A stretch of 64,000 nt of DNA. Origin: a virus. This document shows positions 1 to 64,000 of this stretch, one piece after another. A model generated the notes under the pieces. It was not told the DNA's origin. It made no database searches and was given only the letters and a program-made list of their open reading frames with translations. The stretch lies in IMG/VR virus record IMGVR_UViG_3300021405_000010, positions 1 to 64,000 of that record; one strand, 5' to 3'. The translations under genes were made by a program, and so were the position numbers. The first letter of the stretch is position 1, and every line of letters starts with the position of its first letter.

Positions 1-114
1 TCAAGCAGGCCGGTTCCTGAACTGCGTCTTGAGAGTACGCCTGATTTATTTCATCTAGCAAGAAAGAAACTTAGATTGTTGACATGAAGCTGATGACATG
101 ATTGATGACATGGG

Positions 115-342
115 ATGCCTATTCCAGAATTTCGTGAAAGACGAAGGGACTTGCGCTTGGCGCAAGACAGATTGCGTAAGCGGATGCGAGAATCTCAAAA
201 GTGTTACCTGCAGTTCAGGGTGAGCGAGGAAACTCATCTGAAACTGAAGCAGTATTGCCAAGACATGGATGTGACGATGACGGATGTCCTCGACAAGATC
301 GTCACTGAGTTCGTTAAAAACCTCCAGGATGACGTGTCATAA
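115..342 (+). CDS. small ribbon-helix-helix-like DNA-binding protein
   Basis: A 75-residue protein. Its first 27 residues are very basic (RERRRDLR, RLRKRMRESQK). A segment then follows with the pattern of Arc/CopG-type ribbon-helix-helix proteins: a beta-strand (CYLQFRVS) followed by two helices (EETHLKLKQYCQDMD and VTMTDVLDKIVTEFVKNL). Such dimers bind short operators and often autoregulate. The ATG at 115 is used. The stop is three bases upstream of copy 1 of the 65-bp element (346-393), so that element is a candidate target. It is the only plus-strand gene near the left edge. The fold assignment rests on pattern only. Confidence 0.6.
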   Translation: MPIPEFRERRRDLRLAQDRLRKRMRESQKCYLQFRVSEETHLKLKQYCQDMDVTMTDVLDKIVTEFVKNLQDDVS

Positions 343-345
343 GGT

Positions 346-393
346 ATGCTCAACGTTGCACCTTCGGCAATTTGCCGAAAAATCGGCTGATTT
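346..393. repeat. copy 1 of the dispersed 65-bp element (partial at one end)
   Basis: Holds ATGCTCAACGTTG, then the 15-bp palindrome TCGGCAATTTGCCGA, then a second overlapping dyad (GCCGA and TCGGC around a T-rich loop). The CTTACGCAAGTGCCT end seen in copies 2-4 is not conserved here. It lies between the convergent ends of the plus gene at 115-342 and the minus gene at 402-1121. Confidence 0.7.
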
Positions 394-401
394 CCAAGGG
401 T

Positions 402-1121
402 TTACACGAGCAAATTGGCCCTTACCAGCTCCCGGCCATGACTCGTTTTGATGCCGTGAAAGAGGGCTGGCCGGGTGCCGTTTTTGCCGATTGTGACCCA
501 ATCGCCCTGGGTCATCTCGTGCCGGTTGTAGTGCTGGTAGATCAGGTCCGAATCCCGGGATAGGATGATGTAATGATCCCGGTAGAAGAAATCCCAGCCC
601 ATGGTCGAGGGGCCGATCAGGATGTTGGGGTGGTGGTCGATGAAGCGGGTCGAGAAGACGGCATTCCCGTTCATATGGAGGGTCTCGGGGCCCCCTTGCT
701 GGTGCCAGTGCCCGAAGGCCTCTTTCCCCAGGGCCTTGGTTTTCTCCCACTCATCGCTTAGCTGGTTAATCCAATCACGCCGCAAGGGGATACAGTCGGG
801 CTCAAAGAGGAGAAAGCCGTCACTCTTAACCATCTCCGCCTGGGCCAGGATCGACATCACCATGAAAGCGGAGTGGGCCAGCATGTTGGAGCCCCCGGGC
901 CAGCCGGTCTCATGGTTGTGCGCCATCCGGGCGTAAGCATGCTTAAAGCGCATCCGGGCCAGCCCCTCGAAATACTTAGGGCATCGGATATCGCAATCCT
1001 TGCGGTAGACCAGGACGAATTCACTGTCCCGGACGACAGGCTCCAGCTCGCAGATCAGCTTGGCCAGATCCATTCCGGCATCCAGATCCCCGGGGTATAC
1101 CTGAAGGCAAAGTGCTATCAT
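402..1121 (-). CDS. glycosyltransferase-like protein (GT-A-like)
   Basis: A 239-residue protein with the outline of a nucleotide-sugar transferase: an N-terminal segment (residues 1-40, MIALCLQVYPGDLD then FVLVYRKDCD), a central acidic metal-binding-like motif FEPDCIPLRRDW near residue 105, and a conserved-looking GHWHQQGGPETLHMNGNAVF acceptor-side region. It is the last gene of a minus-strand run holding two further glycosyltransferase-like genes and a FkbM methyltransferase, so it probably modifies a glycan or a virion protein. The DxD-like motif is imperfect (EPD), and the acceptor is unknown. It contains one copy of the AAGCATGCTT palindrome (935-944), encoding KHAY. Confidence 0.6.
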   Translation of the reverse strand: MIALCLQVYPGDLDAGMDLAKLICELEPVVRDSEFVLVYRKDCDIRCPKYFEGLARMRFKHAYARMAHNHETGWPGGSNMLAHSAFMVMSILAQAEMVKSDGFLLFEPDCIPLRRDWINQLSDEWEKTKALGKEAFGHWHQQGGPETLHMNGNAVFSTRFIDHHPNILIGPSTMGWDFFYRDHYIILSRDSDLIYQHYNRHEMTQGDWVTIGKNGTRPALFHGIKTSHGRELVRANLLV

Positions 1122-1128
1122 TGTGGCA

Positions 1129-1887
1129 TCACAGTTTGGAGGTTAAGAATTTCTCCACTTCGGGACTCCAATCCCCGTGGCTCCAGTAGAGCCGGAAGGG
1201 CCAGTTGGCAGGCCGGTCGGTGTTCACCCGCAGAAAATAACGCTCCGGCTGGAATCTGATCGCGCACAGGTTTAAGGCCTCGTAATCCGCGAAGGTGACG
1301 GGGTGATTGAGGAAGCTGGCAAAATGGAATGGGGTATCGCTATAGACCGCCTCGTGGAAGCCCTGGCCGGTCACCTCGACGATCCGCTGCCGCGTCTTGG
1401 AGAAGGTGTCGCGCCAGAAACAGAAGGGGGCCTGGACCATGTAATCGCGATCCAGGTCCATTCCCATGACGCGCGAGGTGGATGCCCTCCACTTACGTTC
1501 GGCCACCGGGTCGCCCCGGTGCCACTCGCAGAATTCGACAATCGGCTTGCCGTCCCGTAAGAGCAAATCCAGGCTGGCCGGTTCCAGGAGCATCAGGTCG
1601 CTGTCACAGAGCACCAGCAGCTCGGCCCTAGAGTAATCGTCACTAATCATCTTCTGGTACATCTGGAAGGCGTAGCCGTCCGGCCAAGGGCGCACGTAAC
1701 GGTAAATAACCCTCGGCCCCAGCATCCAGTCAGCGATATCGGCCCGGCAGTCATCTTCCAGGCGGACGATGATGTTCCCTGGCGTTTGCCAGTTTTTTAG
1801 CAGGAGCCGCAGGTTCAAGTAGAGCCACGTCAGGTCTTTGCGGTGGCTCACGATCACTATGTCGCAGGAAGGCATAGGGCATCGCAC
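1129..1887 (-). CDS. glycosyltransferase, GT-A-like
   Basis: A 252-residue protein. It opens with CDIVIVSHRKDL, typical of the first strand of GT-A glycosyltransferases, and has the metal-binding DxD motif as LVLCDSDLMLLEP (about residues 90-102). A C-terminal acceptor-side region follows (YSDTPFHFASFLNHPV). It resembles the DUF6492-type transferases by motif only. The start overlaps the 3' end of the FkbM methyltransferase gene by about 30 bases, so the two are probably translated from one mRNA. Transfer of a sugar from a nucleotide-sugar donor is expected; donor and acceptor cannot be read from the sequence. Confidence 0.7.
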   Translation of the reverse strand: MRCPMPSCDIVIVSHRKDLTWLYLNLRLLLKNWQTPGNIIVRLEDDCRADIADWMLGPRVIYRYVRPWPDGYAFQMYQKMISDDYSRAELLVLCDSDLMLLEPASLDLLLRDGKPIVEFCEWHRGDPVAERKWRASTSRVMGMDLDRDYMVQAPFCFWRDTFSKTRQRIVEVTGQGFHEAVYSDTPFHFASFLNHPVTFADYEALNLCAIRFQPERYFLRVNTDRPANWPFRLYWSHGDWSPEVEKFLTSKL

Positions 1888-2567
1888 TGAGCGCCTTCAA
1901 ACCCGTCCCAGCCGCCGCCCTGGGGGTAAAACTCCACCACCCGGTAAAGGAGGTCCTCTTCCAGGACAAGCCGCAGCTCCAGGTTGGAATAGCCCTGGCG
2001 TGCCAGGGCGATCGGGTTAATCTCCATCCAGATGGCAGGCCGGTTGCGCGCAATCGTCTGGCGAGCGCCCCGCAGAGCGGCTGGCTCACAACCCTCGATA
2101 TCGATCTTCATGAAGGACACATGGCCGCCAAAGACGCAGTTCTTGTCGAGCGTTATCTGGCGGACCATGCTCCCGGGCCACTGCAGCGCGGGGTCAATCA
2201 AGTGGCTACCGGCGACCGGTCCCGGCTGATGAAAAAGCATGCTTTGCCCTTCGGTTTCGCCCACCGCATACGGCAGGCAAAGTGCTCCTGGGCAATTGCG
2301 TTTCAGGCATTCAAACTGGACCGGGTGGGGCTCAAAGGCGACCACGGTTCCGGCGATCCCGAGATAAAACAGGGTGTGGTCACCGATCGCGGCTCCAAGG
2401 TCACAAACCCAGGACCCAACCTGAATATGAGGGCGAATCTTTTCTAAGACCGGCGTGTCATGATCAAGCCGGTGACCTTGCTCAACCCATCTGGACAGAT
2501 GGGTATCGTGCTTCAGGACCCACCAGCCTTCCGGCGTCTGCATGATCTGGTCGTCGATCGTGTTCAT
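1857..2567 (-). CDS. FkbM-family SAM-dependent methyltransferase
   Basis: A 236-residue protein with the class I methyltransferase signature VCDLGAAIGDHTLFYLG (SAM-binding loop, about residues 54-70), the acidic strand VVAFEPHPVQFECL and the FkbM hallmark FMKIDIEGCEPAALRGA (about residues 150-166). FkbM enzymes methylate hydroxyls, often on sugars or polyketides. It lies between glycosyltransferase-like genes, so O-methylation of the same glycan is the natural inference. It shares an ATGA overlap with the following small membrane protein gene. One AAAGCATGCTTT palindrome (2234-2245) lies within it and encodes SMLF. Confidence 0.85.
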   Translation of the reverse strand: MNTIDDQIMQTPEGWWVLKHDTHLSRWVEQGHRLDHDTPVLEKIRPHIQVGSWVCDLGAAIGDHTLFYLGIAGTVVAFEPHPVQFECLKRNCPGALCLPYAVGETEGQSMLFHQPGPVAGSHLIDPALQWPGSMVRQITLDKNCVFGGHVSFMKIDIEGCEPAALRGARQTIARNRPAIWMEINPIALARQGYSNLELRLVLEEDLLYRVVEFYPQGGGWDGFEGAQCDALCLPAT

Positions 2568-2782
2568 TTTTTCACGTCAAACGAATGGAGCCCGGCCAGC
2601 GCCGTGACCAGGGCGGTGACCGCCAGTTGCATCTCTTTCAGGTTATCCCGGGAAAAGAAAGCGGTGCTCCAGAGCTTGCCCTGGCTCGGGATCTCGGTGA
2701 TCAAAAAGGTGAAGACAGGGAAGGCGAAAAAGTAGGTAATGGCCCCCCAGCGCAAAACCTTAAGCCAGAGGGGATCTTTCAT
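2564..2782 (-). CDS. small two-helix membrane protein, holin-like, paralogue of 38537-38800
   Basis: A 72-residue protein with a hydrophobic segment at residues 10-30 (WGAITYFFAFPVFTFLI) and a second weaker one at 50-66 (AVTALVTALAGLHSF). The motif order KVL..WG....F..P...F, then (S/A)(I/V)TALV..LAGL...D is shared with the 87-residue protein at 38537-38800, so the two are paralogues. Size and topology fit a holin or other phage membrane effector, but nothing proves lysis. It is coupled by ATGA to the FkbM gene downstream and sits 3 bases after the glycosyltransferase gene at 2786. Confidence 0.65.
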   Translation of the reverse strand: MKDPLWLKVLRWGAITYFFAFPVFTFLITEIPSQGKLWSTAFFSRDNLKEMQLAVTALVTALAGLHSFDVKK

Positions 2783-2785
2783 AGC

Positions 2786-4195
2786 TTAGAGCGCCATTAA
2801 CGACTGGGTATGCTCCGGCATGAAGGCCATATTCCCAATGTGGCCACAGACTAACTGAGTGTCGAGCCAGATCGGGATCGAGCAGGCCCGGACCCGCTGA
2901 CAGAAGGCTTCGTCCTCACCTTCGTCGGCTTCGACATGAAAGAAGCGCCAGGGCGCAAATTCCGATTGCGGGGCCAAGTTAGGGAACCTACGCTGGACCT
3001 CCAGGAATACCTCCCGATGAACCAGAGCGCACCCGAAGCCCAGCCATTCGACCGCTGCCAATCCTTGCCCCTGACCGCGACGGATCTGATTGGCCAGGAG
3101 TTTGTCTTCGTGCGACCGAGGTTTGATTTCGGGCTGGATAACCAAGCTGCCGTGATAGCGGCGGCTTGCGTACACTCCGCCCACAATGGCCTTGCGGTGA
3201 CTCATCAGCCGCTCTAGGACATCAAAGTCGCAGCTTTCGTTGGCGATCGTAGTCGAGGCGGTGATCCACCTGAACCAGTTGCCGTTGGCGATCGGCGCGG
3301 CCATGTCAGAGTCAATCCACAGGCTCCAGAGGGCCCCGCTTTTTAAGAACCGCTGAGCCAGGACGTTCCGGGAGCGGTCGATCTTGGTGTCGGCCTGGAC
3401 GTCAAAGCCCAACTCATATTTTTTGGCGAGATAGAGCATGGTCCACATAAAGGGCAGCGTTGGCCGCTCCAGGATCGGCGCACAGACCATCACGTTGGTT
3501 TTGCCGCGATTGGGGTAGCTCCAGGTGCCGCCGTCCCCGTTGACGTCGAAGTGGGGCTCCAGGATCTCGATGATGTCGTCCCGGACCTCCGGCGCTTTCT
3601 GCAAGAACTTAACGATCGCGCCCAGGGGGATATTCGCCGGGTTCTGGCACCAATTCTTCAAAGTTTGCTGGCTTCGATCGTAGAACTTCTGGCAGGCTTC
3701 TGACTTCTCCCCACCCAGCTCAAAAATATGATCCAGGATTGCCTGAGTCAGGTCCAGTTGATGGTTTCGACCGTTTTTCTGGTCTGGTTGATTTATAGCC
3801 GCATCAACTGAACCAGAATTTTCGACTGGAGCGTCAACAATCCCAGGATTGACCGGCGGCGGAGCACTGGTCATAGGGTTGGTCTTAGTCGGTTCGACAA
3901 AGGTGCCGATCGTCGTCCGATTAGCGCCCGAGGGAGGCACCACCGCCATCGACGGGGCACCTTGCTCATCCTTCTTTGGCGGGACCACCATCATCGCCGG
4001 TTGGCCCCGGCCCACAATCTGCTGGATCACCACCCCTTCAGGGACCGGGGTGCCGGTCGGGATCTGGGCCTGTTTACTCGGGACACTCCCCTTTACCCCC
4101 GGCGCGTAGAGATCGCCTATCGGGGCCGGTTGCGGTGGGGCCCCTGTCTTATTGCCAAACTTTGCCTCCAAAGCCGCTGCGTCGATGTTGATCAT
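2786..4195 (-). CDS. multidomain glycosyltransferase-like protein with Pro-rich N-terminus
   Basis: A 469-residue protein. Residues 1-140 are Pro/Gly-rich and probably disordered. Residues 150-215 look like a small helical, helix-turn-helix-type segment (DRSQQTLKNWCQNPANIPLGAIVKF). FDVNGDGG follows, resembling a calcium-binding loop. Residues 235-469 are GT-A-like: VMVCAPILERPTLPF, the DxD-type LWIDSDMAAP, and a late FHVEADEGEDEAFCQRVR segment typical of glycosyltransferase active sites. The gene is coupled by ATGA to the HNH gene and follows the scaffold gene, where a capsid gene might be expected. A DNA- or virion-associated glycosyltransferase is possible. Confidence 0.6.
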   Translation of the reverse strand: MINIDAAALEAKFGNKTGAPPQPAPIGDLYAPGVKGSVPSKQAQIPTGTPVPEGVVIQQIVGRGQPAMMVVPPKKDEQGAPSMAVVPPSGANRTTIGTFVEPTKTNPMTSAPPPVNPGIVDAPVENSGSVDAAINQPDQKNGRNHQLDLTQAILDHIFELGGEKSEACQKFYDRSQQTLKNWCQNPANIPLGAIVKFLQKAPEVRDDIIEILEPHFDVNGDGGTWSYPNRGKTNVMVCAPILERPTLPFMWTMLYLAKKYELGFDVQADTKIDRSRNVLAQRFLKSGALWSLWIDSDMAAPIANGNWFRWITASTTIANESCDFDVLERLMSHRKAIVGGVYASRRYHGSLVIQPEIKPRSHEDKLLANQIRRGQGQGLAAVEWLGFGCALVHREVFLEVQRRFPNLAPQSEFAPWRFFHVEADEGEDEAFCQRVRACSIPIWLDTQLVCGHIGNMAFMPEHTQSLMAL

Positions 4196-4599
4196 GTTGT
4201 TCCTTTCAGCCGGTGGAAACGGGCTAGGGCTCGCGTTCGTTCACAGACCCGGCACCGTCGCCGGTTGCTGCTTCCATACCGCGCTGTGTTCTCCTCGTTG
4301 TAGGGATGACCGGCGGGGCAGTGTGTTTTCGTTTCGTTGCCATTGGTGTTGGGAGGATGAAGTTTGCGGTGCTCGGATCGGGTTACGGCTTCGAGATGGT
4401 CAGGACAAACACATCTCCGGTTTTCACATTTGTGGTGGATCTCTTTGCCCTCGGGGATGGGTCCATTGAAGTAGCTGTAAACGAAAGCATGCTTTCCGTA
4501 GCCGCCAGAGCCTGTCGCTCCTTCCCAGATCCAGCAGTCACCAAAGACGGTCTGTTTGGCAATCTGGCCTAGCTGTTCATCCGCAGAGAGTTTTCTCAC
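4192..4599 (-). CDS. HNH endonuclease
   Basis: A 135-residue protein with the HNH pattern of phage free-standing nucleases: CWIWEG near the N-terminus, EIHHKCENRRCVCPDHLEAVTRSEHRKLH (HNH core, about residues 53-80), then a C-terminal Zn-ribbon-like part (CPAGHPY and CRVCERTRALARFHR). It lies between scaffold and glycosyltransferase genes with 4-base ATGA overlaps on both sides. That is unusually neat for a recent homing insertion and suggests that it belongs to the operon. It contains AAAGCATGCTTT (4484-4495), here encoding KHAF. Confidence 0.85.
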   Translation of the reverse strand: MRKLSADEQLGQIAKQTVFGDCWIWEGATGSGGYGKHAFVYSYFNGPIPEGKEIHHKCENRRCVCPDHLEAVTRSEHRKLHPPNTNGNETKTHCPAGHPYNEENTARYGSSNRRRCRVCERTRALARFHRLKGTT

Positions 4600-5918
4600 G
4601 TGGTGCCATCCCCCCAGTCGTATTTCTCGAAGGAGCGTCTGACGTCTAAATCTTTGATACTCAGCCCTCCGTTGTTCTTCGCGGAGCTGGCAGGCGGGGT
4701 GCCGGTGGTGTGACTGATCTTGCGCCGGGCCCCGGTAATTTTATCGAGTTCCGTTTTAAACTGGTCACGCTCGGCCCTGACCGTTTTTAGCTCTTTTTCC
4801 ATCTCCTTATACTCGCCCTCCAGGAGCTGGGCCCTGGTGGCTTCGACAGAGGCGCGCACCCAGGCCTTGGGCCCGTTGTTACTCAGATCTTTCATGGTGT
4901 CCTGGAAGTAGGTGTTGAGCTTAGTGAACCGCTCGTTGTGAGCCTCGATCGCTTCCCGTTCTTCCTTGGTCTTGGCTTTCTCGGGGTCGCGCGGCAGGAC
5001 CTCCTGGATCCGTTTCTCCTGGATCCCGATCTCGGTCATGATCTCTTCGTGGACCCTTTTAGCGGTAGTCTCGGTCTTCTCCTTGATCCAGTTGTCGAAC
5101 GACGATTTGTCGTTGGTCCGCCGGGTGATCTCGGTGTCGCGCTCCTTCTGCATTTTGAGCAGGTTAGTGACACTCTGGAGAAGGCTCGCCCGGTCCATCT
5201 CGTTTGGCACCTTGGCGATTACACTGTTCTGCCACCAGTTGCGGTCGAGCGAGTCCGGGGAATAGTTCTCCGCGATGTATTTGGCCCAGGCCTGGGCGGC
5301 GGCCTTGTCCGGGAGCACCTCCACCGCTTCGTTTAAAACGGATTGAAAGGTGTTGTGGACCGGCTGATGGAATTTCTGGACGAAGTCCGGGTCGCTCGCG
5401 AAATCGAACTTCCGGCGGATCGCGGCGGCGTGCTCGTAGTCCGCCTTGACCTCTGGGGTCAGGGAATTGGCGCGCGCCTCGGCCAGCTCTTTTTCCAGCT
5501 TGGTCGCGCGGTCGGCCTCGGCCTTGGCTTTAGCCCGGTCGGCCTGCCAGAGGGCTTTGATGTCCGAGAACTGCTTCTTGATCTGCGGATTGTGGGGGTC
5601 TTCCTCCAGGTCCCCCCATTTATCGATCTCCTCGTCCGAAAGCTCTTTCGTTTCAGGAACCGGCTTAACCGTCTCGGTTTTCAGGGCAGGCGTCTCGGTG
5701 CGAACCCGTTTCGTCTCAGGTTTGGCCTCTTTCGTTTCCTGGGCCGCGCCGTCGCCGGGAGCCGCCGGGGCGCTGTCACCGGCCTTGTCATCTTCCTCCT
5801 TCCAGAAGTCCTCAAACTGGGCGTTTAGACTGGCGGCGACTTCCTTGTCTACCCCAGTGTCGGTAGTGACGGTTTCAGTGACCGTGCTCGTGTTTAATGG
5901 GGGATCCTCGTCGGGCAT
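4596..5918 (-). CDS. capsid scaffold-like coiled-coil protein
   Basis: A 440-residue, highly charged protein. Its N-terminus is acidic and low-complexity (residues 1-90, rich in E, D, K, T). Coiled-coil segments follow at about 120-155 (AKAEADRATKLEKELAEARA) and 370-410 (EYKEMEKELKTVRAERDQFK). The short C-terminal motif SFEKYDWGD could dock onto the shell. Composition and position two genes after the portal fit a procapsid scaffold. No protease signature is visible. It is coupled to the HNH gene downstream. The function is inferred from position and composition, not from a recognised domain. Confidence 0.55.
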   Translation of the reverse strand: MPDEDPPLNTSTVTETVTTDTGVDKEVAASLNAQFEDFWKEEDDKAGDSAPAAPGDGAAQETKEAKPETKRVRTETPALKTETVKPVPETKELSDEEIDKWGDLEEDPHNPQIKKQFSDIKALWQADRAKAKAEADRATKLEKELAEARANSLTPEVKADYEHAAAIRRKFDFASDPDFVQKFHQPVHNTFQSVLNEAVEVLPDKAAAQAWAKYIAENYSPDSLDRNWWQNSVIAKVPNEMDRASLLQSVTNLLKMQKERDTEITRRTNDKSSFDNWIKEKTETTAKRVHEEIMTEIGIQEKRIQEVLPRDPEKAKTKEEREAIEAHNERFTKLNTYFQDTMKDLSNNGPKAWVRASVEATRAQLLEGEYKEMEKELKTVRAERDQFKTELDKITGARRKISHTTGTPPASSAKNNGGLSIKDLDVRRSFEKYDWGDGTT

Positions 5919-5921
5919 ATG

Positions 5922-6209
5922 CTAGTCTTTCGTGGGATCAATCCCTTGCACGCTCGCGGAAACGGGTTCTCGCAGAGTCGTCCGGGTGTTGGAGATCTCT
6001 TCCCAGGCTTTCTCGTAGCCTGCGACCAAGCAGCCGGTTAAGGCCGCTCTCTCAGTGCTGGATTGATCGATCTTTGGTTTACGCGCCCAGAGCACCTGGA
6101 GCCACCTGATCCCTACCGGCGTACTAAGGAACTCGTTCACCGCCGCCGCTTCGCTCGGGCTCCAATCCTTCAGGGCCCCTACGGTTGGAATAAGTGGTTG
6201 CGGTTTCAC
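5922..6209 (-). CDS. small conserved protein between portal and scaffold
   Basis: A 95-residue soluble protein of unrecognised family (WSPSEAAAVNEFLSTPVGIRWLQVLWARKPK, then TERAALTGCLVAGYEKAWEEI). It looks helical. It overlaps the portal gene by 4 bases and ends 4 bases before the scaffold start, so it belongs to the head operon. A role in portal or head assembly is a guess from position only. Confidence 0.6.
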   Translation of the reverse strand: MKPQPLIPTVGALKDWSPSEAAAVNEFLSTPVGIRWLQVLWARKPKIDQSSTERAALTGCLVAGYEKAWEEISNTRTTLREPVSASVQGIDPTKD

Positions 6210-8731
6210 TGGCCGCCTCCTGTCTGTGCGCCAGCCATTGCCCCGGCCCCGAGCCCTGGCGGCCCCGCAGAGCCGTTACCATTGCCGCCGGGCATCCCTG
6301 CCGCGTTATTGCCCATCGGAAGCCCCATGGGGCCGTGGATCGCTCCTGGAGGCCCTCCTGGCGCTGGCGCTCCGCCGGGCCCACCCGGCACTCCGGCCAC
6401 CCCGCCGGTCTGCTGGGCTAACATCTGCATCTGAGCCTGCATCATCTCGGCCTGTTGCACTTTCTGGACCAGCTCGTTTAGCATTTTCTCCAGGTCCTTC
6501 ATCTGGAGGATCTGGGGTTTAAGCTGCCGTTTATTGGCCCCGGCCTGCATCATTGCTTGGATGTGTGCCTCGGCATGCGTTGCCCCCAGCTTGCATGCCT
6601 GAAGTAGGTCTTTAGGGATCTGAACGGGAGGCATCTGAGAAGCAATTTTAAGGTGATCAGCCACCGCCGGAATAATGGTCTGGAAGTGTTGCATGTGTGG
6701 ATCGCGCTGGCTAACCTGCACACCGATCCCGCTCCCGAGCATGGTTGACCACTCCATTTGTTGCGACCTCTGGGCTTCGATATCGCTCGTCTGACTGGGC
6801 TGGGGCACATAGATCTCCTTGCACGTTTTAAACCCGATCATCCGGTTGGCCGCCATTTCGTCGAGCTTGGATTGGTCGAAGTTGGGGTTCTGCCGGGCCA
6901 GCTGGTAGAATTGCAAGAACATCATGTCGTCCTGGGCCCCGGCGGCTGCCGTAAATTCGGTGGCCGGTTCGTGGGCCAGGATAATGATCTCCTGGATCGA
7001 GAGCCCGTCATCCATCAGGGCGATGATGGTGTTGACGCTCGCTTCGTCCGCCTGGGCCAGATCGGGAGCCGCGACAAACATCTCAGAGGTCGTCGAATCG
7101 ACCTCCATCATGGCCGAATAGAGGTCCTTAGCGATCATCGTCTTACCGGTGTCGCTCGCCTTGAGCCGGGCCTTCCTCTGCTTGAGCGCGGCTCGCAAAT
7201 TAGTCTTGGAATAGATCCGCCGCTGCATCGAGCTAATCCCCTTAGTGAACTGAACCCACCAGCGGTTCATCATCCCCTGTTTAACCTCTTCCTCCTTGAC
7301 GGCATCGATCGACTCTTTAGTGGCCGTCTGGATCATCTGGCCATTGTTAGAGATCTGCTGCTGATCGGGCAGGAACGCTCCGGCGATGATTTCCGCCGTG
7401 TTAGTCATTTTCTGGTCTAACCCGAGCCAGTTGTTAATATCGACCCGGAACTGCTGCATGAGGAGCGTAAAGCCTTCCGGGACGATCATGAAAGGCGATT
7501 TCACATGCGGTTGCAAGCGCCCGATAATCGCCTCCTCGGCCTGCCCAACTAAGAGTCCCGAAATATACATCGCATCAATAAAGCTCATCCTGGCCTTCTC
7601 GGTGGCAAGGCTAATATTGTAGAGAAGCCTGCCAATCCCCTTAGAGCCAAATAACCGGTTATTCCCAGCCTGGAAGCTGAAGAGGGTAATCGCATCATCC
7701 ATCGCGGTCGCCACCGCCTCAAAGTACCCCAGCTCATAGGGGTCATCGTCCATCGGCTTAGGCTCGTCGCCAGACGGGTCAAATTCCGGCTTGGGTTTGG
7801 GCTTGTTGCGCTTTTCGCTCCGGCTCTGGTTATTGCTTCGCTTGCTCCCGTTGCGGTTGACCCACCAGTGGTCAACCGTGTTATCGTAGCACTTCACGAA
7901 AACGTGACACGTCTCAAGCATCTTGGAGGATTTATGAAAGGAGTAATAGAGGTTACCTTCCCGGACCATGTCGGAGAGCTGACGGGGATTGTAGACAAAA
8001 CTGTCATAGGGTGGAGCGGCTTTCTCGATCGCAGTCTTGATGTTCTGGACATTGTAGCCAGCTTCCTGGGCCGTATCGGCATCCTCGATGATCGCCACCG
8101 CCTCATGGATGTAATAGTTGGCTTTGATAACGAACACCGGCAGCTTTTCAGCGAGCTGCGGAGCCTGTTCATCAAAGAGCATATCCTCCTGCCGAAACGT
8201 CTTGGGACGCCACTCGTACTCGTCCATCTGGACGGCACCTGTGTAGCCGTAGAGCACGTTCTCGGTCGCTATCTGCTCAACATGGTCGATCCACCCGTTC
8301 CAGCTTCTGATCTGCTCCGTGGTGCGCTCCCGGAACTTCTGTGTTTTGTTGGTCGCCTCGACAAAACTGGCGGGCAGTTCAGACGCAGTGAGGTACTTCA
8401 TGCCGTGTACCGCATCGGTGAGTCTTGGCGTCACTCGATCTACGAATGTGGCCAGGACGAGCGTCGAGAAATTCGCACGCCAGCCCTGCTCCTGGGTGTC
8501 CAGCTTTTTCTGGTCAAATGGGTTCCCTCCGTTGTAGGAGTCAGTGATCAGCTTGTTGCGATTGGCCCGAGCTTGGTTATCGCGCTGCAGACGAGTGAAA
8601 ACCTCGAAAGCCTGCTGGGCGGAAGTGATCGGTTTATTTACGACCTCTGTGGAGTCCTCGCCAAACTTGGGGGTATTAAAGCGGCCTAACTGCTCGCCGC
8701 CAAAGGAGTCGGTGATGTTGTCGCTGGCCAT
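6206..8731 (-). CDS. portal protein (head-tail connector), podovirus/P22-like
   Basis: An 841-residue protein in the usual slot, a few genes after the large terminase. It has the pattern of long podovirus portals: an N-terminal region (RDNQARANRNKLITDSYNGGN), a wing/stem region with many W/Y residues, a long helical part (AEIIAGAFLPDQQQISNNGQ, EVKQGMMNRWWVQFTKGI), and a C-terminal helical barrel-like stretch rich in Q and M (residues 725-790) ending in a Gly/Pro-rich tail. An acidic/basic low-complexity insert (KRNKPKPKPEFDPSGDEPKPMDDD) lies near residues 310-340. The ring would form the DNA gate at the capsid vertex. Assignment rests on length, position and composition. Confidence 0.7.
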   Translation of the reverse strand: MASDNITDSFGGEQLGRFNTPKFGEDSTEVVNKPITSAQQAFEVFTRLQRDNQARANRNKLITDSYNGGNPFDQKKLDTQEQGWRANFSTLVLATFVDRVTPRLTDAVHGMKYLTASELPASFVEATNKTQKFRERTTEQIRSWNGWIDHVEQIATENVLYGYTGAVQMDEYEWRPKTFRQEDMLFDEQAPQLAEKLPVFVIKANYYIHEAVAIIEDADTAQEAGYNVQNIKTAIEKAAPPYDSFVYNPRQLSDMVREGNLYYSFHKSSKMLETCHVFVKCYDNTVDHWWVNRNGSKRSNNQSRSEKRNKPKPKPEFDPSGDEPKPMDDDPYELGYFEAVATAMDDAITLFSFQAGNNRLFGSKGIGRLLYNISLATEKARMSFIDAMYISGLLVGQAEEAIIGRLQPHVKSPFMIVPEGFTLLMQQFRVDINNWLGLDQKMTNTAEIIAGAFLPDQQQISNNGQMIQTATKESIDAVKEEEVKQGMMNRWWVQFTKGISSMQRRIYSKTNLRAALKQRKARLKASDTGKTMIAKDLYSAMMEVDSTTSEMFVAAPDLAQADEASVNTIIALMDDGLSIQEIIILAHEPATEFTAAAGAQDDMMFLQFYQLARQNPNFDQSKLDEMAANRMIGFKTCKEIYVPQPSQTSDIEAQRSQQMEWSTMLGSGIGVQVSQRDPHMQHFQTIIPAVADHLKIASQMPPVQIPKDLLQACKLGATHAEAHIQAMMQAGANKRQLKPQILQMKDLEKMLNELVQKVQQAEMMQAQMQMLAQQTGGVAGVPGGPGGAPAPGGPPGAIHGPMGLPMGNNAAGMPGGNGNGSAGPPGLGAGAMAGAQTGGGQ

Positions 8732-8735
8732 AAAC

Positions 8736-8975
8736 TTATTTGGTAGGGGTTGAGCTTGGCAGCACAGTGGATTTCACCCCTTGGATTTCTTTCTCCAAGA
8801 TGGCCGTCTGCTGATTGACCAGGGTGCGGATATCGGCGGCTTTCTGCTCCATCAGGTTGGCTTTGGTGCCCATTACCTTTTCGATATCGACTGACTGCAG
8901 GACGTTGACGATCTGCAGAATCACCACGGCGATTCCGCCGATCACGGCGAGGGCTTGCTTGATCTGAGTGGTCAT
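8736..8975 (-). CDS. small membrane protein with one N-terminal helix
   Basis: A 79-residue protein with a single hydrophobic helix at residues 8-27 (ALAVIGGIAVVILQIVNVLQ) followed by a helical soluble part (EKVMGTKANLMEQKAADIRTL). The ATG at 8975 is chosen because it makes a 4-base ATGA overlap with the upstream gene; a longer in-frame reading has no such support. The topology fits an inner-spanin or holin-accessory protein, but no family is recognised. Confidence 0.6.
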   Translation of the reverse strand: MTTQIKQALAVIGGIAVVILQIVNVLQSVDIEKVMGTKANLMEQKAADIRTLVNQQTAILEKEIQGVKSTVLPSSTPTK

Positions 8976-9592
8976 GCCTTCCAACAATGGGGTGGGGGAG
9001 GTTGTTCTGAAGTGGAATGGGTATCGGTGAGCCAGACGGCGACCTCGTTTAAGTGGCCGTAGAGGCGGCACATGAAAAGCCGCCGGTCCAAGGGCGTATA
9101 GAGTGATCCCTTGGCCTGCTGGATCCGGACCAGGATGTTGTCGTTGCAGGGGGCGCACGGAGTGGACCAGCGGACGTTCTGAGGGCACTGGACGCAAACT
9201 TGAGCCCGGTGCCCGGCCAGGGCGTAATCGACATGCTCGACCCGGGCATGGCCCAGCTGGGCTATCCACGCTCCGGCCCGGTCGATGGGACGGCTGTAAT
9301 CAGGCCGGTTTCCGATCCCCGGCGTAACGGCTGGCGGGGACCAGCTGTCGGCACAGTTCTGGCGGAAGTTGGCGCACAGATAGGTCTTCAAATCCGCGCG
9401 CACCGATTGGATGTTGGCGCTCGGGGCCCCGCATAATTCCAGGTGCCGTAAGCGGAAATCGAGGATGTTGGAGAGAAGCTCCTCGAAACTGTAAGCCGTG
9501 ATCTTGACCGACTGGCCGGTGCCCAGAGCTTGGGGGTAATGCCAGCCGCCCGGCATGACCACGGACGTAACGATGCCGTACTCGACAGACAA
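8972..9592 (-). CDS. conserved Cys-rich phage protein of unknown function
   Basis: A 206-residue protein. The C-terminal half holds a likely zinc-binding set (VCVQCPQN, then TPCAPCND, then FMCRLYGH). The N-terminal half contains ITAYSFEELLSNILDFR and may be a small alpha/beta domain. It lies among the terminase-portal genes, which suggests a morphogenesis or packaging role. No family is recognised with certainty. Confidence 0.55.
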   Translation of the reverse strand: MSVEYGIVTSVVMPGGWHYPQALGTGQSVKITAYSFEELLSNILDFRLRHLELCGAPSANIQSVRADLKTYLCANFRQNCADSWSPPAVTPGIGNRPDYSRPIDRAGAWIAQLGHARVEHVDYALAGHRAQVCVQCPQNVRWSTPCAPCNDNILVRIQQAKGSLYTPLDRRLFMCRLYGHLNEVAVWLTDTHSTSEQPPPPHCWKA

Positions 9593-9599
9593 AGTGATC

Positions 9600-9863
9600 T
9601 CAGATCTTTTTCTTGCTGAATGCGGGGACCGATTTCCCGGCTTTTCCGGAGCCGCTTTTGGCTGCCGGATGAGCAGGGTTGCCCTTTGCGGTGGTCTTGG
9701 TCAGGGTGGATTTCACCGGGTAATTGGCCGCCATGTGCGGCACTGCTTTACCTTTACCGGCATTGGTTGTTTTGACGTGGTCGGTAAAACCGGAGCGGGT
9801 CTTACTGCCGGTCATGATGCCGCCGCCGGTTGGTTTTTTGCTAAAGGCTGGGATCGATTTCAT
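9600..9863 (-). CDS. small Lys-rich basic protein with repeated PAFSKK ends
   Basis: An 87-residue protein starting at the ATG at 9863 (MKSIPAFSKK) and ending VPAFSKKKI. The same IPAFSKK/VPAFSKK hexapeptide sits at both termini around a Lys/Thr/Gly-rich centre (TTNAGKGKAVPH, KSTLTKTTAKG). Strong positive charge suggests nucleic-acid or capsid binding. The start is chosen because a hairpin terminator lies just upstream (9926-9957), and readings further upstream would cross it. Confidence 0.5.
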   Translation of the reverse strand: MKSIPAFSKKPTGGGIMTGSKTRSGFTDHVKTTNAGKGKAVPHMAANYPVKSTLTKTTAKGNPAHPAAKSGSGKAGKSVPAFSKKKI

Positions 9864-9925
9864 GGAGTGGATCGGAAGGACGCTAACCCGAGCTATACCC
9901 CCAAGGCGGCGTCCGTGCCAATAAC

Positions 9926-9957
9926 AAAGGCTCCGGGTGACACAACCCGGAGCCTTT
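9926..9957. terminator. perfect 13-bp stem-loop, terminator-like
   Basis: AAAGGCTCCGGGT (9926-9938) and its exact reverse complement (9945-9957) enclose a 6-base loop. It sits between the Pro-rich gene (9986-10441) and the Lys-rich gene (9600-9863), both on the minus strand. The base of the stem is A/T. No long T-run follows on either strand, so partial termination or an mRNA-end structure is possible. Confidence 0.7.
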
Positions 9958-9985
9958 CTTGCTGCTACTGGTTTGGGAGAGTTTT

Positions 9986-10441
9986 TTAAGCTGGCGGTTG
10001 TGCCGGGGGTTGTGCTGCTGACTGGTCGCTGGGCGTCGGCACGTTGCCTGTCGGTATCCCAACGACAATCCATCCAGTTACCGGAGTCCATGCTGTCTTC
10101 CAATCAACTGGTCGGCTATCAGGTGCTGGTAGAGTTGGAGGAAGATCGGGCGGCAAGACAATTGGATGCGACGGGATCGGAGCCTGTCCTTCAGGCGGAT
10201 TGGGCCAAATACCGATGTCTGGCCTGTAGATCGGATGCGATGGGTGAGCGCCCGAAGGAGGTTGCGGTGATGGGCCTCCGATGTCCGGATAAGGTGGGTT
10301 TGGTCCGGGCCAGATTCCTGGAGGCTGTCCGCCGGGGGCAATAGGATGCGTAGGAATTGGGCCGCCGGGCATGGGGCCGCCACCTACTCCAACGTCGGAA
10401 TAGGTGAGGACGCCTTGGAAAGTTACGGGGATAGATGCCAT
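9986..10441 (-). CDS. Pro/Gly-rich small phage protein next to terminase
   Basis: A 151-residue protein with a short N-terminal strand-like part (MASIPVTFQGVLTYSDVG). About 90 residues of PGGPIPTHPI / PSHPI repeats follow, then a compact tail (WKTAWTPVTGWIVVGIPTG). The HPI-containing units recur roughly every 25-30 residues (THPIAPGG, SHPIYRPD, SHPIVLPP). The composition fits an extended linker or virion decoration protein. No enzyme motif is seen. It lies between terminase and portal in the packaging operon. Confidence 0.6.
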   Translation of the reverse strand: MASIPVTFQGVLTYSDVGVGGGPMPGGPIPTHPIAPGGQPPGIWPGPNPPYPDIGGPSPQPPSGAHPSHPIYRPDIGIWPNPPEGQAPIPSHPIVLPPDLPPTLPAPDSRPVDWKTAWTPVTGWIVVGIPTGNVPTPSDQSAAQPPAQPPA

Positions 10442-10486
10442 TTGAGATTCTCGCTTTCTGGTTGGTTGGGTTGAAAGACAGTCCTC

Positions 10487-12304
10487 TCAGAGGTCTTGAC
10501 TGAAGTCAATATAAGCCGTGCGTTCTCGTGGTCCGATATTGCCATCCGGGCCTTTAAATCTCGGAGCCTTGTTAGAGCCCAGCATCGAGGCTTTTTCGGG
10601 CCCGTTTAAGGCCGCGCCGTGCACCATCTGGACCATGGCATCCGCGATATCCGGGCTCCAGCCCAGGCGCTTCTTAAACTCTTTCTTGGGCTCCAGGCGG
10701 ATCCGGGGCTTTCCGCTTGGGCCCTTGGGCGCTGGCTGATACCGGCGGCCCGAAAGCTCTTTAAAAAGCTGTGAGGTCTGAATCTGGGGGTGGAACGCGA
10801 TGTGACCAAACTCCAGGAATTTGCGGACCCGGGCGTACATCTCGGTATCGATCCCGTCGTAGATCTCGACCGCATAATCGTGGTCGTCGGCCAGGATCTT
10901 GCGGTTCCCGGCTTCCGCGCCCCACTGGATGCCGCGCACCGAGCCGCTCCACTGCTCCATCAAGGCGTCATGGGTGCCGGTGCCAACCCCGGTCCGGTCA
11001 CAGGTCGTCCAGTCTGGGTTAATGTTCAAGCCTTTCAACTTGTGCTCGATCGAGTTGGCCAGGGCGATCGTTTTCTCTTTGGGCATCTCGAAATACTGGT
11101 CGCACTGGATGGTGTAGCGGGGCTTCTGCCAGAGGACCGGCTTACCATTTAAGGGCTGAAAGCCGATCGCTTTCCCGTACCGGCCAACGAAGACGATGAT
11201 CCGGTCTCCCCCTTCAAAAGCCAGATCAATCCCGCCGCACCCGATGGTCCTCCCGCTAAACATAAACTGGCCGATCACCTCCTCCAGGAGGCTGTAGGGG
11301 ATTAGGGTGTTCTGGAGCGCCGTGAGCGGGTACATGCCCCTGCCAAAGGTTAGATACTTCGGGCTCTGCCCACCCAGCTCCAGGGCGAACTTCTGGTAGC
11401 CATCCCAGGTTAAAAAACCCGGGAAAACCAGTTTGCGCTCGATCACGTTTTCGCAATCGGTCCCGTCTAGGCGTAACACATTCCACCTTTCACTCGAGAC
11501 CCACTCTTTATCCTTATCCAGGTTGACGGTGGTCCAGCCGTTGACCGGTTCGGCCAGCTGGGCCAGCTTCGAGGTGACATCCCGAGGGTTAGTCGCGCAC
11601 ATGACCTTGACCGCTTCCGCGCCCCAAGCTGATGCCAGGAGGTTGCTAACGCCTTCCCAAACGCCTGAAGGAATTTCTTCCGCTTCGTCCAGTACGGCGC
11701 GTACCCGCGACATGGATCCAAAAAGAGGGTGGGCGTTGTTCCGAGGTACGGGATGAAAACCTTGTAGTACACCTCGTCCATCCTCACCTTGTGGGATGGC
11801 GACCAGTGTGATTGCCGAATGTCGATCCTTTGGATTGAGACCGACAAATCCGTCCATACTGAGACCCGGTAAGGGGATAATAGCGGCCTTATAGAGGCGT
11901 TGGAGCGTCGAAAAGCTCTGGCTCTTCGCATGGCCGCCGGTCGTACTGATGATCTTGATTTCGGTGTACTCGGGGTCGCGGATCCAGTCGAGCAGGACAT
12001 AGCAAATCAGGCTGTAGGTTTTACCCATCGCCGCCGCGCCTAAGACGATCAGGTTCTGGGTGGTCCTGGCAGTGTGGAGGAGCTGCTGGACGGCGCGGGG
12101 CCCGGCATTAAAGAGCTTGTCTCCCCAGATTAGGAGTCCCGCCAAGCCGTAACGTTCGGTGTCCAGTAACCGCTTAATCAAGAACCAGATCCAGGTCCGG
12201 GCCTGATCGGGGTGCTGGACGGAAGGGTCGTACACGCTGACCGCGCGAACGACCTCCTCGTCAGTGCCCTCCCCGCAATCACGCCTGAACTTTACGAGAT
12301 CCAC
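10487..12304 (-). CDS. terminase large subunit (packaging ATPase/nuclease)
   Basis: A 605-residue protein with both TerL domains. ATPase: a Walker A variant GAAAMGKT (residues 89-96), Walker B plus catalytic acid VRAVLDEAEEIP (about 201-212) and a coupling motif CATNP (236-240). Nuclease: an RNase H-like first acid in CGGIDLAFEGGD (D360), a second in WTTCDRTGVGTG (D436) and a late SPDIADAMVQMVHG helix. It translocates DNA through the portal and cuts the concatemer. The Walker A loop has Ala in place of the usual Gly/Ser positions, as is common in phage terminases. The start overlaps the end of the PEP-CTERM-like gene. Confidence 0.9.
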   Translation of the reverse strand: MDLVKFRRDCGEGTDEEVVRAVSVYDPSVQHPDQARTWIWFLIKRLLDTERYGLAGLLIWGDKLFNAGPRAVQQLLHTARTTQNLIVLGAAAMGKTYSLICYVLLDWIRDPEYTEIKIISTTGGHAKSQSFSTLQRLYKAAIIPLPGLSMDGFVGLNPKDRHSAITLVAIPQGEDGRGVLQGFHPVPRNNAHPLFGSMSRVRAVLDEAEEIPSGVWEGVSNLLASAWGAEAVKVMCATNPRDVTSKLAQLAEPVNGWTTVNLDKDKEWVSSERWNVLRLDGTDCENVIERKLVFPGFLTWDGYQKFALELGGQSPKYLTFGRGMYPLTALQNTLIPYSLLEEVIGQFMFSGRTIGCGGIDLAFEGGDRIIVFVGRYGKAIGFQPLNGKPVLWQKPRYTIQCDQYFEMPKEKTIALANSIEHKLKGLNINPDWTTCDRTGVGTGTHDALMEQWSGSVRGIQWGAEAGNRKILADDHDYAVEIYDGIDTEMYARVRKFLEFGHIAFHPQIQTSQLFKELSGRRYQPAPKGPSGKPRIRLEPKKEFKKRLGWSPDIADAMVQMVHGAALNGPEKASMLGSNKAPRFKGPDGNIGPRERTAYIDFSQDL

Positions 12305-12539
12305 GGCGTTTAAGTTCCCAGGCCGCCGCGCCCACTAGGAACATCGCTCCCAGGATGAGTGCAGGGTTGGCCTCGGGTACGACCGGCGGAACTTTAGAGG
12401 TGATGTAATTACCGATCGAGCGTTCGTACTCGTAAGTACCCAGGCCCGGAGGGTAACCATGAAAGGTGAGACAATTTTGTTCGGCTTTGACCGTCATGGT
12501 CAAAACACACATTAGTGCTGCTACGGTTAGTTGCTTCAT
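12279..12539 (-). CDS. exported protein with PEP-CTERM-like sorting signal
   Basis: An 86-residue protein. The N-terminus (MKQLTVAALMCVLTMTVKAEQ) is a signal peptide with a likely cleavage after VKA. The C-terminus reads VPEANPALILGAMFLVGAAAWELKRRG: a VPE-type motif, a single hydrophobic helix and a basic tail, which is the tripartite plan of PEP-CTERM signals processed by exosortase in Gram-negative bacteria. Only about 35 residues lie between the two signals. It lies immediately upstream of the terminase and downstream of the secreted beta-helix gene. The AACGTTGAGCAT operator-like motif (12540-12550) abuts the start codon. Function unknown; a surface or biofilm-matrix effect on the host is inferred. 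Confidence 0.65.
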   Translation of the reverse strand: MKQLTVAALMCVLTMTVKAEQNCLTFHGYPPGLGTYEYERSIGNYITSKVPPVVPEANPALILGAMFLVGAAAWELKRRGSRKVQA

Positions 12540-12655
12540 ACGTTGAGCATGAAATACGGATTATCAACGTTCATCTTTAGGACGAAGTGCCTCTACTACG
12601 AGCCGGGCGGCTTCCAGATCAAGAAAATAAGCCACCGTGATCCCCAGCCGGTCGA

Positions 12656-13039
12656 CTACAACATGGAGTCGCTCAAATCGATTTCGACCTCCTGGGGCTT
12701 TGACGAGGAGGGGGTCTGTTTCGTAATCTTCCACTCGCCAAGGGAGTCGGAGATCAGGCCCTGGTTGAACGCTTCTGAGACCACTCGGCGCAGGGCGATC
12801 ACCACCGCTTCCTTCAGGCAGTACCGTTGGGTCTGCCGGAGTCGTTCCACGCCGCGCCCCTGTGCGTCGAGATGCTTGGTCGTTGTGTTGATCTGATAGC
12901 ACTCGGTAAGCTCCAGCATCTCGAGTTCGTTCGCCAGGACGATCCGGATCTGATCAGCCTCCCGATAGATCGAGAGGCTTAAATTAGCGCACAGCTGGGC
13001 TGTTACTGGTCTGGGGTCGGGGGATTGGCTTTGATCCAT
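12656..13039 (-). CDS. small hypothetical protein, helical
   Basis: A 127-residue protein from the ATG at 13039 (an in-frame GTG at 13060 is an alternative). It has a strand-helix start (QLCANLSLSIYREADQIRIVLANELEMLEL) and a basic central helix (RYCLKEAVVIALRRVVSEAFNQGL), then an acidic end (EVEIDLSDSML). Its 5' end overlaps the 3' end of the beta-helix gene by about 37 bases. No family is recognised. The charged, helical composition would suit a regulatory or DNA-binding role. Confidence 0.55.
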   Translation of the reverse strand: MDQSQSPDPRPVTAQLCANLSLSIYREADQIRIVLANELEMLELTECYQINTTTKHLDAQGRGVERLRQTQRYCLKEAVVIALRRVVSEAFNQGLISDSLGEWKITKQTPSSSKPQEVEIDLSDSML

Positions 13040-14541
13040 TCGGTTTGTTTGTCCAGCCACTGCCGGTAGGTCGCCCCTGACGGAGTGGGACTCGGCGTCG
13101 GGTTTGGTGTCGGAGTGGGCGTGGGAGTTGGTTTAGGCGTTGGCGTTGGCGTCGGCGTCGGGTTTGGTGTCGGCACCGGAGTTGGAGTTGGCGGGGGTGT
13201 CGGTGTGGGTGCAGCGCCACCATTGTAAGCGTAGGCACCGATGTCCCACGGGCTTTTGCGCGTCACTCCTTCGATATCCGTCGTAAAAGAGCTTGAGAGA
13301 TCGACGCCTTTACCCACTGCCGGTGAACCCGATGTCAGATCGAAATCATTGGCACCGACAAACTTTGGATCGACGTTTTCCAGGTTGTGGTCAATCACCA
13401 GGGTGGCCGCCCCGCCCACCGTGTAAATCGTAGTCATCCAATTCCAGATGATGTTGTTGCGGATGGTCGCCGTGGTGCCGGGAATGTTGCCGGTGTACTG
13501 GCGAATGCCTAAGCCGCCCTGGGATGAGTTGGTGCAGACGATGGTGTTGTTGTAGACGTAGGGCTGGTTGCAGGAGGGGAAGATGCAGCCGTTACTCGCC
13601 CCGCCGGTCGTCGCCACGCAAAGGTTGTTGTAGATCAGCACGCCTTCCATCCCGACTGAAACGCTCCCGCTCTCATTGGCCGAGACGTAGATAAAGGCCG
13701 TCGAGTGCGCTCCGGCATCGCCGTGGACGTAGTTGTTGTAGATTCGGAGGTTAGTGACTTTCGAGCCGGGCTGGGCCGCCCAGATGTACATCCCGTTGTG
13801 ATGGTTGTTATTGGGCGGGTCATCCCAGATCGTCCCCGGCATCGAGATGTCGTTGTCGTGGATCTTGAAATTGTCGATGACAGCATTGGCACCGCCCGAG
13901 CCAGAGCCAATCCCCCAGTTGACGTCACTGATCGTGTTGTGATCCAGCTCGATGTTGGAGGAGGCCGGGGTGATTGAATAGGTGTAAAAGATACCCGCAC
14001 CCGCGCTGGCCAGGACGCAATCATGCACATGGAAATTGCTCCCGTAGGACAGACTCACCGCCGTCCCGGCGCTGTTGGCCGTATCGGCTACCGTGGTCTT
14101 CTTGTACATGTTGGTGATCTTGAGATTCTTGACCTCGAGATTATTCTGCTGCGAGACCGCGATCCCGTGCGAGCTGACTCCGCTGGTCGTATTCTGGCCG
14201 GTCGCCGTGATCAGGCCGTTCTGGCCCCCGTCGATCACCACAAAGGAGCCGCCCACTGTGATGGCGGCCTTGTTCCAGTGATCGGCGGTCATGTTGGCTC
14301 CAGGCTCAAAAAGCAAGGTAACGGGGCTCGAGCTGGATCCCGATCCGTTGATCGTGATGCTGGAGGTGATGGTGCCCACCAAGTGATTGACAGTGCCAGC
14401 TGTCCACTGAGCGCCGGAGACGGCTTTGCAGTTGCTGGCGCTGGATCCCGAACCATTCCCAGTCGCAGACTGGGCCAGATAGACATCAGCCGCGATCAAG
14501 CGGCTGGCAAAGAGGAGTAAGCAGAGAAGGGGTAATCTCAT
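13003..14541 (-). CDS. secreted right-handed beta-helix protein, paralogue of the phage tailspike
   Basis: A 512-residue protein. Residues 1-18 (MRLPLLCLLLFASRLIAA) are a signal peptide. Residues 20-415 form a parallel beta-helix, seen as repeated I.N(N/T).(I/V) rungs (LRIYNNYVHGDAG, VLIYNNLCVATTG, ATIRNNIIWNW). Residues 425-485 are a (PTP)n linker, and the tail is YRQWLDKQTEWIKANPPTPDQ. The beta-helix is clearly homologous to residues 1-420 of the 1155-residue protein at 38808-42275: (I/M)PGTIWDDP, then HHNG(M/I)YIWA, match nearly exactly. That copy has no signal peptide and carries virion-type repeats. This one therefore appears to be an exported duplicate. A polysaccharide-binding or depolymerase activity is possible. 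Confidence 0.8.
   Translation of the reverse strand: MRLPLLCLLLFASRLIAADVYLAQSATGNGSGSSASNCKAVSGAQWTAGTVNHLVGTITSSITINGSGSSSSPVTLLFEPGANMTADHWNKAAITVGGSFVVIDGGQNGLITATGQNTTSGVSSHGIAVSQQNNLEVKNLKITNMYKKTTVADTANSAGTAVSLSYGSNFHVHDCVLASAGAGIFYTYSITPASSNIELDHNTISDVNWGIGSGSGGANAVIDNFKIHDNDISMPGTIWDDPPNNNHHNGMYIWAAQPGSKVTNLRIYNNYVHGDAGAHSTAFIYVSANESGSVSVGMEGVLIYNNLCVATTGGASNGCIFPSCNQPYVYNNTIVCTNSSQGGLGIRQYTGNIPGTTATIRNNIIWNWMTTIYTVGGAATLVIDHNLENVDPKFVGANDFDLTSGSPAVGKGVDLSSSFTTDIEGVTRKSPWDIGAYAYNGGAAPTPTPPPTPTPVPTPNPTPTPTPTPKPTPTPTPTPNPTPSPTPSGATYRQWLDKQTEWIKANPPTPDQ
13065..13220 (-). repeat. (Pro-Thr)n-encoding repeat tract
   Basis: Short GTTGGCGTC/GGAGTGGGC-type units repeat and encode a PTPTPTPxPTP linker of about 55 residues in the secreted beta-helix protein. 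A similar but shorter PTPTPTPTPTP tract is found in the virion protein at 61087-62835. Such tracts vary readily by slippage. Confidence 0.75.
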
Positions 14542-14580
14542 TTTATGAGGTAGAGCAGATTCTCCTGGCGTTGGCCACTC

Positions 14581-14919
14581 TCATTTCTGCCACCACGCCT
14601 TGAAGCTGTTGATCTCATCGATCGAGGGGTAAGCGCCGGTAAAGAGGAAAGCCCGGTCGTCGATGTAGAGCCATGCCGGGGGCTTCGTGTTGGTGATCTG
14701 GACCACCATAGAGACTTCCGGCGGGGCATGAACTTGCAGCCATTCGTGAACCAGTTGCTCCGGCCTCGTCGTAAAGATGACTACCGCGAACCCGTGATCG
14801 AGGCATTCGTTCAGGAAGTCGATCGCGCCGGGAAGCGGCGGATCCAAGGGTGCCATCTCGCCCTTCCAGCCGGTGTAGGCTGAAAGGACTCCATCAAAAT
14901 CAATTGCCAGCGTCTTCAT
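14581..14919 (-). CDS. HAD-superfamily phosphatase-like protein
   Basis: A 112-residue protein with the HAD motif I DFDGVLS (residues 7-13; the nucleophile would be D7 and the acid D9), motif II-like FTTRPE (about 49-54) and motif IV-like LYIDDRAF (about 84-91). The length fits a minimal HAD hydrolase, like phage or bacterial polynucleotide 3'-phosphatase-type or 5'-nucleotidase-like proteins. It sits between the beta-helix gene and a Zn-ribbon gene on the minus strand. The substrate is unknown; a nucleotide or nucleic-acid phosphate fits the replication neighbourhood. Confidence 0.8.
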   Translation of the reverse strand: MKTLAIDFDGVLSAYTGWKGEMAPLDPPLPGAIDFLNECLDHGFAVVIFTTRPEQLVHEWLQVHAPPEVSMVVQITNTKPPAWLYIDDRAFLFTGAYPSIDEINSFKAWWQK

Positions 14920-14922
14920 AAA

Positions 14923-15285
14923 TCAGAATGGTTTCGCCGGGCCCTCACTGCTGCACTTGCAGCGGCCCTCGGGGTTCCGGCTGGTGATCGGGACCTTCTT
15001 CCCGCAGTCCTCGCACTCACGCATCAGATTGCGCGCATTGGCCCAGGTGGCCCCGCAGTGGCTGCACTGGCCGTAGTAATGCCACTCATCCCCTGAGAAA
15101 GTCGGGGGGACGTTTTTGGTGATCCCGCAGGCCGGGCAGTCAAAGGAGAGGATCCGGGCCGGTATACAGAGCTTCAGGCGTCTCTCTGCTCGTTCGTCCG
15201 CTTTAAAAGCATGCTTTTTCCAGCCGTCCAGGTTCGGAGCCGCCGCCTGCGGCTCCCACCCTTCCAGGTCAAAGTCCTCACTCAT
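14923..15285 (-). CDS. zinc-ribbon protein
   Basis: A 120-residue protein with three CxxC knuckles in its second half (FDCPACGITKN, GQCSHCGATWAN, RECEDCGKKVP) followed by GRCKC. This makes two likely zinc ribbons, as seen in phage replication or transcription accessory proteins. The N-terminal 45 residues are acidic then basic. It is coupled to the replisome-organiser-like gene upstream by a 4-base overlap. An AAAAGCATGCTTTT palindrome (15205-15218) lies in the coding region and encodes KHAF. Confidence 0.65.
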   Translation of the reverse strand: MSEDFDLEGWEPQAAAPNLDGWKKHAFKADERAERRLKLCIPARILSFDCPACGITKNVPPTFSGDEWHYYGQCSHCGATWANARNLMRECEDCGKKVPITSRNPEGRCKCSSEGPAKPF

Positions 15286-15740
15286 AGCTTGGCGTTCAGG
15301 AATTTGACGAATGACGTTACAAGCTTGGGCTTATCCATTGCCTCGCACCATTGCCTGAAGTCCCAGGCCGCCTTGTGGACATCGACTTTCTTGTAGGCCG
15401 GGTTCTGGGCCAGGGCCTCCAGGATCTCGTTGGTCATCAGCTCGCCCGGCTTGGGCTTGAGCGGGGCCTTCTGGCTGGGGAACCAGCCTGCCCGGGCCCA
15501 CAGGCGCACTGCTGCGGTCCAGCTGTGGATCTTGGTGCCCCTGGCCGTCTTAAAGCCCGAGACCAGCCATGTGTCGTAGAGGTACTCGGCATCGCTGTCT
15601 GGGAGCCCCAGCCGGGCTGTCTCGGCCCTGATCTCGGAAAGGGGTGGCATCCCCCGGGGCCTGTCTTCTGCCTTGGTCTCAAACTCGGTCAGGCCATCCA
15701 ACGGGCGCTGGCCTAGGTGCTTCTCTTCTTTTCTTGTCAT
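15282..15740 (-). CDS. replisome-organiser/DnaT-like C-terminal domain protein
   Basis: A 152-residue protein. Residues 35-90 (IRAETARLGLPDSDAEYLYD, then W.VSGFKTARGTKIHSWTAAVRLWARAGW) have the pattern of the C-terminal domain found in phage replication initiators and DnaT-like loaders, where a helix pair ends in a W-rich stretch. A second helical part follows (EILEALAQNPAYKKVD). The domain usually contacts single-stranded DNA and the helicase. The gene is immediately downstream of a 300-base non-coding region full of inverted repeats (15741-16038), which fits an initiator next to its origin. Confidence 0.5.
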   Translation of the reverse strand: MTRKEEKHLGQRPLDGLTEFETKAEDRPRGMPPLSEIRAETARLGLPDSDAEYLYDTWLVSGFKTARGTKIHSWTAAVRLWARAGWFPSQKAPLKPKPGELMTNEILEALAQNPAYKKVDVHKAAWDFRQWCEAMDKPKLVTSFVKFLNAKL

Positions 15741-16038
15741 ACGTCTTTTCTTAGATCCTTATCTGTCAGGAGGAATCCTCGCTTCGCTCGGAATATGTCA
15801 GGACACTGTCCTGATTAGGAAACAATAACCCCCCTACCCCCCTTGGAACTACAGAGAGGTAGCAGGGCTATTGTTTCCCAACAAGACAGACCGTCCTGCA
15901 TACGGAAATTCACGAGTACAACCCGAAACTTCCCCGTGATAAAGGACCTTCATGAAAACAAAAAGGGCTGGGCAGGTCAAACAAAGAAATCCTTTATCAG
16001 GGGAAATTTCCAAGAGGTGACCAGCCAGCCTGATTCAT
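15741..16038. other. non-coding region with stacked inverted repeats, candidate replication origin/control region
   Basis: No credible gene lies here. It holds three inverted repeats. The first is an operator-like perfect dyad TCAGGACA-C-TGTCCTGA (15798-15814). The second is GGAAACAATA (15818-15827) with its complement (15869-15878) flanking a C-rich run. The third is a larger imperfect repeat CTTCCCCGTGATAAAGGA (15929-15946) against 15990-16007. A TCCTGATTAGGA motif related to those near other early promoters overlaps the first dyad. It lies upstream of the replisome-organiser-like gene. Confidence 0.45.
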
Positions 16039-16425
16039 TTATTCGCTTTTTGGTTTAAAAGTCAAGCTCTGGACCAGCTTGATCGCTTCGTCGGCGGAGT
16101 AGACGATGAAGTAAGGGATCCCCTGATTCTCCAGCCGCTCTTTAAAATCCTTCTGGACTTCGGTCAGGGGGTTGGGGGCGCGCTTGAATTCGATCCAGAA
16201 GGTGATCGTCTCGGCACCCACCACAAAGTCGGGGCACCCCAGGCTGGCCTTGGTCTTGTGCGCGGTCGAGTGCCAGACGAAGGGGTAGAGGTGGAGCAGG
16301 CACCAGTTGGCGAACTGGCGTTGCTCCTCTCTTTCAAGCTTGTCCGTTACCGGCGGCGGGTGCGGATCAGTCTCGAAGCTGGGGCGTACTTCGGGCCCGT
16401 ATCTTTTTTGGTCTTCTTGGCTCAT
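16039..16425 (-). CDS. VRR-NUC-domain nuclease
   Basis: About 128 residues from the ATG at 16425; longer starts at 16470 and 16509 are also open. The VRR-NUC core is clear: an N-terminal helix EREEQRQFANWCLLHLYPFV, the catalytic strand GCPDFVVGAETITFWIEFKRAPNPLTEVQ (PD..ExK, roughly two-thirds along) and ENQGIPYFIVYSADEA. VRR-NUC proteins are PD-(D/E)XK nucleases acting on branched DNA in phages and in FAN1. It follows a small helical protein, a micro-peptide and the helicase in one operon. It might supply the nuclease partner for the Bet protein, since no YqaJ-type exonuclease is seen. Confidence 0.8.
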   Translation of the reverse strand: MSQEDQKRYGPEVRPSFETDPHPPPVTDKLEREEQRQFANWCLLHLYPFVWHSTAHKTKASLGCPDFVVGAETITFWIEFKRAPNPLTEVQKDFKERLENQGIPYFIVYSADEAIKLVQSLTFKPKSE

Positions 16426-16672
16426 GCCTCCGAGGATTTCGGGGCTTAGTTGGTCTCGTCTCCAGCCCATGATCGATATTGATGTCATGCGCTTGCTTTG
16501 GCAAGGCATCGCGGATCTGCCTGATCCTGGTGGCCAGGATCTCGTAGTTCTCCAGCTGGCGTTGAAACGCCAGCTTGGCCTCGGTATGGGCGGCGTTCAG
16601 GGTCAGCTGGAGGTGCCAAAGGAGCGCCTCCGGGTCCTGAGCCTGGGTGATCTTCTGGTCAATCTTCCTCAT
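16367..16672 (-). CDS. small helical protein upstream of VRR-NUC
   Basis: A 101-residue protein. It has an N-terminal helical part (KIDQKITQAQDPEALLWHLQ, then FQRQLENYEILATRIRQIRD) and a strongly basic, Pro-rich C-terminal tail (TKPRNPRRHEPRRPKKIR). The tail suggests nucleic-acid binding. The 3' end overlaps the start of the nuclease gene, and the 5' end overlaps the micro-peptide gene by ATGA. No family is recognised. Confidence 0.55.
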   Translation of the reverse strand: MRKIDQKITQAQDPEALLWHLQLTLNAAHTEAKLAFQRQLENYEILATRIRQIRDALPKQAHDINIDHGLETRPTKPRNPRRHEPRRPKKIRARSTPQLRD

Positions 16673-16731
16673 GCCGTTTTTATGATGTAGATGACCAGCA
16701 CAACAAAGATGGCGAAGGCGACAAGATTCAT
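16669..16731 (-). CDS. 20-residue membrane micro-peptide
   Basis: An open frame of 20 codons (MNLVAFAIFVVLVIYIIKTA) that is almost one transmembrane helix. Its start makes an ATGA overlap with the stop of the helicase gene, and its stop makes an ATGA overlap with the next gene. It is therefore translationally coupled on both sides, which is hard to explain unless it is translated. Too short for family assignment. Confidence 0.5.
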   Translation of the reverse strand: MNLVAFAIFVVLVIYIIKTA

Positions 16732-18290
16732 GCCGCCCTCCTGGCCCGGGCCTGCTCCCGGGTCAACGCCCAGACATCATCGCCCTCCAGCCCTGCCAGA
16801 TCACGAATTTCAGCCAGCTTTTTATAACGGCGCTTACCGATCGCCTGCATGACTTTCCGGGCCTGGGCCTCGGTCTGGACGCTGTCCGGATCGATTCCGG
16901 CATTTGAGAGCAGGGTTTTAGTGAAATTACTCGGGCGCGCACGCTTCTCCCAGGCGTAGACCGGCTGCCAGTTGACGAGTTCGTGATCGTGGATCGCCGC
17001 CGCGAAGTAGTCCGCCCGGACCATTCCGGCCCGAAAGCGAGCCGCAGCTTCAAGCTTGCGTCTAATTGCCTCCTCTCGTTGAAGCTGGATATCAAGCTGC
17101 ATCTGGCGCAAGGAATAGCTTTGCTTGTCCTTGGTGGCCTTCTCCATCTCCTCGGCCATCTCCTGGTCCGCCGCGATCAGGAATGCCGGGGAAACCAGAT
17201 CCATCTCGGAGCTGAGCCACAGAGGGTCGATAATGATGCTGTGGGGCTTGCTGGAGGCCGCAATCGCCCGGAGCCTGCCTTCTATGGTCCCGATGCCGTC
17301 GATCGTTCCTGGGGCCGTCCTGGTCGATCTGCCCACGATCTGGGTGTAGAGCACTTTGCTCTTGGTGGGCCGCAGGTTTAAGGTCGCGTCACAGATCGGC
17401 GCGTCGATACCGGTATGGAGTAAATTCGAGTTGCTTAAGAGGGTAATCCGGCCTTCCCGGAAGGCCTGGAGTTTCGCGTCCCGCAGAGGGTCTTCACCGT
17501 CCACATGAACGGCATTGATGCCCTCCGCGACACATGCCTCGACGAACTTCTGCGAGCTGGCCACCAGGGGCAGGAAGGCCAGGATATGACGGTCGTTAAA
17601 CCGGGCTTTGATCTCCTTGGCGATCTCCCGGAAATAGGGCGCAATGGCATCGGCGGCATCATTAACATCGAAGTCTTTGCCCTCCGGCGTCCGGCGGATT
17701 CGTACGTTCGCCAGACTGACTGCAGTCGAGAGCTTCTCGACGTGATCCGGATCCACCAAATAACCTTCGTCCACAAGGTCAAAGAGATCTTTCCGGTAAG
17801 CTTCGACCTCAAAGATCTCGGAGAGAGCTTTGCCGTCCGCCCGGAAAGGCGTGGCTGTGATGCCGCAGACCTTCGCCGCATCAAAGTGAGTAAAAATCCG
17901 TTTCCAGGATTCGGCCAGAGCCCCGTGTGCTTCATCGGCAAAGATGTATTGGAAGTGATCTTTAGGGAACCGCTCCAGCCGGGCCTTGCGGGTTAAGGTT
18001 TGCACCGAACCAACCACCACCTGGGCGCTTAAGGGCGCTTTGGACTCGGCCTTCTCCAGGGCGGCAATAAAGCCCTGGTCCCGGAAAGCGCCCAAAGGCT
18101 GGGTGCAGAGTTCGTTGCGGTTAGCTAAAAATAACACGCGGCCAGTCTGAACCAGGATCCTGGTCGTCCCAGCCGCAATCAGGGTTTTGCCACCACCCGT
18201 GGCAATCGTGGTAATGCACGTTTTGTGCTTGGTCCACGTAGAGAGGATCGCCTTGGAGGCGTCTTGTTGGTAATCTCGGAATTCTTTCAT
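16728..18290 (-). CDS. SF2 DEAH-box helicase
   Basis: A 520-residue protein with the full superfamily 2 motif set: Q-like YQQDA, Walker A ATGGGKT (residues 30-36), motif Ia ANRNE, DEAH (119-122), motif III GITATPF (143-149), and motif VI in the C-terminal lobe, IVGRSTRTAPG. A C-terminal extension (about 390-520) is helical and basic. The plan resembles the RadD/UvrB-like helicases and the helicase part of type I restriction subunits, and such proteins are common in phage replication-recombination modules. It would unwind or remodel DNA with ATP. A TTTCCTAATTGACA sequence about 35 bases upstream is a likely promoter part. Confidence 0.9.
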   Translation of the reverse strand: MKEFRDYQQDASKAILSTWTKHKTCITTIATGGGKTLIAAGTTRILVQTGRVLFLANRNELCTQPLGAFRDQGFIAALEKAESKAPLSAQVVVGSVQTLTRKARLERFPKDHFQYIFADEAHGALAESWKRIFTHFDAAKVCGITATPFRADGKALSEIFEVEAYRKDLFDLVDEGYLVDPDHVEKLSTAVSLANVRIRRTPEGKDFDVNDAADAIAPYFREIAKEIKARFNDRHILAFLPLVASSQKFVEACVAEGINAVHVDGEDPLRDAKLQAFREGRITLLSNSNLLHTGIDAPICDATLNLRPTKSKVLYTQIVGRSTRTAPGTIDGIGTIEGRLRAIAASSKPHSIIIDPLWLSSEMDLVSPAFLIAADQEMAEEMEKATKDKQSYSLRQMQLDIQLQREEAIRRKLEAAARFRAGMVRADYFAAAIHDHELVNWQPVYAWEKRARPSNFTKTLLSNAGIDPDSVQTEAQARKVMQAIGKRRYKKLAEIRDLAGLEGDDVWALTREQARARRAA

Positions 18291-18338
18291 ACGACAGCCC
18301 TACTCTCGCCCTGGTTAATACTTTGTCAATTAGGAAAG

Positions 18339-18503
18339 TCACTTTTTCAACTTTTCCTTGCGCCAGCGTTTCTTGGCCGCCGCCTTCATCGGGCCGTGCC
18401 CCCGGGCCTTGGACTCCCCACTGGCCTTGCCCATCAGGGTGGCCCCCATCTTTTTTAACCACGCATCCTCGAGGATCTCGTTACAGAACGGGCATCGTGC
18501 CAT
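18339..18503 (-). CDS. 54-residue basic protein with N-terminal CxxC
   Basis: Translated from the ATG at 18503: it begins MARCPFCNEI and ends in a Lys/Arg-rich helix (MKAAAKKRWRKEKLKK). A CPFC knuckle with a basic tail is typical of small phage nucleic-acid-binding proteins. It is preceded by a plausible purine-rich site (GGAGCGCCA). The stop lies just upstream of the promoter-like TTTCCTAATTGACA of the helicase gene. Confidence 0.5.
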   Translation of the reverse strand: MARCPFCNEILEDAWLKKMGATLMGKASGESKARGHGPMKAAAKKRWRKEKLKK

Positions 18504-18514
18504 TGGCGCTCCTT

Positions 18515-18808
18515 TTATTCGATGTCGATCTCAACCTCGGCGTTATTGGGCTTGATGATGGAGCCTTTCAGTTCTTCCAGGTCCACCCGGAAGCCCCGCC
18601 GCTCCTGGTCGCCGTTCCCCACCTCCAGGCCGGTCTTTTTCCAGAACCGCAGGACCGAATAGTTCGGCACCCGGACGATCAGCTGGCTGTCCCGCCAGCC
18701 GATCACCTCGCCCTCATAGGTCTCATTGCGCGGGGGTTCGGGCACCTTGTCGTACCAGTAAACCGCGACGTGCAAGGGGTGACCGATCTCCAGCTTCTGC
18801 TTATCCAT
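18515..18808 (-). CDS. small beta-rich (SH3-like) hypothetical protein
   Basis: A 97-residue protein. Alternating strands (HPLHVAVYWYDK, ETYEGEVIGWRDSQLIVRVP, YSVLRFWKKTG) suggest a small barrel or SH3-like fold, with an acidic tail (NAEVEIDIE). No catalytic motif is visible. It is separated from the upstream DNA-binding-protein gene by copy 2 of the 65-bp element and two TATAACGTTATA palindromes, one of which touches its start codon. Confidence 0.5.
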   Translation of the reverse strand: MDKQKLEIGHPLHVAVYWYDKVPEPPRNETYEGEVIGWRDSQLIVRVPNYSVLRFWKKTGLEVGNGDQERRGFRVDLEELKGSIIKPNNAEVEIDIE

Positions 18809-18942
18809 ATAACGTTATACTCAGGGGTATGCCCAACGTTGCACTGTCGGCAATTTGCCGAAAATTCGGCTGATTTTGAGGCACTTGCGTAAGGAAAAAG
18901 GGCAAATCTAACGTTATACCAGGATTACGCATATAACGTTAT
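18807..18942. promoter_or_regulatory. intergenic control region: copy 2 of the 65-bp element with three AACGTTAT palindromes
   Basis: The 65-bp element core spans 18829-18893 (ATGCCCAACGTTG, palindrome TCGGCAATTTGCCGA, CTTGCGTAAG end). It is flanked by ATAACGTTATAC (18809-18820), TAACGTTATACC (18909-18920) and ATATAACGTTAT (18931-18942). The last supplies the stop codon of the gene at 18939-19823. It lies between two minus-strand genes, so it could act as an operator, promoter or attenuator for the 18515-18808 gene. Confidence 0.6.
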
Positions 18943-19823
18943 TTCGGGGTCAGCTCGATGACGATCCTGGCCCGGTTCTCGTAGTTGATGGCGGCACTGC
19001 CCCCGCGCGCGCTAGCGATCAGGATCAGCTCATGGACATCGGTACTGTCCTCGATCGCTTTATTTTCAAACGCCACGGCTTTGTTTAAGGGCCAGTTCTT
19101 GTCGATGACGTAATAGGTCAGGTTGCGCATCATCTGGTCGTCGTACTCCGCCCAGTTGCGGATCTCGCGCTCGGTCATCGCTCGAGTGCCCTCCTCGATC
19201 GCCTGGGCGATCTGGGCCCCGCAGATTTTGCGGATCCGGTTGAGCGCGGCCTCGCCCTTCTCGGTCAGGACCAGGACGCCCTCCTGGGCTGGTGATTTCT
19301 TCCTGGCCGGTGGGCCCTGGCCATTCTCCTGGTCACCCATCTCAATCTCCACTTGGCCGCCCTCCTGGGCTTGGGCCTGGGCCGCGACCGGCTGGGCCGC
19401 CTCGGCCTGCTCGACGGCGTGCTTGACGTCTTCAGTGGTCAGGATTTTATCCTGGCCCTCGGCCCGGATAACGAGGTTATTCCAGACCGTGGCCCGAAGC
19501 TCGGGCTCCAGGCGCGACAGCTCCGCCGCCTGACTTTCATTGGCTGGCAGGGCCAGCCCCGCATCCTGGAGCTGCTGAACCGTCTGACTGACGGCAATAA
19601 TCCGCCGGTAGGTCCGCAGGTCGATCTGGAGAAACTCGGTGATGTATTCGCTGAAATCCGCCGTTTTCTCGGTGTATAATTCGTCCCGGTAAATCTTGTG
19701 CAGTTCCTTGGCGATCAAACAGGTAGCTTCCAGGCCCCTGCGAAACGCCGTCCTGATCTTAATTTCGCAATCCTCCAGCTGGGTCTTGCGAGCCGTGTCC
19801 GCCGATAAAGCTCGTGTGGTCAT
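18939..19823 (-). CDS. putative DNA-binding protein (phage ParB/KorB-like helical domain)
   Basis: A 294-residue protein. Residues 15-85 (EDCEIKIRTAFRRGLEATCL, then KELHKIYRDELYTEKTADFSEYI, then LRTYRRIIAVSQ) follow the pattern of a helical domain common in phage and plasmid proteins: a capacity-for-growth helix, LY...(T/F)F.EY and a helix-turn-helix R.Y..I..S. The second half is coiled and acidic, then alpha/beta (LNRIRKICGAQIAQAIEEG). The same LY..(T/A).(F)KEYC domain appears in the protein at 60243-60854. It probably binds DNA; both ends of its gene carry the AACGTT-type repeats, so autoregulation is possible. Confidence 0.5.
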   Translation of the reverse strand: MTTRALSADTARKTQLEDCEIKIRTAFRRGLEATCLIAKELHKIYRDELYTEKTADFSEYITEFLQIDLRTYRRIIAVSQTVQQLQDAGLALPANESQAAELSRLEPELRATVWNNLVIRAEGQDKILTTEDVKHAVEQAEAAQPVAAQAQAQEGGQVEIEMGDQENGQGPPARKKSPAQEGVLVLTEKGEAALNRIRKICGAQIAQAIEEGTRAMTEREIRNWAEYDDQMMRNLTYYVIDKNWPLNKAVAFENKAIEDSTDVHELILIASARGGSAAINYENRARIVIELTPK

Positions 19824-19851
19824 CCCGCAACGTTAGTGAAAGCTCAGGCAT

Positions 19852-21009
19852 TTACCAAGGCTTCTCCATTTTGCTGAAAGCGATGGCCGATTCAAACGCT
19901 TCCGCGTCGGATTTCTGGGCGGAATTGACATTGTCCCAGACGGCCCTCACCTTGGGTAACCACTGGGACTCGATCGCCTGGAGTTCCGCGACCGAGAGGT
20001 CTCCCACGGTGCGGCCAACGAACTTGGGGTTTTTAAGCCCGGCGATGACGTGAAAGGCCCAGGGCTTGGCACTCTCCGCCGGGGGGCCGCCAGAAGCTTC
20101 GGCGGAAGCTTCTGGCGGGGGTTGTGCCGGTGGAATCTCACCCATGTCCAGGTCATCGGGCTCTTGGGGGGCCGGGGCCGATGCCGGGGCTGGAGGAGCG
20201 GCGGCGACAGGTTTGGGCGGTTCGGCACCAGCTGACATTTGTCCGCTGGTATCTGAGTAAGGACGGCCTTCCTTATCTTTTGGCTCAGCCGGAGCGGCGG
20301 CTTCGGCTGGAGTGGGCTTCTTGCCGGGCTTGGACTCGACGACCTTGATCCCCTTGGCGGCGGCCTGCTTTAAAAGCTCTTCTTCCTTGGCCCGGTTCTT
20401 AGTGATCTTCTCCTCGTCGTTGTACTGGTCAGCTTCCGAAACCCCGCCCTGGAGTTCCTCGGTGATGTAGAGGTTGCTGCACTGGTCCGGGAAGGCCCCT
20501 CTGAGCGCCTGGGCTTTCGCGCACTTACCCAGCATGAAATCCGGCAGGCGCTCCCAGAAATCGCTCACCTCCCAGCGGTTGGTGGCCTTGTTATAGGCCT
20601 GACCGCAGTACCCGGCCCACCGGGCGATCCCCACCTCCGGGTGGGTGCGCTCCTTGTGGAAAACGACACACTTGGCCGCCATGGGAAATTCATCCTCCAG
20701 CCACTCATCGCGCCAGACGCCGTCTTTCCCGGCCCAGGTGATCACTGACCCGTCGTAGTGGCCGGTGCGCGCGGCGATGGCCGTCAGGCCGATTACGCTG
20801 GTCACCGGCACCAGGGTGGGGACCTTATTGCCCTGCCGGTCCTTGTTGTAGCGCCTCGTGGCATAGATCTGCTTGGAAAAGGGATCCAGTAAAGTGCGCT
20901 GGCAGAGCCTGACAAAACTCTCCTGCTCATCCTCGGTGTAGCCCGAAAGCAGGGTGCGTTTAAGGACGGCGATTTCTTCGTCTGAGAGGAATGGGTTGTT
21001 GTCGTTCAT
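19852..21009 (-). CDS. bet: Bet/RecT-family single-strand annealing recombinase
   Basis: A 385-residue protein. Residues 1-200 carry the Bet signature: LSDEEIAVLKRTLLSGYTED, VRLCQRTLLDPFSKQIYATRR, VTSVIGLTAIAARTGHYDG, and WKD-like aromatic strands up to LPDFMLGKCAKAQALRGAFP. It pairs complementary single strands during phage recombination-dependent replication. Residues 215-330 are a Pro/Ala-rich linker, and the C-terminus (GLKNPKFVGRTVGDLSVAEL) is a separate small helical module. It overlaps by 4 bases the coiled-coil gene upstream. No lambda-type exonuclease gene is adjacent. Confidence 0.85.
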   Translation of the reverse strand: MNDNNPFLSDEEIAVLKRTLLSGYTEDEQESFVRLCQRTLLDPFSKQIYATRRYNKDRQGNKVPTLVPVTSVIGLTAIAARTGHYDGSVITWAGKDGVWRDEWLEDEFPMAAKCVVFHKERTHPEVGIARWAGYCGQAYNKATNRWEVSDFWERLPDFMLGKCAKAQALRGAFPDQCSNLYITEELQGGVSEADQYNDEEKITKNRAKEEELLKQAAAKGIKVVESKPGKKPTPAEAAAPAEPKDKEGRPYSDTSGQMSAGAEPPKPVAAAPPAPASAPAPQEPDDLDMGEIPPAQPPPEASAEASGGPPAESAKPWAFHVIAGLKNPKFVGRTVGDLSVAELQAIESQWLPKVRAVWDNVNSAQKSDAEAFESAIAFSKMEKPW

Positions 21010-21839
21010 TGGATTCTTGAAGCTGCTTTGACGCTCACATTGAGTCGCTTGGTGATTTTGATGCCGGGCAAGGTAGGCTCTGCCTCGGGGTTAGATTCCA
21101 GCTGGCTTCTGACATTGTCCTGGCAGGCGCGGATGTCCAGCTCCCAGCGTAGCAAACGGTAGTGACCGGCCTGACAGACGGTCTGGACGCTGACCAACTC
21201 GAAGTCGTATTTGTGGTCAACCCGTCCGCCGGGGACAAGGCCCCTGGGCGCTTCGGCTGGCTGGCCCAGCTCTTCCACGTCCCGAGCCAGCTCCCTGGCC
21301 AGCTGCTGCTGCAAAAGCTGGTTCTCGCGCTTCGCGGCTTCTCCCTGCAAGAGGGCGCGAGCAACCTCGTCCTGGGCCTCGCGCAGCGCCTTCTGGGCCC
21401 GATCCCTCTCAGCCTCGGCTTCTCGGACCTTGCGATCGGCCTCGGCCTGGGCCAGCCGCTGACGTTCGGCTTCCTGGCGCTCTTTGGCTTTCTTGGCCGC
21501 CTCCAGCTTCGTCACGTACCCGTTTAAAAGCGCCAGGACTCGATTCTGCTCCTTTTCGACGGGCCCGGCTATCTCTTTGGCCAAATTGTTGATTGCCGCG
21601 CCCACAGCGTCAAATGGGAGCTTGGCGTGCTTCTTGGCGGCTGCGATCTCGTCCAGCATCGCTTTTAACTGCCCAGCCGCCGTGCGCGCGGCGGAAAAGG
21701 TGAGGTCGTCCTTGACCTCGGTAACGGCGCTCGTGGAGGCCACGATCGCCCTGGCCCTGGTGCGGTCATCGGGGTTGACGCGCACCTCCATGCCGGAAGC
21801 GGTGATGATTTCTTCACCAAAGAATGGCTGGATCTCCAT
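21006..21839 (-). CDS. coiled-coil recombination-associated phage protein
   Basis: A 277-residue protein. Residues 25-105 are helical (AIVASTSAVTEVKDDLTFSA, then INNLAKEIAGPVEKEQNRVL). Residues 110-190 are a long coiled coil rich in A, E, K, R and Q. The C-terminal 75 residues form a beta-alpha domain ending LPGIKITKRLNVSVKA. Proteins of this plan commonly sit beside phage Bet/RecT genes, but their activity is poorly known. It is coupled to the Bet gene by an ATGA overlap. Possible roles are protection of DNA ends or recombinase loading (inference). Confidence 0.55.
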   Translation of the reverse strand: MEIQPFFGEEIITASGMEVRVNPDDRTRARAIVASTSAVTEVKDDLTFSAARTAAGQLKAMLDEIAAAKKHAKLPFDAVGAAINNLAKEIAGPVEKEQNRVLALLNGYVTKLEAAKKAKERQEAERQRLAQAEADRKVREAEAERDRAQKALREAQDEVARALLQGEAAKRENQLLQQQLARELARDVEELGQPAEAPRGLVPGGRVDHKYDFELVSVQTVCQAGHYRLLRWELDIRACQDNVRSQLESNPEAEPTLPGIKITKRLNVSVKAASRIQ

Positions 21840-21842
21840 GGA

Positions 21843-22196
21843 TTATCGGGTGGGCAGAACTTGGTCCACCATGTGCTTCAGCTCTTCCCAGTAGAAGTCG
21901 GTCGCCACTTCCAGCCGCTCGGCATTTTCCATGATGGTCTGCCGCATGTAGGGGAAGTAATCCGCGAGGTTGGCCCGGGCGTGCCGGGTGGCTCGCAAGA
22001 GGACGAGGTGCATCCGCTGGGCTTCTTTCAAGCGAAAGTATCCGCCGCCCAGGATGTTTTTCATCTTGGCCCGGTCGGGCCCCACGGCGACAGCCTTGAT
22101 GTGGTCCGCCATGGGAATCATCGCGGCACTCAAACCACTGACCTCCTCCGGGGAATGCTTATAGAAGATGTGAGCGTCGATTTTCGTTTGTATCAT
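21843..22196 (-). CDS. small helical hypothetical protein
   Basis: A 117-residue protein of unrecognised family, helical throughout (AQRMHLVLLRATRHARANLA, YFPYMRQTIMENAERLEVAT). It starts 4 bases upstream of the recombination-associated gene on the same mRNA. The ATGCTCAACGTT motif (22249-22260) lies about 55 bases upstream of its start. Confidence 0.55.
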   Translation of the reverse strand: MIQTKIDAHIFYKHSPEEVSGLSAAMIPMADHIKAVAVGPDRAKMKNILGGGYFRLKEAQRMHLVLLRATRHARANLADYFPYMRQTIMENAERLEVATDFYWEELKHMVDQVLPTR

Positions 22197-22259
22197 TTTC
22201 GCACCTCGTGGTCCAATAAGATGGGTATAACTATCAGGAACTACTCACATGCTCAACGT

Positions 22260-22586
22260 TTAAATTCGATAATCTTTGTCGATGACAAAACCCAGCTCCC
22301 GGGCCGCTCGGCCATGGCTCTCGATCCAGTCGTGGCACCATCGGCAGACCGGCATCCAGTAGCGTTGATCCAGGAGGAGAGCGCCTTCGCAGCCCATCTT
22401 GTGATGAACGTCAAAGGTCGGGCGGATAGTCATCGACGCTGGCCATAACGTGATACAGCACAGGCACCAGGGGTTCTGCCGCTTAAAGACCCTGACGTCG
22501 CGGCTGTACTGGGCCCTCTGCCTCGCGCGCCTGGGGGTAACTCTCCGGATCGGCTTGGACCTCCGGATCGGCTTGGACCGTTTCAT
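22260..22586 (-). CDS. HNH-type nuclease-like protein
   Basis: About 108 residues from the ATG at 22586. A basic N-terminus (MKRSKPIRRSKPIRRVTPRR) precedes CLCC, FDVHHKMGCEGALLLD, and W.PVCRWCHDWIESHG. The two C..C pairs and HH...H spacing match the small phage HNH/NinG-like nucleases of recombination modules. The start lies inside the preceding gene (22483-22731) in another frame. An 18-bp tandem repeat there gives the KPIRRSKPIRR repeat in this frame. Confidence 0.6.
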   Translation of the reverse strand: MKRSKPIRRSKPIRRVTPRRARQRAQYSRDVRVFKRQNPWCLCCITLWPASMTIRPTFDVHHKMGCEGALLLDQRYWMPVCRWCHDWIESHGRAARELGFVIDKDYRI

Positions 22587-22731
22587 TGATTGAGACCGGC
22601 TCCCAGTCGCCTTCAAAAGTATAGCCTTCGTCGATGACGTGCTGGATGTGATCCAGGGCCACCTGTTCACTAGTCCACGGGCCGATCGGTTCCGCGTCAA
22701 CCGTAAAGACGACAGTGATCTTGTGGGTCAT
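22483..22731 (-). CDS. small hypothetical protein overlapping the HNH-like gene
   Basis: An 82-residue protein with a well-formed N-terminal half (HKITVVFTVDAEPIGPWTSE, then HIQHVIDEGYTFEGDW) that looks like a small alpha/beta domain. The last 30 residues (VQADPEVQADPE and beyond) overlap the start of the HNH-like gene in another frame and derive partly from an 18-bp tandem duplication (22543-22560, 22561-22578). It is coupled by ATGA to the DUF7694-like gene upstream. Function unknown. Confidence 0.55.
   Translation of the reverse strand: MTHKITVVFTVDAEPIGPWTSEQVALDHIQHVIDEGYTFEGDWEPVSINETVQADPEVQADPESYPQAREAEGPVQPRRQGL
22543..22578. repeat. 18-bp perfect tandem duplication inside two overlapping genes
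   Basis: CTCCGGATCGGCTTGGAC occurs twice in a row. On the minus strand it encodes QADPEV/QADPE in one frame and KPIRRS/KPIRR in the other. Because 18 is a multiple of three, both frames stay open. Confidence 0.9.
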
Positions 22732-23096
22732 ACCAGGACGACTGAAGGATGGGGCAGCGGCTCATCAAGTGGAAGCCAAATATGCAGGCACCATTCGCAG
22801 TCGTTGATATAATCATCCTTGGCCGGGAAGAACTGAACACACCAGTCCTCATCGGCAAAGAAGAGATCCTTGGCCCTGGTCATGATCTCCCAGCTGGGTA
22901 TCTTTTTGTACTGGGCGTTACTGATCGAGAGATGCTTCCAGCCCAGCCCGTCGCTAATCCGGATCAGGAACAGATCCCCATCCAGGGGGACCAGGAAAGA
23001 GCCGTTCCAGCCGTCTACATCTTCGGTGGCCAGTACACCTTTCCTGATCCGCCAGCGGTTGGCCTTGATCAGTTTCTCAAGAGCTGTGCCCGGCAT
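22728..23096 (-). CDS. DUF7694-like small phage protein
   Basis: A 122-residue protein. The core GWKHLSISNAQYKKIPSWEI, then KDLFFADEDWCVQFFPAKDDYIND.EWCLHIWLPL, matches the conserved pattern I associate with DUF7694: GWxH(L/V)S, P(S/T)W.(E).M...KD.F, V.QF.P....Y.N....CLHLW. The family is widespread in phages and of unknown function. The C-terminus overlaps the following gene by 4 bases. Confidence 0.6.
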   Translation of the reverse strand: MPGTALEKLIKANRWRIRKGVLATEDVDGWNGSFLVPLDGDLFLIRISDGLGWKHLSISNAQYKKIPSWEIMTRAKDLFFADEDWCVQFFPAKDDYINDCEWCLHIWLPLDEPLPHPSVVLV

Positions 23097-23499
23097 AATG
23101 CTCCTGCACCACTTTGGTCACGCCTTCTTTAAGAGAATCTTCCCACTCCCGCTGTTTGGGGGTGAGCCGCTCGCGCCGGGCCCGTTCCTTGGCGAGGCGC
23201 TTGGCCTCCCTGGACAGGCTCCCAGCCGCGATCAGGGTGGGCACCTTCTTGCGCTTGACCAGGGTGTAGTACTCGGTGCGCTGGATCATGGCAAGGTACT
23301 GGGTGCGGGTGGGCGGCGGATAACGGTCCAGGTGCGCCTGGAGGAATTCTCCGAAGTGTTTACTGCCAGATCCGGCGCGCAACCGCTCGATTGTATCGTG
23401 CCGGAGCACGCAGGTAATTTGCCCAAAGTGCGCCTTATCGGGCTTTGGGGGCCTTCCGTGGTGAGTGTCGTTGTTGATTTTTTTTGATTTGGTCGGCAT
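23077..23499 (-). CDS. basic protein with ribbon-helix-helix-like segment
   Basis: About 140 residues from the ATG at 23499. After a basic N-terminus (MPTKSKKINNDTHHGRPPKP) comes FGQITCVLRHDTIERLRAGSGSKHFGEFLQAHLDRY, which has the strand-helix-helix pattern of ribbon-helix-helix repressors with an insertion. Two basic helices follow (SREAKRLAKERARRERLTPK). DNA binding and regulation are likely. Its 3' end overlaps the DUF7694-like gene by about 20 bases. Confidence 0.5.
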   Translation of the reverse strand: MPTKSKKINNDTHHGRPPKPDKAHFGQITCVLRHDTIERLRAGSGSKHFGEFLQAHLDRYPPPTRTQYLAMIQRTEYYTLVKRKKVPTLIAAGSLSREAKRLAKERARRERLTPKQREWEDSLKEGVTKVVQEHYAGHSS

Positions 23500-23647
23500 A
23501 AAAAAGTCGGGTGTAAAATGTGCGCAAAGCGGTGGGATCAATTATCTCTCCAGACTGGCCATTGGCCAGCAGGAAACTTATCCCGCTGGCTCGTGCGCCT
23601 TCAAGCGAGCGCCAGTCTAGCGCGCCGTGGCGGACGTAGTTGCCCAT
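23435..23647 (-). CDS. short hypothetical protein overlapping the RHH-like gene
   Basis: A 70-residue frame (VRHGALDWRSLEGARASGIS, then SGEIIDPTALRTFYTRLFYAD) fills the gap between genes at 23499 and 23617 and overlaps both. The first 50 residues read like a real protein. The tail (KKNQQRHSPRKAPKAR) lies inside the neighbouring gene in another frame. Moderate to low confidence. Confidence 0.4.
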   Translation of the reverse strand: MGNYVRHGALDWRSLEGARASGISFLLANGQSGEIIDPTALRTFYTRLFYADQIKKNQQRHSPRKAPKAR

Positions 23648-24123
23648 TCGACTGACTCCAGGACTTCCAGCAGTTTCTCGATGGTCTCGTGGCCGTTGAT
23701 CCGGATCGAGTTGGTGTACTCGGAATTAAACGGGTCATGATAGCTGCGGCCAGTGGCCGGTGCGGCGAGGCCGGTGATCTCGTAGAGCTTGGCTTGGAGC
23801 CGCGCCTGGACGGCCTCCTCGTGGGCCTGGGTCTCTTTGCGGATCCTGTCCGCCTCTTCCTGCTTGGCCTTCAGCTCGGCGTGCTCCTGGTAGGGACTGA
23901 TCACGGCCTCGGGGCTAACTGAGCGGGTGCGATCCTCGTCGGTGCCCGGCATGTCGCCTTCCGCGATTATTCCGATGATCGTGTTGGTGGTATCGCCCGG
24001 GCTGCCCTTCTTCTGGGTGCGGCGTGTCACGCTCTGGATCTCTGTCACCTTGAACCGGACGGTGCCGTGGTTGGGCGTGTTAACGGCGTAGAGGTCGCCA
24101 ATGACGATCTTGGATGTTTGCAT
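23617..24123 (-). CDS. hypothetical protein with beta-barrel N-terminus and helical middle
   Basis: A 168-residue protein. The N-terminus (MQTSKIVIGDLYAVNTPNHG, then VRFKVTEIQSVTRRT) looks like a small beta-barrel, as in RNA- or DNA-handling proteins. A charged helix follows (HAELKAKQEEADRIRKETQA), then a C-terminal alpha/beta part. No family is recognised. The start codon overlaps the stop of the gene upstream. Confidence 0.55.
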   Translation of the reverse strand: MQTSKIVIGDLYAVNTPNHGTVRFKVTEIQSVTRRTQKKGSPGDTTNTIIGIIAEGDMPGTDEDRTRSVSPEAVISPYQEHAELKAKQEEADRIRKETQAHEEAVQARLQAKLYEITGLAAPATGRSYHDPFNSEYTNSIRINGHETIEKLLEVLESVEWATTSATAR

Positions 24124-24326
24124 TAGGCGACTGCTCCCGGTTGCTGCAACAGTGCGGCGATGTTGTATTCGGCTTTGGCTATCCTGCGGGTAGCTTCCAC
24201 TCGTGCTTCAGGACATTTCGTACACCCGTATTGATCACGGTTAGCGTCGATGATGGCGATCCGGGCGGTTTCTTCCGCGATGATGCGGATATTCTTGGCA
24301 ATTGCTTTGGCGAATTTAGCTTGCAT
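24123..24326 (-). CDS. small helical hypothetical protein with CxxC
   Basis: A 67-residue protein (AKAIAKNIRIIAEETARIAI, then YGCTKCPEARVEATRRIAKA). It has one CTKC pair and otherwise amphipathic helices. It lies just downstream of the T-tract terminator at 24338-24362 and has no obvious ribosome-binding site beyond AAGCTAAAT. Confidence 0.45.
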   Translation of the reverse strand: MQAKFAKAIAKNIRIIAEETARIAIIDANRDQYGCTKCPEARVEATRRIAKAEYNIAALLQQPGAVA

Positions 24327-24330
24327 AAAA

Positions 24331-24362
24331 AAAGGTTAGCCGGAGGGATAGAACCTCCGGCT
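24331..24362 (-). terminator. intrinsic terminator after the DUF932 gene
   Basis: A 9-bp perfect stem (24354-24362 with 24338-24346, AGCCGGAGG type) and a 7-base loop are followed on the minus strand by AACC and then seven T residues. It ends the transcript of the gene at 24380-25180. The AAAGCATGCTTT palindrome (24368-24379) lies between that gene's stop and the stem. This is the clearest rho-independent terminator in the window. Confidence 0.85.
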
Positions 24363-24379
24363 GGTGTAAAGCATGCTTT

Positions 24380-25180
24380 TTAGTTTTTGCTGAACAGCTC
24401 AGCGCACTCCCAGAGCTGGGTGTTGATCCGCGCTGACTCGGTGATCGACTTGATCGCCCGGGCCTTGCGTGCGCTCGACCACTCGGTGCCGTTCTGGACC
24501 AGCCGGTAGATCGGGTAGCCGCCCCGCAGGAGCCACTCCTGGGCCCGGTTAAACACGCGCCAGAGGTCAGCGCCGTCATCCTCGTACCGCTGGCTGGCGA
24601 GGATGTCCTCGATCGCTACAGTGCCGTCTGGCTCGTCGCCGTGCCGGATCTGGATGGCTTGGCGGACGAACTCGGTGGCGGCGGCTGGGGACATCTCGGT
24701 CTCCTTGAACTTGCGGATATGGGTGGCGATCTGGTCCACGTTCTCGCGGTAGGACTGAGCGACCAGGACGATCTCCTCGATCGTCTTATTGCCCCGGTGC
24801 GGGATCGTGACGGATTGGACCAAGCCCTCGGGCACTCGCATGCCATTCTTGCAGATCAGGCGTTCCAGCCCGGCCTGCATCCGGAAGGCTCCAGAGCCAT
24901 CGTGGGCGTTGCCCAGGTAGAACTGGGGTTTGACATCCCCCACGTTCTTCATCTGGATCGCCGGATCGCTCAAGGTGATCTCGTGCCGGGCGAAGAGCGG
25001 ATTGCGTGACCGGCTGTAGGATTGTTTGGCATCGACGACTGCCCAGTTGTCCTTGACCAGGACTTCGAGCACGTCGCGGGTGGAGATGAAGTTGTACGAC
25101 TCGGAAGTCGTAATAATGTTGCGCGCGGTCGCTAAAGCGGCTGGCGCGCGTCGGAGTAGGTTGGTATCTAGAACTTGCAT
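24380..25180 (-). CDS. DUF932-family phage/plasmid protein
   Basis: A 266-residue protein with the DUF932 pattern: SYNFISTRDVLEVLVKDNWA, HEITLSDPAIQMKNVGDVKP, Y.GNAHDGSGAFRMQAGLERLICKNGM (central hallmark), and a C-terminal VFNRAQEWLLRGGY helix. Family members occur in phages and plasmids and are of unknown function, possibly linked to DNA protection or replication. It has its own promoter (25181-25215) and its own terminator (24331-24362), so it forms a single-gene unit and is probably made early and abundantly. The start codon follows the -10 box by six bases, which suggests a leaderless mRNA. Confidence 0.85.
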   Translation of the reverse strand: MQVLDTNLLRRAPAALATARNIITTSESYNFISTRDVLEVLVKDNWAVVDAKQSYSRSRNPLFARHEITLSDPAIQMKNVGDVKPQFYLGNAHDGSGAFRMQAGLERLICKNGMRVPEGLVQSVTIPHRGNKTIEEIVLVAQSYRENVDQIATHIRKFKETEMSPAAATEFVRQAIQIRHGDEPDGTVAIEDILASQRYEDDGADLWRVFNRAQEWLLRGGYPIYRLVQNGTEWSSARKARAIKSITESARINTQLWECAELFSKN

Positions 25181-25215
25181 ACGGGTATTCTCAATTAGGA
25201 AATGATGTTTGTCAA
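25181..25215 (-). promoter_or_regulatory. sigma70-like promoter, predicted leaderless, for the DUF932 gene
   Basis: On the minus strand: TTGACA (25215-25210), a 17-base spacer containing TTTCCTAATT, GAGAAT (25192-25187), then ACCCGT and the ATG at 25180. The gap of six bases between -10 and ATG places the expected +1 on or beside the start codon, leaving no room for a ribosome-binding site. The same ACCCGTATG context is found at 28483. Confidence 0.7.
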
Positions 25216-25225
25216 GTGGGAAAGT

Positions 25226-25510
25226 TTATTGCCGTTTGCTGGCTTCGTATTCGGCTATTTCGGCGGCAATGCCGAGAGTCGGGGCCGAGCCAAGCGGATC
25301 CGGCCACCAGGGAGTGGCAGGCCCGATGCGCCAGAGGTCATGATAATAAAACTTCCCATCCATCTGGGAGACGCCCATTCCGATGCGCTCAAAGAGCCAG
25401 CGGGGGATCTGTCGCTTCCCCGGCTTTCTCGCAACGCGGCTCCGCTCTCTCTTGGCCTTGGTTTTCCCCGATATCTTGACTGTCGGGATTTTGGCGATCA
25501 GGGCGCTCAA
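25226..25510 (-). CDS. small hypothetical protein, TTG start
   Basis: A 94-residue protein beginning at a TTG (25510). A basic N-terminus (KISGKTKAKRERSRVARKPG) precedes a better-formed domain (IPRWLFERIGMGVSQMDGKF, then YHDLWRIGPATPWWPDPLG). The start is uncertain. The stop is close to the promoter of the DUF932 gene. No family is recognised. Confidence 0.45.
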   Translation of the reverse strand: MSALIAKIPTVKISGKTKAKRERSRVARKPGKRQIPRWLFERIGMGVSQMDGKFYYHDLWRIGPATPWWPDPLGSAPTLGIAAEIAEYEASKRQ

Positions 25511-25563
25511 CTGTACGCCGTTGATCCTCGACTCTTTTCCATTCTGGATTCATAAGTATGTTT

Positions 25564-26085
25564 TTACGCGAAGACCAGGATAACGCCCTCGGTCTCAAGG
25601 GTGATCACTATCTTGATTTTTCGGTTGGCTCGGATCTCTTCAATCACGTCCCGGTGCCGGATCCGGTTGCAGATCCTGGCAATGAAAACACCGCCCGGCT
25701 CCAGGTAGGGCTCCAGGCGTTTGAGCAGGGCTGGAACGCTCCTGGCGTAGTAGATCGATTCCCGGAAGAGGATCACGTCGTATTTGCGCGTCGGCAGGTA
25801 GCCATCCATGTCCGCAACCTGGAACTGGTGTTGAGGATTTCTGGCCATGGCTTTAGCAATAGCCTCTTTGGCGAAGTCCACTCCGGTGTAGGTGGTGAAC
25901 GCCATCTCGGCAGGCGTGCGGCCCGAGCCGCATCCGATCTCCAGGACTGAGCCAGGGTATCTCTGGAGCACTGGATAGATAGGGTCACCCTTGGTCTCCT
26001 GGTCCCAGGCGTCAGTCTTAAACTCCTGGTTCCAGGCGGTGGCCTTGGCCCCCAATGTTTTCAGTATTCTGCTGATCAACTTCAT
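25564..26085 (-). CDS. class I SAM-dependent methyltransferase
   Basis: About 173 residues from the ATG at 26085. Signature SVLEIGCGSGRTPAEMAF (SAM-binding motif I, about residues 47-64), YTGVDFAKEAIAKAM (motif II with the acidic D), FQVADMDGYLP and YDVILFRESIYY (motif IV). The fold resembles methyltransferase types 11/12/25 acting on small molecules or glycans. No DNA-methyltransferase catalytic motif (DPPY or PC) is seen. It lies in the early small-gene region. AAGCATGCTT (26086-26095) lies directly upstream of the start. Confidence 0.85.
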   Translation of the reverse strand: MKLISRILKTLGAKATAWNQEFKTDAWDQETKGDPIYPVLQRYPGSVLEIGCGSGRTPAEMAFTTYTGVDFAKEAIAKAMARNPQHQFQVADMDGYLPTRKYDVILFRESIYYARSVPALLKRLEPYLEPGGVFIARICNRIRHRDVIEEIRANRKIKIVITLETEGVILVFA

Positions 26086-26096
26086 AAGCATGCTTT

Positions 26097-26294
26097 TTAC
26101 AGGCTCCTCCAATTCCTCTTGCACCGTTGGAGCCAGTTCTCCCGGGCGATGGCAGCGCGCTCAGCGTCTTCCTGGTCTTCCCTGGCGCGTTGCGCGGGGC
26201 CTAGACCCTGTCGCCGGATCTGTTCCAGCAGTTCGTTAGTCTCCTCCTGCTGTGCGCGAATGCTCCGCAGTTGGAAAAATTCAATCAGGCTCAT
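26097..26294 (-). CDS. short coiled-coil protein
   Basis: A 65-residue protein, one long charged helix (FFQLRSIRAQQEETNELLEQ, then AREDQEDAERAAIARENWLQ). The plan of a short hydrophobic start followed by R/Q/E-rich heptads resembles the 65-residue protein at 60851-61048, which has an added membrane segment. Function unknown. It lies 4 bases from the upstream gene's stop. Confidence 0.55.
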   Translation of the reverse strand: MSLIEFFQLRSIRAQQEETNELLEQIRRQGLGPAQRAREDQEDAERAAIARENWLQRCKRNWRSL

Positions 26295-26297
26295 AAA

Positions 26298-26477
26298 TCA
26301 GGTATTTTGATCGTAGCTGCGTTCGTCCTCGTAATCGACCTGGGAGTCGAGCTGCATCCAGGCTTCTTTGAGGGCATGGCTGATGTTGGGGTACTGGCCT
26401 TCTTGGTCGTCGATCAGGTCGATCGCCTCTTGGACCAGCTGGGCCGCGCGTTCAAGGCGTTCAAAGTTGGTGATCAT
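26298..26477 (-). CDS. 59-residue acidic helical protein
   Basis: Translated from the ATG at 26477: MITNFERLERAAQLVQEAID, then QYPNISHALKEAWMQLDSQ and an acidic tail. The pattern of two amphipathic helices around a YPNI turn recurs in small conserved phage proteins. Its start makes an ATGA overlap with the stop of the micro-peptide gene upstream. Confidence 0.55.
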   Translation of the reverse strand: MITNFERLERAAQLVQEAIDLIDDQEGQYPNISHALKEAWMQLDSQVDYEDERSYDQNT

Positions 26478-26554
26478 AGGTTGACGATGTCGTCAAAGAT
26501 TTGCTTGATCGCCCGGTAGGCGATGTAGAAGAAGAGGAGGACGAGAATAGACAT
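26474..26554 (-). CDS. 26-residue membrane micro-peptide behind a strong promoter
   Basis: MSILVLLFFYIAYRAIKQIF, then DDIVNL: one membrane helix with a charged cytoplasmic tail. The ATG lies five bases after a perfect TATAAT box (26565-26560), which itself is 17 bases from TTTACC. The micro-peptide is therefore the first, probably leaderless, frame of its transcript. Its stop overlaps the next start (ATGA). Confidence 0.55.
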   Translation of the reverse strand: MSILVLLFFYIAYRAIKQIFDDIVNL

Positions 26555-26588
26555 ATGATATTATACGGTTGTTTCCTGATTAGGTAAA
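26555..26588 (-). promoter_or_regulatory. strong sigma70-like promoter, predicted leaderless
   Basis: Minus strand: TTTACC (26588-26583), a 17-base spacer with the AATCAGGAAA motif, TATAAT (26565-26560), five bases, then the ATG at 26554. It serves the micro-peptide gene and the genes to 25564. It lies at the 3' end of the gene at 26561-26773. Confidence 0.75.
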
Positions 26589-26773
26589 GCGATGTGTTTA
26601 GTCTCCCGGTGATTCTTCTGGCGGCAGGCGTCAGAGCAGAACCACCGATCGATCCGCGAGCCCGGCGGTAAGGGGCCATTGCACTGCAGGCATTCTCGTG
26701 GGTTCTCGGTCTCAAATTCGGCGCGTTTAGCCGCGCGCCATCGGCGTTTGTATTCGGCCCGGCGGCGAGCCAT
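26561..26773 (-). CDS. small zinc-finger protein with basic N-terminus
   Basis: A 70-residue protein: a very basic start (RRRAEYKRRWRAAKRAEFET), then ECLQCNGPLPPGSRIDRWFCSDACRQKNHR, a four-cysteine CxxC-CxxxC knuckle of the type seen in transposase/HNH-like zinc ribbons and toxin-associated regulators. DNA binding is likely. The start is preceded by AAAGTAATGGCTC-like sequence with weak ribosome-binding potential. Confidence 0.6.
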   Translation of the reverse strand: MARRRAEYKRRWRAAKRAEFETENPRECLQCNGPLPPGSRIDRWFCSDACRQKNHRETKHIALPNQETTV

Positions 26774-26777
26774 TACT

Positions 26778-27026
26778 TTAGTCCGCTTGGTAGTTGAAGT
26801 AGAAGCGCGGCATGTGCTGGAATTCCAAGCTGCCCTTCTGGCCGGTCACCTTGTCTCTGACAACCACGTAGGGAGCCATAAAGCCGATCACCTCATACTG
26901 AGAGGCGCGCAGCTCGTCGGTGCTCCATACTTGGCCGTAGAGGGCTTCCAGCTCGGCCCGTGGGCCAGCTTCACTGTTCAGCTCGGCTTGGCGAGCACGT
27001 CGGATTGATTCGGTTTCGTCTTGCAT
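26778..27026 (-). CDS. small hypothetical protein
   Basis: An 82-residue protein from the ATG at 27026, preceded by a good AAGGA site (AAAAGGAACGTATG). A helical start (DETESIRRARQAELNSEAGP) precedes a beta-rich end (YEVIGFMAPYVVVRDKVTGQ, then HMPRFYFNY). No family is recognised. Confidence 0.55.
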   Translation of the reverse strand: MQDETESIRRARQAELNSEAGPRAELEALYGQVWSTDELRASQYEVIGFMAPYVVVRDKVTGQKGSLEFQHMPRFYFNYQAD

Positions 27027-27040
27027 ACGTTCCTTTTGGT

Positions 27041-27358
27041 TTACTTGGTTTTGGCCCACTGATCGAGGGCATCGCAGCAGGTGCGAAGCTGCGATCCGCG
27101 CCCGTACTTGGCCTGATACTTCACACCCAGGTGATCACAGATCTGCATGGCCAGATCATGGGCATCGGCTCCCCTGGCGCTTTTGGCACCGTCATGGAGA
27201 GTCAGGCCCTTGGGTTCATTCGGGCTGGCGTAGGCGATGTAGGTGACAGGCGTGAGCCCGAAAGGCTCGGCCAGCTTTTGCGCGCCTTCCTCAGAGAGGA
27301 AAGCGTGGTCGTATTGGCGAAGCTCGTCGATCGCCTTGGTGAGTTTGTCGTTTGGCAT
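27041..27358 (-). CDS. small hypothetical protein
   Basis: A 105-residue protein (FLSEEGAQKLAEPFGLTPVT, then AHDLAMQICDHLGVKYQAKY). It reads as a compact alpha/beta domain with two cysteines in RTCCDALDQW. Function unknown. It is separated from the gene upstream by the hairpin at 27394-27425. Confidence 0.55.
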   Translation of the reverse strand: MPNDKLTKAIDELRQYDHAFLSEEGAQKLAEPFGLTPVTYIAYASPNEPKGLTLHDGAKSARGADAHDLAMQICDHLGVKYQAKYGRGSQLRTCCDALDQWAKTK

Positions 27359-27393
27359 TTGGTTGGTTTGGCGGCTGGGTTGAAGTCGCGCCT

Positions 27394-27425
27394 AGCAGCC
27401 CCGCTGGCGTGCCTGTGGGGCTGCT
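27394..27425. terminator. 9-bp stem-loop between minus-strand genes
   Basis: AGCAGCCCC (27394-27402) pairs with GGGGCTGCT (27417-27425) around a 14-base loop. It lies between the stop of 27438-27701 and the start of 27041-27358. There is no T-run, so weak termination or mRNA stabilisation is possible. Confidence 0.45.
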
Positions 27426-27437
27426 GTGGCGCGTTTG

Positions 27438-27701
27438 TCAGGCATTCTTGAGGATTGTCCTGACGTGAACCGGCTTGATGACTCCTGGGCCGCCGTAGGC
27501 CTCCGCGAGGTAGTCAAGGGTGCGCGGCATGAAATGATTGGAATAGACGGCTGTGGTGAGCGGCCTGATCGCCTTATAGTGGACTCGGTCCTGGGCGTTG
27601 AGGGCCGCCACCATTGTATAGTGACGGCTGATGACGGCTCCCAGCCATCCGGGCCCACGCGGAGCGTAGTCAGGGTTGATCAGGATGTAGTAGGTTTTCA
27701 T
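27438..27701 (-). CDS. small hypothetical protein
   Basis: An 87-residue protein from the ATG at 27701 (MKTYYILINPDYAPRGPGWL, then DRVHYKAIRPLTTAVYSNHF). It looks like a small alpha/beta fold. No family is recognised. A GGCATGCTTTT sequence, a near match to the repeated AAGCATGCTT palindrome, lies just upstream of the start. Confidence 0.55.
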   Translation of the reverse strand: MKTYYILINPDYAPRGPGWLGAVISRHYTMVAALNAQDRVHYKAIRPLTTAVYSNHFMPRTLDYLAEAYGGPGVIKPVHVRTILKNA

Positions 27702-27723
27702 GGAAGGCATGCTTTTGGTTGTG

Positions 27724-27743
27724 GGGCCCGGTTGCCCGGGCCC
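27724..27743. terminator. GC-rich hairpin after the DUF6011-like gene
   Basis: GGGCCCGG (27724-27731) and CCGGGCCC (27736-27743) form an 8-bp stem with a 4-base loop just beyond the minus-strand stop at 27755. The T-run is absent. Confidence 0.5.
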
Positions 27744-27754
27744 GTGTTACGGCT

Positions 27755-28198
27755 CTACAGGTCCAGCCCCATCAGCTCGCGGCAATATTGGCCCAGGCCG
27801 GAGTCAATCGACTCAGGGACAGTCAGCGTGCGGCCACAGCGTCCACAGCGGCCTTCATGGCGGATCACCAGCTGAGCCGGGATTGCATCGCCATGGTCGA
27901 AGTTCCAGAAGTAGTTGAAGGCCTTCCAGCTGGGGGCATCGATGCTGACTCGTGAGTTCTTGGTCAGCATGAAACGGCCATCGCGGATCAGGCCCAGGTA
28001 GCGGAAATCGTTCTCGTTGTCGGGCCCGGAGAGGAGGTTGACGAAGTGGACCGTGTCGCGGCCTTCCTCGGATTTCTCGCGCACCTTGAAGGTGAAATGC
28101 GCGCCGGTTTTCAGGCTCTCCAGCGTGATGGTGGCGTTGCCTGCCAGCGTGAACGTCTTGGCGTCAGCGATGCTGGCGAAGTGGTGGTTGACTTGCAT
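27755..28198 (-). CDS. DUF6011-like zinc-ribbon protein
   Basis: A 147-residue protein. The N-terminal two-thirds form a beta-rich domain (TFTLAGNATITLESLKTGAH, then DFRYLGLIRDGRFMLTKNSR). The C-terminus CGRCGRTLTVPESIDSGLGQYC matches the treble-clef-like DUF6011 pattern (CGxCGRxLTxPxSxxxGxGPxC) common in phage and actinobacterial proteins. Function unknown. It begins with a CGTATGCAA context shared by several early genes and has no clear ribosome-binding site. Confidence 0.7.
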   Translation of the reverse strand: MQVNHHFASIADAKTFTLAGNATITLESLKTGAHFTFKVREKSEEGRDTVHFVNLLSGPDNENDFRYLGLIRDGRFMLTKNSRVSIDAPSWKAFNYFWNFDHGDAIPAQLVIRHEGRCGRCGRTLTVPESIDSGLGQYCRELMGLDL

Positions 28199-28248
28199 AC
28201 GATTTTGGGGTGGGTTTGGGGCCCCCTCGGAGAGCCCCGGTTAAAAGT

Positions 28249-28482
28249 TTAGGAGTGAAAACCGGCGGCGTTCAGCGCGCTATTGGTGCGGAGCAGGAAG
28301 GTCGCGGCGGACTTGAGATTCTTGCGGGATTGCTCCAGCCAGTACCGCCGGTCAGCGTTCAGCTCGTGGGCGATCGCGACATTGAGCAGATGCACCATGC
28401 CGTCCAGGGCTTCCTGGGCGGTGGTGTTGGGGGTTTGCCAGTCAGTGACTAGGCTTTCGTAGTTGGAAACAGGAACTTGCAT
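28249..28482 (-). CDS. small helical hypothetical protein, predicted leaderless
   Basis: A 77-residue protein from the ATG at 28482 (ETQ-poor, helical: AQEALDGMVHLLNVAIAHEL, then YWLEQSRKNLKSAATFLLRT). It is the first gene after the promoter at 28483-28517, with ACCCGTATG at its start. No family is recognised. Confidence 0.55.
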   Translation of the reverse strand: MQVPVSNYESLVTDWQTPNTTAQEALDGMVHLLNVAIAHELNADRRYWLEQSRKNLKSAATFLLRTNSALNAAGFHS

Positions 28483-28517
28483 ACGGGTATATAACGACAC
28501 TTTCCTAATTAGGTAAA
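28483..28517 (-). promoter_or_regulatory. sigma70-like promoter, predicted leaderless
   Basis: Minus strand: TTTACC (28517-28512), a 17-base spacer starting TAATTAGGAAAG, TTATAT (28494-28489), ACCCGT, then the ATG at 28482. Same layout as at 26555; same six-base ACCCGT as at 25181. Confidence 0.7.
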
Positions 28518-28521
28518 GCGA

Positions 28522-28707
28522 TTATTTGTGATGGAGCAAAGATATTTGATGGGTGGCCTTGGAGATGGCGACAATGGCCAGCTCGAAGGCTTTCAGGCCA
28601 GCGTCCTCTTCCCCCATCAGAAAACAGTCACGAGCAGTCTGGGCCCGATCGATTAGCACCACCAGGGCCGCGTCAAGCATCTCGGGATCAAATTGATCAG
28701 CTTTCAT
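28522..28707 (-). CDS. short helical hypothetical protein
   Basis: A 61-residue protein (PEMLDAALVVLIDRAQTARD, then LKAFELAIVAISKATHQIS). Helical, with no family recognised. It is coupled to the acyltransferase gene by an ATGA overlap, so it is made from the same mRNA. Confidence 0.5.
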   Translation of the reverse strand: MKADQFDPEMLDAALVVLIDRAQTARDCFLMGEEDAGLKAFELAIVAISKATHQISLLHHK

Positions 28708-29639
28708 TTGCCGCCCCCGCTGAGCCGTTTACCCAAGCTAATCCCAGGCCGCTCGACCAGGGCGTAAAGCACAAGCGAGAGGCCGTAAACGACCGGCACA
28801 CAGATCACCAAAGTAAGACCGGCTCTCTCAATCGTGGACCAGTTGCGCGGGATAACCCTAGTAATCAGGGCCAGCACCGGGTAATGGATCAGGTAGGTTG
28901 AGTAACTGATCTCACCCAGACGCACGAGCCAGGGCGCATAGTGGTACATCGTGGTAGGCCGGTTCTTGGTCGAGAAGAGATAGATCAGCGCCCCGGCCAA
29001 AAAGAAAAAGAACTTCTGCGGCAAAAAGCCGCCGGAGCCCAGCCAGTAGATACTGACGCGCGAGGCCACCGGAGCCATCAGGAAAACGGCGCTGGGGACG
29101 CCAACAAGTAAGGCACCTTTTAAGCCCGTTCTGGACAGCCACCAGATGAGTAGCGGTGCGACGAGGTAGAGCTGGAATTCGAGACTGATACTCCAGGCTG
29201 GGACCAGGAAGGCGTACTGGCTCATCGGCAGCCAGATAGTGGGGATAAGGCCATGGAGCAACACCGCATGAGCCGCCAAGTGCCACCAGAAGAAATGGTT
29301 CTCACTCTGTTCAATCAGGGGGTTAGTGGGCGACTGGATCGCGCCCACGGTCAAGGGGCGAACGGCCAGTGAGATGAGCAGACAGACCAGGAAGACGGGA
29401 AAGAGCCGCATGAAGCGGCGGAAGATAAAGACGCCGTAGCTCTCGCGCTTGGTCAGGATCAATTGCGTGATGACAAAGCCTGAGAGGATGATAAAGCCCT
29501 CGACAGCTGACTCGCCAATTCTCCTCTGGGTTTCGCCCTGGATTCCACTGACCCAGGCGACGTGGACCATGACGACGGCCCAGGCCAGGATGCCTCGCAG
29601 GACATCGAGGGTGTAATTGCGGTTGGATTGATTTTGCAT
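28704..29639 (-). CDS. membrane O-acyltransferase (acyltransferase 3 / OafA-like)
   Basis: A 311-residue protein from the ATG at 29639. It carries the acyltransferase-3 hallmarks: N-terminal LDVLRGILAWAVVMVHV with the catalytic-type R..H pair, EGFIILSGFVITQL, FRRFMRLFPVFLV, and a central WSISLEFQLYLVAPLL. About nine to ten membrane helices are visible, ending with EISYSTYLIHYPVLA. The family transfers acetyl or other acyl groups to O-antigen, peptidoglycan or exopolysaccharide and is used by phages for serotype conversion. It is somewhat shorter than the usual 340-380 residues. The AACGTTGAGCAT operator-like site lies just upstream. Confidence 0.9.
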   Translation of the reverse strand: MQNQSNRNYTLDVLRGILAWAVVMVHVAWVSGIQGETQRRIGESAVEGFIILSGFVITQLILTKRESYGVFIFRRFMRLFPVFLVCLLISLAVRPLTVGAIQSPTNPLIEQSENHFFWWHLAAHAVLLHGLIPTIWLPMSQYAFLVPAWSISLEFQLYLVAPLLIWWLSRTGLKGALLVGVPSAVFLMAPVASRVSIYWLGSGGFLPQKFFFFLAGALIYLFSTKNRPTTMYHYAPWLVRLGEISYSTYLIHYPVLALITRVIPRNWSTIERAGLTLVICVPVVYGLSLVLYALVERPGISLGKRLSGGGK

Positions 29640-29847
29640 GTTGTTAAACGTTGAGCATGAGTGACTTATATTGTTTATAATTTCTAACAAAAACGGCCCT
29701 TTTTCGCCCGGCCACAAAGGCCCCTAATCGCCTCGCTGGCGCGTCGGAGCAACGTTGTGATAGATTGGACGTCTTTTATGCCCAACGTTTGTACGGGGCT
29801 CCTGGAGCGTTTAAAGGCCATATCGACTTTTAGCAAATTTGGGCAGT
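29640..29847. promoter_or_regulatory. intergenic control region upstream of the acyltransferase
   Basis: A 208-base gap. It contains two copies of the AACGTT motif in opposite orientation (AACGTTGAGCAT, 29647-29658; ATGCCCAACGTTTG, 29778-29791) and an AT-rich stretch with TATAAAC/TATAAG boxes near 29668-29685, a likely minus-strand promoter. A G/C-rich part around 29693-29745 can form hairpins. No gene is seen in it. Confidence 0.5.
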
Positions 29848-29943
29848 TTAGCCCCACCATTTGGTCCAGAGAATGACGCCCACGAGCGGCCCCAGGAGCA
29901 GCAGCAGCAGGGGCACCACGGCGTGAAGGAATTGGCTCATCAT
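29848..29943 (-). CDS. 31-residue membrane micro-peptide
   Basis: MMSQFLHAVVPLLLLLLGPL, then VGVILWTKWWG: one membrane helix with an aromatic end. The start codon pair overlaps the stop of the upstream membrane protein gene (ATGATGA), implying translational coupling. Too short for assignment. Confidence 0.5.
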   Translation of the reverse strand: MMSQFLHAVVPLLLLLLGPLVGVILWTKWWG

Positions 29944-30113
29944 AGCGGCCCAGTGGCCCAGGTTAAAAAATAGACTGCCCCCAGGATCAGGAAGCCCCAC
30001 AGGATCGGCCAGCGGAGCCACCACATGACTTGGAGCATGCAGCCCAGGACCAGAGCAACACCGGCCAGGAACAAGCCAGAAAGCAGAAAGGTAAGCAGGT
30101 CGGGGTGGTTCAT
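29940..30113 (-). CDS. small two-helix membrane protein
   Basis: A 57-residue protein with two hydrophobic helices (LLTFLLSGLFLAGVALVLGC and LWGFLILGAVYFLTWA) joined by an RW turn. The length fits a small holin-type or inner-membrane protein, but no family is recognised. It is coupled on both sides by short overlaps and followed by the micro-peptide. Confidence 0.55.
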   Translation of the reverse strand: MNHPDLLTFLLSGLFLAGVALVLGCMLQVMWWLRWPILWGFLILGAVYFLTWATGPL

Positions 30114-30394
30114 TTGTAGCCGCCCTCCTGGCCGAAGCACCGCTTGCAGCGATGCACTCTATATTTAGGCAGCTCGGCGTGTTCACTCTGGTAAGCGCCC
30201 ATCTTGCGGCCTGTGCATTTGGCGACGTAGTAGACCCAGGCGATCAGGTGCGAGCGTTCGTAGCGCACCTCCTTGCGCACGCCCAGGTGATAAACGCCCC
30301 GGTCAGAGTAGAGGAAGGCGGTGGCCGGTTTGGCGTCTTCACGCGCATGCTTGGCCAGCTTCTCCGGCGTGACGGTTTCCAGTGGCTCGTTCAT
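30110..30394 (-). CDS. small hypothetical protein with CxxC tail
   Basis: A 94-residue protein (AFLYSDRGVYHLGVRKEVRY, then YYVAKCTGRKMGAYQSEHAE) ending RCKRCFGQEGG. Beta-rich with a possible zinc knuckle. No family is recognised. It overlaps both neighbours by 4 bases. Confidence 0.5.
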   Translation of the reverse strand: MNEPLETVTPEKLAKHAREDAKPATAFLYSDRGVYHLGVRKEVRYERSHLIAWVYYVAKCTGRKMGAYQSEHAELPKYRVHRCKRCFGQEGGYK

Positions 30395-30597
30395 CGCTTG
30401 ATGCTCCGAAGCTCGTTGTACTTGTCCCGGGCAGCTTCCCAGGAGCGGAAATGGACGCCGGTATTGTAATAGCCGATGAAGTAGATCTCTTTATCGGTGT
30501 AAAGCCGCTGGAGGCTCTTATAGGAACAGGAAGCGATCACGCCAGCCTCGGGGGCTGGCGTGTAGTCATTCGGAATTTGTTTCTTGAACATTGGCAT
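30391..30597 (-). CDS. small hypothetical protein
   Basis: A 68-residue protein (YFIGYYNTGVHFRSWEAARD). Its strand-strand-helix reading resembles small phage proteins that bind substrates weakly. Function unknown. An in-frame ATG two codons later is an alternative start. Confidence 0.5.
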   Translation of the reverse strand: MPMFKKQIPNDYTPAPEAGVIASCSYKSLQRLYTDKEIYFIGYYNTGVHFRSWEAARDKYNELRSIKR

Positions 30598-30612
30598 ACG
30601 ATTTGAAGCGAG

Positions 30613-30885
30613 TTACTTATCCTCCATCCGCGCCCGGTAGATCATGCAGGCCGGGCCTATGATCTCGGTGACGATCTCGCGGTAGAGTGCCTGGGCGGCG
30701 GAACGCTGGCCGTTCCAGTCGTTGGCCGGGCCGTACTCGCCCAGCTCGCACAGGGCGACCCAGGCGGCCTGATCCTGCAGCGTACCGGCCCACATGCAGT
30801 TGGCAAAGAGGCCGATCGAGTATTCCTTATCGGCCAGGAGCGAGGCGGCGGTTTTGTGAGGCTCGATTGTGTAGGTGGTGGTCAT
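30613..30885 (-). CDS. small hypothetical protein
   Basis: A 90-residue protein (SIGLFANCMWAGTLQDQAAW, then AQALYREIVTEIIGPACMIY), mainly helical with Trp-rich loops. No family is recognised. It ends 15 bases before the gene at 30391. Confidence 0.5.
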   Translation of the reverse strand: MTTTYTIEPHKTAASLLADKEYSIGLFANCMWAGTLQDQAAWVALCELGEYGPANDWNGQRSAAQALYREIVTEIIGPACMIYRARMEDK

Positions 30886-30887
30886 GA

Positions 30888-31148
30888 TTAGCGAACCTCC
30901 ATGCGACCTTTGTACGGCTCGGGGTTGGTTTTGCTGAGTTTGAGGTTCTCAGGGCTGGCGTGATACTCAGCCGGGGTGATGCGCTGCAGCTGGTCCCAGC
31001 TGTATTCGCTGGCCCAATCGACGCCGTAGGTGGTGCGCCAAGTGCCGGTATCGCGGTCGTCGTTATGGTAGATGCCACCCAGGCGGCCAACGAGGCCGCT
31101 CTCGATGATGCGGATGTAACAGTTGATTCGGAGTGATTTGTTTTGCAT
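30888..31148 (-). CDS. small hypothetical protein
   Basis: An 86-residue protein (LRINCYIRIIESGLVGRLGG, then TYGVDWASEYSWDQLQRITP). The N-terminal strands and central tryptophans suggest a small beta-rich domain. The start has the CGTATGCAA context. No family is recognised. Confidence 0.5.
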   Translation of the reverse strand: MQNKSLRINCYIRIIESGLVGRLGGIYHNDDRDTGTWRTTYGVDWASEYSWDQLQRITPAEYHASPENLKLSKTNPEPYKGRMEVR

Positions 31149-31158
31149 ACGGAGTTGG

Positions 31159-31287
31159 TTACTTGCGGTTCAGCCAAGCCAGAGCGAGCGAGCGGCTGTC
31201 AAAGCGGCCACTCAAAGGGGTTTGATGTGAGCCGCGAACGACATACCATCCGCCGAGCAATTTGTTGTAAACGACTTTAGCTTTCAT
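31159..31287 (-). CDS. 42-residue small protein, first gene of the early operon
   Basis: MKAKVVYNKLLGGWYVVRGS, then SGRFDSRSLALAWLNRK. The pattern of two strands, a GRF.SR turn and a helix is that of very small phage proteins of unknown role. It is the first gene after the promoter at 31288-31324, ten bases from the -10 box. Confidence 0.5.
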   Translation of the reverse strand: MKAKVVYNKLLGGWYVVRGSHQTPLSGRFDSRSLALAWLNRK

Positions 31288-31324
31288 GTACGCTCAGATT
31301 ATATGACGTTATACACCTTGTCAA
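31288..31324 (-). promoter_or_regulatory. sigma70-like promoter of the early minus-strand operon
   Basis: Minus strand: TTGACA (31324-31319), a short 15-base spacer and a perfect TATAAT (31303-31298). TCCTAATTAGGA (31326-31337) lies just upstream, and an AACGT(C)AT motif lies within the spacer, which could serve as an operator. It would drive the small genes from 31287 towards 28.7 kb. Confidence 0.65.
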
Positions 31325-31364
31325 ATCCTAATTAGGAAAGTCGATAAAATGCCTGTGAAAATGT

Positions 31365-31460
31365 GGGCATATGACGTTATAAACACGCCCTCCAACTTAC
31401 GCAAGTGCCTGCAAATCAGCCGAATTTTCGGCAAATTGCCGAAGTGCCAACGTTGAGCAT
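31365..31460. repeat. copy 3 of the 65-bp element with adjoining ATGACGTTATA
   Basis: Core 31396-31460: CTTACGCAAGTGCCT, two overlapping dyads (GCCGAATTTTCGGC and TCGGCAAATTGCCGA) and CAACGTTGAGCAT. ATATGACGTTATA lies beside it at 31367-31379. The element fills the gap between the stop of the gene at 31469 and the early promoter. Confidence 0.7.
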
Positions 31461-31468
31461 AAAGGTGG

Positions 31469-31891
31469 CTATGATGCCAGTTTATACACCCTCATCATTT
31501 GAGGTATAACGTTATCAATCGCGATCCTGGTGCGCCAGGGCTCAAACATTAAAGCGTGGGCCAAGCGTTCCAGGGGAATCGCGCAATCAAGCATCGCGCC
31601 CTGGTCATCCAGGCCAGTGATAATGCCGTACCCGGCCAAAGGATGGCCGCCGTTGGCCGATTCCATGACCCAGTAGGGATAGACGAAAGGCTGCCTCAAA
31701 AGCCCCTCCTCGTCGACCCAGGCGACGTGGGCTACGCCGTGGGCCATGACGTTTAAGCTTGTCATCTGGACAAACTCACAGTCGAGTAAGAGGCCCAAGC
31801 TGAGCCGGTCGTTGCGGTCCACCCGGATGGGGTAGATTTCCAGCTGGAAGGGATCGATCAGGATGGCCTTGATCTGCGAGGCGTTTTTCAT
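31469..31891 (-). CDS. hypothetical protein, DUF3846-like pattern
   Basis: A 140-residue protein. It begins with KAILIDPFQLEIYPIRV, then VAHVAWVDEEGLLRQPFVYP, then GGHPLAGYGIITGLDDQGAM and an acidic turn. This order of strands (an ID.....I.P.., a cofactor-free barrel, then a G.G.I.G..D) recalls DUF3846-type early phage proteins, without certainty. Its start is only 17 bases from the divergent start of the small-terminase-like gene, so the promoters for both must lie inside coding sequence or be shared. Confidence 0.45.
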   Translation of the reverse strand: MKNASQIKAILIDPFQLEIYPIRVDRNDRLSLGLLLDCEFVQMTSLNVMAHGVAHVAWVDEEGLLRQPFVYPYWVMESANGGHPLAGYGIITGLDDQGAMLDCAIPLERLAHALMFEPWRTRIAIDNVIPQMMRVYKLAS

Positions 31892-31908
31892 TTACTTCTA
31901 CTCTCGGA

Positions 31909-32508
31909 ATGGATGACTTGAGTGACAATGACTGGGATCGGCTGGAGAATGCCGTACCTAAGCCAAAACACAAACGCAAAGCGCAAAACAAGCCAGCGCC
32001 TATGCACGATGCTGATAAGCGCACTCCACTCGATCCACAAGCCCCGGCCCCGCGTTTAAACGGTGTTCTGGCACACAGAGGCCAGGAACCCACAGAACGA
32101 GCTGTGTCAGCCTGGAACGCGCGTGTGCAGGGTATGCCCATGGTCGACATCGCCCACGAACTGGGTGTTTCCATTGAGTTAGCCAAGGAACTGATCAAGG
32201 AAGTCCACACGGCTATAAGGGACGACCTTAAAGACACTTTGGATCTCAACCGCCAATTAGACCTGGAACGGGTCGACGGGCTCTTAAACACCTTTTATCC
32301 GGTAGCGCGAGCCGGTGACACAGACTCGGCCACAATTGTGATCCGCGCGCTGCAGCACCGAGCGAAATTGACCGGCATCGAGCCCCTGCCCGATCCTGGG
32401 CGCTCGCACCCGACAAACGTGCTCGTCTGGATCCAGAACCAGATGGGCGGAATCAATAAACTGGTTGACTCTCTGCCACTGGAATTGCCACCATCTGCCC
32501 CATCGTGA
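31909..32508 (+). CDS. terminase small subunit-like protein
   Basis: A 199-residue protein. Residues 62-100 form a helix-turn-helix (AVSAWNARVQGMPMVDIAHE, then LGVSIELAKELIKEVHTAI). Residues 100-165 are helical (DLNRQLDLERVDGLLNTFYP, then VARAGDTDSATIVIRALQHR, AKLTGIE), the oligomerisation-type pattern of small terminases that hold DNA next to TerL. The C-terminus is Pro-rich. The gene opens the plus-strand operon at 31.9-37.7 kb, nearly 20 kb from the large subunit, so the call is by motif only. A generic phage DNA-binding protein is the alternative. Confidence 0.5.
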   Translation: MDDLSDNDWDRLENAVPKPKHKRKAQNKPAPMHDADKRTPLDPQAPAPRLNGVLAHRGQEPTERAVSAWNARVQGMPMVDIAHELGVSIELAKELIKEVHTAIRDDLKDTLDLNRQLDLERVDGLLNTFYPVARAGDTDSATIVIRALQHRAKLTGIEPLPDPGRSHPTNVLVWIQNQMGGINKLVDSLPLELPPSAPS

Positions 32509-32720
32509 GTGAGGAAAACACACAGCTCGTAGAGAAGATCACCTCGATGATCAAACGGCGAGCGCCATTCATCAGCTGGGTGATTACGCGGGAAGAAGTG
32601 GAGAATCCAACCTGTGAGGCGCATGAGCTGGGAAAAGAGATCGAGCGCATTCTGAAACTGCGTGTGCCCTTCGAGTTTACCTTGAGTGCTTCGGAGCTGG
32701 AGCGAGTAACAAAACCGTGA
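32505..32720 (+). CDS. small hypothetical protein, GTG start
   Basis: A 71-residue protein (NTQLVEKITSMIKRRAPFIS, then AHELGKEIERILKLRVPFEF). It has alternating amphipathic helices and begins at a GTG that overlaps the stop of the small-terminase-like gene (GTGA). No family is recognised. Confidence 0.5.
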   Translation: MSEENTQLVEKITSMIKRRAPFISWVITREEVENPTCEAHELGKEIERILKLRVPFEFTLSASELERVTKP

Positions 32721-32926
32721 GCGACGAAAAAGAAATGGGCTTGCATATCTTAAGGGGTAAGCGAATCGAGGAATTCTCTATCGAGGACTTGAACCATTTG
32801 CGCACCCAGATCGAGAATGAATTGCCGCAAGAATTGCCCGATGAGATGAATGACCTAAGCTCCGCAGATCACAAGCGTTTACTGGAACTGGATTTAATCG
32901 ATGAGGAACTCGAGAGACGCAGTTAA
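32717..32926 (+). CDS. small acidic helical protein, GTG start
   Basis: A 69-residue protein (IEEFSIEDLNHLRTQIENEL, then ADHKRLLELDLIDEELERRS). Acidic coiled-coil-like helices. The GTG start overlaps the previous stop. Function unknown. Confidence 0.5.
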   Translation: MSDEKEMGLHILRGKRIEEFSIEDLNHLRTQIENELPQELPDEMNDLSSADHKRLLELDLIDEELERRS

Positions 32927-33107
32927 GGGAGAGATACTCAAGGTGATCAGGACCGAAGCCTTTCAAGCGGTGACTTTTTACGATGAAGCTCAGAAGCGCC
33001 AGCTGGTTTTGTTGTACAGTTTAGGTGAGGACGGAATCATTCGGGAGTACAACGGCCAGGACGGCTGGAGGGCGTACCCCGTTCAAGTTAAGGAAGAGCT
33101 AAAATGA
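32901..33107 (+). CDS. small hypothetical protein
   Basis: A 68-residue protein (KVIRTEAFQAVTFYDEAQKR, then LVLLYSLGEDGIIREYNGQD). It reads as a small beta sheet, possibly an Sm/SH3-like strand set. The start overlaps the previous gene by 26 bases. No family is recognised. Confidence 0.5.
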   Translation: MRNSRDAVKGEILKVIRTEAFQAVTFYDEAQKRQLVLLYSLGEDGIIREYNGQDGWRAYPVQVKEELK

Positions 33108-33367
33108 CTGACCAAACGATGTTTGATCCGAAAGAACGTGAGCACGTCAAGCCGGATATCGACCTGGATGTGCTCTTCACCTATCACGCGCCCAAGGGTG
33201 ATCAGGCGGACAGATACCAGGAGATTCGCGCGGCGGCCAAAACCTTTGCCCAATTGATCTGTGACGAGAGCCCGGCCTCTCGCGAACGCTCTCACGCGAT
33301 CAATAAGATTCAGGAGGCCGTGATGTGGGCCAACGCGGGAATAGCGAGGAACGAAAGCCATGAGTAA
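33104..33367 (+). CDS. small phage protein, Acb2-like pattern
   Basis: An 87-residue protein. VLFTYHAPKGDQADRYQEIR, then AAKTFAQLICDESPASRERS and AINKIQEAVMWANAGIARNE match the helical pattern (F.YH.P..DQ..RY..IR...K..A..I....P.S.E...A...I..A.MWANAAIA.NE) of small phage proteins annotated as Acb2/Tad1-type cyclic-nucleotide sponges, which bind CBASS and Thoeris second messengers. Motif match is strong although no search was possible. It is ATGA-coupled to neighbours on both sides in the plus-strand operon. It would be an anti-defence protein if the match holds. Confidence 0.75.
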   Translation: MTDQTMFDPKEREHVKPDIDLDVLFTYHAPKGDQADRYQEIRAAAKTFAQLICDESPASRERSHAINKIQEAVMWANAGIARNESHE

Positions 33368-33635
33368 CCACGAGATCCCCAAAGAGCCGATGCTTGAAAC
33401 TGACCCGGAGGTGAGCGCCAAACGAACGGCTGAGATGCAAGCCCTGGCCCAGCCGTATAACCCGCCACCATTCAAGGGTAACCTGACGATCATCTGGGAG
33501 TCAGAGAAACAGCAGCTCTTAGGCCGCCAGGAGTACTTGGAAAAGCGCATCTATGATTGTGAGGAACGTTTGAGAGTCCTGGAGGCCTGGGCCCTGCAGT
33601 TGAAACGAGAGCCCACGTTCTTTACCAAGGTATAA
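33360..33635 (+). CDS. small hypothetical protein with coiled-coil tail
   Basis: A 91-residue protein (MLETDPEVSAKRTAEMQALA, then LGRQEYLEKRIYDCEERLRV). The C-terminal helix is a likely coiled coil. The stop codon is part of TATAACGTTATG, which also contains the next start codon. Function unknown. Confidence 0.5.
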   Translation: MSNHEIPKEPMLETDPEVSAKRTAEMQALAQPYNPPPFKGNLTIIWESEKQQLLGRQEYLEKRIYDCEERLRVLEAWALQLKREPTFFTKV

Positions 33636-33639
33636 CGTT

Positions 33640-33792
33640 ATGCTACCCGATGGCCTTTATCAAGTGACGACTCGCTATCTGTGCGCCGGATTCATCGTGG
33701 AGCGAGGCAAGGTGACGCGATGCGCTCCGATCCTCAAGCGCGCCCTGGCGTTCTACGCACGGCGCGCGATCCGTATCCGAATGGTGTTTTAA
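33640..33792 (+). CDS. 50-residue small protein
   Basis: MLPDGLYQVTTRYLCAGFIV, then CAPILKRALAFYARRAIRIR. The (L)PDG.Y.VTTRYLCAGFIVE.GKV..CAPIL pattern is that of a tiny conserved phage protein of unknown role: one beta hairpin and a basic helix. The ATG lies in the TATAACGTTATG palindrome. Confidence 0.55.
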   Translation: MLPDGLYQVTTRYLCAGFIVERGKVTRCAPILKRALAFYARRAIRIRMVF

Positions 33793-33825
33793 TCCCGTCA
33801 AGCGTCCCGCCAGGGACCACCCCAA

Positions 33826-34005
33826 ATGCCAGTCGGCACACTCCACATGCACTGCCCAGCCTGCGGGAGACCATTCAGCCGCTTCAGGTCACGAGCGAAG
33901 CGAGTGAACTTCTGCAGCCGCAAGTGTTACGCTCTGACTCTGCGGAACCTGCTCGCAGCGTATTATGATGACAAGTCGCGGCAGTCTGTATCCGAAGCTG
34001 CTTGA
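33826..34005 (+). CDS. 59-residue zinc-finger protein
   Basis: MHCPACGRPFSRFRSRAKRV, then FCSRKCYALTLRNLL. CPACG and FCSRKC make a compact four-cysteine zinc knuckle with a basic spacer, the pattern of small phage DNA-binding proteins. The start ATG at 33826 is preceded by a weak site (GGGACCACCCC). The in-frame ATG at codon 8 is an alternative. Confidence 0.5.
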   Translation: MPVGTLHMHCPACGRPFSRFRSRAKRVNFCSRKCYALTLRNLLAAYYDDKSRQSVSEAA

Positions 34006-34109
34006 TCTTCGTTCGGTGGCCGGGCCCGGCGCGCGCTGACGTCAGTCAGCTCCCGCAGCGCCAGCCGCTGACCCTCGATGGCTAGGGTCGCACGGCGGAT
34101 GTCATCCAT
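33963..34109 (-). CDS. possible 48-residue antisense small protein
   Basis: MDDIRRATLAIEGQRLALRE, then LTDVSARRARPPNED. The first 24 residues form a plausible amphipathic helix. The start is close to TATAACGTTAGG (34116-34127). It runs against the plus-strand genes and overlaps the 3' end of the zinc-finger gene, so it may be chance. Confidence 0.3.
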   Translation of the reverse strand: MDDIRRATLAIEGQRLALRELTDVSARRARPPNEDQAASDTDCRDLSS

Positions 34110-34407
34110 CCATGGTATAACGTTAGGACTATTCGACTGTGGTGTGGAACACATACGCAAGTGCCTCAGAATCAACGTTTCCTATTTTATACTACGCTGA
34201 TTGTATGATGTTATCCCAGGGAAGCCCTGGCCATGCGTTACGCCCTGGTCCCAGGGAGAGGGCCACCCTCCCTGCATTAAACGCGCCGTGCGCGACCCCG
34301 GGGTATTGCCTCCTTGCGGGTCCCATCTGAGCATTGCGCCACCCACTCAAGTCCTCTGTTCACTTTTTCTTGCACCCCTCATTCTAACGTCATAACCTGC
34401 CAAGGCA
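34006..34407. promoter_or_regulatory. 400-base gap with partial 65-bp element
   Basis: Apart from the doubtful minus frame ending at 33963 no gene is supported here. It contains TATAACGTTAGG (34116-34127) and a partial copy of the 65-bp element (34154-34179, TACGCAAGTGCCT to ATCAACGTT). An AT-rich TTTATACTAC stretch (near 34190) and a TGTATGATGTTAT sequence follow. A promoter for the genes from 34408 on is likely. Confidence 0.45.
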
Positions 34408-34863
34408 ATGACAAACGCGGAGCGGCAGGCGGCCTGGAGGAAGAGGCACCCATTCACGGCGAAGGCCGGGGTGAGGGAAAGAATGCGCCGTCTACGGGAT
34501 ACCGGGAAAGAGCCCGATGTGCGTAACGTGCGTAACGAAACCCCGAATGTGCGTAACGTGTCCGTGACGCCCTGGAATGGACAGGAGACGTACTACACGG
34601 ACTCGATGGATGACGTCGAGGGTGATCCGAAGGTCATGGAAGCTCACAGGTCCAGATTGACGTTACGGACGGGGGTGGGTGGATGGAGGTCGATGGAACC
34701 AAAACCAGAGGTGGTCGTACCTGACGTTATACAAGAGAGCCCCCAGGACCGGCGGAAGCGGTTCGACCAGCTCAAAGCCGGTTTAGGTAAAAAAATCGTT
34801 CGGGCTGCGCCCGAAACAAATCCCATCGCTACTGATTCGGGGATTGAAGTTCCCTGGGAATGA
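34408..34863 (+). CDS. hypothetical protein with basic N-terminus and GIEVPWE tail
   Basis: A 151-residue protein. It has a basic helical N-terminus (MTNAERQAAWRKRHPFTAKA, of the type seen in small phage regulators), a repeated NVRNV segment (DVRNVRNETPNVRNV), a linker, and a C-terminus SGIEVPWE. The last seven residues are shared with the protein at 35193-35735 (GIEVPWD), which suggests a common docking peptide. Function unknown. Confidence 0.5.
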   Translation: MTNAERQAAWRKRHPFTAKAGVRERMRRLRDTGKEPDVRNVRNETPNVRNVSVTPWNGQETYYTDSMDDVEGDPKVMEAHRSRLTLRTGVGGWRSMEPKPEVVVPDVIQESPQDRRKRFDQLKAGLGKKIVRAAPETNPIATDSGIEVPWE

Positions 34864-34879
34864 CGTTATAAGGACAAAC

Positions 34880-35071
34880 ATGAGTGATCCCTACCGCAAG
34901 GTGACAGTCTGTGACTCCTGTCTCCAGGCCAGTTGCTGGCAGGGGGCTTTTTACTGCGACCGGTACATGGAATCCGGGACAGTCGATCTCCCCTTGTGGG
35001 CGTTAGAAACCCTTGCCCTGGAGGCCCCCTCCTATTGGGAGGAAAATACCCCATGCCCAGAAAACCATTAA
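34880..35071 (+). CDS. 63-residue Cys-rich protein
   Basis: MSDPYRKVTVCDSCLQASCW, then GAFYCDRYMESGTVDLPLWA. Four cysteines (VCDSCLQASCWQGAFYC) form a likely zinc or redox site, followed by a helical tail. Conserved-looking phage protein of unknown role. The next gene overlaps its last 19 bases. Confidence 0.55.
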   Translation: MSDPYRKVTVCDSCLQASCWQGAFYCDRYMESGTVDLPLWALETLALEAPSYWEENTPCPENH

Positions 35072-35196
35072 AGACCGTCGAGGAACTCAGGGCCGGAAAT
35101 AGGGAACGGCAGAAACGCTATCAGGCCCGGCTCCGGGCCAAGCGTGAAAAGGAACGCCAAAAAGAATCGGTCGAAATCGAAATGGAAAGCGTATGA
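35053..35196 (+). CDS. 47-residue basic helical protein
   Basis: MPRKPLKTVEELRAGNRERQ, then KRYQARLRAKREKERQKESV. A single charged helix. It overlaps the Cys-rich gene and is ATGA-coupled to the gene at 35193, which supports real translation. Confidence 0.5.
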   Translation: MPRKPLKTVEELRAGNRERQKRYQARLRAKREKERQKESVEIEMESV

Positions 35197-35735
35197 CAAA
35201 AGAGGAAATCCCCCGCCGCTTTACTCTGGAGGGCCTGTCCCTCGGATTCTGGTTTGATCCCTTTGACCGGCTGATCCAGATCCCCGCCGGGTGGGACAAA
35301 AGCTGGATCGGTAAATCCCTCGGGGAAGTGACGAGCTGGGCCCAAGAGAATAATTGCCTTCTGGCTGAGGACAATCGCTTGGCAGATTCAAGCTTTGACC
35401 CGCGCGCCAAGGCCCGGGATACCGATCCCCCTACCGCCAAAAACGCGGCTTTCCAGAACCTGCCCACGAAAAACACCCAGAGGTGGATCATCCTGAAGGT
35501 TCATTTTAATCACCCTTTGGGCCTGACCAATCACGAGTTGGAGGCTCTCATCAATCGCGACCGCATCGTGATCATCAATGACAGCCTGACCACCCGGGTT
35601 AGCGAACTAGAGCAAGGCGGCTGGCTCTTGAACACCGGCTTAAAAAGGATGGGCAATAACGGGATCGAAATCGCCGTCTGGCGCATCACGGCCAAGGGCC
35701 TTGCCGAATTTGGGATCGAGGTCCCGTGGGATTAA
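35193..35735 (+). CDS. winged-helix protein with GIEVPWD tail
   Basis: A 180-residue protein. Residues 100-170 have a winged-helix pattern: HPLGLTNHELEALINRDRIV, then TTRVSELEQGGWLLNTGLKR, then IAVWRITAKGLAEF (recognition helix and wing). The N-terminal 85 residues hold an unrecognised domain (GFWFDPFDRLIQIPAGWDKS). DNA binding is likely. The C-terminal GIEVPWD matches the tail of the protein at 34408-34863. Confidence 0.55.
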   Translation: MTKEEIPRRFTLEGLSLGFWFDPFDRLIQIPAGWDKSWIGKSLGEVTSWAQENNCLLAEDNRLADSSFDPRAKARDTDPPTAKNAAFQNLPTKNTQRWIILKVHFNHPLGLTNHELEALINRDRIVIINDSLTTRVSELEQGGWLLNTGLKRMGNNGIEIAVWRITAKGLAEFGIEVPWD

Positions 35736-35756
35736 AAAGAGTCGAAAGAAAAACGT

Positions 35757-35942
35757 ATGCAAAAAGACAAACCCAAAGTGACCAGAAAACAGAGAGAGAA
35801 GGAATTAATCAGGCTGCAGGAGTCAATCGACCACTGGGCGTCTAAGGAGAAAAGGGCCGCTCTGAAAAGAGAGGAGCTGGAAGAGCGCCTGGAAGCCCAG
35901 ATAAGAGCGGCCAAAGAGGAGGAGGCTCCAGAAGCGGCATGA
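35757..35942 (+). CDS. short coiled-coil protein
   Basis: A 61-residue highly charged helix (TRKQREKELIRLQESIDHWA, then EELEERLEAQIRAAKEEEAP). It starts in a CGTATGCAA context with AAAGAAAAA upstream. ATGA-coupled to the following gene. Function unknown. Confidence 0.5.
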   Translation: MQKDKPKVTRKQREKELIRLQESIDHWASKEKRAALKREELEERLEAQIRAAKEEEAPEAA

Positions 35943-36205
35943 CCAACTTTAAGATGAAGGGGATCCTTTCCAAATCCCACGCGGAGATTATCCGGGGGGC
36001 CTGGAATGGCTTGGGCGAAGAGGGGCAGCGGCTGATCAATTCCTCGATCCTGGAGGCCTTAAAGGATATCCACCCGGGTGAGGAAAAACCCCGTTACTCC
36101 GAGATCGTTAAGGCCGCCTGGAGCTTAGGCTTTGATTACGCGATGTACGCCGTTGAACAGGGGGTCTTAATCAAGGCCGGGCCGATCAGGCCGGAAGAGA
36201 ATTAG
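35939..36205 (+). CDS. small hypothetical protein
   Basis: An 88-residue protein (AEIIRGAWNGLGEEGQRLIN, then IVKAAWSLGFDYAMYAVEQG). Two helical hairpins. No family is recognised. It ends one base before the GTG start of the next gene. Confidence 0.5.
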   Translation: MTNFKMKGILSKSHAEIIRGAWNGLGEEGQRLINSSILEALKDIHPGEEKPRYSEIVKAAWSLGFDYAMYAVEQGVLIKAGPIRPEEN

Positions 36206-36206
36206 G

Positions 36207-36674
36207 GTGGCCACCTTCTGCCAGATCTGCCGCCACCCCAGTGATGAACCGCCGGGGCACGAGCCTGGGTGCCCGGTCTTAACAGGGGAACCCGTGCGAG
36301 GGTACGACGCCTTTGGGCCGATAGAGATCAATCAGCAGGACCTCTCACCCCTAAACCAGATGCAGCAGGCCCAAGGGGGCATGATGGCCGCTGGGGCCGC
36401 CTATGAGCCAGAGCATCCCTTCCCCGGAAGTGCCGCTGACTTCTACGAACGTAACCAGAAGCTGATAGAAGAGAACGCCCGGTTGAAGTCGGACCTGGAG
36501 AAGCACAAGGCCGCCTTAGAGGACATCGACGACCATGGCCGGGCGCTTCACTTTATCGAGGCTCTCCGGGCCGCCGATAAACGCTTAAGTCAGCTGACCC
36601 AGGAACTAATCACGGTCAAAGCGGAGCGCGACCGGCTGAAAAACGCTGACGGCGGAGAAAGAATGATCTTTTGA
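36207..36674 (+). CDS. protein with N-terminal zinc knuckle and coiled coil
   Basis: A 155-residue protein starting at GTG. FCQICRHPSDEPPGHEPGCPV forms a CxxC...H..GC knuckle. A loop follows, then a coiled coil (NQKLIEENARLKSDLEKHKA, then QELITVKAERDRLKN). DNA or protein binding is possible. The stop overlaps the TTG start of the lipoprotein gene. Confidence 0.5.
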   Translation: MATFCQICRHPSDEPPGHEPGCPVLTGEPVRGYDAFGPIEINQQDLSPLNQMQQAQGGMMAAGAAYEPEHPFPGSAADFYERNQKLIEENARLKSDLEKHKAALEDIDDHGRALHFIEALRAADKRLSQLTQELITVKAERDRLKNADGGERMIF

Positions 36675-36808
36675 GCAGGGCTCTCTTAGCGATCGGGGTC
36701 TTAGCTCTAAGCGGGTGTGCGAGCTTGGCGATGGTCGCCTCTCATCCCCTGACTCACCAGTTAGTCCACCATGCCGTCCAGCACATCGCTAAACACTACG
36801 CCAAATGA
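36671..36808 (+). CDS. 45-residue lipoprotein, o-spanin-like
   Basis: Translated from TTG at 36671 (TTGA overlap with the previous stop): MSRALLAIGVLALSGCASLA, then HQLVHHAVQHIAKHYAK. The signal peptide ends in a clear lipobox (ALSGC), so the mature protein would be a lipidated 30-mer in the periplasm. Short outer-membrane lipoproteins are typical of phage o-spanins, which fuse the membranes in the last step of lysis, but the partner i-spanin was not identified. The His-rich mature part is unusual. Confidence 0.55.
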   Translation: MSRALLAIGVLALSGCASLAMVASHPLTHQLVHHAVQHIAKHYAK

Positions 36809-36812
36809 ACCT

Positions 36813-36983
36813 ATGACGATCGCTGAATTCAGGGAGCTGGCCGAGTCGGGGAAATACCCCGATGACACGATCCTCTACGCCTTTGACGGGGATGAAGGCG
36901 AAAGCCGTCCGGTCACCGGACTTCTCTACTTCGAGTGTTCTATTCACGGACCCACCCTCGAATTCCAGACGGACATCCCATGA
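36813..36983 (+). CDS. 56-residue small protein
   Basis: MTIAEFRELAESGKYPDDTI, then LYAFDGDEGESRPVTGLLYF. A helix followed by strands; the DDTI(L)YAFDGDEGE..PVTG.L pattern recurs in small phage proteins of unknown role. ATGA-coupled to the next gene. Confidence 0.5.
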   Translation: MTIAEFRELAESGKYPDDTILYAFDGDEGESRPVTGLLYFECSIHGPTLEFQTDIP

Positions 36984-37405
36984 CCGAGACTGAACTCTAT
37001 GAGATCTACGCGAAGTGGACCGGGGAGTTACACTTCTGGTGCGTCCGGGAGCTGGACCGCCACATCGATGTAGAGTTTTTCCCTAGCGCGTACGAGTTCA
37101 AACTTTACTCCGGCTACGCGGAAGAATATTCCACTTCTTCAGGGATCCCGGGGTTGCAGAGGCCCCCGGGAGAGAGAACTGAAACCGTCCGGCTCCTGCG
37201 GCCCGAACAGAGCCCAACCCAAAAGCAACTGGAAACCCTCTTTAAAGATATTTGTCTGGCCGCCGCGCGGGTCTTAGACGTTCGGGTCGGGAGGGCCCGG
37301 CTGGAGGACCGAAAGCAAGATTCATGGACGGAAGAACAGACCAGACTAGAAGTGAGGGCCTGGAAGACTCTTGGCCTGCCAGAGGATGGAACCCGTGGGG
37401 AGTAG
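36980..37405 (+). CDS. hypothetical protein
   Basis: A 141-residue protein (WTGELHFWCVRELDRHIDVE, then LETLFKDICLAAARVLDVRV). Alpha/beta with a long C-terminal helix; Cys residues are isolated. No family is recognised. Its 3' end overlaps the small membrane protein gene at 37324. Confidence 0.5.
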   Translation: MTETELYEIYAKWTGELHFWCVRELDRHIDVEFFPSAYEFKLYSGYAEEYSTSSGIPGLQRPPGERTETVRLLRPEQSPTQKQLETLFKDICLAAARVLDVRVGRARLEDRKQDSWTEEQTRLEVRAWKTLGLPEDGTRGE

Positions 37406-37485
37406 TCCTGGTTTTCAGCTTCCTTCAGATCGTGATCCTGGCCGTTGAATGGTATTATCTGGGGGCCTATTTCCTGGGGCGGTAA
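37324..37485 (+). CDS. small membrane protein
   Basis: A 53-residue protein from the ATG at 37324: a soluble start, a WNPWG turn, then one membrane helix (VVLVFSFLQIVILAVEWYYL). It overlaps the preceding gene by about 80 bases, so the start could be later. A lysis or membrane role is possible. Confidence 0.45.
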   Translation: MDGRTDQTRSEGLEDSWPARGWNPWGVVLVFSFLQIVILAVEWYYLGAYFLGR

Positions 37486-37491
37486 AAGAGG

Positions 37492-37677
37492 ATGAGTATC
37501 AGGATCCAGCACAACGGGGTGTGGAAGGAAACGTGGCGGGACCCTTACGCGCGAGTCCCCTCACTTACCCCGCCAGCCGTCCCGCCCCGGCATTGGAGAC
37601 CGAATAATCGGCGTTGTCGTACCAGGGGTTCCTGGAAGTCATGGGTCCGGCGGTGCTTGGGCCTTGACAAACCTTGA
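37492..37677 (+). CDS. small basic hypothetical protein
   Basis: A 61-residue protein (IQHNGVWKETWRDPYARVPS, then HWRPNNRRCRTRGSWKSWVR), basic and Trp-rich. It is the last gene of the plus-strand cluster, preceded by a purine-rich site (AAAGAGG). No family is recognised. Confidence 0.4.
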   Translation: MSIRIQHNGVWKETWRDPYARVPSLTPPAVPPRHWRPNNRRCRTRGSWKSWVRRCLGLDKP

Positions 37678-37927
37678 AGCTGGTCCTGGGAACCACCGGG
37701 CAGGCCCGTAGCTGGAAGGGCTGGCAGCCCCGCACGGCCTTCCCAATTGGATTCCGGGCTCTGAACCCTGGCCGGTAGGCATCAACGCACCCCCGGGGCG
37801 CTAATGAACGCCCCGGGGGTGGATAGGCCGAGGGCGGCGGACCCTGGCAGGGGTCTTTCGGCCAGCCGGAGAAGTTCCGACAGCCCGAATACGGACTCTT
37901 GAACAAGACCGATTGCAAAAGCTCCAT
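37565..37927 (-). CDS. doubtful frame at the convergence point
   Basis: A 120-codon minus frame starting 8 bases after the stop at 37936 with GGAAGAG upstream. Its start (LFKSPYSGCRNFSGWPKDPC) reads like protein, but the rest is Pro/Arg-rich, crosses a strong hairpin (37788-37821) and overlaps the plus gene ending at 37677. It may be a short real gene with a read-through tail, or chance. Confidence 0.3.
   Translation of the reverse strand: MELLQSVLFKSPYSGCRNFSGWPKDPCQGPPPSAYPPPGRSLAPRGCVDAYRPGFRARNPIGKAVRGCQPFQLRACPVVPRTSFKVCQGPSTAGPMTSRNPWYDNADYSVSNAGAGRLAG
37788..37821. terminator. 13-bp bidirectional terminator at the plus/minus convergence
   Basis: CACCCCCGGGGCG (37788-37800) and CGCCCCGGGGGTG (37809-37821) form a perfect 13-bp stem with an 8-base loop. 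It lies between the last plus-strand gene (to 37677) and the last gene of the minus-strand fibre block (from 37936), the place where opposing transcripts meet. No T-run follows on either side. Confidence 0.7.
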
Positions 37928-37935
37928 GTGGAACT

Positions 37936-38190
37936 TTACTCTTCCTTGGCGGTCGCGCTGGCCCCGGTACGCGGCTGGGGCGTCTTAGCCTCTTCGGGCT
38001 CTGGCTCCTCCAGGTGCACCTTGGCGTCGGGATAATTGTGGAGGCTGGCGCTTGAGGCCTGGACGATGTTGCCCTCTTCTGCCTCGGCCTCTTCCCGGGC
38101 CACCTTCTCTTCCTGGTCGGCCTTGGCTTGCTGGGCGGCTTCTTCCTCGGAAACTCCGGGGACCTCTGATTGCTTTTTGGTGATTGGCAT
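37936..38190 (-). CDS. small acidic, disordered protein
   Basis: An 84-residue protein from the ATG at 38190 (EEEAAQQAKADQEEKVAREE, then EPEPEEAKTPQPRTGASATA). Low complexity, acidic, probably disordered. A longer in-frame start at 38247 would cross the hairpin at 38235-38260, so it is not used. Function unknown. Confidence 0.45.
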   Translation of the reverse strand: MPITKKQSEVPGVSEEEAAQQAKADQEEKVAREEAEAEEGNIVQASSASLHNYPDAKVHLEEPEPEEAKTPQPRTGASATAKEE

Positions 38191-38234
38191 AACAATGGAA
38201 GAGTTCGCGCGCCGAGCCTTACCTGGAGACAGGC

Positions 38235-38260
38235 TCCCCTCCCGCACCCACGGGAGGGGA
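38235..38260. terminator. perfect 10-bp hairpin
   Basis: TCCCCTCCCG (38235-38244) and CGGGAGGGGA (38251-38260) enclose six bases. It lies downstream of the minus-strand DUF3309-like gene and upstream of the acidic-protein gene. It lacks a T-run. Confidence 0.55.
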
Positions 38261-38371
38261 TTAATGGGATGTTATTCGTGTAACCGTGTCAACTTTGAGG
38301 CCGGTGTTAGCGGCCCTGGGGCTGTTGGCCCCATATCCACTGTCATTCCAGACGAAAGGATCCTATGGCAA

Positions 38372-38530
38372 CTAGATGACGTGCATCAAGATCAGAATGA
38401 TCACGATGATAAAAATCAGGCCGATTCCGCCCACCGGCCCGTAGCCCCAGTTGGCCGAATACCCCCAGCGGGGCAGCGCCCCGATTAAAAAGAGGATCAG
38501 GAGAATGATCAGAATGGTTGAGACGCTCAT
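38372..38530 (-). CDS. DUF3309-family small membrane protein
   Basis: A 52-residue protein (ATG at 38530): MSVSTILIILLILFLIGALP, then RWGYSANWGYGPVGGIGLIF and IIVIILILMHVI. The layout helix - GALP.W.YS..WGYGP(S/V)GG.G - helix is the DUF3309 hallmark, a family known from proteobacteria and others but with no known function. Two membrane helices flank the WGYGP loop. It lies next to a holin-like paralogue, so it could belong to a membrane or lysis set. Confidence 0.8.
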   Translation of the reverse strand: MSVSTILIILLILFLIGALPRWGYSANWGYGPVGGIGLIFIIVIILILMHVI

Positions 38531-38536
38531 ACTGTT

Positions 38537-38800
38537 TTATTCCTTTCTCGTGTCCGAGCCTTTGCCGTTGCGGGTTTCCACGTAGCGGTCCACCGTGCGC
38601 AGGCCTGCGAGGCCAAAGACCAGGGCGGTAATCGACTGGTAGAAATTGCCGAGGAACTTGTACTCCTTGATGTGCTGCTCGAATTCGGTCCAGCCGAATT
38701 CGCGGGAGGCCAGCGCCATCGCAAAAATAGTCAAGGGCAGGGTCAAAAAGGTCAGCACCGTGCCCCAGCACAAAAGCACTTTCCATCGCGGTTCACTCAT
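38537..38800 (-). CDS. small membrane protein, paralogue of 2564-2782
   Basis: An 87-residue protein from the ATG at 38800. It has a hydrophobic helix (LLCWGTVLTFLTLPLTIFAM), an amphipathic middle (FEQHIKEYKFLGNFYQ), a second helix (SITALVFGLAGLRTV) and a charged end (DRYVETRNGKGSDTRKE). The core SITALVFGLAGL..VD aligns with AVTALVTALAGL..FD of the 72-residue protein near the left edge. A holin-like or membrane-stress role is possible; the copies are 36 kb apart, which suggests old duplication. Confidence 0.6.
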   Translation of the reverse strand: MSEPRWKVLLCWGTVLTFLTLPLTIFAMALASREFGWTEFEQHIKEYKFLGNFYQSITALVFGLAGLRTVDRYVETRNGKGSDTRKE

Positions 38801-38807
38801 ACACTCT

Positions 38808-41800
38808 TTATAAAGGCCAAGTCTGCATCGCCGCCCAGAGATCCGTTTTCTGGACCGGCGGAGGGACAAATGCGGTCCCTCCCTGTTCGCCTCCCGGGTA
38901 CAAATTGGCGTAGGGCGGCATCACCCAGGGGCCTTCTTCCCGCTCGGCTTCCCGGTAGGCGATTCTGGCCGGAACCTGGATCTGGGTCTGCTGGTTTGAC
39001 CCCGAATAAGAGGGGACAATCAGGGGAGCGTGGAAGTGGTCATTCTCCCAGCCCAGGGCCGTGACGGTCGAAGTGCTCGTGACTGAGAACGGGAAATCCT
39101 GGACCGGCAGACTCCAGAGGAGCCGGGTGACAGTGGAAGTGCTGGCAACCGTAAACCCAAATCCGGCCCGTTGAACCTCCAGGCCCAGGGCGGTGACAGT
39201 CGAGGTACTGGCAACCGTGAGCGCGAAATGCCGTGCGACCTCGTAACCCAGGGCGGTGACGGTCGAATTGCTGTGCACCGAGACCGGGAAATGAAGGAGG
39301 AGGGTCTGATGAAACGCTAAGGCCGTGACGCTCGAGGTCGAGGCGACGGTGAAGGGGAAGCGTTTAGCGGTCTCAAACCCTAAGGCCGTGACGCTTGAAG
39401 TAGAGGCGACTGAGAAGGGGAACCGGCGTTGCACCCTTAAGCCCAAAGCCGTCACGGTGGAAGTACTGGCGATCGCGAAGGGAAAGCGCCGTCCGGTCTC
39501 AAACCCAAGCTTGGTCACCGTGGAAACACTGGCCACCGTAAAGGGGAAATGTTTCCCGATCGTCTGCTGCCACAGGGCGGTGACGGTCGAAGTAGAGGCG
39601 ACCGTTAAGGGGAAATGCTGGGCCGCTCCGGCGGTTTCAAAGTTGAGGGCCGTGACGGTGGAGGTGCTCTGCACCGTGAACGGGAAATGGCGCGCGGTTT
39701 CGTAGCCGAGGCGGGTGACGGTCGAGGTCGACGTTACCGTGAACGGGAAGTTCTGCACCGTGGGCCCCACCAGGGTGGCGTAGATCGAGATCTGGTAAGG
39801 GCCGCCAGCGGTGCCGGAGGTGTAGGGATTAATCAGGGTCCCGGTATAAGGGACGCTGGTGTCAAAGAGGGCATTACCAACCGGGGTATCGTAATAACCG
39901 GCGAAGGGATTCTGGGCCTGCTGGGCCAGCCAGTAATTGCCCGGCGCTAAGGTGGGCCCGTTGGCAATCGGCACCGTGATTAACCCGGTCGAGGAAGTGG
40001 GGGTGACCGCCGTCGAGGCGAGGAGCGCCCCAGGGACATTGCCTGCGTCGGCGTAGACCCCGAGCAAGAGATTGTTCGGGGTGGCGTCGGCGCTGAAAAT
40101 CGAGATCGAGCGCAAAATCCCGGCCTGGGTCAGGGTGACCTGGGAGGCCCCGATCCCGGGCTGGCTGGCCACATTAGCCCCCGGGCTGGTTGGCCCCATG
40201 GTGAAAGTCGCCACATTGGCCCCGTGGAACGAGAGGGCCGTCACCGTGGATGTGCTGGCCACCGTCAAGGGGAAATGCTGGACCACGATCGGCGCGAAGG
40301 TGGCGTAGACGCTAAAGAGATACTGCCCCGAAGCGGTGCCGCTGGTCGGGAAGGTCGAGGGAAGGGTCCCCGTCCAGGACTGGCCGTTATTAAATAGCCC
40401 TACCGCGCCCGAGGGTTGATCGTAGTATCCGCCTACCGCGCCCTGGACCTGGAACCCCAGGTAATAGGTCCCGGCGGCCAGGACTGGCCCGTTGGCGATC
40501 GGGAGGGTGTTCGTGCCAACCGTCGAAACCCCTACGGCGGTCGAGGCGAGTAAGTTTTTGTTAGTGGTCGAGTCGTAGATCCCCAGGATGTAACTAACCC
40601 CGGCGGTGCTCCAGAACATCGACATCGAGCTGATCTTGCCCGGCTGGGTCAGGGTGACCTGGGTAGCGCCGATCCCCGTGTAGGTCCCGGTCTGTGATCC
40701 GGGGCTAGTCGGGCCCACCGTGAATCCAGCCGCGCTGGACCCGTGGAAGTTGAGAGCGGTGACGGTCGAGGTGCTGGCCACCGTGAAGGGGAAATGCCGG
40801 ATGATCGTCGCCCCGTGGAACGTCAGGGCGGTGACCGTCGAGGTGCTCGCGACCTGAATCGGGAAAGTCGGGACCACCGCCGCGTACTGGAACCCGCCAG
40901 CGTCCCAGGCCGTCGTCCCGCCGGGCCGCAGAACCCCGTTAAAGTCGCTCGTAAAGACGCTAGATTTATTGAGGGCGGCATTACGCGCACCGCTGGAGCT
41001 GATGATCCGGAAATTCTGGGCGCTCGAGGTGCTGGCGTCAGTGGTCCCGTTAACAAACGTGGAGAGCGTCGTGTCCACGTTATGATCCATGGTCAGGGTG
41101 GCAACACCACCGACATTGTAATTGTCGGTCGCCATATTGGCGAAGATGTTGTTCTGGATCGTCCCTTTGGAATTCGCGACAGAGCCAGTGTAACTGCGGG
41201 TCCCAAACCCTTGCACGTCAATCGAGGCTAGGGTGTTATTGTAGATAAAGAACCCGTCCAGAGAACAAAAGATGTTCCCGCCCGTGGGGTTGTTAGTCCC
41301 GGTGGCGACAATGACGTTGTTGTAGACTAGGACCCCATTTAAGCCTTGAGCCAGCTTCCCGGTCGCGCCCGGGGTTCCATTGGCGGACAAATAGATAAAC
41401 GAGGTGGTGTTCGCACCCGGGTCGCCGTGGATGTAGTTATTGTAGATCTGGAGGCCCGTGATCGTGGAGCCGTCGTGCTCGGCCCAGATATAGATCCCGT
41501 TATGATGGTTCTGATCCTGGGGATCGTCCCAGATCGTCCCGGGCATCGTGATATCGTTGCCGTAGATCTGGTAGTTGCTAAAGATGCTCGTCCCATCAAT
41601 GTCGCCCGACTGGATGCACCAGTTGGCGTCTTTAAGCGTGTTGTTGTAGATCTGGCAGCCGGAAAAGTTGCCGGTGTCGCGCACGGTGGTGATGCACGCC
41701 CCGGCAGAGGTGACGACATTGTTGTGGATTAAGGTGTTATTGCGCTGCCGGTAGATATTGATTCCCGCTCCGGCATTGTTAACCAGATCGGCTTGAGTCT

Positions 41801-42275
41801 GCTTTTTATAGATGTTAAGGATCGTCAGGTTCCTGACCTCGATCCCGTTGCCGTAACTAAACTGGACGCCGTCCGAATAGAGCCCCGAGGCAGTGTTCTG
41901 GTTAGTCGCATTGATCTGGCCGTTGGTTCCCCCATCCACCGTGATGTAGTCAACGACGTAGCCGTTAATCGCCGCTCCCAGGCCCACCGCACCCGTGGAG
42001 GGATTTAGGGGCCAGCTGGCCGCGCTCATCACGGCATTGGGCTCGAAAAAGATGGTGACCGGGTTCCCGGAAGCACCCGAGCCCTGGACGGTCAGGGGCG
42101 TAGAGATGGTCCCGCACAAATGGACGGTCGTCCCGGGCCCGATCTGGATGCCGGTCGGGGTGCCGCTCGTCCAGTTGGAGCCGGTATTGAAGTAGGTTAC
42201 CGCCTTGGCATCGGCAGCATCCAGGCCGCTGCCGGTCCCCTGCTGGGTCTGGGCGATGTAGACGGCGTTAGGCAC
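38808..42275 (-). CDS. tailspike-like fibre: beta-helix, duplicated modules and 14 repeats
   Basis: An 1155-residue protein starting at GTG (42275). Residues 1-420 are a right-handed beta-helix with IYNN(T/Y)(L/I) rungs, homologous to the secreted protein at 13003-14541. From about 480 to the end there are 14 copies of a 20-23-residue unit (consensus HFPFTVASTSTVTALGFE). Two of these are interrupted by a beta-sandwich-like module of about 130 residues (FT(V/M)GPTSPG, then IANGP.LA.G.YW), related to the C-terminus of the protein at 42722-43519. The C-terminus is Trp/Pro-rich. It is probably an adsorption spike; a polysaccharide lyase or hydrolase activity is possible. Confidence 0.75.
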   Translation of the reverse strand: MPNAVYIAQTQQGTGSGLDAADAKAVTYFNTGSNWTSGTPTGIQIGPGTTVHLCGTISTPLTVQGSGASGNPVTIFFEPNAVMSAASWPLNPSTGAVGLGAAINGYVVDYITVDGGTNGQINATNQNTASGLYSDGVQFSYGNGIEVRNLTILNIYKKQTQADLVNNAGAGINIYRQRNNTLIHNNVVTSAGACITTVRDTGNFSGCQIYNNTLKDANWCIQSGDIDGTSIFSNYQIYGNDITMPGTIWDDPQDQNHHNGIYIWAEHDGSTITGLQIYNNYIHGDPGANTTSFIYLSANGTPGATGKLAQGLNGVLVYNNVIVATGTNNPTGGNIFCSLDGFFIYNNTLASIDVQGFGTRSYTGSVANSKGTIQNNIFANMATDNYNVGGVATLTMDHNVDTTLSTFVNGTTDASTSSAQNFRIISSSGARNAALNKSSVFTSDFNGVLRPGGTTAWDAGGFQYAAVVPTFPIQVASTSTVTALTFHGATIIRHFPFTVASTSTVTALNFHGSSAAGFTVGPTSPGSQTGTYTGIGATQVTLTQPGKISSMSMFWSTAGVSYILGIYDSTTNKNLLASTAVGVSTVGTNTLPIANGPVLAAGTYYLGFQVQGAVGGYYDQPSGAVGLFNNGQSWTGTLPSTFPTSGTASGQYLFSVYATFAPIVVQHFPLTVASTSTVTALSFHGANVATFTMGPTSPGANVASQPGIGASQVTLTQAGILRSISIFSADATPNNLLLGVYADAGNVPGALLASTAVTPTSSTGLITVPIANGPTLAPGNYWLAQQAQNPFAGYYDTPVGNALFDTSVPYTGTLINPYTSGTAGGPYQISIYATLVGPTVQNFPFTVTSTSTVTRLGYETARHFPFTVQSTSTVTALNFETAGAAQHFPLTVASTSTVTALWQQTIGKHFPFTVASVSTVTKLGFETGRRFPFAIASTSTVTALGLRVQRRFPFSVASTSSVTALGFETAKRFPFTVASTSSVTALAFHQTLLLHFPVSVHSNSTVTALGYEVARHFALTVASTSTVTALGLEVQRAGFGFTVASTSTVTRLLWSLPVQDFPFSVTSTSTVTALGWENDHFHAPLIVPSYSGSNQQTQIQVPARIAYREAEREEGPWVMPPYANLYPGGEQGGTAFVPPPVQKTDLWAAMQTWPL
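39040..39765 (-). repeat. array of STSTVTAL-type repeats
   Basis: Eleven consecutive 60-70-bp units (of 14 in the gene) encode FPFTVASTSTVTALGFE-type repeats. The DNA units are diverged (synonymous changes) while the peptide core is conserved, which points to selection on the protein and not to recent slippage. Confidence 0.85.
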
Positions 42276-42288
42276 ACCCTAGGACTCT

Positions 42289-42714
42289 TTAATCGATGCG
42301 GAAACTGAAGTCGGCAGCGTTAAACGTGATGTTGTTCCCGTTGGCGATCGACTGCTGGCTGCCTGCCGGGATGTCGTTGAGCAGGATCAGGTTCCCGCCG
42401 CTAGACGCATCACGCAGGCCGGTCGCGACAATCGGGCCCAGGGACCCCGTCGCAGTGAACCAGGAGAGCGGGAAGCTCGCCCCGGAGCACACCTTGGCCC
42501 GGTTGGCCGCTGCGGCAAAGAAGGCGGCGGAATTAGTGATCGCCAGCCGCACGTAACCGGCTCCGGTGACTTCCACGCCCCCGGAATCCGCGAGGCCGGG
42601 GCTGGTCGTAAACATGCAGACGTACCATGTCCCGGGAATAGTTGGGGTGACGAGTTTTCCAAACCACTGGTCTTCCAGCAGATGGACGAAGTAGGTGGCT
42701 AGTTCTTGGGGCAT
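42289..42714 (-). CDS. small tail-fibre-type virion protein
   Basis: A 141-residue protein from the ATG at 42714. The pattern WYVCMFTTSPGLADSGGVEV, then GYVRLAITN..AFFAAAANRA, SFPLSWFTATGSLGPIVATGL, GGNLILLNDIPA, and IANGNNITFNAADFSF, matches a widespread phage fibre/virion domain (YVGLFT..P...GG.EV.G.GY.R......F..A........F......WG.I..(V)GI.DA..GGN.L......). It forms part of the fibre operon and probably sits at a fibre tip or as an accessory adhesin. Confidence 0.7.
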   Translation of the reverse strand: MPQELATYFVHLLEDQWFGKLVTPTIPGTWYVCMFTTSPGLADSGGVEVTGAGYVRLAITNSAAFFAAAANRAKVCSGASFPLSWFTATGSLGPIVATGLRDASSGGNLILLNDIPAGSQQSIANGNNITFNAADFSFRID

Positions 42715-42721
42715 AATTTTT

Positions 42722-43519
42722 TTATCCGAATAGGGTGGCGTAACCGACAAACTGAAAAGCTCCATTACCGGCACTGGAAAAGCTTGCGGGAAGGGCCCCG
42801 GTCCAGGTCGTTCCATTGTTCCAGGCCCCCAGTCCCACTCCGTTATTGTAGGTGCCGTTGATGGGGGCTTGATTCTGCCAAGCAACCCAGTAGGTCCCGG
42901 CTGGAATGGTGGGGCCGTTCGCCACCGGCACAGTCTGCAAGCCAGCGTTGATGGTGGGTACGACTGCGGTCGAAGTGCCAGCGATCAGGGTTCCGGGGAG
43001 GTTTGCGGCATCGGTATAGAGCCCCATGATCAGATTGATCCCGGAAGTGCCGCTGGTTAGATAGGTAGAGAACGATTTCAGGACCCCGCTTTTTGGGTTA
43101 ACAACCTGAACCCCGGTTATTCCGCTGAAACTTCCGTTGCTGGTTCCTTGCGCGGTAGGTCCAACATTGAAGTTGGACCCAGGAGGAGCAACGGGCCCGA
43201 TCGAACCGGCCAGCTTCGCTTCCAGGGAAAACTCCGTATCGCTGGGATTAACCGCGCCTGCCAGCGCCTGGACCTGTTTTGCCAGCAGAGAAAACACTGT
43301 GTCATTCGAGCTAACTGTGCCGCCCAGGGCCTGCAGCTCTTTTACGAGCAGGGAAAAGACCGTGTCGTTTGAATTGATCGTGCCGCCGAGGGCCTGGACC
43401 TGTTTTACCAGCAGAGAGAATGCCGTGTCGGTGGAAGTCGCTGTGCCGCCCAGGGCCTGCAGCTGCTTCACCATGAGCCAGAATACTGAGTCGCCTATCG
43501 CTGCTGGTTGAGCACTCAT
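42722..43519 (-). CDS. fibre-associated protein: 27-residue repeats plus shared beta module
   Basis: A 265-residue protein. Residues 5-115 are five tandem helical repeats of 26-27 residues (DTVFSLLVKQVQALGGTINS type), probably a trimeric coiled-coil-like shaft. The rest (FNVGPTAQGTSNGSFSGITG, then VANGPTIPAGTYWVAWQNQA) is the same module found twice in the spike at 38808-42275. The combination of a shaft with a globular cap is fibre-like. The gene is part of the fibre operon. Confidence 0.65.
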   Translation of the reverse strand: MSAQPAAIGDSVFWLMVKQLQALGGTATSTDTAFSLLVKQVQALGGTINSNDTVFSLLVKELQALGGTVSSNDTVFSLLAKQVQALAGAVNPSDTEFSLEAKLAGSIGPVAPPGSNFNVGPTAQGTSNGSFSGITGVQVVNPKSGVLKSFSTYLTSGTSGINLIMGLYTDAANLPGTLIAGTSTAVVPTINAGLQTVPVANGPTIPAGTYWVAWQNQAPINGTYNNGVGLGAWNNGTTWTGALPASFSSAGNGAFQFVGYATLFG

Positions 43520-43520
43520 T

Positions 43521-44012
43521 TCAAGTCCACTTGCCGTAGGTCAGGTTGACCGATTTACCGGCATTGGGGCCGCTTGACTGGCTAACCACCAGATCCCCTC
43601 CGTTAACGACCTGCAGACTGATCTGGCTCGCGGAATCGGGCGATTTCATCGAGACTGGCGGTGCCGTAGCTTCCACCCAGCCAGCATCCTGCCGGGCATA
43701 AGGCGTCCCGTCACTGGGCGCGTCAGCGGTGATTACCCCAGGCGCTCCGGGCGCACCAGCTGTCCCGGGATCTCCCTGGTCGCCCTTGGGCCCCGTTGCT
43801 CCGGGCTCGCCCTGTGGTCCCTGTTCACCCGCTGGCCCGGGCTCGCCCTGTGGTCCTTCAGGTCCCGCTGGTCCCGCAGCGGAATCGCTCGAAAGGTCGG
43901 CAATCCTGAACCGGCCTCCGGTCTGCAGCTCACGGGCGTACAGGCATCCGTCACTGCCGATGTACCAGCTCAACTGGGCTGGCGCTCCTCCGAGATCTTG
44001 TGGAATTGGCAT
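43521..44012 (-). CDS. collagen-like tail fibre protein (short)
   Basis: A 163-residue protein. An N-terminal head ([20 protein letters not shown], ending ELQTGG) is shared with the 604-residue fibre at 44019-45833. A collagen-like GXY stretch (about residues 50-95; [19 protein letters not shown]) follows, then a C-terminal domain ([20 protein letters not shown]). Collagen-like triple helices are common phage fibre shafts. The head domain probably docks on the virion. Confidence 0.75.
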
Positions 44013-44018
44013 AAGTTT

Positions 44019-45833
44019 TTACCAGCCGGTGTCTGCTGTGAAATGCCATTGGTAATTGGCGTTGCTGGCATTTTGAGTTGTCGTAGAAAAACCACCAAAT
44101 CCTCGCACCCCAACTACCTGTGCGGCGGCAATGGCCCGACTGGTGGTTGCCGTGGCATCATAGAGAGCGTTAATTGCCCCGGTGTTACCGTTGTAGCCTG
44201 TCATCGTCGGTGTTTTCGCCATTATTTTTGGAAACGAAATCGGCAAAATTGGGTTAGCACCTCCTACGATAAGATGATAGATCATCCCTGGACTGCTAAC
44301 CGTACCGGGAGCAACATTGTAGTCATAGCTTTTGCAGTAATACCGCAGACACTCGTCGAGATTCTGGGAGAACGGCCTGTCGATAAAGGGTGAACAAACC
44401 GGCCCAGGTTCATGCTGAGCGGCATAAAACCCCCACGAATTACCAACGGTAGCTAGCGAGTTTAAATTATTCGCAACTCTTTGATCGCCGGTCACCCACT
44501 GGTTAGGAGTTGCCGTGTTGTAAGTAGAGCCTGCCCCAAAGCAAAAGCCCAAAATGTATCCGGTTGTTCCCGGCTGATTGGCGAAGGCCATGCTGCTCGG
44601 CCAAACGGGGATATTTGGGAAAGTGAAGACGGTCAGCGTGTTGGCCACCGGAGCAACAGGGATGACGTAAGAATTCGCTCTCCCGGAATCCTGCAAATAA
44701 ATGCAAAATGGAACGCCTGCCCCACTAATCATGGTGACCGAGAGCGAGGTCGCTCCTCCGCTGATCGGGCGGTACATCGGCCCTTCGATATACTGCTCAA
44801 CGCAATAATAATCTCCTGCAGCCAAGCTCGCTTGAGCCGTCGAAACCGACATTTGCAACGAATTGCGGGTGAAAACGTAGGTCGTTCCAGGAATGCTCGC
44901 TTTCGTATTGGACTGGGACCCATTGACCACTGCGGTTAACCCCGCCGATCTGACCGCAAACCATCGATCAAGAATACGTCCAGCCGTTCCGAGAGGATTA
45001 GCCGCAAACAGAGCTGTCTGGGTTACTTCAAAATTCGGGTTCCCCACGGCGTTGACGGTATTCAGCCGAAGAGTCCAGATAGAAGATCGCGGCACCAGAA
45101 CCTGGGAATCTGAACCAAGGATGGCGATATTACCCACATCGGTACTGACAGCAGTAGGACCAGGGGTCCCTTGAGGTCCAGTGGGTCCAGCAGGTCCTTG
45201 CGATCCGGTTGCGCCGGGAGTGCCTTGCGGTCCACTGGAGCCTGCAGGTCCTTGTGGTCCTGCAGCGCCGGTATTGCCTTGTGGCCCTTGTGGACCGGTC
45301 GCGCCGGGCGTTCCCTGTGGTCCGCTGGCACCCGTATTGCCCGTGGGTCCTGCGGGTCCTGCGGGTCCGGGGACTGTACTGGCCGCTCCCTGTGGTCCAG
45401 GAGGTCCCTCTGGCCCTTGTGGCCCCTGAATCTGGCCGATATCCACCCATGCGGTGCCGTTCCAGACCCAGGCGTGTCCGGTATCCAGTGCAGTGTAGCA
45501 ATCGTTAGGCGAATTGCCGCTCGCAGGAAGACTGGCGGCGGTTGGCACCGTGCCTTTCATGTTGAGACCAGTCCCGGCTGGTCCCTGTGGCCCCTGGGCC
45601 CCTGGTGGCCCTTGAATACCTTGGGGACCGGTGCCTCCCTGTGGTCCGGCTAGTCCCTGCGGCCCCTCCGGCCCAACTGCTCCCTGTGGCCCCTGGATGG
45701 AGAATTTCTCGATATCCTCGTAGATCGTGAACAGGCAGTTAGTCTGCAGTTCGTGCGCGTAAAGGTTCTCGTCCTGGCCGATGTACCACGTCAGCTGGGC
45801 AGGACCGCCGATCACGTCTACTGGGAGCGGCAT
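44019..45833 (-). CDS. collagen-like tail fibre with C-terminal receptor-type domain
   Basis: A 604-residue protein from the ATG at 45833. The head ([20 protein letters not shown]) matches the 163-residue fibre. Two GXY stretches flank a 40-residue module ([20 protein letters not shown], then [14 protein letters not shown]). The C-terminal 300 residues ([20 protein letters not shown], then [41 protein letters not shown]) are homologous to the end of the fibre at 46538-49105. It is probably a receptor-binding fibre. Confidence 0.8.
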
Positions 45834-45834
45834 A

Positions 45835-46068
45835 TCAAGGGATTTTGCTGTAGCCAGTGGCCGCGCCTGGGAGCGTGCATTTCGCTGGCGGAACAGTGTT
45901 TGAGATGGGGTTAGCAGCGTTGATCCGGGCCACCTGATCCTGGCCGTTGTAGCGGACCGGGATCCCGCTATTGGCCGGGTTAACGTAGGGGCCAGGGCCA
46001 TCTTCCCAGGCTATCGTGGTGGGTGGGCCTTTGGGGAAGGTGACCGGCATGAAGGGGTTATTATTCAT
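45835..46068 (-). CDS. short hypothetical protein of the fibre operon
   Basis: A 77-residue protein ([20 protein letters not shown], then [20 protein letters not shown]), Pro/Asn-rich with a few strands. No family is recognised. It is ATGA-coupled to the micro-gene upstream and ends one base before the fibre gene start. Confidence 0.5.
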
Positions 46069-46205
46069 GGCAGTTTAGAAAGCGTTGGATTGGCTATCTT
46101 TGGGCCTGATTCTAACAGGGTTGACGGAGCGCCTCCGCTCGGCGGCGGCCAGACCGGGAAGGGCGGCAACCCTGGCTGGCCGCCCGGTGGATGGAGAACA
46201 ATCAT
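46065..46205 (-). CDS. 46-residue Pro-rich protein, tandem copy of the next gene
   Basis: From the ATG at 46205: MIVLHPPGGQPGLPPFPVWP, then PPSGGAPSTLLES, ending PTLSKLP. It shares GQPGLPPFP(V/T)WPPPSGGAP and the SLSKLP/TLSKLP end with the adjacent 110-residue protein at 46202-46534, so the pair is a tandem duplication with a deletion. CTGCCATGA occurs at both junctions, giving ATGA overlaps. Confidence 0.5.
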   Translation of the reverse strand: MIVLHPPGGQPGLPPFPVWPPPSGGAPSTLLESGPKIANPTLSKLP

Positions 46206-46534
46206 GGCAGTTTAGATAGGGATGGCGAGGCCTTATCCGGCAGCACGCAAAACTTCGAGTGCGGCCACGCAGGCAGTTGCTGCTGCTGGTTCTGGCCGGT
46301 GGCTCCGGATGGCATCTTGGTAGGAAAGAAGGTCGCCTTCCAAACGCCCCCGGGCGGATAAGGATTGGCCGTCGAGATATTGGCCGTTTGCCCTCCTCCA
46401 TAAGGGAAGGGGTTAGTGATCGGCCCCAGTTCCGGGGCCGTAACCGGCGCGCCACCAGAGGGCGGGGGCCACGTCGGGAAGGGTGGCAGGCCGGGTTGGC
46501 CAGCCAATGCTCCAATTTGTGGGTTATCGCTCAT
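46202..46534 (-). CDS. Pro/Gly-rich small protein of the fibre operon
   Basis: A 110-residue protein (AGQPGLPPFPTWPPPSGGAP, then TNPFPYGGGQTANISTANPY, FFPTKMPSGATGQNQQQQ). Mostly disordered composition; a short N-terminal segment and a Q-rich part may be an assembly or linker region. It precedes its shortened tandem copy and follows the long fibre gene. Confidence 0.55.
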   Translation of the reverse strand: MSDNPQIGALAGQPGLPPFPTWPPPSGGAPVTAPELGPITNPFPYGGGQTANISTANPYPPGGVWKATFFPTKMPSGATGQNQQQQLPAWPHSKFCVLPDKASPSLSKLP

Positions 46535-46537
46535 AAA

Positions 46538-49105
46538 TTACCATCCAGTGTCGGCGGTGTAGTGGAATTCGCATCGTCCGACTGCTTGAGCTGCGGAAAA
46601 TCCAATGCTGCTTACCGCCAGCGCATTGGACCCATAACTGAGAATGGCGACGGGTGAGCCGTTAATATTGGCAGTAGCGGCAGCACCGCTGGACGGACTA
46701 TAGATCGTCGCCGTTGGATTCACCGCCAAAGGTCTGGGGTAGGGCGCATAGCCGTAAAAGGCCGCCAAGCTGGTCGGACTGATGAAGGCCGGGCCGCCAG
46801 AGATCACCGTTCCAGCCTTGGTCCCGTAGATATACGATTTGGCGAAATAGCGCAAACACTCGTGGTAGTTCTGGTCGAATGGCTTATCAATCGGCATTGA
46901 ACAGACCGGTCCCGGTTCCCATTGGATGAATCCGATGTCGAAGCTCGAGGTGGTGATGGGGCTTGAGGCAAAATTGTCCTGGCCATGCGCCCCAAAAAAG
47001 TTGCCGGTCACCCAGGTGTCGTTCGCGCCCGTGGTGAGGGTTGTGCCTGCGGCTAAACAGATCCTCAACAACTGTCCCGCCGCTCCGGGAGCGGTCGACC
47101 AGTTGCCTCCTCCTAAAGAAGTGGGAGACGGAATATTCGGGAACTGGAAAAGCGTCCAGGCATTAGCCGTATTAATCGTGAAAAGCTTGGAGAGGCATTG
47201 GGTGGGCGGATTGTCAGAGATGACAAGGCCAAGCTGGATCGGAGCAACGCTCGAGCGCACGAGGATCGAGATCGAAGAAACATCAAGGAAGATCTCCCTG
47301 AACTGCGGTCCCTCCAGGTACTGGCCGATCGTCAGGTTATCGCTCGCTCCCAAGGTTGATTGAGCCGTGGTCAACTGGACGCGCGGGGTAGCTCGAGAGA
47401 TCAGGTAGCTAGTGCCAGGGAGAGTGGCCAGTTGCCCGGGGGCTTGCCCTATCTTGATGGCCATGGTGCCAACTTTAGTCTGCCACCACCGATCCTGCCA
47501 AAGGAGGCCGGTGGCGGGACTAGTCAGCGTTGTGCCAACGTTCCTTTGATCCACCTCGAAGTTGGGGTTGCCGATGGCGTTGTAGCTCCGCAGGCGCACG
47601 TTCCAGATTGCAGAAACCGGGACACTGATCAGGCTGTCTGAACCCAGGACTGCGAGGTTACCTGCATCGGTGCTAACTCCTGAAGTTCCGGCAGGCCCCT
47701 GGGGCCCGGCTGGACCTTGCGCTCCTGGTGCTCCGGTAGTTCCCTGCGGCCCAGTAGGCCCCTGCGGCCCAGTGGGGCCGGTCGCGCCCGTATCGCCCCT
47801 GGGGACGGTGAAGTTAAAAACCGCCGCAGAAGTGGTGCCGGAATTTGTGACGCTGGCAAAGGATCCCGCAGCGCCGGTAACCGTGGACCCAACGGCGACA
47901 GTGGCCGCCGCTCCGCTTGCGCCCGTATTTCCCTGCACCCCTTGCGCCCCTTGAGGACCCGTAGCTCCCGTAGGTCCGGCTGCTCCGGTGTTACCAATCG
48001 GACCCTGGGCACCGGCTGGACCCACTGCTCCCTGTGGCCCCTGGGCTCCGGCGATCCCTTGCGGCACCGTAAAATTTAAGACGGCGGCTGAACTGGACCC
48101 GCTGTTTGCAACCGCTGCGTTGGAACCTGCCGCGCCCGTAGTGGTGGTGCCCACGGCGACCGTAGCGGCACTCCCCGCCGGTCCTGTGGATCCGGCAGGC
48201 CCAGTGGGGCCGGTGGGTCCTTGAATCGGCCCGATATCAACCCAGGCGGGGCCCGGTGTGCTCCAGACCCAGCCGTGGCCGGTATTAGCCGCGATCCACA
48301 GATCACCCAAAGTGTTGCCGGTAGCCGGGAGATTAGCCGAGGTCGGGACTGTGCCTTTGATGACCACGCTCGTGCCATCGTTGCCCTTGGGCCCCGTTGG
48401 CCCTGTCGCGCCCGTAGGTCCGGTGGACCCGGCGGCTCCGGTTGGCCCCTGGTTACCTTGCGGCCCCTGGTTGCCGATCGGGCCTTGCACCCCCTGATTA
48501 CCCTGGGCTCCGATTGGTCCCTGGGGTCCGGCGGGACCGGTGGCACCAGCCGGGCCGGTTGGCCCCTGGAATGGGCCCAGGTCAAGCCAGGAACCCGTCC
48601 AGACATAGGCGTGCCCATCGGAGAGGGAGACCCATAGATCGTTGATCGCGTTGCCGCTGCCCGGAAGGTTAGCCGGAGTAGCGACGGTGCCCTTGACGGT
48701 AAGGGGCAGCCCCGGTGGTCCTGCAATACCCGCTGGCCCGGTTGGCCCCGCTGGGCCGGTGCCGCCCGGAGGGCCGGGTAGACTGGTCGTCGTCACCTTG
48801 CCCGGCTTAATCCCGGTTCCCGGCGGCTGATTAAGACTGGTCCCAAGGTTCTGGACCGTCATCCGGTTCAGGGCGTCGGTCGAAACAACCGTGTAATAGC
48901 CGCCATTCTCGATCACCACCGTCATCCCGGCGACGAACCCTTGAGCGTTGGCCACCACCAGGGTGACATTACCCAAAACCGGCGGCTGCACCCACGGATC
49001 CAGGACGGTTGTAAAAACGTAGACGAAGGTGATCCCGTCGTAGTCCGGCGGATCCTGCGGCCTGACTCCGGGGATCCGAGGCGCGATGGTGTATTCCTGG
49101 TACAT
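46538..49105 (-). CDS. long collagen-like tail fibre with modular insertions
   Basis: An 855-residue protein. N-terminal module with [20 protein letters not shown] (also in 49106-50734), long GXY stretches, and two copies of the KGTV.T.ANLP..GN...DLW....GH(A/G).VW module. Two VAVG(T/S)T.TGAAGS.A.V.NSG(S/T).(S)AAV.NFTVP repeats follow. The C-terminal receptor-type domain ([20 protein letters not shown], then [29 protein letters not shown]) is homologous to 44019-45833. The modular build suggests recombination between fibre genes. Confidence 0.8.
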
Positions 49106-50734
49106 TTACGCTTTGATGATGAAGTTCACGGCCTTGTAGGGTGGTAGGGTACTAAATGGTGTGCCGCTGCCGATGCTACTGGTTGTGCCAGCGCCTGCGG
49201 CACCTGTGGTCAGATCCCTGTCCGCTCCGGCGGTAGTTGACGCTAAGCTTCGATCAGATGCCCCCGTGCCTCCGGCTGGCAGGGTAGCGGCGGAAACGGT
49301 GATGGGACCGATACCGGCGGCGGCTGTCCCGTCCGCTGTGGGTCCGCCTGAGTTTATCAGGTTGCCAGGAGCCCCGCTTCCCGATGCTGCCCCGCTTCGG
49401 CTAAAGACGGTGTGTGAGTGGGTCCCGGCGCTGGCACCGTGGGCGTGATTAAACTGGCCCGTGGGAATAGGGTGGGTGTGATCGACCCCGGTAAAGGCGT
49501 GTAAGTGATTGACCCCTGGGTGAGTGTGGTTACCCACGGTGTGAGTGTGAGCGGCCATTTCCGCGAGCGCCAAGGTATGAGTGGCCGCACCGCCTGCGGA
49601 AACCAGGGGATAAGTGGCATTTGCCCCGATCGGGAAAGACCCTCGCATGTCGGGGAGATTAAAGGTCGAGCTGCCGTCTCCAGCTCCCCAGGAAGTTGAG
49701 AGAATCGCGAAGAGCGCCGGAAACTGGGTCCGGGACACTGCGGAGCCGTCACAGGTGAGCCAGCCGCCTGGGGGTGTCACGGCTGGCCACATCGCCATCG
49801 TGCCGGTCATGGCGACTCCCTGAAGTCCTTGTGCTCCCTGAATTCCCTGTGGGCCCTGTGGGCCTTGCGGCCCTTGAGGGCCGGTCCCGGAGATCGTGTT
49901 GCCAACCGGGATAACCGTTCCCGGCGGCTGGCCGCCCGGGTAATTCTGGTTGACCAGGGTCAGTGTATCGGCAACCGGGTCAGTCGCCTGGACACTGAAA
50001 TACTCCCCGCCTTCCACGTAGACGATCTGGCCAGCGGCAAATGAGCTGGCATCCTCGACAAAGGCGATGCCGGTAGTGACCGGGATCGAGAACTGCTGTT
50101 TAAGGGTCGTATAAACGCTGGTGCCGCTGACTCCCTGCGGCCCCGGCGGCCCAGCTGGCCCGGCTGGACCCTGCGGCCCCAAAGGGCCTCGCGCGTTGGC
50201 CGGGCTGATCATTGTCCCGGCCCCGATCATCGTCCCGGGGGCGGCGTTATTGGGGTCGCCGGAGTTGACCAGATTGACGGTGTTGGCGCTCGGAGGCGAC
50301 CCGATCACCGTGAAGGTTCCCGCACCCGGAATGTAGACTAAAAGCCCTGGGGTCATCCAGGAAGTGTCGCTGACGCTGGTCAGCACCGGCACCGAGCTGC
50401 TCGGATCCGGGACCCGGAAAACGAGCGAGAGATAACTGAAAGAGGTGCGCCCCGGCGGCCCTTGTGGTCCCGGCGAGCCGTTACGTCCTTGAGGGCCGAG
50501 CTGCCCCTGGGGCCCGGGCAGGCCTACTCCGGGAGGGCCCTGGGGCCCTGGGCCGCCGCGCAGGGTGTCGATAAACAACCACTGGGCTAGAGCACCGGGA
50601 GGGGCCGATGGTTGTTTGGCGATCCAGTAGCCGCCGTCATCCAGTGTATACGCCGAATCATTCGGAAAGACCGAGCTGTTGTCGATCGCCGGAAGCTGGC
50701 TGTAACTTGGGAATTGACCTAGGAAGTGTGACAA
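49106..50734 (-). CDS. collagen-like fibre with phage tail-collar domain, TTG start
   Basis: A 542-residue protein starting at TTG (50734). It has two copies of a V..G..VYI...G.FTV...P......LVN....PP/APGT.I module, GXY stretches, and from about residue 310 a phage tail-collar domain (GTMAMWPAVTPPGGWLTCDG, then FPALFAILSTSWGAGDGSST, FNLPDMRGSFPIG). A His-rich metal-binding-like part follows (AAHTHTVGNHTHPG, NHAHGASAGTHSH), as in long tail fibre tips. It is the first gene of the fibre operon and starts three bases from the divergent plus-strand gene. Confidence 0.8.
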   Translation of the reverse strand: MSHFLGQFPSYSQLPAIDNSSVFPNDSAYTLDDGGYWIAKQPSAPPGALAQWLFIDTLRGGPGPQGPPGVGLPGPQGQLGPQGRNGSPGPQGPPGRTSFSYLSLVFRVPDPSSSVPVLTSVSDTSWMTPGLLVYIPGAGTFTVIGSPPSANTVNLVNSGDPNNAAPGTMIGAGTMISPANARGPLGPQGPAGPAGPPGPQGVSGTSVYTTLKQQFSIPVTTGIAFVEDASSFAAGQIVYVEGGEYFSVQATDPVADTLTLVNQNYPGGQPPGTVIPVGNTISGTGPQGPQGPQGPQGIQGAQGLQGVAMTGTMAMWPAVTPPGGWLTCDGSAVSRTQFPALFAILSTSWGAGDGSSTFNLPDMRGSFPIGANATYPLVSAGGAATHTLALAEMAAHTHTVGNHTHPGVNHLHAFTGVDHTHPIPTGQFNHAHGASAGTHSHTVFSRSGAASGSGAPGNLINSGGPTADGTAAAGIGPITVSAATLPAGGTGASDRSLASTTAGADRDLTTGAAGAGTTSSIGSGTPFSTLPPYKAVNFIIKA

Positions 50735-50737
50735 GCC

Positions 50738-51079
50738 GTGGATTCCCCACGGAGAAACCAGACGCTCTTCAAGTCCGTGAAATTAACTCGCCTCCAACCA
50801 AGTGAACAGCTAAAAATGCACATCGATCTGGAACTCAAATATCCGCTCCACCTGAAGCGTTTCCTGAAAGAAGAACGGATCGCCATCGTCGACTCGGCTG
50901 GAACCCCGGTCGCCCAGGCGGTCAACTACGTGCACGCTTACGAAATTGTCAGGCTGGCCAATTGCGCCTATAACCTCGTAAGCGACCTTTCACAGAAGAA
51001 GCCATATGAGAACCCTGCAAAGCCTCCTGACGATCCTGGACGGCCAGAAGCTGGCCCCGGGATACCTGACCCCGCCTAA
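50738..51079 (+). CDS. hypothetical protein, GTG start
   Basis: A 113-residue protein (LQPSEQLKMHIDLELKYPLH, then VDSAGTPVAQAVNYVHAYEI). A small alpha/beta domain with a Pro-rich tail (PPDDPGRPEAGPGIPDPA). Starts at GTG three bases from the TTG of the fibre gene. The 3' part overlaps the next gene. No family is recognised. Confidence 0.5.
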   Translation: MDSPRRNQTLFKSVKLTRLQPSEQLKMHIDLELKYPLHLKRFLKEERIAIVDSAGTPVAQAVNYVHAYEIVRLANCAYNLVSDLSQKKPYENPAKPPDDPGRPEAGPGIPDPA

Positions 51080-51299
51080 ACCGACAGCCCTCGAATGCGC
51101 GATTGACCTTAAACGGCAGCTCGACACGGTCACGATCAACGGCGGAGCTTACCAGCCTCAAGGGACCCTGCTCTTCGCGGAAGCCTGGGTTGGCAGCTTG
51201 AGGGCCGGGGTAGACGCCATCTGGCTTAATGACGTGGACGGCAATCTCGACCTGAGTCACGGCAAGGGACCCGCCTACATTTTCCAGCAGCCGGTATGA
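51006..51299 (+). CDS. small hypothetical protein
   Basis: A 97-residue protein (ALECAIDLKRQLDTVTINGG, then VGSLRAGVDAIWLNDVDGNL). It looks alpha/beta. It overlaps the previous gene by 74 bases and the next by 4. No family is recognised. Confidence 0.5.
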   Translation: MRTLQSLLTILDGQKLAPGYLTPPKPTALECAIDLKRQLDTVTINGGAYQPQGTLLFAEAWVGSLRAGVDAIWLNDVDGNLDLSHGKGPAYIFQQPV

Positions 51300-51481
51300 G
51301 GTGGGATGAAATCCTGATTGCGGTTTTCGTCTACCTTTCTTTGTCCGTGTCAATGATTTTTATCGCAGTTGGCGGCTACTTCATGACATGGTGCGCTTAC
51401 GAGATTTATGCCGCTCACCAAAAAGGGAAAAAAGATCAAAGCCGCTATGGAGAAGACCTACGGTTCTCAGAAGAAGGCTGA
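51296..51481 (+). CDS. small membrane protein
   Basis: A 61-residue protein with one membrane helix (ILIAVFVYLSLSVSMIFIAV) and a second partial hydrophobic stretch (GGYFMTWCAYEIYA), then a charged tail that is overlapped by the next gene. A holin-accessory or membrane role is possible. Confidence 0.5.
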   Translation: MRWDEILIAVFVYLSLSVSMIFIAVGGYFMTWCAYEIYAAHQKGKKDQSRYGEDLRFSEEG

Positions 51482-51551
51482 ACAGGTCCTCTACGCCTCC
51501 AAGAACGCTGGCAAGATCAGTGGCATCGACAAGGCAAAGAAGAAAAAGTGA
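51408..51551 (+). CDS. 47-residue Lys-rich small phage protein
   Basis: MPLTKKGKKIKAAMEKTYGS, then QKKAEQVLYASKNAGKISGI. The MPLTKKGKKI...MEK.YGSKKKAE.VFYASKN.GKI.G(I/V) pattern is very widespread in phages and of unknown function, often next to structural genes. It lies in another frame over the tail of the membrane protein gene at 51296. Confidence 0.8.
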   Translation: MPLTKKGKKIKAAMEKTYGSQKKAEQVLYASKNAGKISGIDKAKKKK

Positions 51552-51555
51552 TTTT

Positions 51556-51726
51556 ATGGCCAAGAAAAAGGCACCTCCCGCAAAGAAAACGGCTCCTCAG
51601 AAACCGATGGCCAAGGGTAAGCCGATGAAGAAGGTCGCCAAGGGCAAGCCCAAATCGAAGTTGCCAACTCTGGGCGGAGGGTTGATGGGGCTGGGCGGGA
51701 CCGGCGCTTCGGGCATGATCCCGTAA
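51556..51726 (+). CDS. Lys/Pro-rich basic protein
   Basis: A 56-residue protein (MAKKKAPPAKKTAPQKPMAK, then KKVAKGKPKSKLPTLGGGLM). Histone-tail-like composition, like the Lys-rich protein at 9600-9863. DNA or virion binding is plausible. It follows the previous gene after four bases. Confidence 0.55.
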   Translation: MAKKKAPPAKKTAPQKPMAKGKPMKKVAKGKPKSKLPTLGGGLMGLGGTGASGMIP

Positions 51727-51958
51727 GCTCAAAACGTCCCATCGGGAGATCTGATGAGGTCCGGGGATAACTGCAGTAAGACCGGGTGCCAATAAGCAGG
51801 GGCACCGATGGGAGGTTCTGAGCTTGTTTTTATCACGCCGAAATAATGGCAATGATAAACCTATGCCTCGGGGGACGCCCCGGGCTCTGTGCGTGGCCCC
51901 CGGGCACGGTCAGGCAGAGTAGAGCCGAGAAGGCGAATCTGACCGGGGGCATCTGATT

Positions 51959-52201
51959 ATGGAATGGGTTCTTCTTGCACTGTTCTTGGGCTACTCCGGC
52001 CAATGCGCCCACGAGAAACGGCAGCGCAAATGGGAACGGGAAGAACGCCGCTTCCAGCGGTGGCAGGAACAGGAGCTGAAAGAGTTCGTCGCTTCCTTGG
52101 AAGGTCTCTCCGAGGAGGAAAAAGCGGAACGCTGGAAAGCGCGTGGAGTCGCAATTCGTGCGGCCATTGTGTGCGCGGCAGCCGCCGCTTGCATCTTCTA
52201 A
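51959..52201 (+). CDS. small membrane-anchored coiled-coil protein
   Basis: An 80-residue protein with an N-terminal hydrophobic stretch (WVLLALFLGYSGQCA), a charged coiled coil (RKWEREERRFQRWQEQELKE) and a C-terminal hydrophobic tail (AIRAAIVCAAAAACIF). The plan resembles small lysis or membrane-organising proteins but no family is recognised. A 230-base gap before it holds G/C-rich hairpins and no gene. Confidence 0.5.
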   Translation: MEWVLLALFLGYSGQCAHEKRQRKWEREERRFQRWQEQELKEFVASLEGLSEEEKAERWKARGVAIRAAIVCAAAAACIF

Positions 52202-52259
52202 AAAGCGTTGGGCATAACCACTTGACCCACAACAGCCCACAGGTCTATGGTGGGCGATT

Positions 52260-52451
52260 GTGCCAAGTTTAACGAACATCACGTTCCCCGATGAACTGTC
52301 TCCCGCTTTGCGCGAAGCGGTTGAGCACTACGGCTTTGAGAGTCTGGCCGCGTACTTCCGAATCTGCGGCCACGTCCTTCTTCAGCACCGCAAGCGGGAC
52401 GAGTCCCTGACTCTTCCGCTCACCTTTTTATGCAAGCCAAAACAAAAGTAA
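52260..52451 (+). CDS. small RHH-like protein, GTG start
   Basis: A 63-residue protein (ITFPDELSPALREAVEHYGF, then AAYFRICGHVLLQHRKRDES). The ITFPDELSPALREAV...Y..L..YFR(I/L) pattern is that of short ribbon-helix-helix proteins. It overlaps the next gene by about 20 bases. A regulatory role is possible. Confidence 0.5.
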   Translation: MPSLTNITFPDELSPALREAVEHYGFESLAAYFRICGHVLLQHRKRDESLTLPLTFLCKPKQK

Positions 52452-52945
52452 GAGACCGCAAATTCATGGGCATCCCGGTGCGTGAGGCACGGGCCGCGAT
52501 GCACGTCCAACCCAATAAAGATGACATCAAAGGTGCCACCAAAGAGGACCCCGAAAACTGTGCCTACGCGCGCTGCCTGAAACGGACACTGGACTGTCAG
52601 AATGTCTTTGTTTTCAGGTCAGTCGCCTATGTGGAAACCCTGGACGAACAGGGCAACCGGCTGATGGAACGCTACATGGTCAGAAAGCACGCCAAGGACT
52701 ACCTCTTGAAGTTCGACGGGGGTGAAAGGGTTGGGCCCGGAGGCTTTGTCTTCCATGTGCCCCAACACGCCAAAACGCTTGATTACAAGATATCAGACTA
52801 CCAAAGGCGAAAGAAGGCCGGTAAACCAACCAGCGGCCCCAAGAACACCGGGGCAAGGTTAGCTAAGCCCAAGTCCTACAATCTCAGGGACGGTAAAGGA
52901 GCCGTCCATTTCATCACCGCTGAACTGATCAGGGTCCACCGATGA
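52430..52945 (+). CDS. conserved-looking phage protein of unknown function
   Basis: A 171-residue basic protein. IPVREARAAMHVQPNKDDIK, then CAYARCLKRTLDCQNVFVFR, then VAYVETLDEQGNRLMERYMV and AKDYLLKFDGGERVGPGGFV form an apparent alpha/beta domain. The basic tail (KPTSGPKNTGARLAKPKSYN) may contact nucleic acid. The pattern recalls phage structural-region proteins, without certainty. Confidence 0.55.
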   Translation: MQAKTKVRDRKFMGIPVREARAAMHVQPNKDDIKGATKEDPENCAYARCLKRTLDCQNVFVFRSVAYVETLDEQGNRLMERYMVRKHAKDYLLKFDGGERVGPGGFVFHVPQHAKTLDYKISDYQRRKKAGKPTSGPKNTGARLAKPKSYNLRDGKGAVHFITAELIRVHR

Positions 52946-53106
52946 GTGAACCCAACTATTTCGGCCAGCTGATCGGCATTCTTCACGTTGAGGAATTACT
53001 CCGCTTGCAAAAGCGATGCCGGATGCAGAAGAAAGTCGTCCTGGCGGCGATCCTGAATGATGAAATCGAGGAGCGGGAGGGTATGGCTAGTGATGGAAAA
53101 GCATGA
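52942..53106 (+). CDS. 54-residue helical protein
   Basis: MSEPNYFGQLIGILHVEELL, then RLQKRCRMQKKVVLAAILND. Helical and charged, with an ATGA overlap to the gene before and a 14-base overlap to the next. Function unknown. Confidence 0.5.
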   Translation: MSEPNYFGQLIGILHVEELLRLQKRCRMQKKVVLAAILNDEIEEREGMASDGKA

Positions 53107-53407
53107 CGCATTTAGCCAGCTCAACTCCGAAGACCAGAAGGCGGCAATCGATGTGGCGGTTGCCGCTGTCCTGATCGGCCTGCGGATCCCCTCTACGGGA
53201 AAACCCCTCTACGACTGGATGGCGACCGAATTCTCCAGCACCCGCACCCTGCCGCCCAACGTCGTTAAATACGCTCTGCGGAGCCTGGGGCAGGCCCTCT
53301 TCCGGCAGAACTGGACCCTGGTGATCGAGAAGGATAAAGACGGCATCATCACCAAATTCACGCCGGAATGGAAGGAGGGAGACGATGGCGACCAAATCCT
53401 ACAATAG
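53093..53407 (+). CDS. small hypothetical protein
   Basis: A 104-residue protein from the ATG at 53093 (EDQKAAIDVAVAAVLIGLRI, then LRSLGQALFRQNWTLVIEKD). Helical with a final strand. No family is recognised; part of the plus-strand operon. Confidence 0.5.
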   Translation: MEKHDAFSQLNSEDQKAAIDVAVAAVLIGLRIPSTGKPLYDWMATEFSSTRTLPPNVVKYALRSLGQALFRQNWTLVIEKDKDGIITKFTPEWKEGDDGDQILQ

Positions 53408-53684
53408 CCGCGACATGCCGGTGATGGCCAAGCAGTGCTCGACCTGTGTGTTTGCCAAAAAGGAGGACGGTAAATGGTTAAACCCGGAGCTGGCCGAGAT
53501 GGTGGAGGAGCGGATGCTCAGGGTCTCCCAGATCTGCCATCACCCGGCGCTCAAGGGTAAAAAGCAGACTCACCTTTGCCGAGGCACCCGCGACCGGCAG
53601 ATCGAGTACTTCTACCGGATCGGGTTCCTGCCGGAGTGCACCGATGAAGCTTGGCAGGCCAAGCGGAAGGAGCTGGGTTGTTGA
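53385..53684 (+). CDS. Cys/His zinc-binding phage protein
   Basis: A 99-residue protein. KQCSTCVFAKKEDGKWLNPE, then QICHHPALKGKKQTHLCRGT, then RDRQIEYFYRIGFLPECTDE. The pattern C..C.F......(Q)ICHH......LCRG.RD.Q...F.R.GF(L/I)...TDEAW is a conserved small phage protein with a likely zinc or Fe-S site. Function unknown. It overlaps its neighbours at both ends. Confidence 0.65.
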   Translation: MATKSYNSRDMPVMAKQCSTCVFAKKEDGKWLNPELAEMVEERMLRVSQICHHPALKGKKQTHLCRGTRDRQIEYFYRIGFLPECTDEAWQAKRKELGC

Positions 53685-53842
53685 AGGACTGGACCACCCG
53701 CGACTGGACCAGCGTCATCTGCGGCTGGATCGGCGGGATGATTGCCGTCGAGGTCATCCCGGAGAGCGGGTACAAGCTGGTCCTGGTCTTTTTCGCCGGG
53801 TTCTGCGTAGCCTGGGCCATACGCGGCCTGATCCCGCGCTAA
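53681..53842 (+). CDS. small two-helix membrane protein, TTG start
   Basis: A 53-residue protein from a TTG that overlaps the previous stop (TTGA). It has two short membrane helices (SVICGWIGGMIAVEVIP and LVLVFFAGFCVAWAIRG). Possible holin-type protein; last gene of the 50.7-53.8 kb plus cluster, followed by a hairpin. Confidence 0.5.
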   Translation: MKDWTTRDWTSVICGWIGGMIAVEVIPESGYKLVLVFFAGFCVAWAIRGLIPR

Positions 53843-53850
53843 ACGAAGAA

Positions 53851-53880
53851 GCCGTCCAGGATTCCGAGGCCCTGGACGGC
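53851..53880 (+). terminator. 10-bp hairpin at the end of the plus-strand cluster
   Basis: GCCGTCCAGG (53851-53860) and CCTGGACGGC (53871-53880) are exact complements around 10 bases, nine bases after the last plus-strand stop codon. No T-run follows, so its strength is uncertain. Confidence 0.6.
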
Positions 53881-54006
53881 AAGTCGTATGCAAGTCAAAT
53901 AAACAAACCGTAGTTGTTCCCGATAGGAACTAAACAGATTCACTCATTATACCCGGTTGAAAGACTCGCATTCGGTAGAGGGAAAATCAAGAAAAGAGTG
54001 TTTTTG

Positions 54007-54093
54007 CTTACGCAAGTGCCTCAAAATCAGCGTTTTTTTCGGCAAATTGCCGAACCTGCAACGTTGAGCATGCCCACGGGTATAACGTTATGG
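54007..54093. repeat. copy 4 of the 65-bp element with TATAACGTTATG
   Basis: Core 54007-54071: CTTACGCAAGTGCCT, T-rich centre, palindrome TCGGCAAATTGCCGA, CAACGTTGAGCAT. It is followed by TATAACGTTATG (54081-54092), which contains the stop codon of the minus gene 54088-54618. It fills the gap between convergent transcripts. The second dyad (GCCGA...) is broken here (GCGTT). Confidence 0.7.
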
Positions 54094-54618
54094 ATCGACC
54101 CAGCCAACGGTCGAACTGCCAGCCGTGACCGGAGCCAGGACCCAGCAGTGTCCGTCATTCATGGTGTACCACATATCGCCCAGGTTGGCCCCGTAGGTAG
54201 GCAGGCTGCCAGCCCCCGATAGCTCACCCATGTAGCGGGTGGTGAGGATCCGGCCATCGGGCATCGTGTCGTTCTCATAAGTGCCGATCGGGCGGATATG
54301 GAGCAGCTTGGCTCGAGGTGCCGATGCCGTGGCCGGTATCGGCAGCGCCCGGCGCACAGGCACAGGATCTGGCAAGGGCGGAGCGGGTGTGGGATTAACC
54401 AGGATCGCGCCTGGGTATGGCGCTGGGCTCGCTGCCGGAGTCCGGGGCTTAAAGGAGGACATAATCCCCATCACGGTGAGCCCCAGGAGGACGCCCGTGG
54501 ATAGATAACCCAGGAACGCCACGAACTCCGGCTTCTGCGGCTTTTTGGACTTCGGGCGGACCTGGAAACGCTCCTCTTTGGGGAGCGTGGTTTCAAAACG
54601 ATCTGAATAGATTTGCAT
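54088..54618 (-). CDS. membrane-anchored protein with a tail-fibre module
   Basis: A 176-residue protein from the ATG at 54618. It has a basic cytoplasmic start (RFQVRPKSKKPQKPEF), one membrane helix (FLGYLSTGVLLGLTVMGIMS, about residues 37-57) and a Pro/Ala-rich linker. The C-terminal 45 residues (AGSLPTYGANLGDMWYTMND, then GHCWVLAPV....VGWVDP) match the LP..GN...DLW....GH.WVW....WVDIG module of the phage's own fibres at 44019-45833 and 46538-49105. Positive-inside topology places that module outside the cytoplasm. An exclusion or receptor-masking role is an inference. Confidence 0.6.
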   Translation of the reverse strand: MQIYSDRFETTLPKEERFQVRPKSKKPQKPEFVAFLGYLSTGVLLGLTVMGIMSSFKPRTPAASPAPYPGAILVNPTPAPPLPDPVPVRRALPIPATASAPRAKLLHIRPIGTYENDTMPDGRILTTRYMGELSGAGSLPTYGANLGDMWYTMNDGHCWVLAPVTAGSSTVGWVDP

Positions 54619-54657
54619 ACGTTGCCATCCTACCCCGGCAACGTTGGGCATGCAACT

Positions 54658-55140
54658 TTATTGCGGCCACTGGGTGGCCGGGTCCGATTCGTCCCCCTCG
54701 CCCTCGGGCGGCGGCTGGGCCGGAGGAGCTGTCTGAGATGGCGCTGGGGCGTTGCCAGGACCTCCCACAGCGCCTTTCTGGGCCGGGAAGGGTATGGTAG
54801 CTCCTTGAGGCCCGGTGGGGGCTGCTGGGGCGTTTATGGGAGCCTGGGTGCTTTGAGCCTGCTGGGCCTCTGCGGCACCCTGGGTGTCGGCCTGTTTCTG
54901 GATAGCGCCCCGCTGTTTAATCGCGGCAGTATCGATGTCGCTGGGCCCCAGGCCCTCGCTGCCGCCGGTCTGCGCGGCTTGCATCTTACCGGCGCTGGCC
55001 TCGCGCGCGGCCTGGAGCTTGTCCAGCTCCTTTTCCACCTCGGCGCTGAAATCGGTGCCGCCCAGCTGAGCGGCTCCATGGCGCTTCATCTGCTCCATCT
55101 CTTCGTCACTGAACTGATCTGGGATCGATTGTTTTGGCAT
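54658..55140 (-). CDS. disordered, Gln/Ala/Pro-rich protein of the ejection block
   Basis: A 160-residue protein. The N-terminal 60 residues are helical and charged (DEEMEQMKRHGAAQLGGTDF, then VEKELDKLQAAREASAGKMQ); the rest is low-complexity Q/A/P/G. It resembles the linkers of the neighbouring virion proteins, so it is probably a minor virion or assembly component. ATGACATTATA and GCTCAACGTTGGGCAT lie just upstream of the start. Confidence 0.5.
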   Translation of the reverse strand: MPKQSIPDQFSDEEMEQMKRHGAAQLGGTDFSAEVEKELDKLQAAREASAGKMQAAQTGGSEGLGPSDIDTAAIKQRGAIQKQADTQGAAEAQQAQSTQAPINAPAAPTGPQGATIPFPAQKGAVGGPGNAPAPSQTAPPAQPPPEGEGDESDPATQWPQ

Positions 55141-55151
55141 ATGACATTATA

Positions 55152-55167
55152 GCTCAACGTTGGGCAT
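55152..55167. promoter_or_regulatory. full dyad form of the AACGTT operator-like motif
   Basis: GCTCAACGTTGGGC is a near-perfect 14-bp palindrome (GCYCAACGTTGRGC) between the giant virion gene (stop at 55172) and the gene at 54658-55140. Most other sites in the window keep only one full arm (ATGCYCAACGTTG). Confidence 0.6.
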
Positions 55168-55171
55168 AAGA

Positions 55172-58100
55172 TCAAGCCGCTTCCTCTAATCCGGGCGCGG
55201 CGGGAGCTTCCAGGTGCTCGCGGGAGAGGCCGTGCTTACCCAGAAACTCGTCGGCATACCGCTTGAGGTATTTATCGATCTTCTCCTCGCTCTCGCCGCC
55301 GGTCCTCTTCTTGGCCAGGGTGGTGCGGAGGGCGTCGAGCTTGTCGTCGCGCGCTTTCTCGTCCTGGTAGTGCTGCTGGAGTTCTTTAGAGGTCATCGCC
55401 TTACCCTCGGTCGGGAAGGCTTTATCCCAGGTCTCGTCAAAGCTCCCTTTTTCGGCTCCCTGGCCGCCGGTCCAGCCCTGCTTTTCCCAGTGATGCTTTT
55501 CCGCGTACCAGAGGATAGCCTGGAGATCGTCGGGGTTAATCCCGATCTTGTCCGCCGCGTGTTTCATCGCGTCCTGGCTGAAGGCGAAGTCGAGGCTATT
55601 AACTCCCGGCTCGGCTGCTGACTGCGGTCGCCAGCCTTTCTTTTCGCCAGCGTGCTCGTGACCCAGCCGGTGCAAGTGCCGGGCCGCCCAGACGTCGATC
55701 GTGGCTGCGAGCGTCCTACCGGTCAGGTTCCCGGCGAAATTGGGAGTCTTGGGTGCGCCCACCTCGTCGAGCCACTTCCCGGCCAGGACTTTTAAGACCT
55801 GTTCCGAATTGGAGTTGTACTTGGCCCCGTTCTGCTTCTTGGGAATGATGTCATGGTGGTCGATCCAGCGCGCCATCGCTGCCGCGTCAGTCTTTGGTGC
55901 CTCCTCGCCTTCTTTTAAGATCCCCTGCTCGCGCATCTTCTGGTTGAGGGCCTCGTAACCCCCATCCTGCATCGCGGAATAGGCTTCCTTGTACTTCTCG
56001 ACGTGCCGGTCGAACTTCCCGGCCTTGTGCTGCTCAAAAGCGTCCAGGGCCTGGATAAAGTTATCCCTGACCGGCGTCTTGGCCGAGGTGGCTCCCAGGA
56101 GCTGGGCGAATAACTCGTGATCCTCGCTGGCCTTACCCTCTTCACCGGCCCCGAAGACCTTGGCCATCTTGTCCCGCATCCGGCTGTACCAGCCCTTCCC
56201 GGCGGCGATATCGGGCTGATCCTTGATTGCCTGATAGCTCTCGTGGATCTTGTCGCCCATCGTCTTAACCGCGCTGGCTTTTCGCATCGCGGAGAGCCTC
56301 CGGCGCTCGGTCTGGTTCAGGTGCTTGTGCTCGTCCTCGCCTAGTGTGTCCTCGTGCTTGTCCGCTCCTTCCAGCTGGCCAAGAGCCTTCTTTTTCTTCT
56401 GCAGGAAGGGGAGGTTCGCGACGTCGTAATCGGTCTTTTCCCAGACCGGGTTCAGGCCCGGATCGTGCTGCACGCCGCCAGCCTCGTTGCGCTGGACTTT
56501 AAGCGGGATCGCGGATGGATGAGCGTTCTGGCGTCCGATCGAGGCGGCCACCCGCTTCTCCAGATACGACTGCCGCTCGGCCTCGTTCTTGGGATCCTTC
56601 ATCCACGCCTTGTCAGCGGCCCCGGCGGGTTTAGTCAGCTTCTCTTCAGCTTCCGGCTCGGGTGCCGGAGCTGGTTTGGCCGCTTTGGGTTTCTTGACCA
56701 CGGTTGGTAACGGCTCATCGGGACCCGGAGGTGCAGCCGGTGGTTCTTCAGGAGCCACCTCTGGCTTTACCACAGGCTCTGGGGGCGCTTTTGGCACCGG
56801 TTTTGGCTTAGGAGCCTTGGGAACCGGCGTGGGCGCGGCTACGGGCGTTTCTGGCGTATCGGGCTCACTTTCGGGCTCTGCGGCAGGCTGTGGTGCTGGT
56901 GTGGCCGCCGCTGGCTTGGACGGCTTGGAGGGCAGCGGCACCTCGGCGGCTTTTTTGCGGTAGTCGTCCACGTTCAGCTTCCCACCCACCCACTGCTTGC
57001 GCAGGTTGTCACGCATCTGCGTATGCTCTTCGGGCGTGAGGGATTCTGGATCATCCTCGTAAGGTGTAATCAGGCCGCCCGAGCCGCCAATAAAGCGGTA
57101 ATCACCTGGATCTTCACCCAGGTCTTTTAACCGGCCCCGGGCTTCCAGCTCGGTAATCCGGTGCTCGGAGAAGTCGCGCTCAATCTCGTTAATCGTTTTA
57201 TTGTCCAAGAAGGTGTGGTGGAGGCTGGCGGCGATCGGGATATCGGGTCGCCCCCGCTCGCTCGTCCTGGCAATCGACTTGGTCAGCTCCTGGAACTCTT
57301 TCCCGGGCCGGATCGTCTCGGGCATGTGCTCTTCGCCAGGGTGGATCTCGTGGATCAGGCCGGTCTTAAAACTCCTGATACTGGGCTCAAGGACCCGCTC
57401 GCGCCAGCCGGGCTCGTGCTCCTCGATATCGTGCCGCATCCGGTTGGTCTCGCCCTTCTCAGTGATCAGGCTTCCGTTGATCCTGGCCAGCTCCCGGATC
57501 GCCTTGGCGTCCCCGTGTTTGGCGAAAGCGGCGGTGTTGTTAATCACCGTCCCGATGAAGTCCGCTTCCTTCCTGCTGAGCTTGTAGGGCACATGCTCCC
57601 GGTCGGGCTCATTGGGATGCTCTGCGGTGCCGGTCACGTAACCCCGGCCCGTCGCGGTATGACCGGCCAGCAAGTTGTGGTAATAGCCTTCCAGGTCGTT
57701 GTAGAACTTGGCTCCCAGCTTCTGGTAAGGGGTTTTACGCCCCATGGCGGCCAGCTTGTCGTTGGTGTGCTGGAAGTTGTTAGCCAGGATATTAGTCGAG
57801 ATCCCCTGGATGTAGCTGTCGTGCGATTCCCCTTTTTTGCCGGGGAGCTTAATCCCCACGCTCAGCGGAATCATGCTGTGGCCCACCAGCTGCCCTTCGG
57901 TTGTCCCCATCAGGCGCGCTTCGGGGCTGTGCTCGTCGTACTGGATCTTACGCGTATCGCGGGTGGGGAACTTGGCCGCTTCCTTGGGCGCGGAGATGTA
58001 GCTGATGTGCATCGGGCTCTTATCCGCGATCGCCGTCTCGGCTTGGCCCAGGAGCTGGCGCTGTCGTCCCTGCCTGCCATGGGGCAGTCCTTGCAGGAGG

Positions 58101-60241
58101 TCGTTGTGAAGCACGTCCCCTTCGACAAAATGCTCGCCCTTGATGTAGCCATCGGCCTGTTTTTTGACCCTGGGGTCATCCGGCGAGAGCCCTGCGGCGT
58201 GCGCTTTTAAAGCCTGCGGCAACGTCATGCCTGCGAAGGCATCGGGCCCCTGCGGGTTCGGGTCGCCATGGGTGCTGCCTGCCGGGCGGCCCGTGAATTC
58301 GGTTGGCTCGGGCTGTGCCTTGGGCCTGGGAGGCGGCTGATCCTTGGGCGGTGGCGCTGGCTTGGGTGGTGCCTGGGCGGCTTGAGGCTGCCGGGTCGGT
58401 GCCTGCTGGGAAGGCGTAACCGTAACCGGAACCTTCGCGCTGGGCGCGGGAGGAGGTGGCGCTTGCTGAGCGGGTGGCCCTGCAAGCTGCGGCTGGGGGC
58501 GTCCTGGTGCCGCCGGAGGGGCTTTAGCGCCCGGGGTGATCTTGGGATATTTCCCGGGCATCAGTTGCTTCGCGGAGACGGGCGTAAAGGGAACCTTGGC
58601 CAGCTGGATGGTTTGACCGCTTGGCGCTGGCGGTGCCGTCGTTTGGAGCGGCCCAAGGCCCTTGCCGGGCGCTACATTCTGACTGCTTTGAGCGAAATTG
58701 ACGGCTTCTTGACGGGTAAAGCCCCGCTTCATCATCGCCGCGACCAGGGGATTTTCCGGCTCTGGGGCCGCGCCCTCTTGCGGCTGCCGCTGGCCGCCGC
58801 CGCGCAATACAGAGGCGAGCGCACCTCCGACTAAACCACTAAGATCTGCTCCTCCGCCTGATGGCGCTGGAGGGCCTTCGTTTGAGATGTGACCTCCGCC
58901 GCCGCCGGAGATTGGCGGGGGTGGTGTTGGCGGAGGAGCTGCGGAGCCGCCGCTTCCCGTGGGTATTGAGAATAGCGGCTGGCCTGCCAGTGCTCCTCCC
59001 GGGGATGGGGATACTGGTGTTGTCGGGCCGCCGCCTTTCGGTGCTCCGCCTGACTGGCCACCGCCGCCGCTAGAAACAAGGTCCTTGCCGCTGCCTCCGG
59101 CGGCAACCTTTTGGGCACCGGCAATATATTGCCCTGCCTCATTAGGACGCCTGATTGAGCCGAAGGTTTCCCCCATGTTGGCTACGCTGCCTTTGTTAGC
59201 TAAAAAATGTTCAACGGACCTGACGAAGGCATCCGCCGAGGCTTGTGGATTAAATTGATCGCTGCCGTTGGTATAGGCCGTTTGACCTTGCCCAAATTGG
59301 AAAAGACCCGCTGAACCTCCAGGATCGGCGGCGTTATAGGATCTGGTATTAAGATCAGATTCCTGTTTGGCAACGGCTAGGCCAAAGGCAGCCCATTCGG
59401 CGGCGGATCCGGTTTTTATCCCCCACCTTGCGCCATCGGGAGGCACATAGTTAACAAGGGGCGAATGAGAAAACTTGCCCAGAAGATAGCTGTACAAGGC
59501 TACGGGATCGACGGCATTGTTCTTTCCGGCCTGAAGCGTATTTACTGGCGCTGGCGGCTTCTGTGGTTGCGCGGGTTGCGGGGAGGGTTGAAGCGCGGCT
59601 GACTTGGGCGCTGGCGTCTTTCCAGTCACCGTTGTCGGCTGCTGGCCATTAACGATGGCTTGAGCTTCGCCCGGGCTTTTGCCTTGGGTGATCAGAGCGT
59701 TGACCTGAGTCTGTGGATCCGGTTGATCCTCGGCGATCGTCGGGTAAGTGGTGGGCTGCGGCTGGGGTGGTGCCTGTGGCTGCTGGAACTGAGATGGTAG
59801 TTGCGATTGCGGCGGCTGCTCTTTGATTACCGGATCTGGAGGCTGCCACTGAGATTGGGTTGCAGGCTGCTCTTTGATCAATGGATCTGGCGGCGTCCAT
59901 CCCTTTGCAGTGTCGGCCTTGGCGGCGGGTTCTTTAATTAAAGGGTCTGGCGGTTTCCATCCTTGTCCGTTCTGCGAGGGAGCCGGATCAACGATCTGTC
60001 CTGATCCTACCCGTTGTTGGGGGTTTTCTTGGAGGGCGGCAGTCTGGGCAGGAGTTAGCTGGGGTCCAGCCGTGGAGGCTTCGGGAGCGGCGGCTGCCGG
60101 AGCGATGAATCCCTGCTTGGGATCCAGTCCTACGTCTTGAGCGTTTTCCGGTGTTAAGACGTTCGGGAGACCAGCGTATTGACCAGCCTGCTGCAAAGCT
60201 GCACCAATCTGTTCCTTCGTAGGAGGGGCAGCGGCGGCCAT
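55172..60241 (-). CDS. giant ejection-type virion protein with lytic-transglycosylase-like domain
   Basis: A 1689-residue protein from the ATG at 60241. Residues 94-140 hold three GW.PPDP(L/V)IKE repeats. Residues 245-390 look like a lysozyme/transglycosylase fold: FGLAVAKQESDLNTRSYN (candidate catalytic E294), GGSAGLFQFGQGQTAYTNGS, then SVEHFLANKGSVANMGETFG. Long Pro-rich linkers surround two globular regions. The last (about 1330-1640: GWYSRMRDKMAKVFGAGEEG, then GRTLAATIDVWAARHLHRLG, DLQAILWYAEKHHW) resembles DUF7178-type polyvalent phage domains. It would enter the cell with DNA and cut peptidoglycan locally, like podovirus internal proteins. Confidence 0.75.
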   Translation of the reverse strand: MAAAAPPTKEQIGAALQQAGQYAGLPNVLTPENAQDVGLDPKQGFIAPAAAAPEASTAGPQLTPAQTAALQENPQQRVGSGQIVDPAPSQNGQGWKPPDPLIKEPAAKADTAKGWTPPDPLIKEQPATQSQWQPPDPVIKEQPPQSQLPSQFQQPQAPPQPQPTTYPTIAEDQPDPQTQVNALITQGKSPGEAQAIVNGQQPTTVTGKTPAPKSAALQPSPQPAQPQKPPAPVNTLQAGKNNAVDPVALYSYLLGKFSHSPLVNYVPPDGARWGIKTGSAAEWAAFGLAVAKQESDLNTRSYNAADPGGSAGLFQFGQGQTAYTNGSDQFNPQASADAFVRSVEHFLANKGSVANMGETFGSIRRPNEAGQYIAGAQKVAAGGSGKDLVSSGGGGQSGGAPKGGGPTTPVSPSPGGALAGQPLFSIPTGSGGSAAPPPTPPPPISGGGGGHISNEGPPAPSGGGADLSGLVGGALASVLRGGGQRQPQEGAAPEPENPLVAAMMKRGFTRQEAVNFAQSSQNVAPGKGLGPLQTTAPPAPSGQTIQLAKVPFTPVSAKQLMPGKYPKITPGAKAPPAAPGRPQPQLAGPPAQQAPPPPAPSAKVPVTVTPSQQAPTRQPQAAQAPPKPAPPPKDQPPPRPKAQPEPTEFTGRPAGSTHGDPNPQGPDAFAGMTLPQALKAHAAGLSPDDPRVKKQADGYIKGEHFVEGDVLHNDLLQGLPHGRQGRQRQLLGQAETAIADKSPMHISYISAPKEAAKFPTRDTRKIQYDEHSPEARLMGTTEGQLVGHSMIPLSVGIKLPGKKGESHDSYIQGISTNILANNFQHTNDKLAAMGRKTPYQKLGAKFYNDLEGYYHNLLAGHTATGRGYVTGTAEHPNEPDREHVPYKLSRKEADFIGTVINNTAAFAKHGDAKAIRELARINGSLITEKGETNRMRHDIEEHEPGWRERVLEPSIRSFKTGLIHEIHPGEEHMPETIRPGKEFQELTKSIARTSERGRPDIPIAASLHHTFLDNKTINEIERDFSEHRITELEARGRLKDLGEDPGDYRFIGGSGGLITPYEDDPESLTPEEHTQMRDNLRKQWVGGKLNVDDYRKKAAEVPLPSKPSKPAAATPAPQPAAEPESEPDTPETPVAAPTPVPKAPKPKPVPKAPPEPVVKPEVAPEEPPAAPPGPDEPLPTVVKKPKAAKPAPAPEPEAEEKLTKPAGAADKAWMKDPKNEAERQSYLEKRVAASIGRQNAHPSAIPLKVQRNEAGGVQHDPGLNPVWEKTDYDVANLPFLQKKKKALGQLEGADKHEDTLGEDEHKHLNQTERRRLSAMRKASAVKTMGDKIHESYQAIKDQPDIAAGKGWYSRMRDKMAKVFGAGEEGKASEDHELFAQLLGATSAKTPVRDNFIQALDAFEQHKAGKFDRHVEKYKEAYSAMQDGGYEALNQKMREQGILKEGEEAPKTDAAAMARWIDHHDIIPKKQNGAKYNSNSEQVLKVLAGKWLDEVGAPKTPNFAGNLTGRTLAATIDVWAARHLHRLGHEHAGEKKGWRPQSAAEPGVNSLDFAFSQDAMKHAADKIGINPDDLQAILWYAEKHHWEKQGWTGGQGAEKGSFDETWDKAFPTEGKAMTSKELQQHYQDEKARDDKLDALRTTLAKKRTGGESEEKIDKYLKRYADEFLGKHGLSREHLEAPAAPGLEEAA

Positions 60242-60242
60242 T

Positions 60243-60854
60243 TTACAACCCCCAATCCTCCAGCATTCGCTCCACCGCTTCCAAGAGACCTTCTTCGTCC
60301 TTGTTCTGGGCCGCACGCAATTTGGTCATGGCTTGAGACCAGCGTTTCGTGCGTTCGTCCTCTTCAGGCACTTCGATTATAGGCATCTCGATTTCCTTTG
60401 GTTTTGGCGACTTGGGAGTTCTGGCCAGCTTGCGTAAATCCTTGACGTACTTTTTACCTTGATGTGAAGTGAATTTGCCCGTGACTGGACTTAAGTCCTT
60501 CTCCGACAGGATGGGTTTGTCTATTCCTGTGGACGTTTTCTGCAGCTCTTTGTGGATTTCGAGCATTTTAAGTTGCTCGTAAACAGCGTTTACGCTTCGA
60601 CTCAGGCGCTGCTCGCAATACTCTTTGAAGGTCTCGGCGTAAACGAGGTACAGCTTGTCGTCGCGGATCTCTCTAAGCGCCTCGGCGGCCTTGAAGAAGT
60701 TCTGATTGATCTGGCTTTCCAGTTCTTCCAGCCGATTCCTTGGTTGAGACTTGCTTACACCGTAATCGCCAAATAGATTCTTTTTGGATATCAACATGGC
60801 CCCATCGTAGGAAAACCTGCGGTGGGGCTCAATCGTTTTCAGGGTGGTCGTCAT
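60243..60854 (-). CDS. putative DNA-binding protein, shared domain with 18939-19823
   Basis: A 203-residue protein from the ATG at 60854. LEELESQINQNFFKAAEALR, then REIRDDKLYLVYAETFKEYC, then RSVNAVYEQLKMLEIHKELQ: the helical domain A..L.EIRD.(K/R)LY...(T)F.EYC..R...S...A. is the same as near the start of the 18.9-kb protein and is common in phage/plasmid DNA-binding proteins. The tail is basic then acidic. It lies inside the virion block, which suggests it may be packaged or may control these genes. Confidence 0.55.
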   Translation of the reverse strand: MTTTLKTIEPHRRFSYDGAMLISKKNLFGDYGVSKSQPRNRLEELESQINQNFFKAAEALREIRDDKLYLVYAETFKEYCEQRLSRSVNAVYEQLKMLEIHKELQKTSTGIDKPILSEKDLSPVTGKFTSHQGKKYVKDLRKLARTPKSPKPKEIEMPIIEVPEEDERTKRWSQAMTKLRAAQNKDEEGLLEAVERMLEDWGL

Positions 60855-61048
60855 TGGCAAAACAGGAGATAAGACAGCAGGATCACGAGAAGAAGAACGA
60901 TGACCGTCACGAGAATTGCGATCTGTTGTTGTTCTTCAGTTCTTCTCTGGGTGTTCTCTCTGGCGAGTTGAGCCGGTGTCATTCGCAGGAGACGGTTGGT
61001 TTCGTCCTGCTTGTCCACGATGGCCCACAAGATGAGGAAGGTGATCAT
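60851..61048 (-). CDS. small membrane protein with coiled coil
   Basis: A 65-residue protein from the ATG at 61048. A short hydrophobic start (MITFLILWAIVDK), a coiled linker (ETNRLLRMTPAQLARENTQR) and a C-terminal membrane helix (ILVTVIVLLLVILLSYLLF). ACGTTGAGCAT lies directly upstream of the start. A holin-accessory or membrane role during ejection is possible. Confidence 0.55.
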   Translation of the reverse strand: MITFLILWAIVDKQDETNRLLRMTPAQLARENTQRRTEEQQQIAILVTVIVLLLVILLSYLLFCQ

Positions 61049-61086
61049 ACGTTGAGCATACGGACGATTTCTCAATTTATAAAGTA

Positions 61087-62835
61087 TTACTTCTGCGGCT
61101 TTTGATGGAGTCCCCCGTTTTGGTCACGGTAGTAAGCGCCGGGCCCTAACGCATCATATCCAGCTTGGTCGGTAATCACTCTTTCCGGTGTCGGAGAGGC
61201 GCTCGCTGGGGCCGGGGTCGGAGTCGGAGTCGGGGTCGGAGTCGGAGTCGCGCCGGAGGTCGCTGGAAGTTGTCTTCGCATTTGCTCCAGCTGCTCATTC
61301 ATTTGCGCTATCCTAGCGTTGGCGTCTGAGACGCTCGTAAAGTTTGAACGCTGCAAGTTGTGATCTTTGTAATCATTGCGCGGATCAGGAAGCTGCTGCC
61401 CGTTATCCAATCTCGACATGTTCGCTGCATGCCGGGGATCAACGCGCTGCCACTGCTCCTGTGCTCCGTTAACCAAGTTTTTGTAGCGAGCGTCAACGGA
61501 TTTCTGCAAGCTGCTCAGAGCCTTTAATCTGGTTCCTGCATCCTGCCCCGAAAAGGCGTCCGAAAGGACATTGGATGACGGTATATTTGCTAACTCTAGA
61601 TTGAGCGCCGATCCGTGGATGTTGGGAGTTTCCTGCCCTCCGCCTTGGCCGGGATCTAAGATTGCTAGTGCCGGATTAGACTTCAGTAATTTCTGTGCAT
61701 GGTCAACTTCTTGGTCCAAGGCTTTGATGGCCGCAGCGGTGTCTCTATCCATTCCGCCTGCCTCACCCAGAATTGCACCTGTACTACTTCCAACTCGCTG
61801 CAGAGCCCCCTGCTCATTCCAAGGCCTATGTGATTCTAACGATACCGCTGCATTCTCTGCTGCGGCCCTCATTCTATCCGTTGTGCTTAAGTTTGAGTAC
61901 CCAGCCTTATCCAATGTTTGGTTGAGGTCCGCAATCCGCTGAAGGCTATTGTGTAACTCCTCCGATGTATCAAGGGTTAGGTTGGTGCCCTGATCTATAG
62001 GACTCCTAGCCATGTTGTTATTGTACCAAGCCTGCTTCGCCCATGGTTTCAACTGCTCATTGGACATGTGAGCAATCTCATCTCGCGATGGTCCCTGGCC
62101 AGTTTGGGTCCAGTAGTCTGAGACATATTGCCGCATCTGGGATTCTGGCAGCTCATAGGTGTCGTACCCGGTCGAACCCAAATACCAGCGTTGCTGTTTA
62201 AAGTAGTCTCCGGCCTTTGGGGGCAGCACCGTGTAAACGCGCCCGTAGCTGGGCGAAGTGACATCATCGTTGCGGTAATAAGTGTACGGGCCTGCAGTGC
62301 CGGGCACTATCTGATCGCCCTTATAAGGGCCGGTAGGCTTCGGCATCGATTTGGCCTGGGTCTGGACCGCATCTTGATCCGCTGGAGCAACCGTGGTGTT
62401 AGAAGGTAGTGGTGCCGGTGGCTGGGCTGGCTGTCCCCCGGGTGCGGTTTGAGCAGTGAGCTGATCTGGGGTTAAGCCGCCTTTGGATGCGACGTTAGTA
62501 TAAGCCGAAAGCGGAACCCCGTTGACATCCGTTATCCCTGGAGCCGCTGGTGGGCCTGCTGGCGCTGGAATGCCTTGTGGAGCGCCTGCGCCCGTGCCGG
62601 AGGGCATCGCGCCCGGCGCTGGCGGTGGGCCGCCCTGGGCGATCTGGGGTGCGGTTTGATCCGGCGGTGCCGCGACAGGCTGCGGGGCTCCTGCCCCAGT
62701 GCCGGATGGCATGCCTCCGCTCAGCTGATCGCTTTTACTTAAAACAGCGGAGGTGTTCTGGGCCGCCACCATAGGGCCAGCTCCCTTCTGGATCATCTGG
62801 GAGATAGGAACGGTGTTAATCCCTCCGCCCTTCAT
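61087..62835 (-). CDS. internal/ejection virion protein with PT linker
   Basis: A 582-residue protein. Residues 1-170 are Pro/Gly/Ala-rich with MPSGTGAGAPQ present twice. The centre (about 260-500) is helical (LDTSEELHNSLQRIADLNQT, then AAIKALDQEVDHAQKLLKSN, RLKALSSLQKSVDARYKNLV). A coiled coil and a PTPTPTPTPTP linker follow, and the end is YDALGPGAYYRDQNGGLHQK. Composition and position between the giant protein and the next virion gene fit a podovirus-type ejection protein. Confidence 0.6.
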   Translation of the reverse strand: MKGGGINTVPISQMIQKGAGPMVAAQNTSAVLSKSDQLSGGMPSGTGAGAPQPVAAPPDQTAPQIAQGGPPPAPGAMPSGTGAGAPQGIPAPAGPPAAPGITDVNGVPLSAYTNVASKGGLTPDQLTAQTAPGGQPAQPPAPLPSNTTVAPADQDAVQTQAKSMPKPTGPYKGDQIVPGTAGPYTYYRNDDVTSPSYGRVYTVLPPKAGDYFKQQRWYLGSTGYDTYELPESQMRQYVSDYWTQTGQGPSRDEIAHMSNEQLKPWAKQAWYNNNMARSPIDQGTNLTLDTSEELHNSLQRIADLNQTLDKAGYSNLSTTDRMRAAAENAAVSLESHRPWNEQGALQRVGSSTGAILGEAGGMDRDTAAAIKALDQEVDHAQKLLKSNPALAILDPGQGGGQETPNIHGSALNLELANIPSSNVLSDAFSGQDAGTRLKALSSLQKSVDARYKNLVNGAQEQWQRVDPRHAANMSRLDNGQQLPDPRNDYKDHNLQRSNFTSVSDANARIAQMNEQLEQMRRQLPATSGATPTPTPTPTPTPAPASASPTPERVITDQAGYDALGPGAYYRDQNGGLHQKPQK

Positions 62836-62853
62836 ATGGAAGGCGTAGGCCGG

Positions 62854-63816
62854 TTACCCGTTGGGGCCGCCATTCGGCAAATAGGTGGCGTCCTGGGCCA
62901 GGGTGGTCTGGGTCTTCATCCAGGCCAGGGCATCCTGGCTGGACATCACCGGATGGGCGTTCTGGGCCTGCCACTGAGCCATGGCCGCCTGATCAGTTTG
63001 TGTGGCAGCGGCTGGAGTCTGAGCTTGTGCTGGCGGCCCTGTTGGCGCTGCCGGTGCCGGTGCTCCTCTCGAAGCGAATACGCTGGGCGCGTCTGTCTTC
63101 AGGGGCTCGACGTTACCCGTGGCGGGGTTAACATACGTCATGCCTGCCGGGGTGCCCTCCTGGGCCGCGTCTGAGCCGCCCAGACCGGCAGCTTGACGCT
63201 CCTGCATCATCCGGCGAAGAAGAAAATCGTTATCGGTGCTGGCCGATTTACCCAGCTCCCCCGTGGAGGGCGGCCCCTTCGGCTGCTGGGGTTGTGAAGA
63301 CCCACCGGCATTTTTTTCCTCTAACCCTCCATAGGCACTACTCGGCGGATTCTGCTGATTCCCGGCGGACGGGTTATTAACCGGGGGAGGCCCTCCCTTA
63401 TTGTCGCCGCCGGGGCCTGCGCCTATCTTGGGGCCAACACTCGCTGCCTCCATGAAGCGTGCCGCCATCGTCGGATCAGCAATAGACGCCGGAGCGCCCA
63501 TGCTTGCGCCCTGCGGTCCTGTTTGGGTCAGCATGTGGCCCATTGGGCCCAGCGACTTCATGTAGGCGATCTGATCCTGGGCTTGCTTGTATTGGGCCTG
63601 TTGGTAGTCCTGCTGCGCGGCAAACGCCGGATTGAGGCGCGAATTCTGGAGCATGCTCCCAACTTGACTAGCCGCACTCAGCGCCGTCTGACCCACTTGG
63701 GCCCAGAGTGCCCCCGCCCCTGTCGGCACATTGATTGGTTGCGGATGGTATTCGGTGGGCTGGTAACCCGTGGCCTGAATACTGGCTGGCTGGAACTGGG
63801 TAGCGGGATCGGCCAT
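62854..63816 (-). CDS. internal virion protein, Gln/Pro-rich
   Basis: A 320-residue protein. N-terminal FQPASIQATGYQPTEYHPQP, then a helical, Gln-rich part (LWAQVGQTALSAASQVGSML, AFAAQQDYQQAQYKQAQDQI, YMKSLGPMGHML), then Pro/Gly/Gln-rich linkers and a final helix (SSQDALAWMKTQTTL). The helical, Ala/Gln-rich reading resembles podovirus ejection proteins of the gp14/gp7 type by composition only. Confidence 0.6.
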   Translation of the reverse strand: MADPATQFQPASIQATGYQPTEYHPQPINVPTGAGALWAQVGQTALSAASQVGSMLQNSRLNPAFAAQQDYQQAQYKQAQDQIAYMKSLGPMGHMLTQTGPQGASMGAPASIADPTMAARFMEAASVGPKIGAGPGGDNKGGPPPVNNPSAGNQQNPPSSAYGGLEEKNAGGSSQPQQPKGPPSTGELGKSASTDNDFLLRRMMQERQAAGLGGSDAAQEGTPAGMTYVNPATGNVEPLKTDAPSVFASRGAPAPAAPTGPPAQAQTPAAATQTDQAAMAQWQAQNAHPVMSSQDALAWMKTQTTLAQDATYLPNGGPNG

Positions 63817-63819
63817 AAA

Positions 63820-64000
63820 TTAGCTTTGGTAAGGGTTGTAGCCGTACTGCGCCGTGAGCATTGGGTTCTGCTTCTTCTTCTGCTGGTCCACGTCGTCCTG
63901 GGTAAATTGGGCAGCGGGTGCGGACGGGGCGCTGGGGGCGTGAAATTCCTGCGGCTCCGTCTTCCAGCTTCCGATCGATTTGGCATAGGTATTCATGGCG
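63820..64000 (-). CDS. partial virion-block gene cut by the right edge
   Basis: The last 59 codons of a minus-strand gene: (A)MNTYAKSIGSWKTEPQEFHA, then PSAPSAPAAQFTQDDVDQQK, then KKQNPMLTAQYGYNPYQS. An ATG is present at 63998, but the frame is open to the edge, so the true start is probably beyond the window. Similar composition to the neighbouring virion proteins. Confidence 0.55.
   Translation of the reverse strand, partial: AMNTYAKSIGSWKTEPQEFHAPSAPSAPAAQFTQDDVDQQKKKQNPMLTAQYGYNPYQS

Follow-up and report, generated by a model that had tools for sequence, protein, structure and literature searches.

The window analysed here, 64,000 nucleotides of a 77,711-base virus record from a soil phage, encodes two related beta-helix proteins, both on the minus strand. 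The original prediction had given correct coordinates for both open reading frames but no strand; on the plus strand, 13003-14541 contains stops throughout. Read on the minus strand from an ATG at 14541, this stretch encodes the first protein, P0001 (512 aa, 13003-14541). Its N-terminus, MRLPLLCLLLFASRLIAAD, has a basic n-region and a 10-residue hydrophobic core, and residues 1-18 (14488-14541) are flagged as a signal-peptide-like, Sec-type segment by a hydrophobicity rule, in line with the signal peptide proposed earlier. The textbook cleavage site is A-x-A. In P0001 the residues at positions -3/-1 are L/A or I/A, which is atypical, and the stricter version of the rule that includes A-x-A does not flag the protein. 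The signal peptide is followed by a parallel beta-helix (residues 19-390, 13372-14487), identified by AlphaFold2, by fold matches and by Pfam Beta_helix PF13229 (28 versus a cut-off of 25.9), and by a choice-of-anchor Q domain (residues 398-439, 13225-13350; NCBIfam NF041518, 29.1 bits and thus above the curated cut-off of 25). A (PTP)n linker, recognisable in the sequence at about residues 443-488 (13078-13215), leads to a 24-residue C-terminal tail, GATYRQWLDKQTEWIKANPPTPDQ (13006-13077), with a predicted helix at residues 492-505 and a coding sequence that overlaps the next ORF. The tail has no family match, and its motif Y..WL..W..NP was found nowhere else among the loci searched. When solved structures were searched by sequence, most of the matches were low-complexity ones to the PTP linker, and a weak PADLOC match was of the same nature.

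The gene for P0001 is not part of the tail module but lies with DNA-metabolism genes on one side and the terminase on the other. A HAD-like ORF (weak match; 14581-14919, minus) lies 39 bases upstream and forms, together with P0001 and the gene at 15282-15740, one run of close genes. On the other side, an ORF at 12656-13060 (minus, ATG at 13039) overlaps the end of P0001. It is followed by an 86-aa ORF (12279-12539, minus) with a signal peptide and a C-terminal membrane segment, the only nearby signal-peptide gene to P0001, whose end overlaps the start of the large terminase subunit (10487-12304, minus). The latter has no family match and was assigned from its ATPase-like sequence and its position beside the portal gene. 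The 86-aa product has a short ectodomain with a VPE motif and a basic tail after its membrane segment; a resemblance to PEP-CTERM proteins noticed by eye was not confirmed in NCBIfam or Pfam. No recognised lysis gene adjoins P0001, and no sigma-70 promoter or terminator bounding it scored above shuffled expectation.

Sister phages were found via the terminase (76-80% identity), and the capsids of three large sister records are 93-97% identical to that of the window phage. The capsid gene itself is probably that of a 391-aa protein encoded past the window end (G000 76166-77341, locus L089), which shows this identity among phages with widely differing tail and early genes. In the sisters, the conserved flanks of the P0001 region, 15282-15740 and the terminase, lie far apart, and the four genes in between (the 12656 ORF, P0001, the HAD-like ORF and a zinc-ribbon ORF) have no match in any of the three. 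P0001 therefore lies in a lineage-specific segment of about 3 kb at a rearrangement of gene order relative to the sisters. Neither helix was found in 11 terminase-related records, some of them fragments, and the question raised by the original prediction, whether related phages carry the same pair, is answered in the negative for all other phages sampled, whose records may be incomplete. Furthermore, an annotated phage collection gave no match to the terminase, the portal, P0002 or the L008 and L035 homologues. Such a lineage-specific segment could simply harbour a recently captured passenger gene without a selected function in the phage. This seems very improbable, however, given an intact 512-codon frame, the retention of a conserved site (see below) and a codon usage which, in P0001 as in P0002, resembles that of core phage genes. 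Foreign codon usage as a sign of recent capture was not seen, and the core-like usage of both genes implies that their captures were either not very recent or made from a similar genome.

The second protein, P0002 (1155 aa, 38808-42275, minus), is a tail-module spike. Its start codon is a GTG, and with a stop just before it the open frame spans 1156 aa and leaves no room for a signal peptide. Its beta-helix (residues 5-472, 40860-42263), homologous to P0001 by BLASTP and AlphaFold2, is followed by about 680 further residues. These contain two domain copies (residues 518-660 and 691-837, 39765-40724) that match the C-terminal domain of the protein encoded next to it in the tail module, at 42722-43519 (E 1e-27), a region of HFPFTVASTSTVTAL repeats predicted from sequence and model to form a regular beta stem (residues 844-1078, 39042-39746), and a C-terminal domain (residues 1084-1155, 38811-39026). 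In three sister phages the last ~70 aa are represented by a separate small tail-module ORF with 50-65% identity, and the tail modules of two of them, G305 and G310, encode beta-helix-like proteins which, as read from their sequences, fall outside the P0001/P0002 family. Such a combination is as expected of an exchangeable spike. By its sequence, P0002 is a tail-module protein with the position and virion-linked domains of a tailspike; P0001 has neither.

The homology of the two proteins extends far beyond chance. BLASTP aligns residues 20-450 of P0001 with residues 5-472 of P0002 (330 bits, E 1e-105, 42% identity over 474 columns), slightly more than the previously claimed 20-415 and 1-420. 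The reported motifs are present as well, PGTIWDDP being identical and HHNGMYIWA corresponding to HHNGIYIWA, and the C-terminal difference, a PTP linker and short tail in P0001 versus shared domains and repeats in the spike, is real. In the structure comparison suggested at the time, AlphaFold2 gave a parallel beta-helix for both, with a pLDDT of ~85-95 in large parts of the helix's first half and low values in the linker. Among solved structures, the nearest folds belong to polysaccharide lyases and epimerases (PL6 alginate lyase, AlgE4, RbmB), to tailspikes and to one adhesin, PfbA, which is the best structural match by Z; the modelled P0001 thus has the beta-helix fold of PL6 and RbmB-type polysaccharide lyases. 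An alignment of 22 members reveals a conserved site, W239-D240-x6-H247-H248-N249-G250 (13792-13827, minus), a candidate active or binding site. Y146, W239, H247 and G274 are invariant across all members, D240 is found in 20 and H248 in 18, and the W-D-x6-H-H site is kept in P0001, in P0002 and also across the cellular members.

These cellular members came to light through DNA patterns. Exact peptide patterns derived from P0001 and from the two-copy alignment found no relatives in viral or genome collections, whereas DNA patterns on HH[DN]G[IM][YH] and on WD-x6-HH[DN]G retrieved relatives, among them cellular homologues in Acidobacteriaceae found with the conserved HH[DN]G motif. Matches with an E value of 1e-8 or better occur in 11 of 300 Acidobacteriaceae genomes. 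Exopolysaccharide (EPS) clusters hold 12 of the 15 copies read and nine of the 12 loci, the other three loci lying outside such clusters. Pfam names nine of ten EPS-cluster neighbours tested, including a Wzx-type flippase, a Wzz chain-length protein, a polysaccharide deacetylase, a sugar transferase and a DegT aminotransferase as well as glycosyltransferases, a hexapeptide transferase and an AAA domain. The cellular homologues have signal-peptide-like N-termini, and one of them, L035, exceeds the curated NF041518 cut-off, whereas P0002 gave no hit to this family. We define these proteins here as the Acidobacteriaceae EPS-cluster secreted beta-helix family. P0001 fits this family both by its conserved Y, W, H and G in the 22-row alignment and the tree and as a stand-alone protein with a signal peptide according to the hydrophobicity rule, whereas P0002 does not share the latter organisation. 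The homologues of this one gene family suggest that the phage host is probably a member of the Acidobacteriaceae. The EPS context also bears on the idea that P0001 is an auxiliary enzyme with which the infected cell, in the course of a slow infection in soil, obtains carbon by digesting polysaccharide from its environment. Its lyase-like fold and the widely reported carbohydrate genes of soil viruses would suit this role, but the cellular relatives reside in EPS biosynthesis clusters rather than degradation loci and a helix that also occurs in the spike suggests a role at the cell surface, so that we give this idea little credence.

In a tree of the 22 members, P0001 and P0002 form one clade with a support of 100/100, while other phage rows are scattered among the cellular rows and most deep branches lack resolution. 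The terminal branches of P0001 and P0002 are long (0.56 and 0.77 changes per site), and their common ancestor is therefore old. The earlier description of P0001 as a secreted duplicate of the phage's own tailspike can thus be kept only in part. That P0001 is exported, paralogous to the helix of the tailspike and encoded away from the tail genes is very probable, but its origin as a copy of this phage's spike is not supported: the family is cellular, three large sisters lack both helices, and the two proteins are as far diverged as separate captures would be. The long branches together with the absence of both helices from the sister records searched led us to reject a recent spike duplication. 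A joint capture of two old paralogues, or two separate captures out of a single pool, fits better than copying within the phage.

As each other's closest known relatives, P0001 and P0002 may share a ligand, and exported P0001 could then occupy or remove the polysaccharide receptor of P0002, acting as a decoy or, as the original prediction proposed, in superinfection exclusion, so that a further phage of this type could not adsorb. The location of P0001 among non-tail genes agrees with such a function, as does an Acyl_transf_3 (OafA-type) gene at 28704-29717, which the sisters lack and whose type serves in surface conversion. However, an identity of 42% is compatible with different ligands, and the pair is absent from every other sampled phage. 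We therefore regard exclusion as unlikely.

We favour instead a reading, to which we would assign a probability of about one half, in which P0001 as an exported protein of the EPS family acts from inside the infected cell and P0002 acts from the virion, both stemming from the cellular pool. P0001 would probably have been taken, directly or through another phage, from the Acidobacteriaceae EPS-cluster pool, and the helix of P0002, now fused into the tailspike, would have been acquired from the same pool by the phage or an ancestor. P0001 would be made during infection together with the DNA-metabolism and terminase genes and exported via Sec, with a functional signal peptide that is cleaved. With a helix that would bind host EPS and probably cleave or modify it, exported P0001 would thin the infected cell's polysaccharide coat from within, and P0002 on the virion would apply the same chemistry from outside. 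The phage may thus set the infected cell to trimming its own coat of slime, and the likely gain would be progeny that are not trapped in the slime of their producer and/or fewer competing virions that adsorb. P0001 itself is most likely a Sec-exported EPS-active enzyme or lectin acting from within the infected cell. The homology and shared motifs of the two proteins, the fold, resembling lyases, epimerases and tailspikes, the retained site, the signal-peptide relatives in EPS clusters, the close run of genes around P0001, the lack of both helices in the sisters and the tail-module identity of P0002 all argue for this reading, as does the choice-of-anchor Q domain, which is typical of bacterial surface proteins. 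On the other hand, a shared fold by itself is no proof of activity, and the top match by Z of the predicted structure is an adhesin; moreover, the Sec route reaches only the periplasm, leaving the outer membrane to be crossed, and a quarter of the cellular loci (3/12) lie outside EPS clusters. If the favoured reading is true, the slime coat of the host would come under two attacks by related enzymes, an external one by the virion and an internal one by way of host export, with both enzymes drawn from the exopolysaccharide machinery of the host.

Several known systems share parts of this arrangement. RbmB of V. cholerae is a beta-helix lyase with a signal peptide which is encoded in the biofilm matrix cluster and digests the matrix polysaccharide (PMC11637428). 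It resembles P0001 in its parallel beta-helix (Z 29.6, rmsd 2.9, 306 aligned), its predicted signal peptide and its location beside polysaccharide genes, but it is bacterial and only 11% identical; the likeness shown is one of fold and context. Tailspike depolymerases of the Sf6, HK620 and Det7/Dettilon type are beta-helix proteins directed at surface polysaccharides, and P0002 is built in this way; unlike them, P0001 has a signal peptide, shows no virion-attachment or trimerisation module and is encoded outside the tail module. In contrast to the bacterial choice-of-anchor Q proteins (NF041518), P0001 is phage-encoded and has no recognised C-terminal anchor. The gp40 esterase of Xanthomonas phage PBR31 combines an N-terminal signal peptide with similarity to tail-associated hydrolases (PMC10975493), but it is a lysis-module esterase rather than a beta-helix, and no tailspike paralogue has been described for it. 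Finally, the gp17-type "virion structural protein" of the Tunturiibacter phages Tunturi 1 and 2 has a choice-of-anchor Q region in common with P0001 (42.6% over 68 aa); it differs in its length of 1280 aa and its position inside the tail module, and a helix-profile search of the record gave no match.

The original prediction knew of no standard phage system built in this way, a statement that needs to be qualified, since six of the seven other phage members of the helix family outside the sister group (L005, L008, L009, L094, L098 and L100/L131, but not L091) and several tail-module genes of cultured Acidobacteriota phages have signal-peptide-like N-termini. The neighbours of these phage helix members often carry them too, and in an 842-aa protein of G005 the signal peptide is directly followed by the tail-protein N-terminal domain phrog_1640 (residues 23-133). 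Tail fibres are usually thought to fold and assemble in the cytoplasm, a view at odds with the presence of signal peptides on proteins from the tail modules of Acidobacteriota phages in culture. We used Tunturi 3 and the sister phages as a baseline for this pattern. Such N-termini are found on gp12, gp13, gp14, gp16 and gp17 of Tunturi 2 and on two of four proteins of Tunturi 4, and on none of the tail genes of Tunturi 3. Signal peptides go unmentioned in the main text of the paper on the Tunturi phages (PMC11924767), and our literature search found this pattern described nowhere. Some Acidobacteriota phages might regularly export tail-type proteins, namely receptor-binding proteins or depolymerases, via Sec, for reshaping of the infected cell's coat and receptors or for extracytoplasmic virion assembly, with the window phage having split these roles between an exported and a virion copy, a proposal that is possible but rather doubtful.

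The same observation bears on whether P0001 could be an alternative virion component, with an inactive signal peptide or attachment after lysis and with both copies binding receptors for a dual host range. Since several annotated tail or virion proteins of Tunturi 2 and 4 have such N-termini, a virion role is not excluded by a signal peptide alone. Nevertheless, P0001 lies outside the tail module, is missing from the sisters and lacks the shared tail domains and the C-terminal module of the spike, which makes this role quite improbable. Long tail-module proteins with signal-peptide-like N-termini include those at L003 (Tunturi 2, 7829-20771) and L128 (Tunturi 4, 23652-27325), and others occur in L005, L008, L087, L094, L098 and L131; in L087 the segment directly precedes a known tail-protein domain. 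Among the signal-peptide proteins of other phages, one in L098 (7968-11582, minus) has a glycoside hydrolase family 18 domain fused to a beta-helix of the P0001 family.

The OafA-type gene noted above is on the minus strand and encodes a membrane acyltransferase, possibly a modifier of surface polysaccharide, that all three sisters lack. Between the portal and capsid genes, a segment at 402-2567 (minus) encodes an FkbM methyltransferase and two adjacent genes; the FkbM gene is found in one of the three sisters compared and its two neighbours in all three. A 1714-aa protein with a DUF7178 region (55172-60316, minus) has homologous ORFs of 2606 aa in G310 and 2810 aa in G305.
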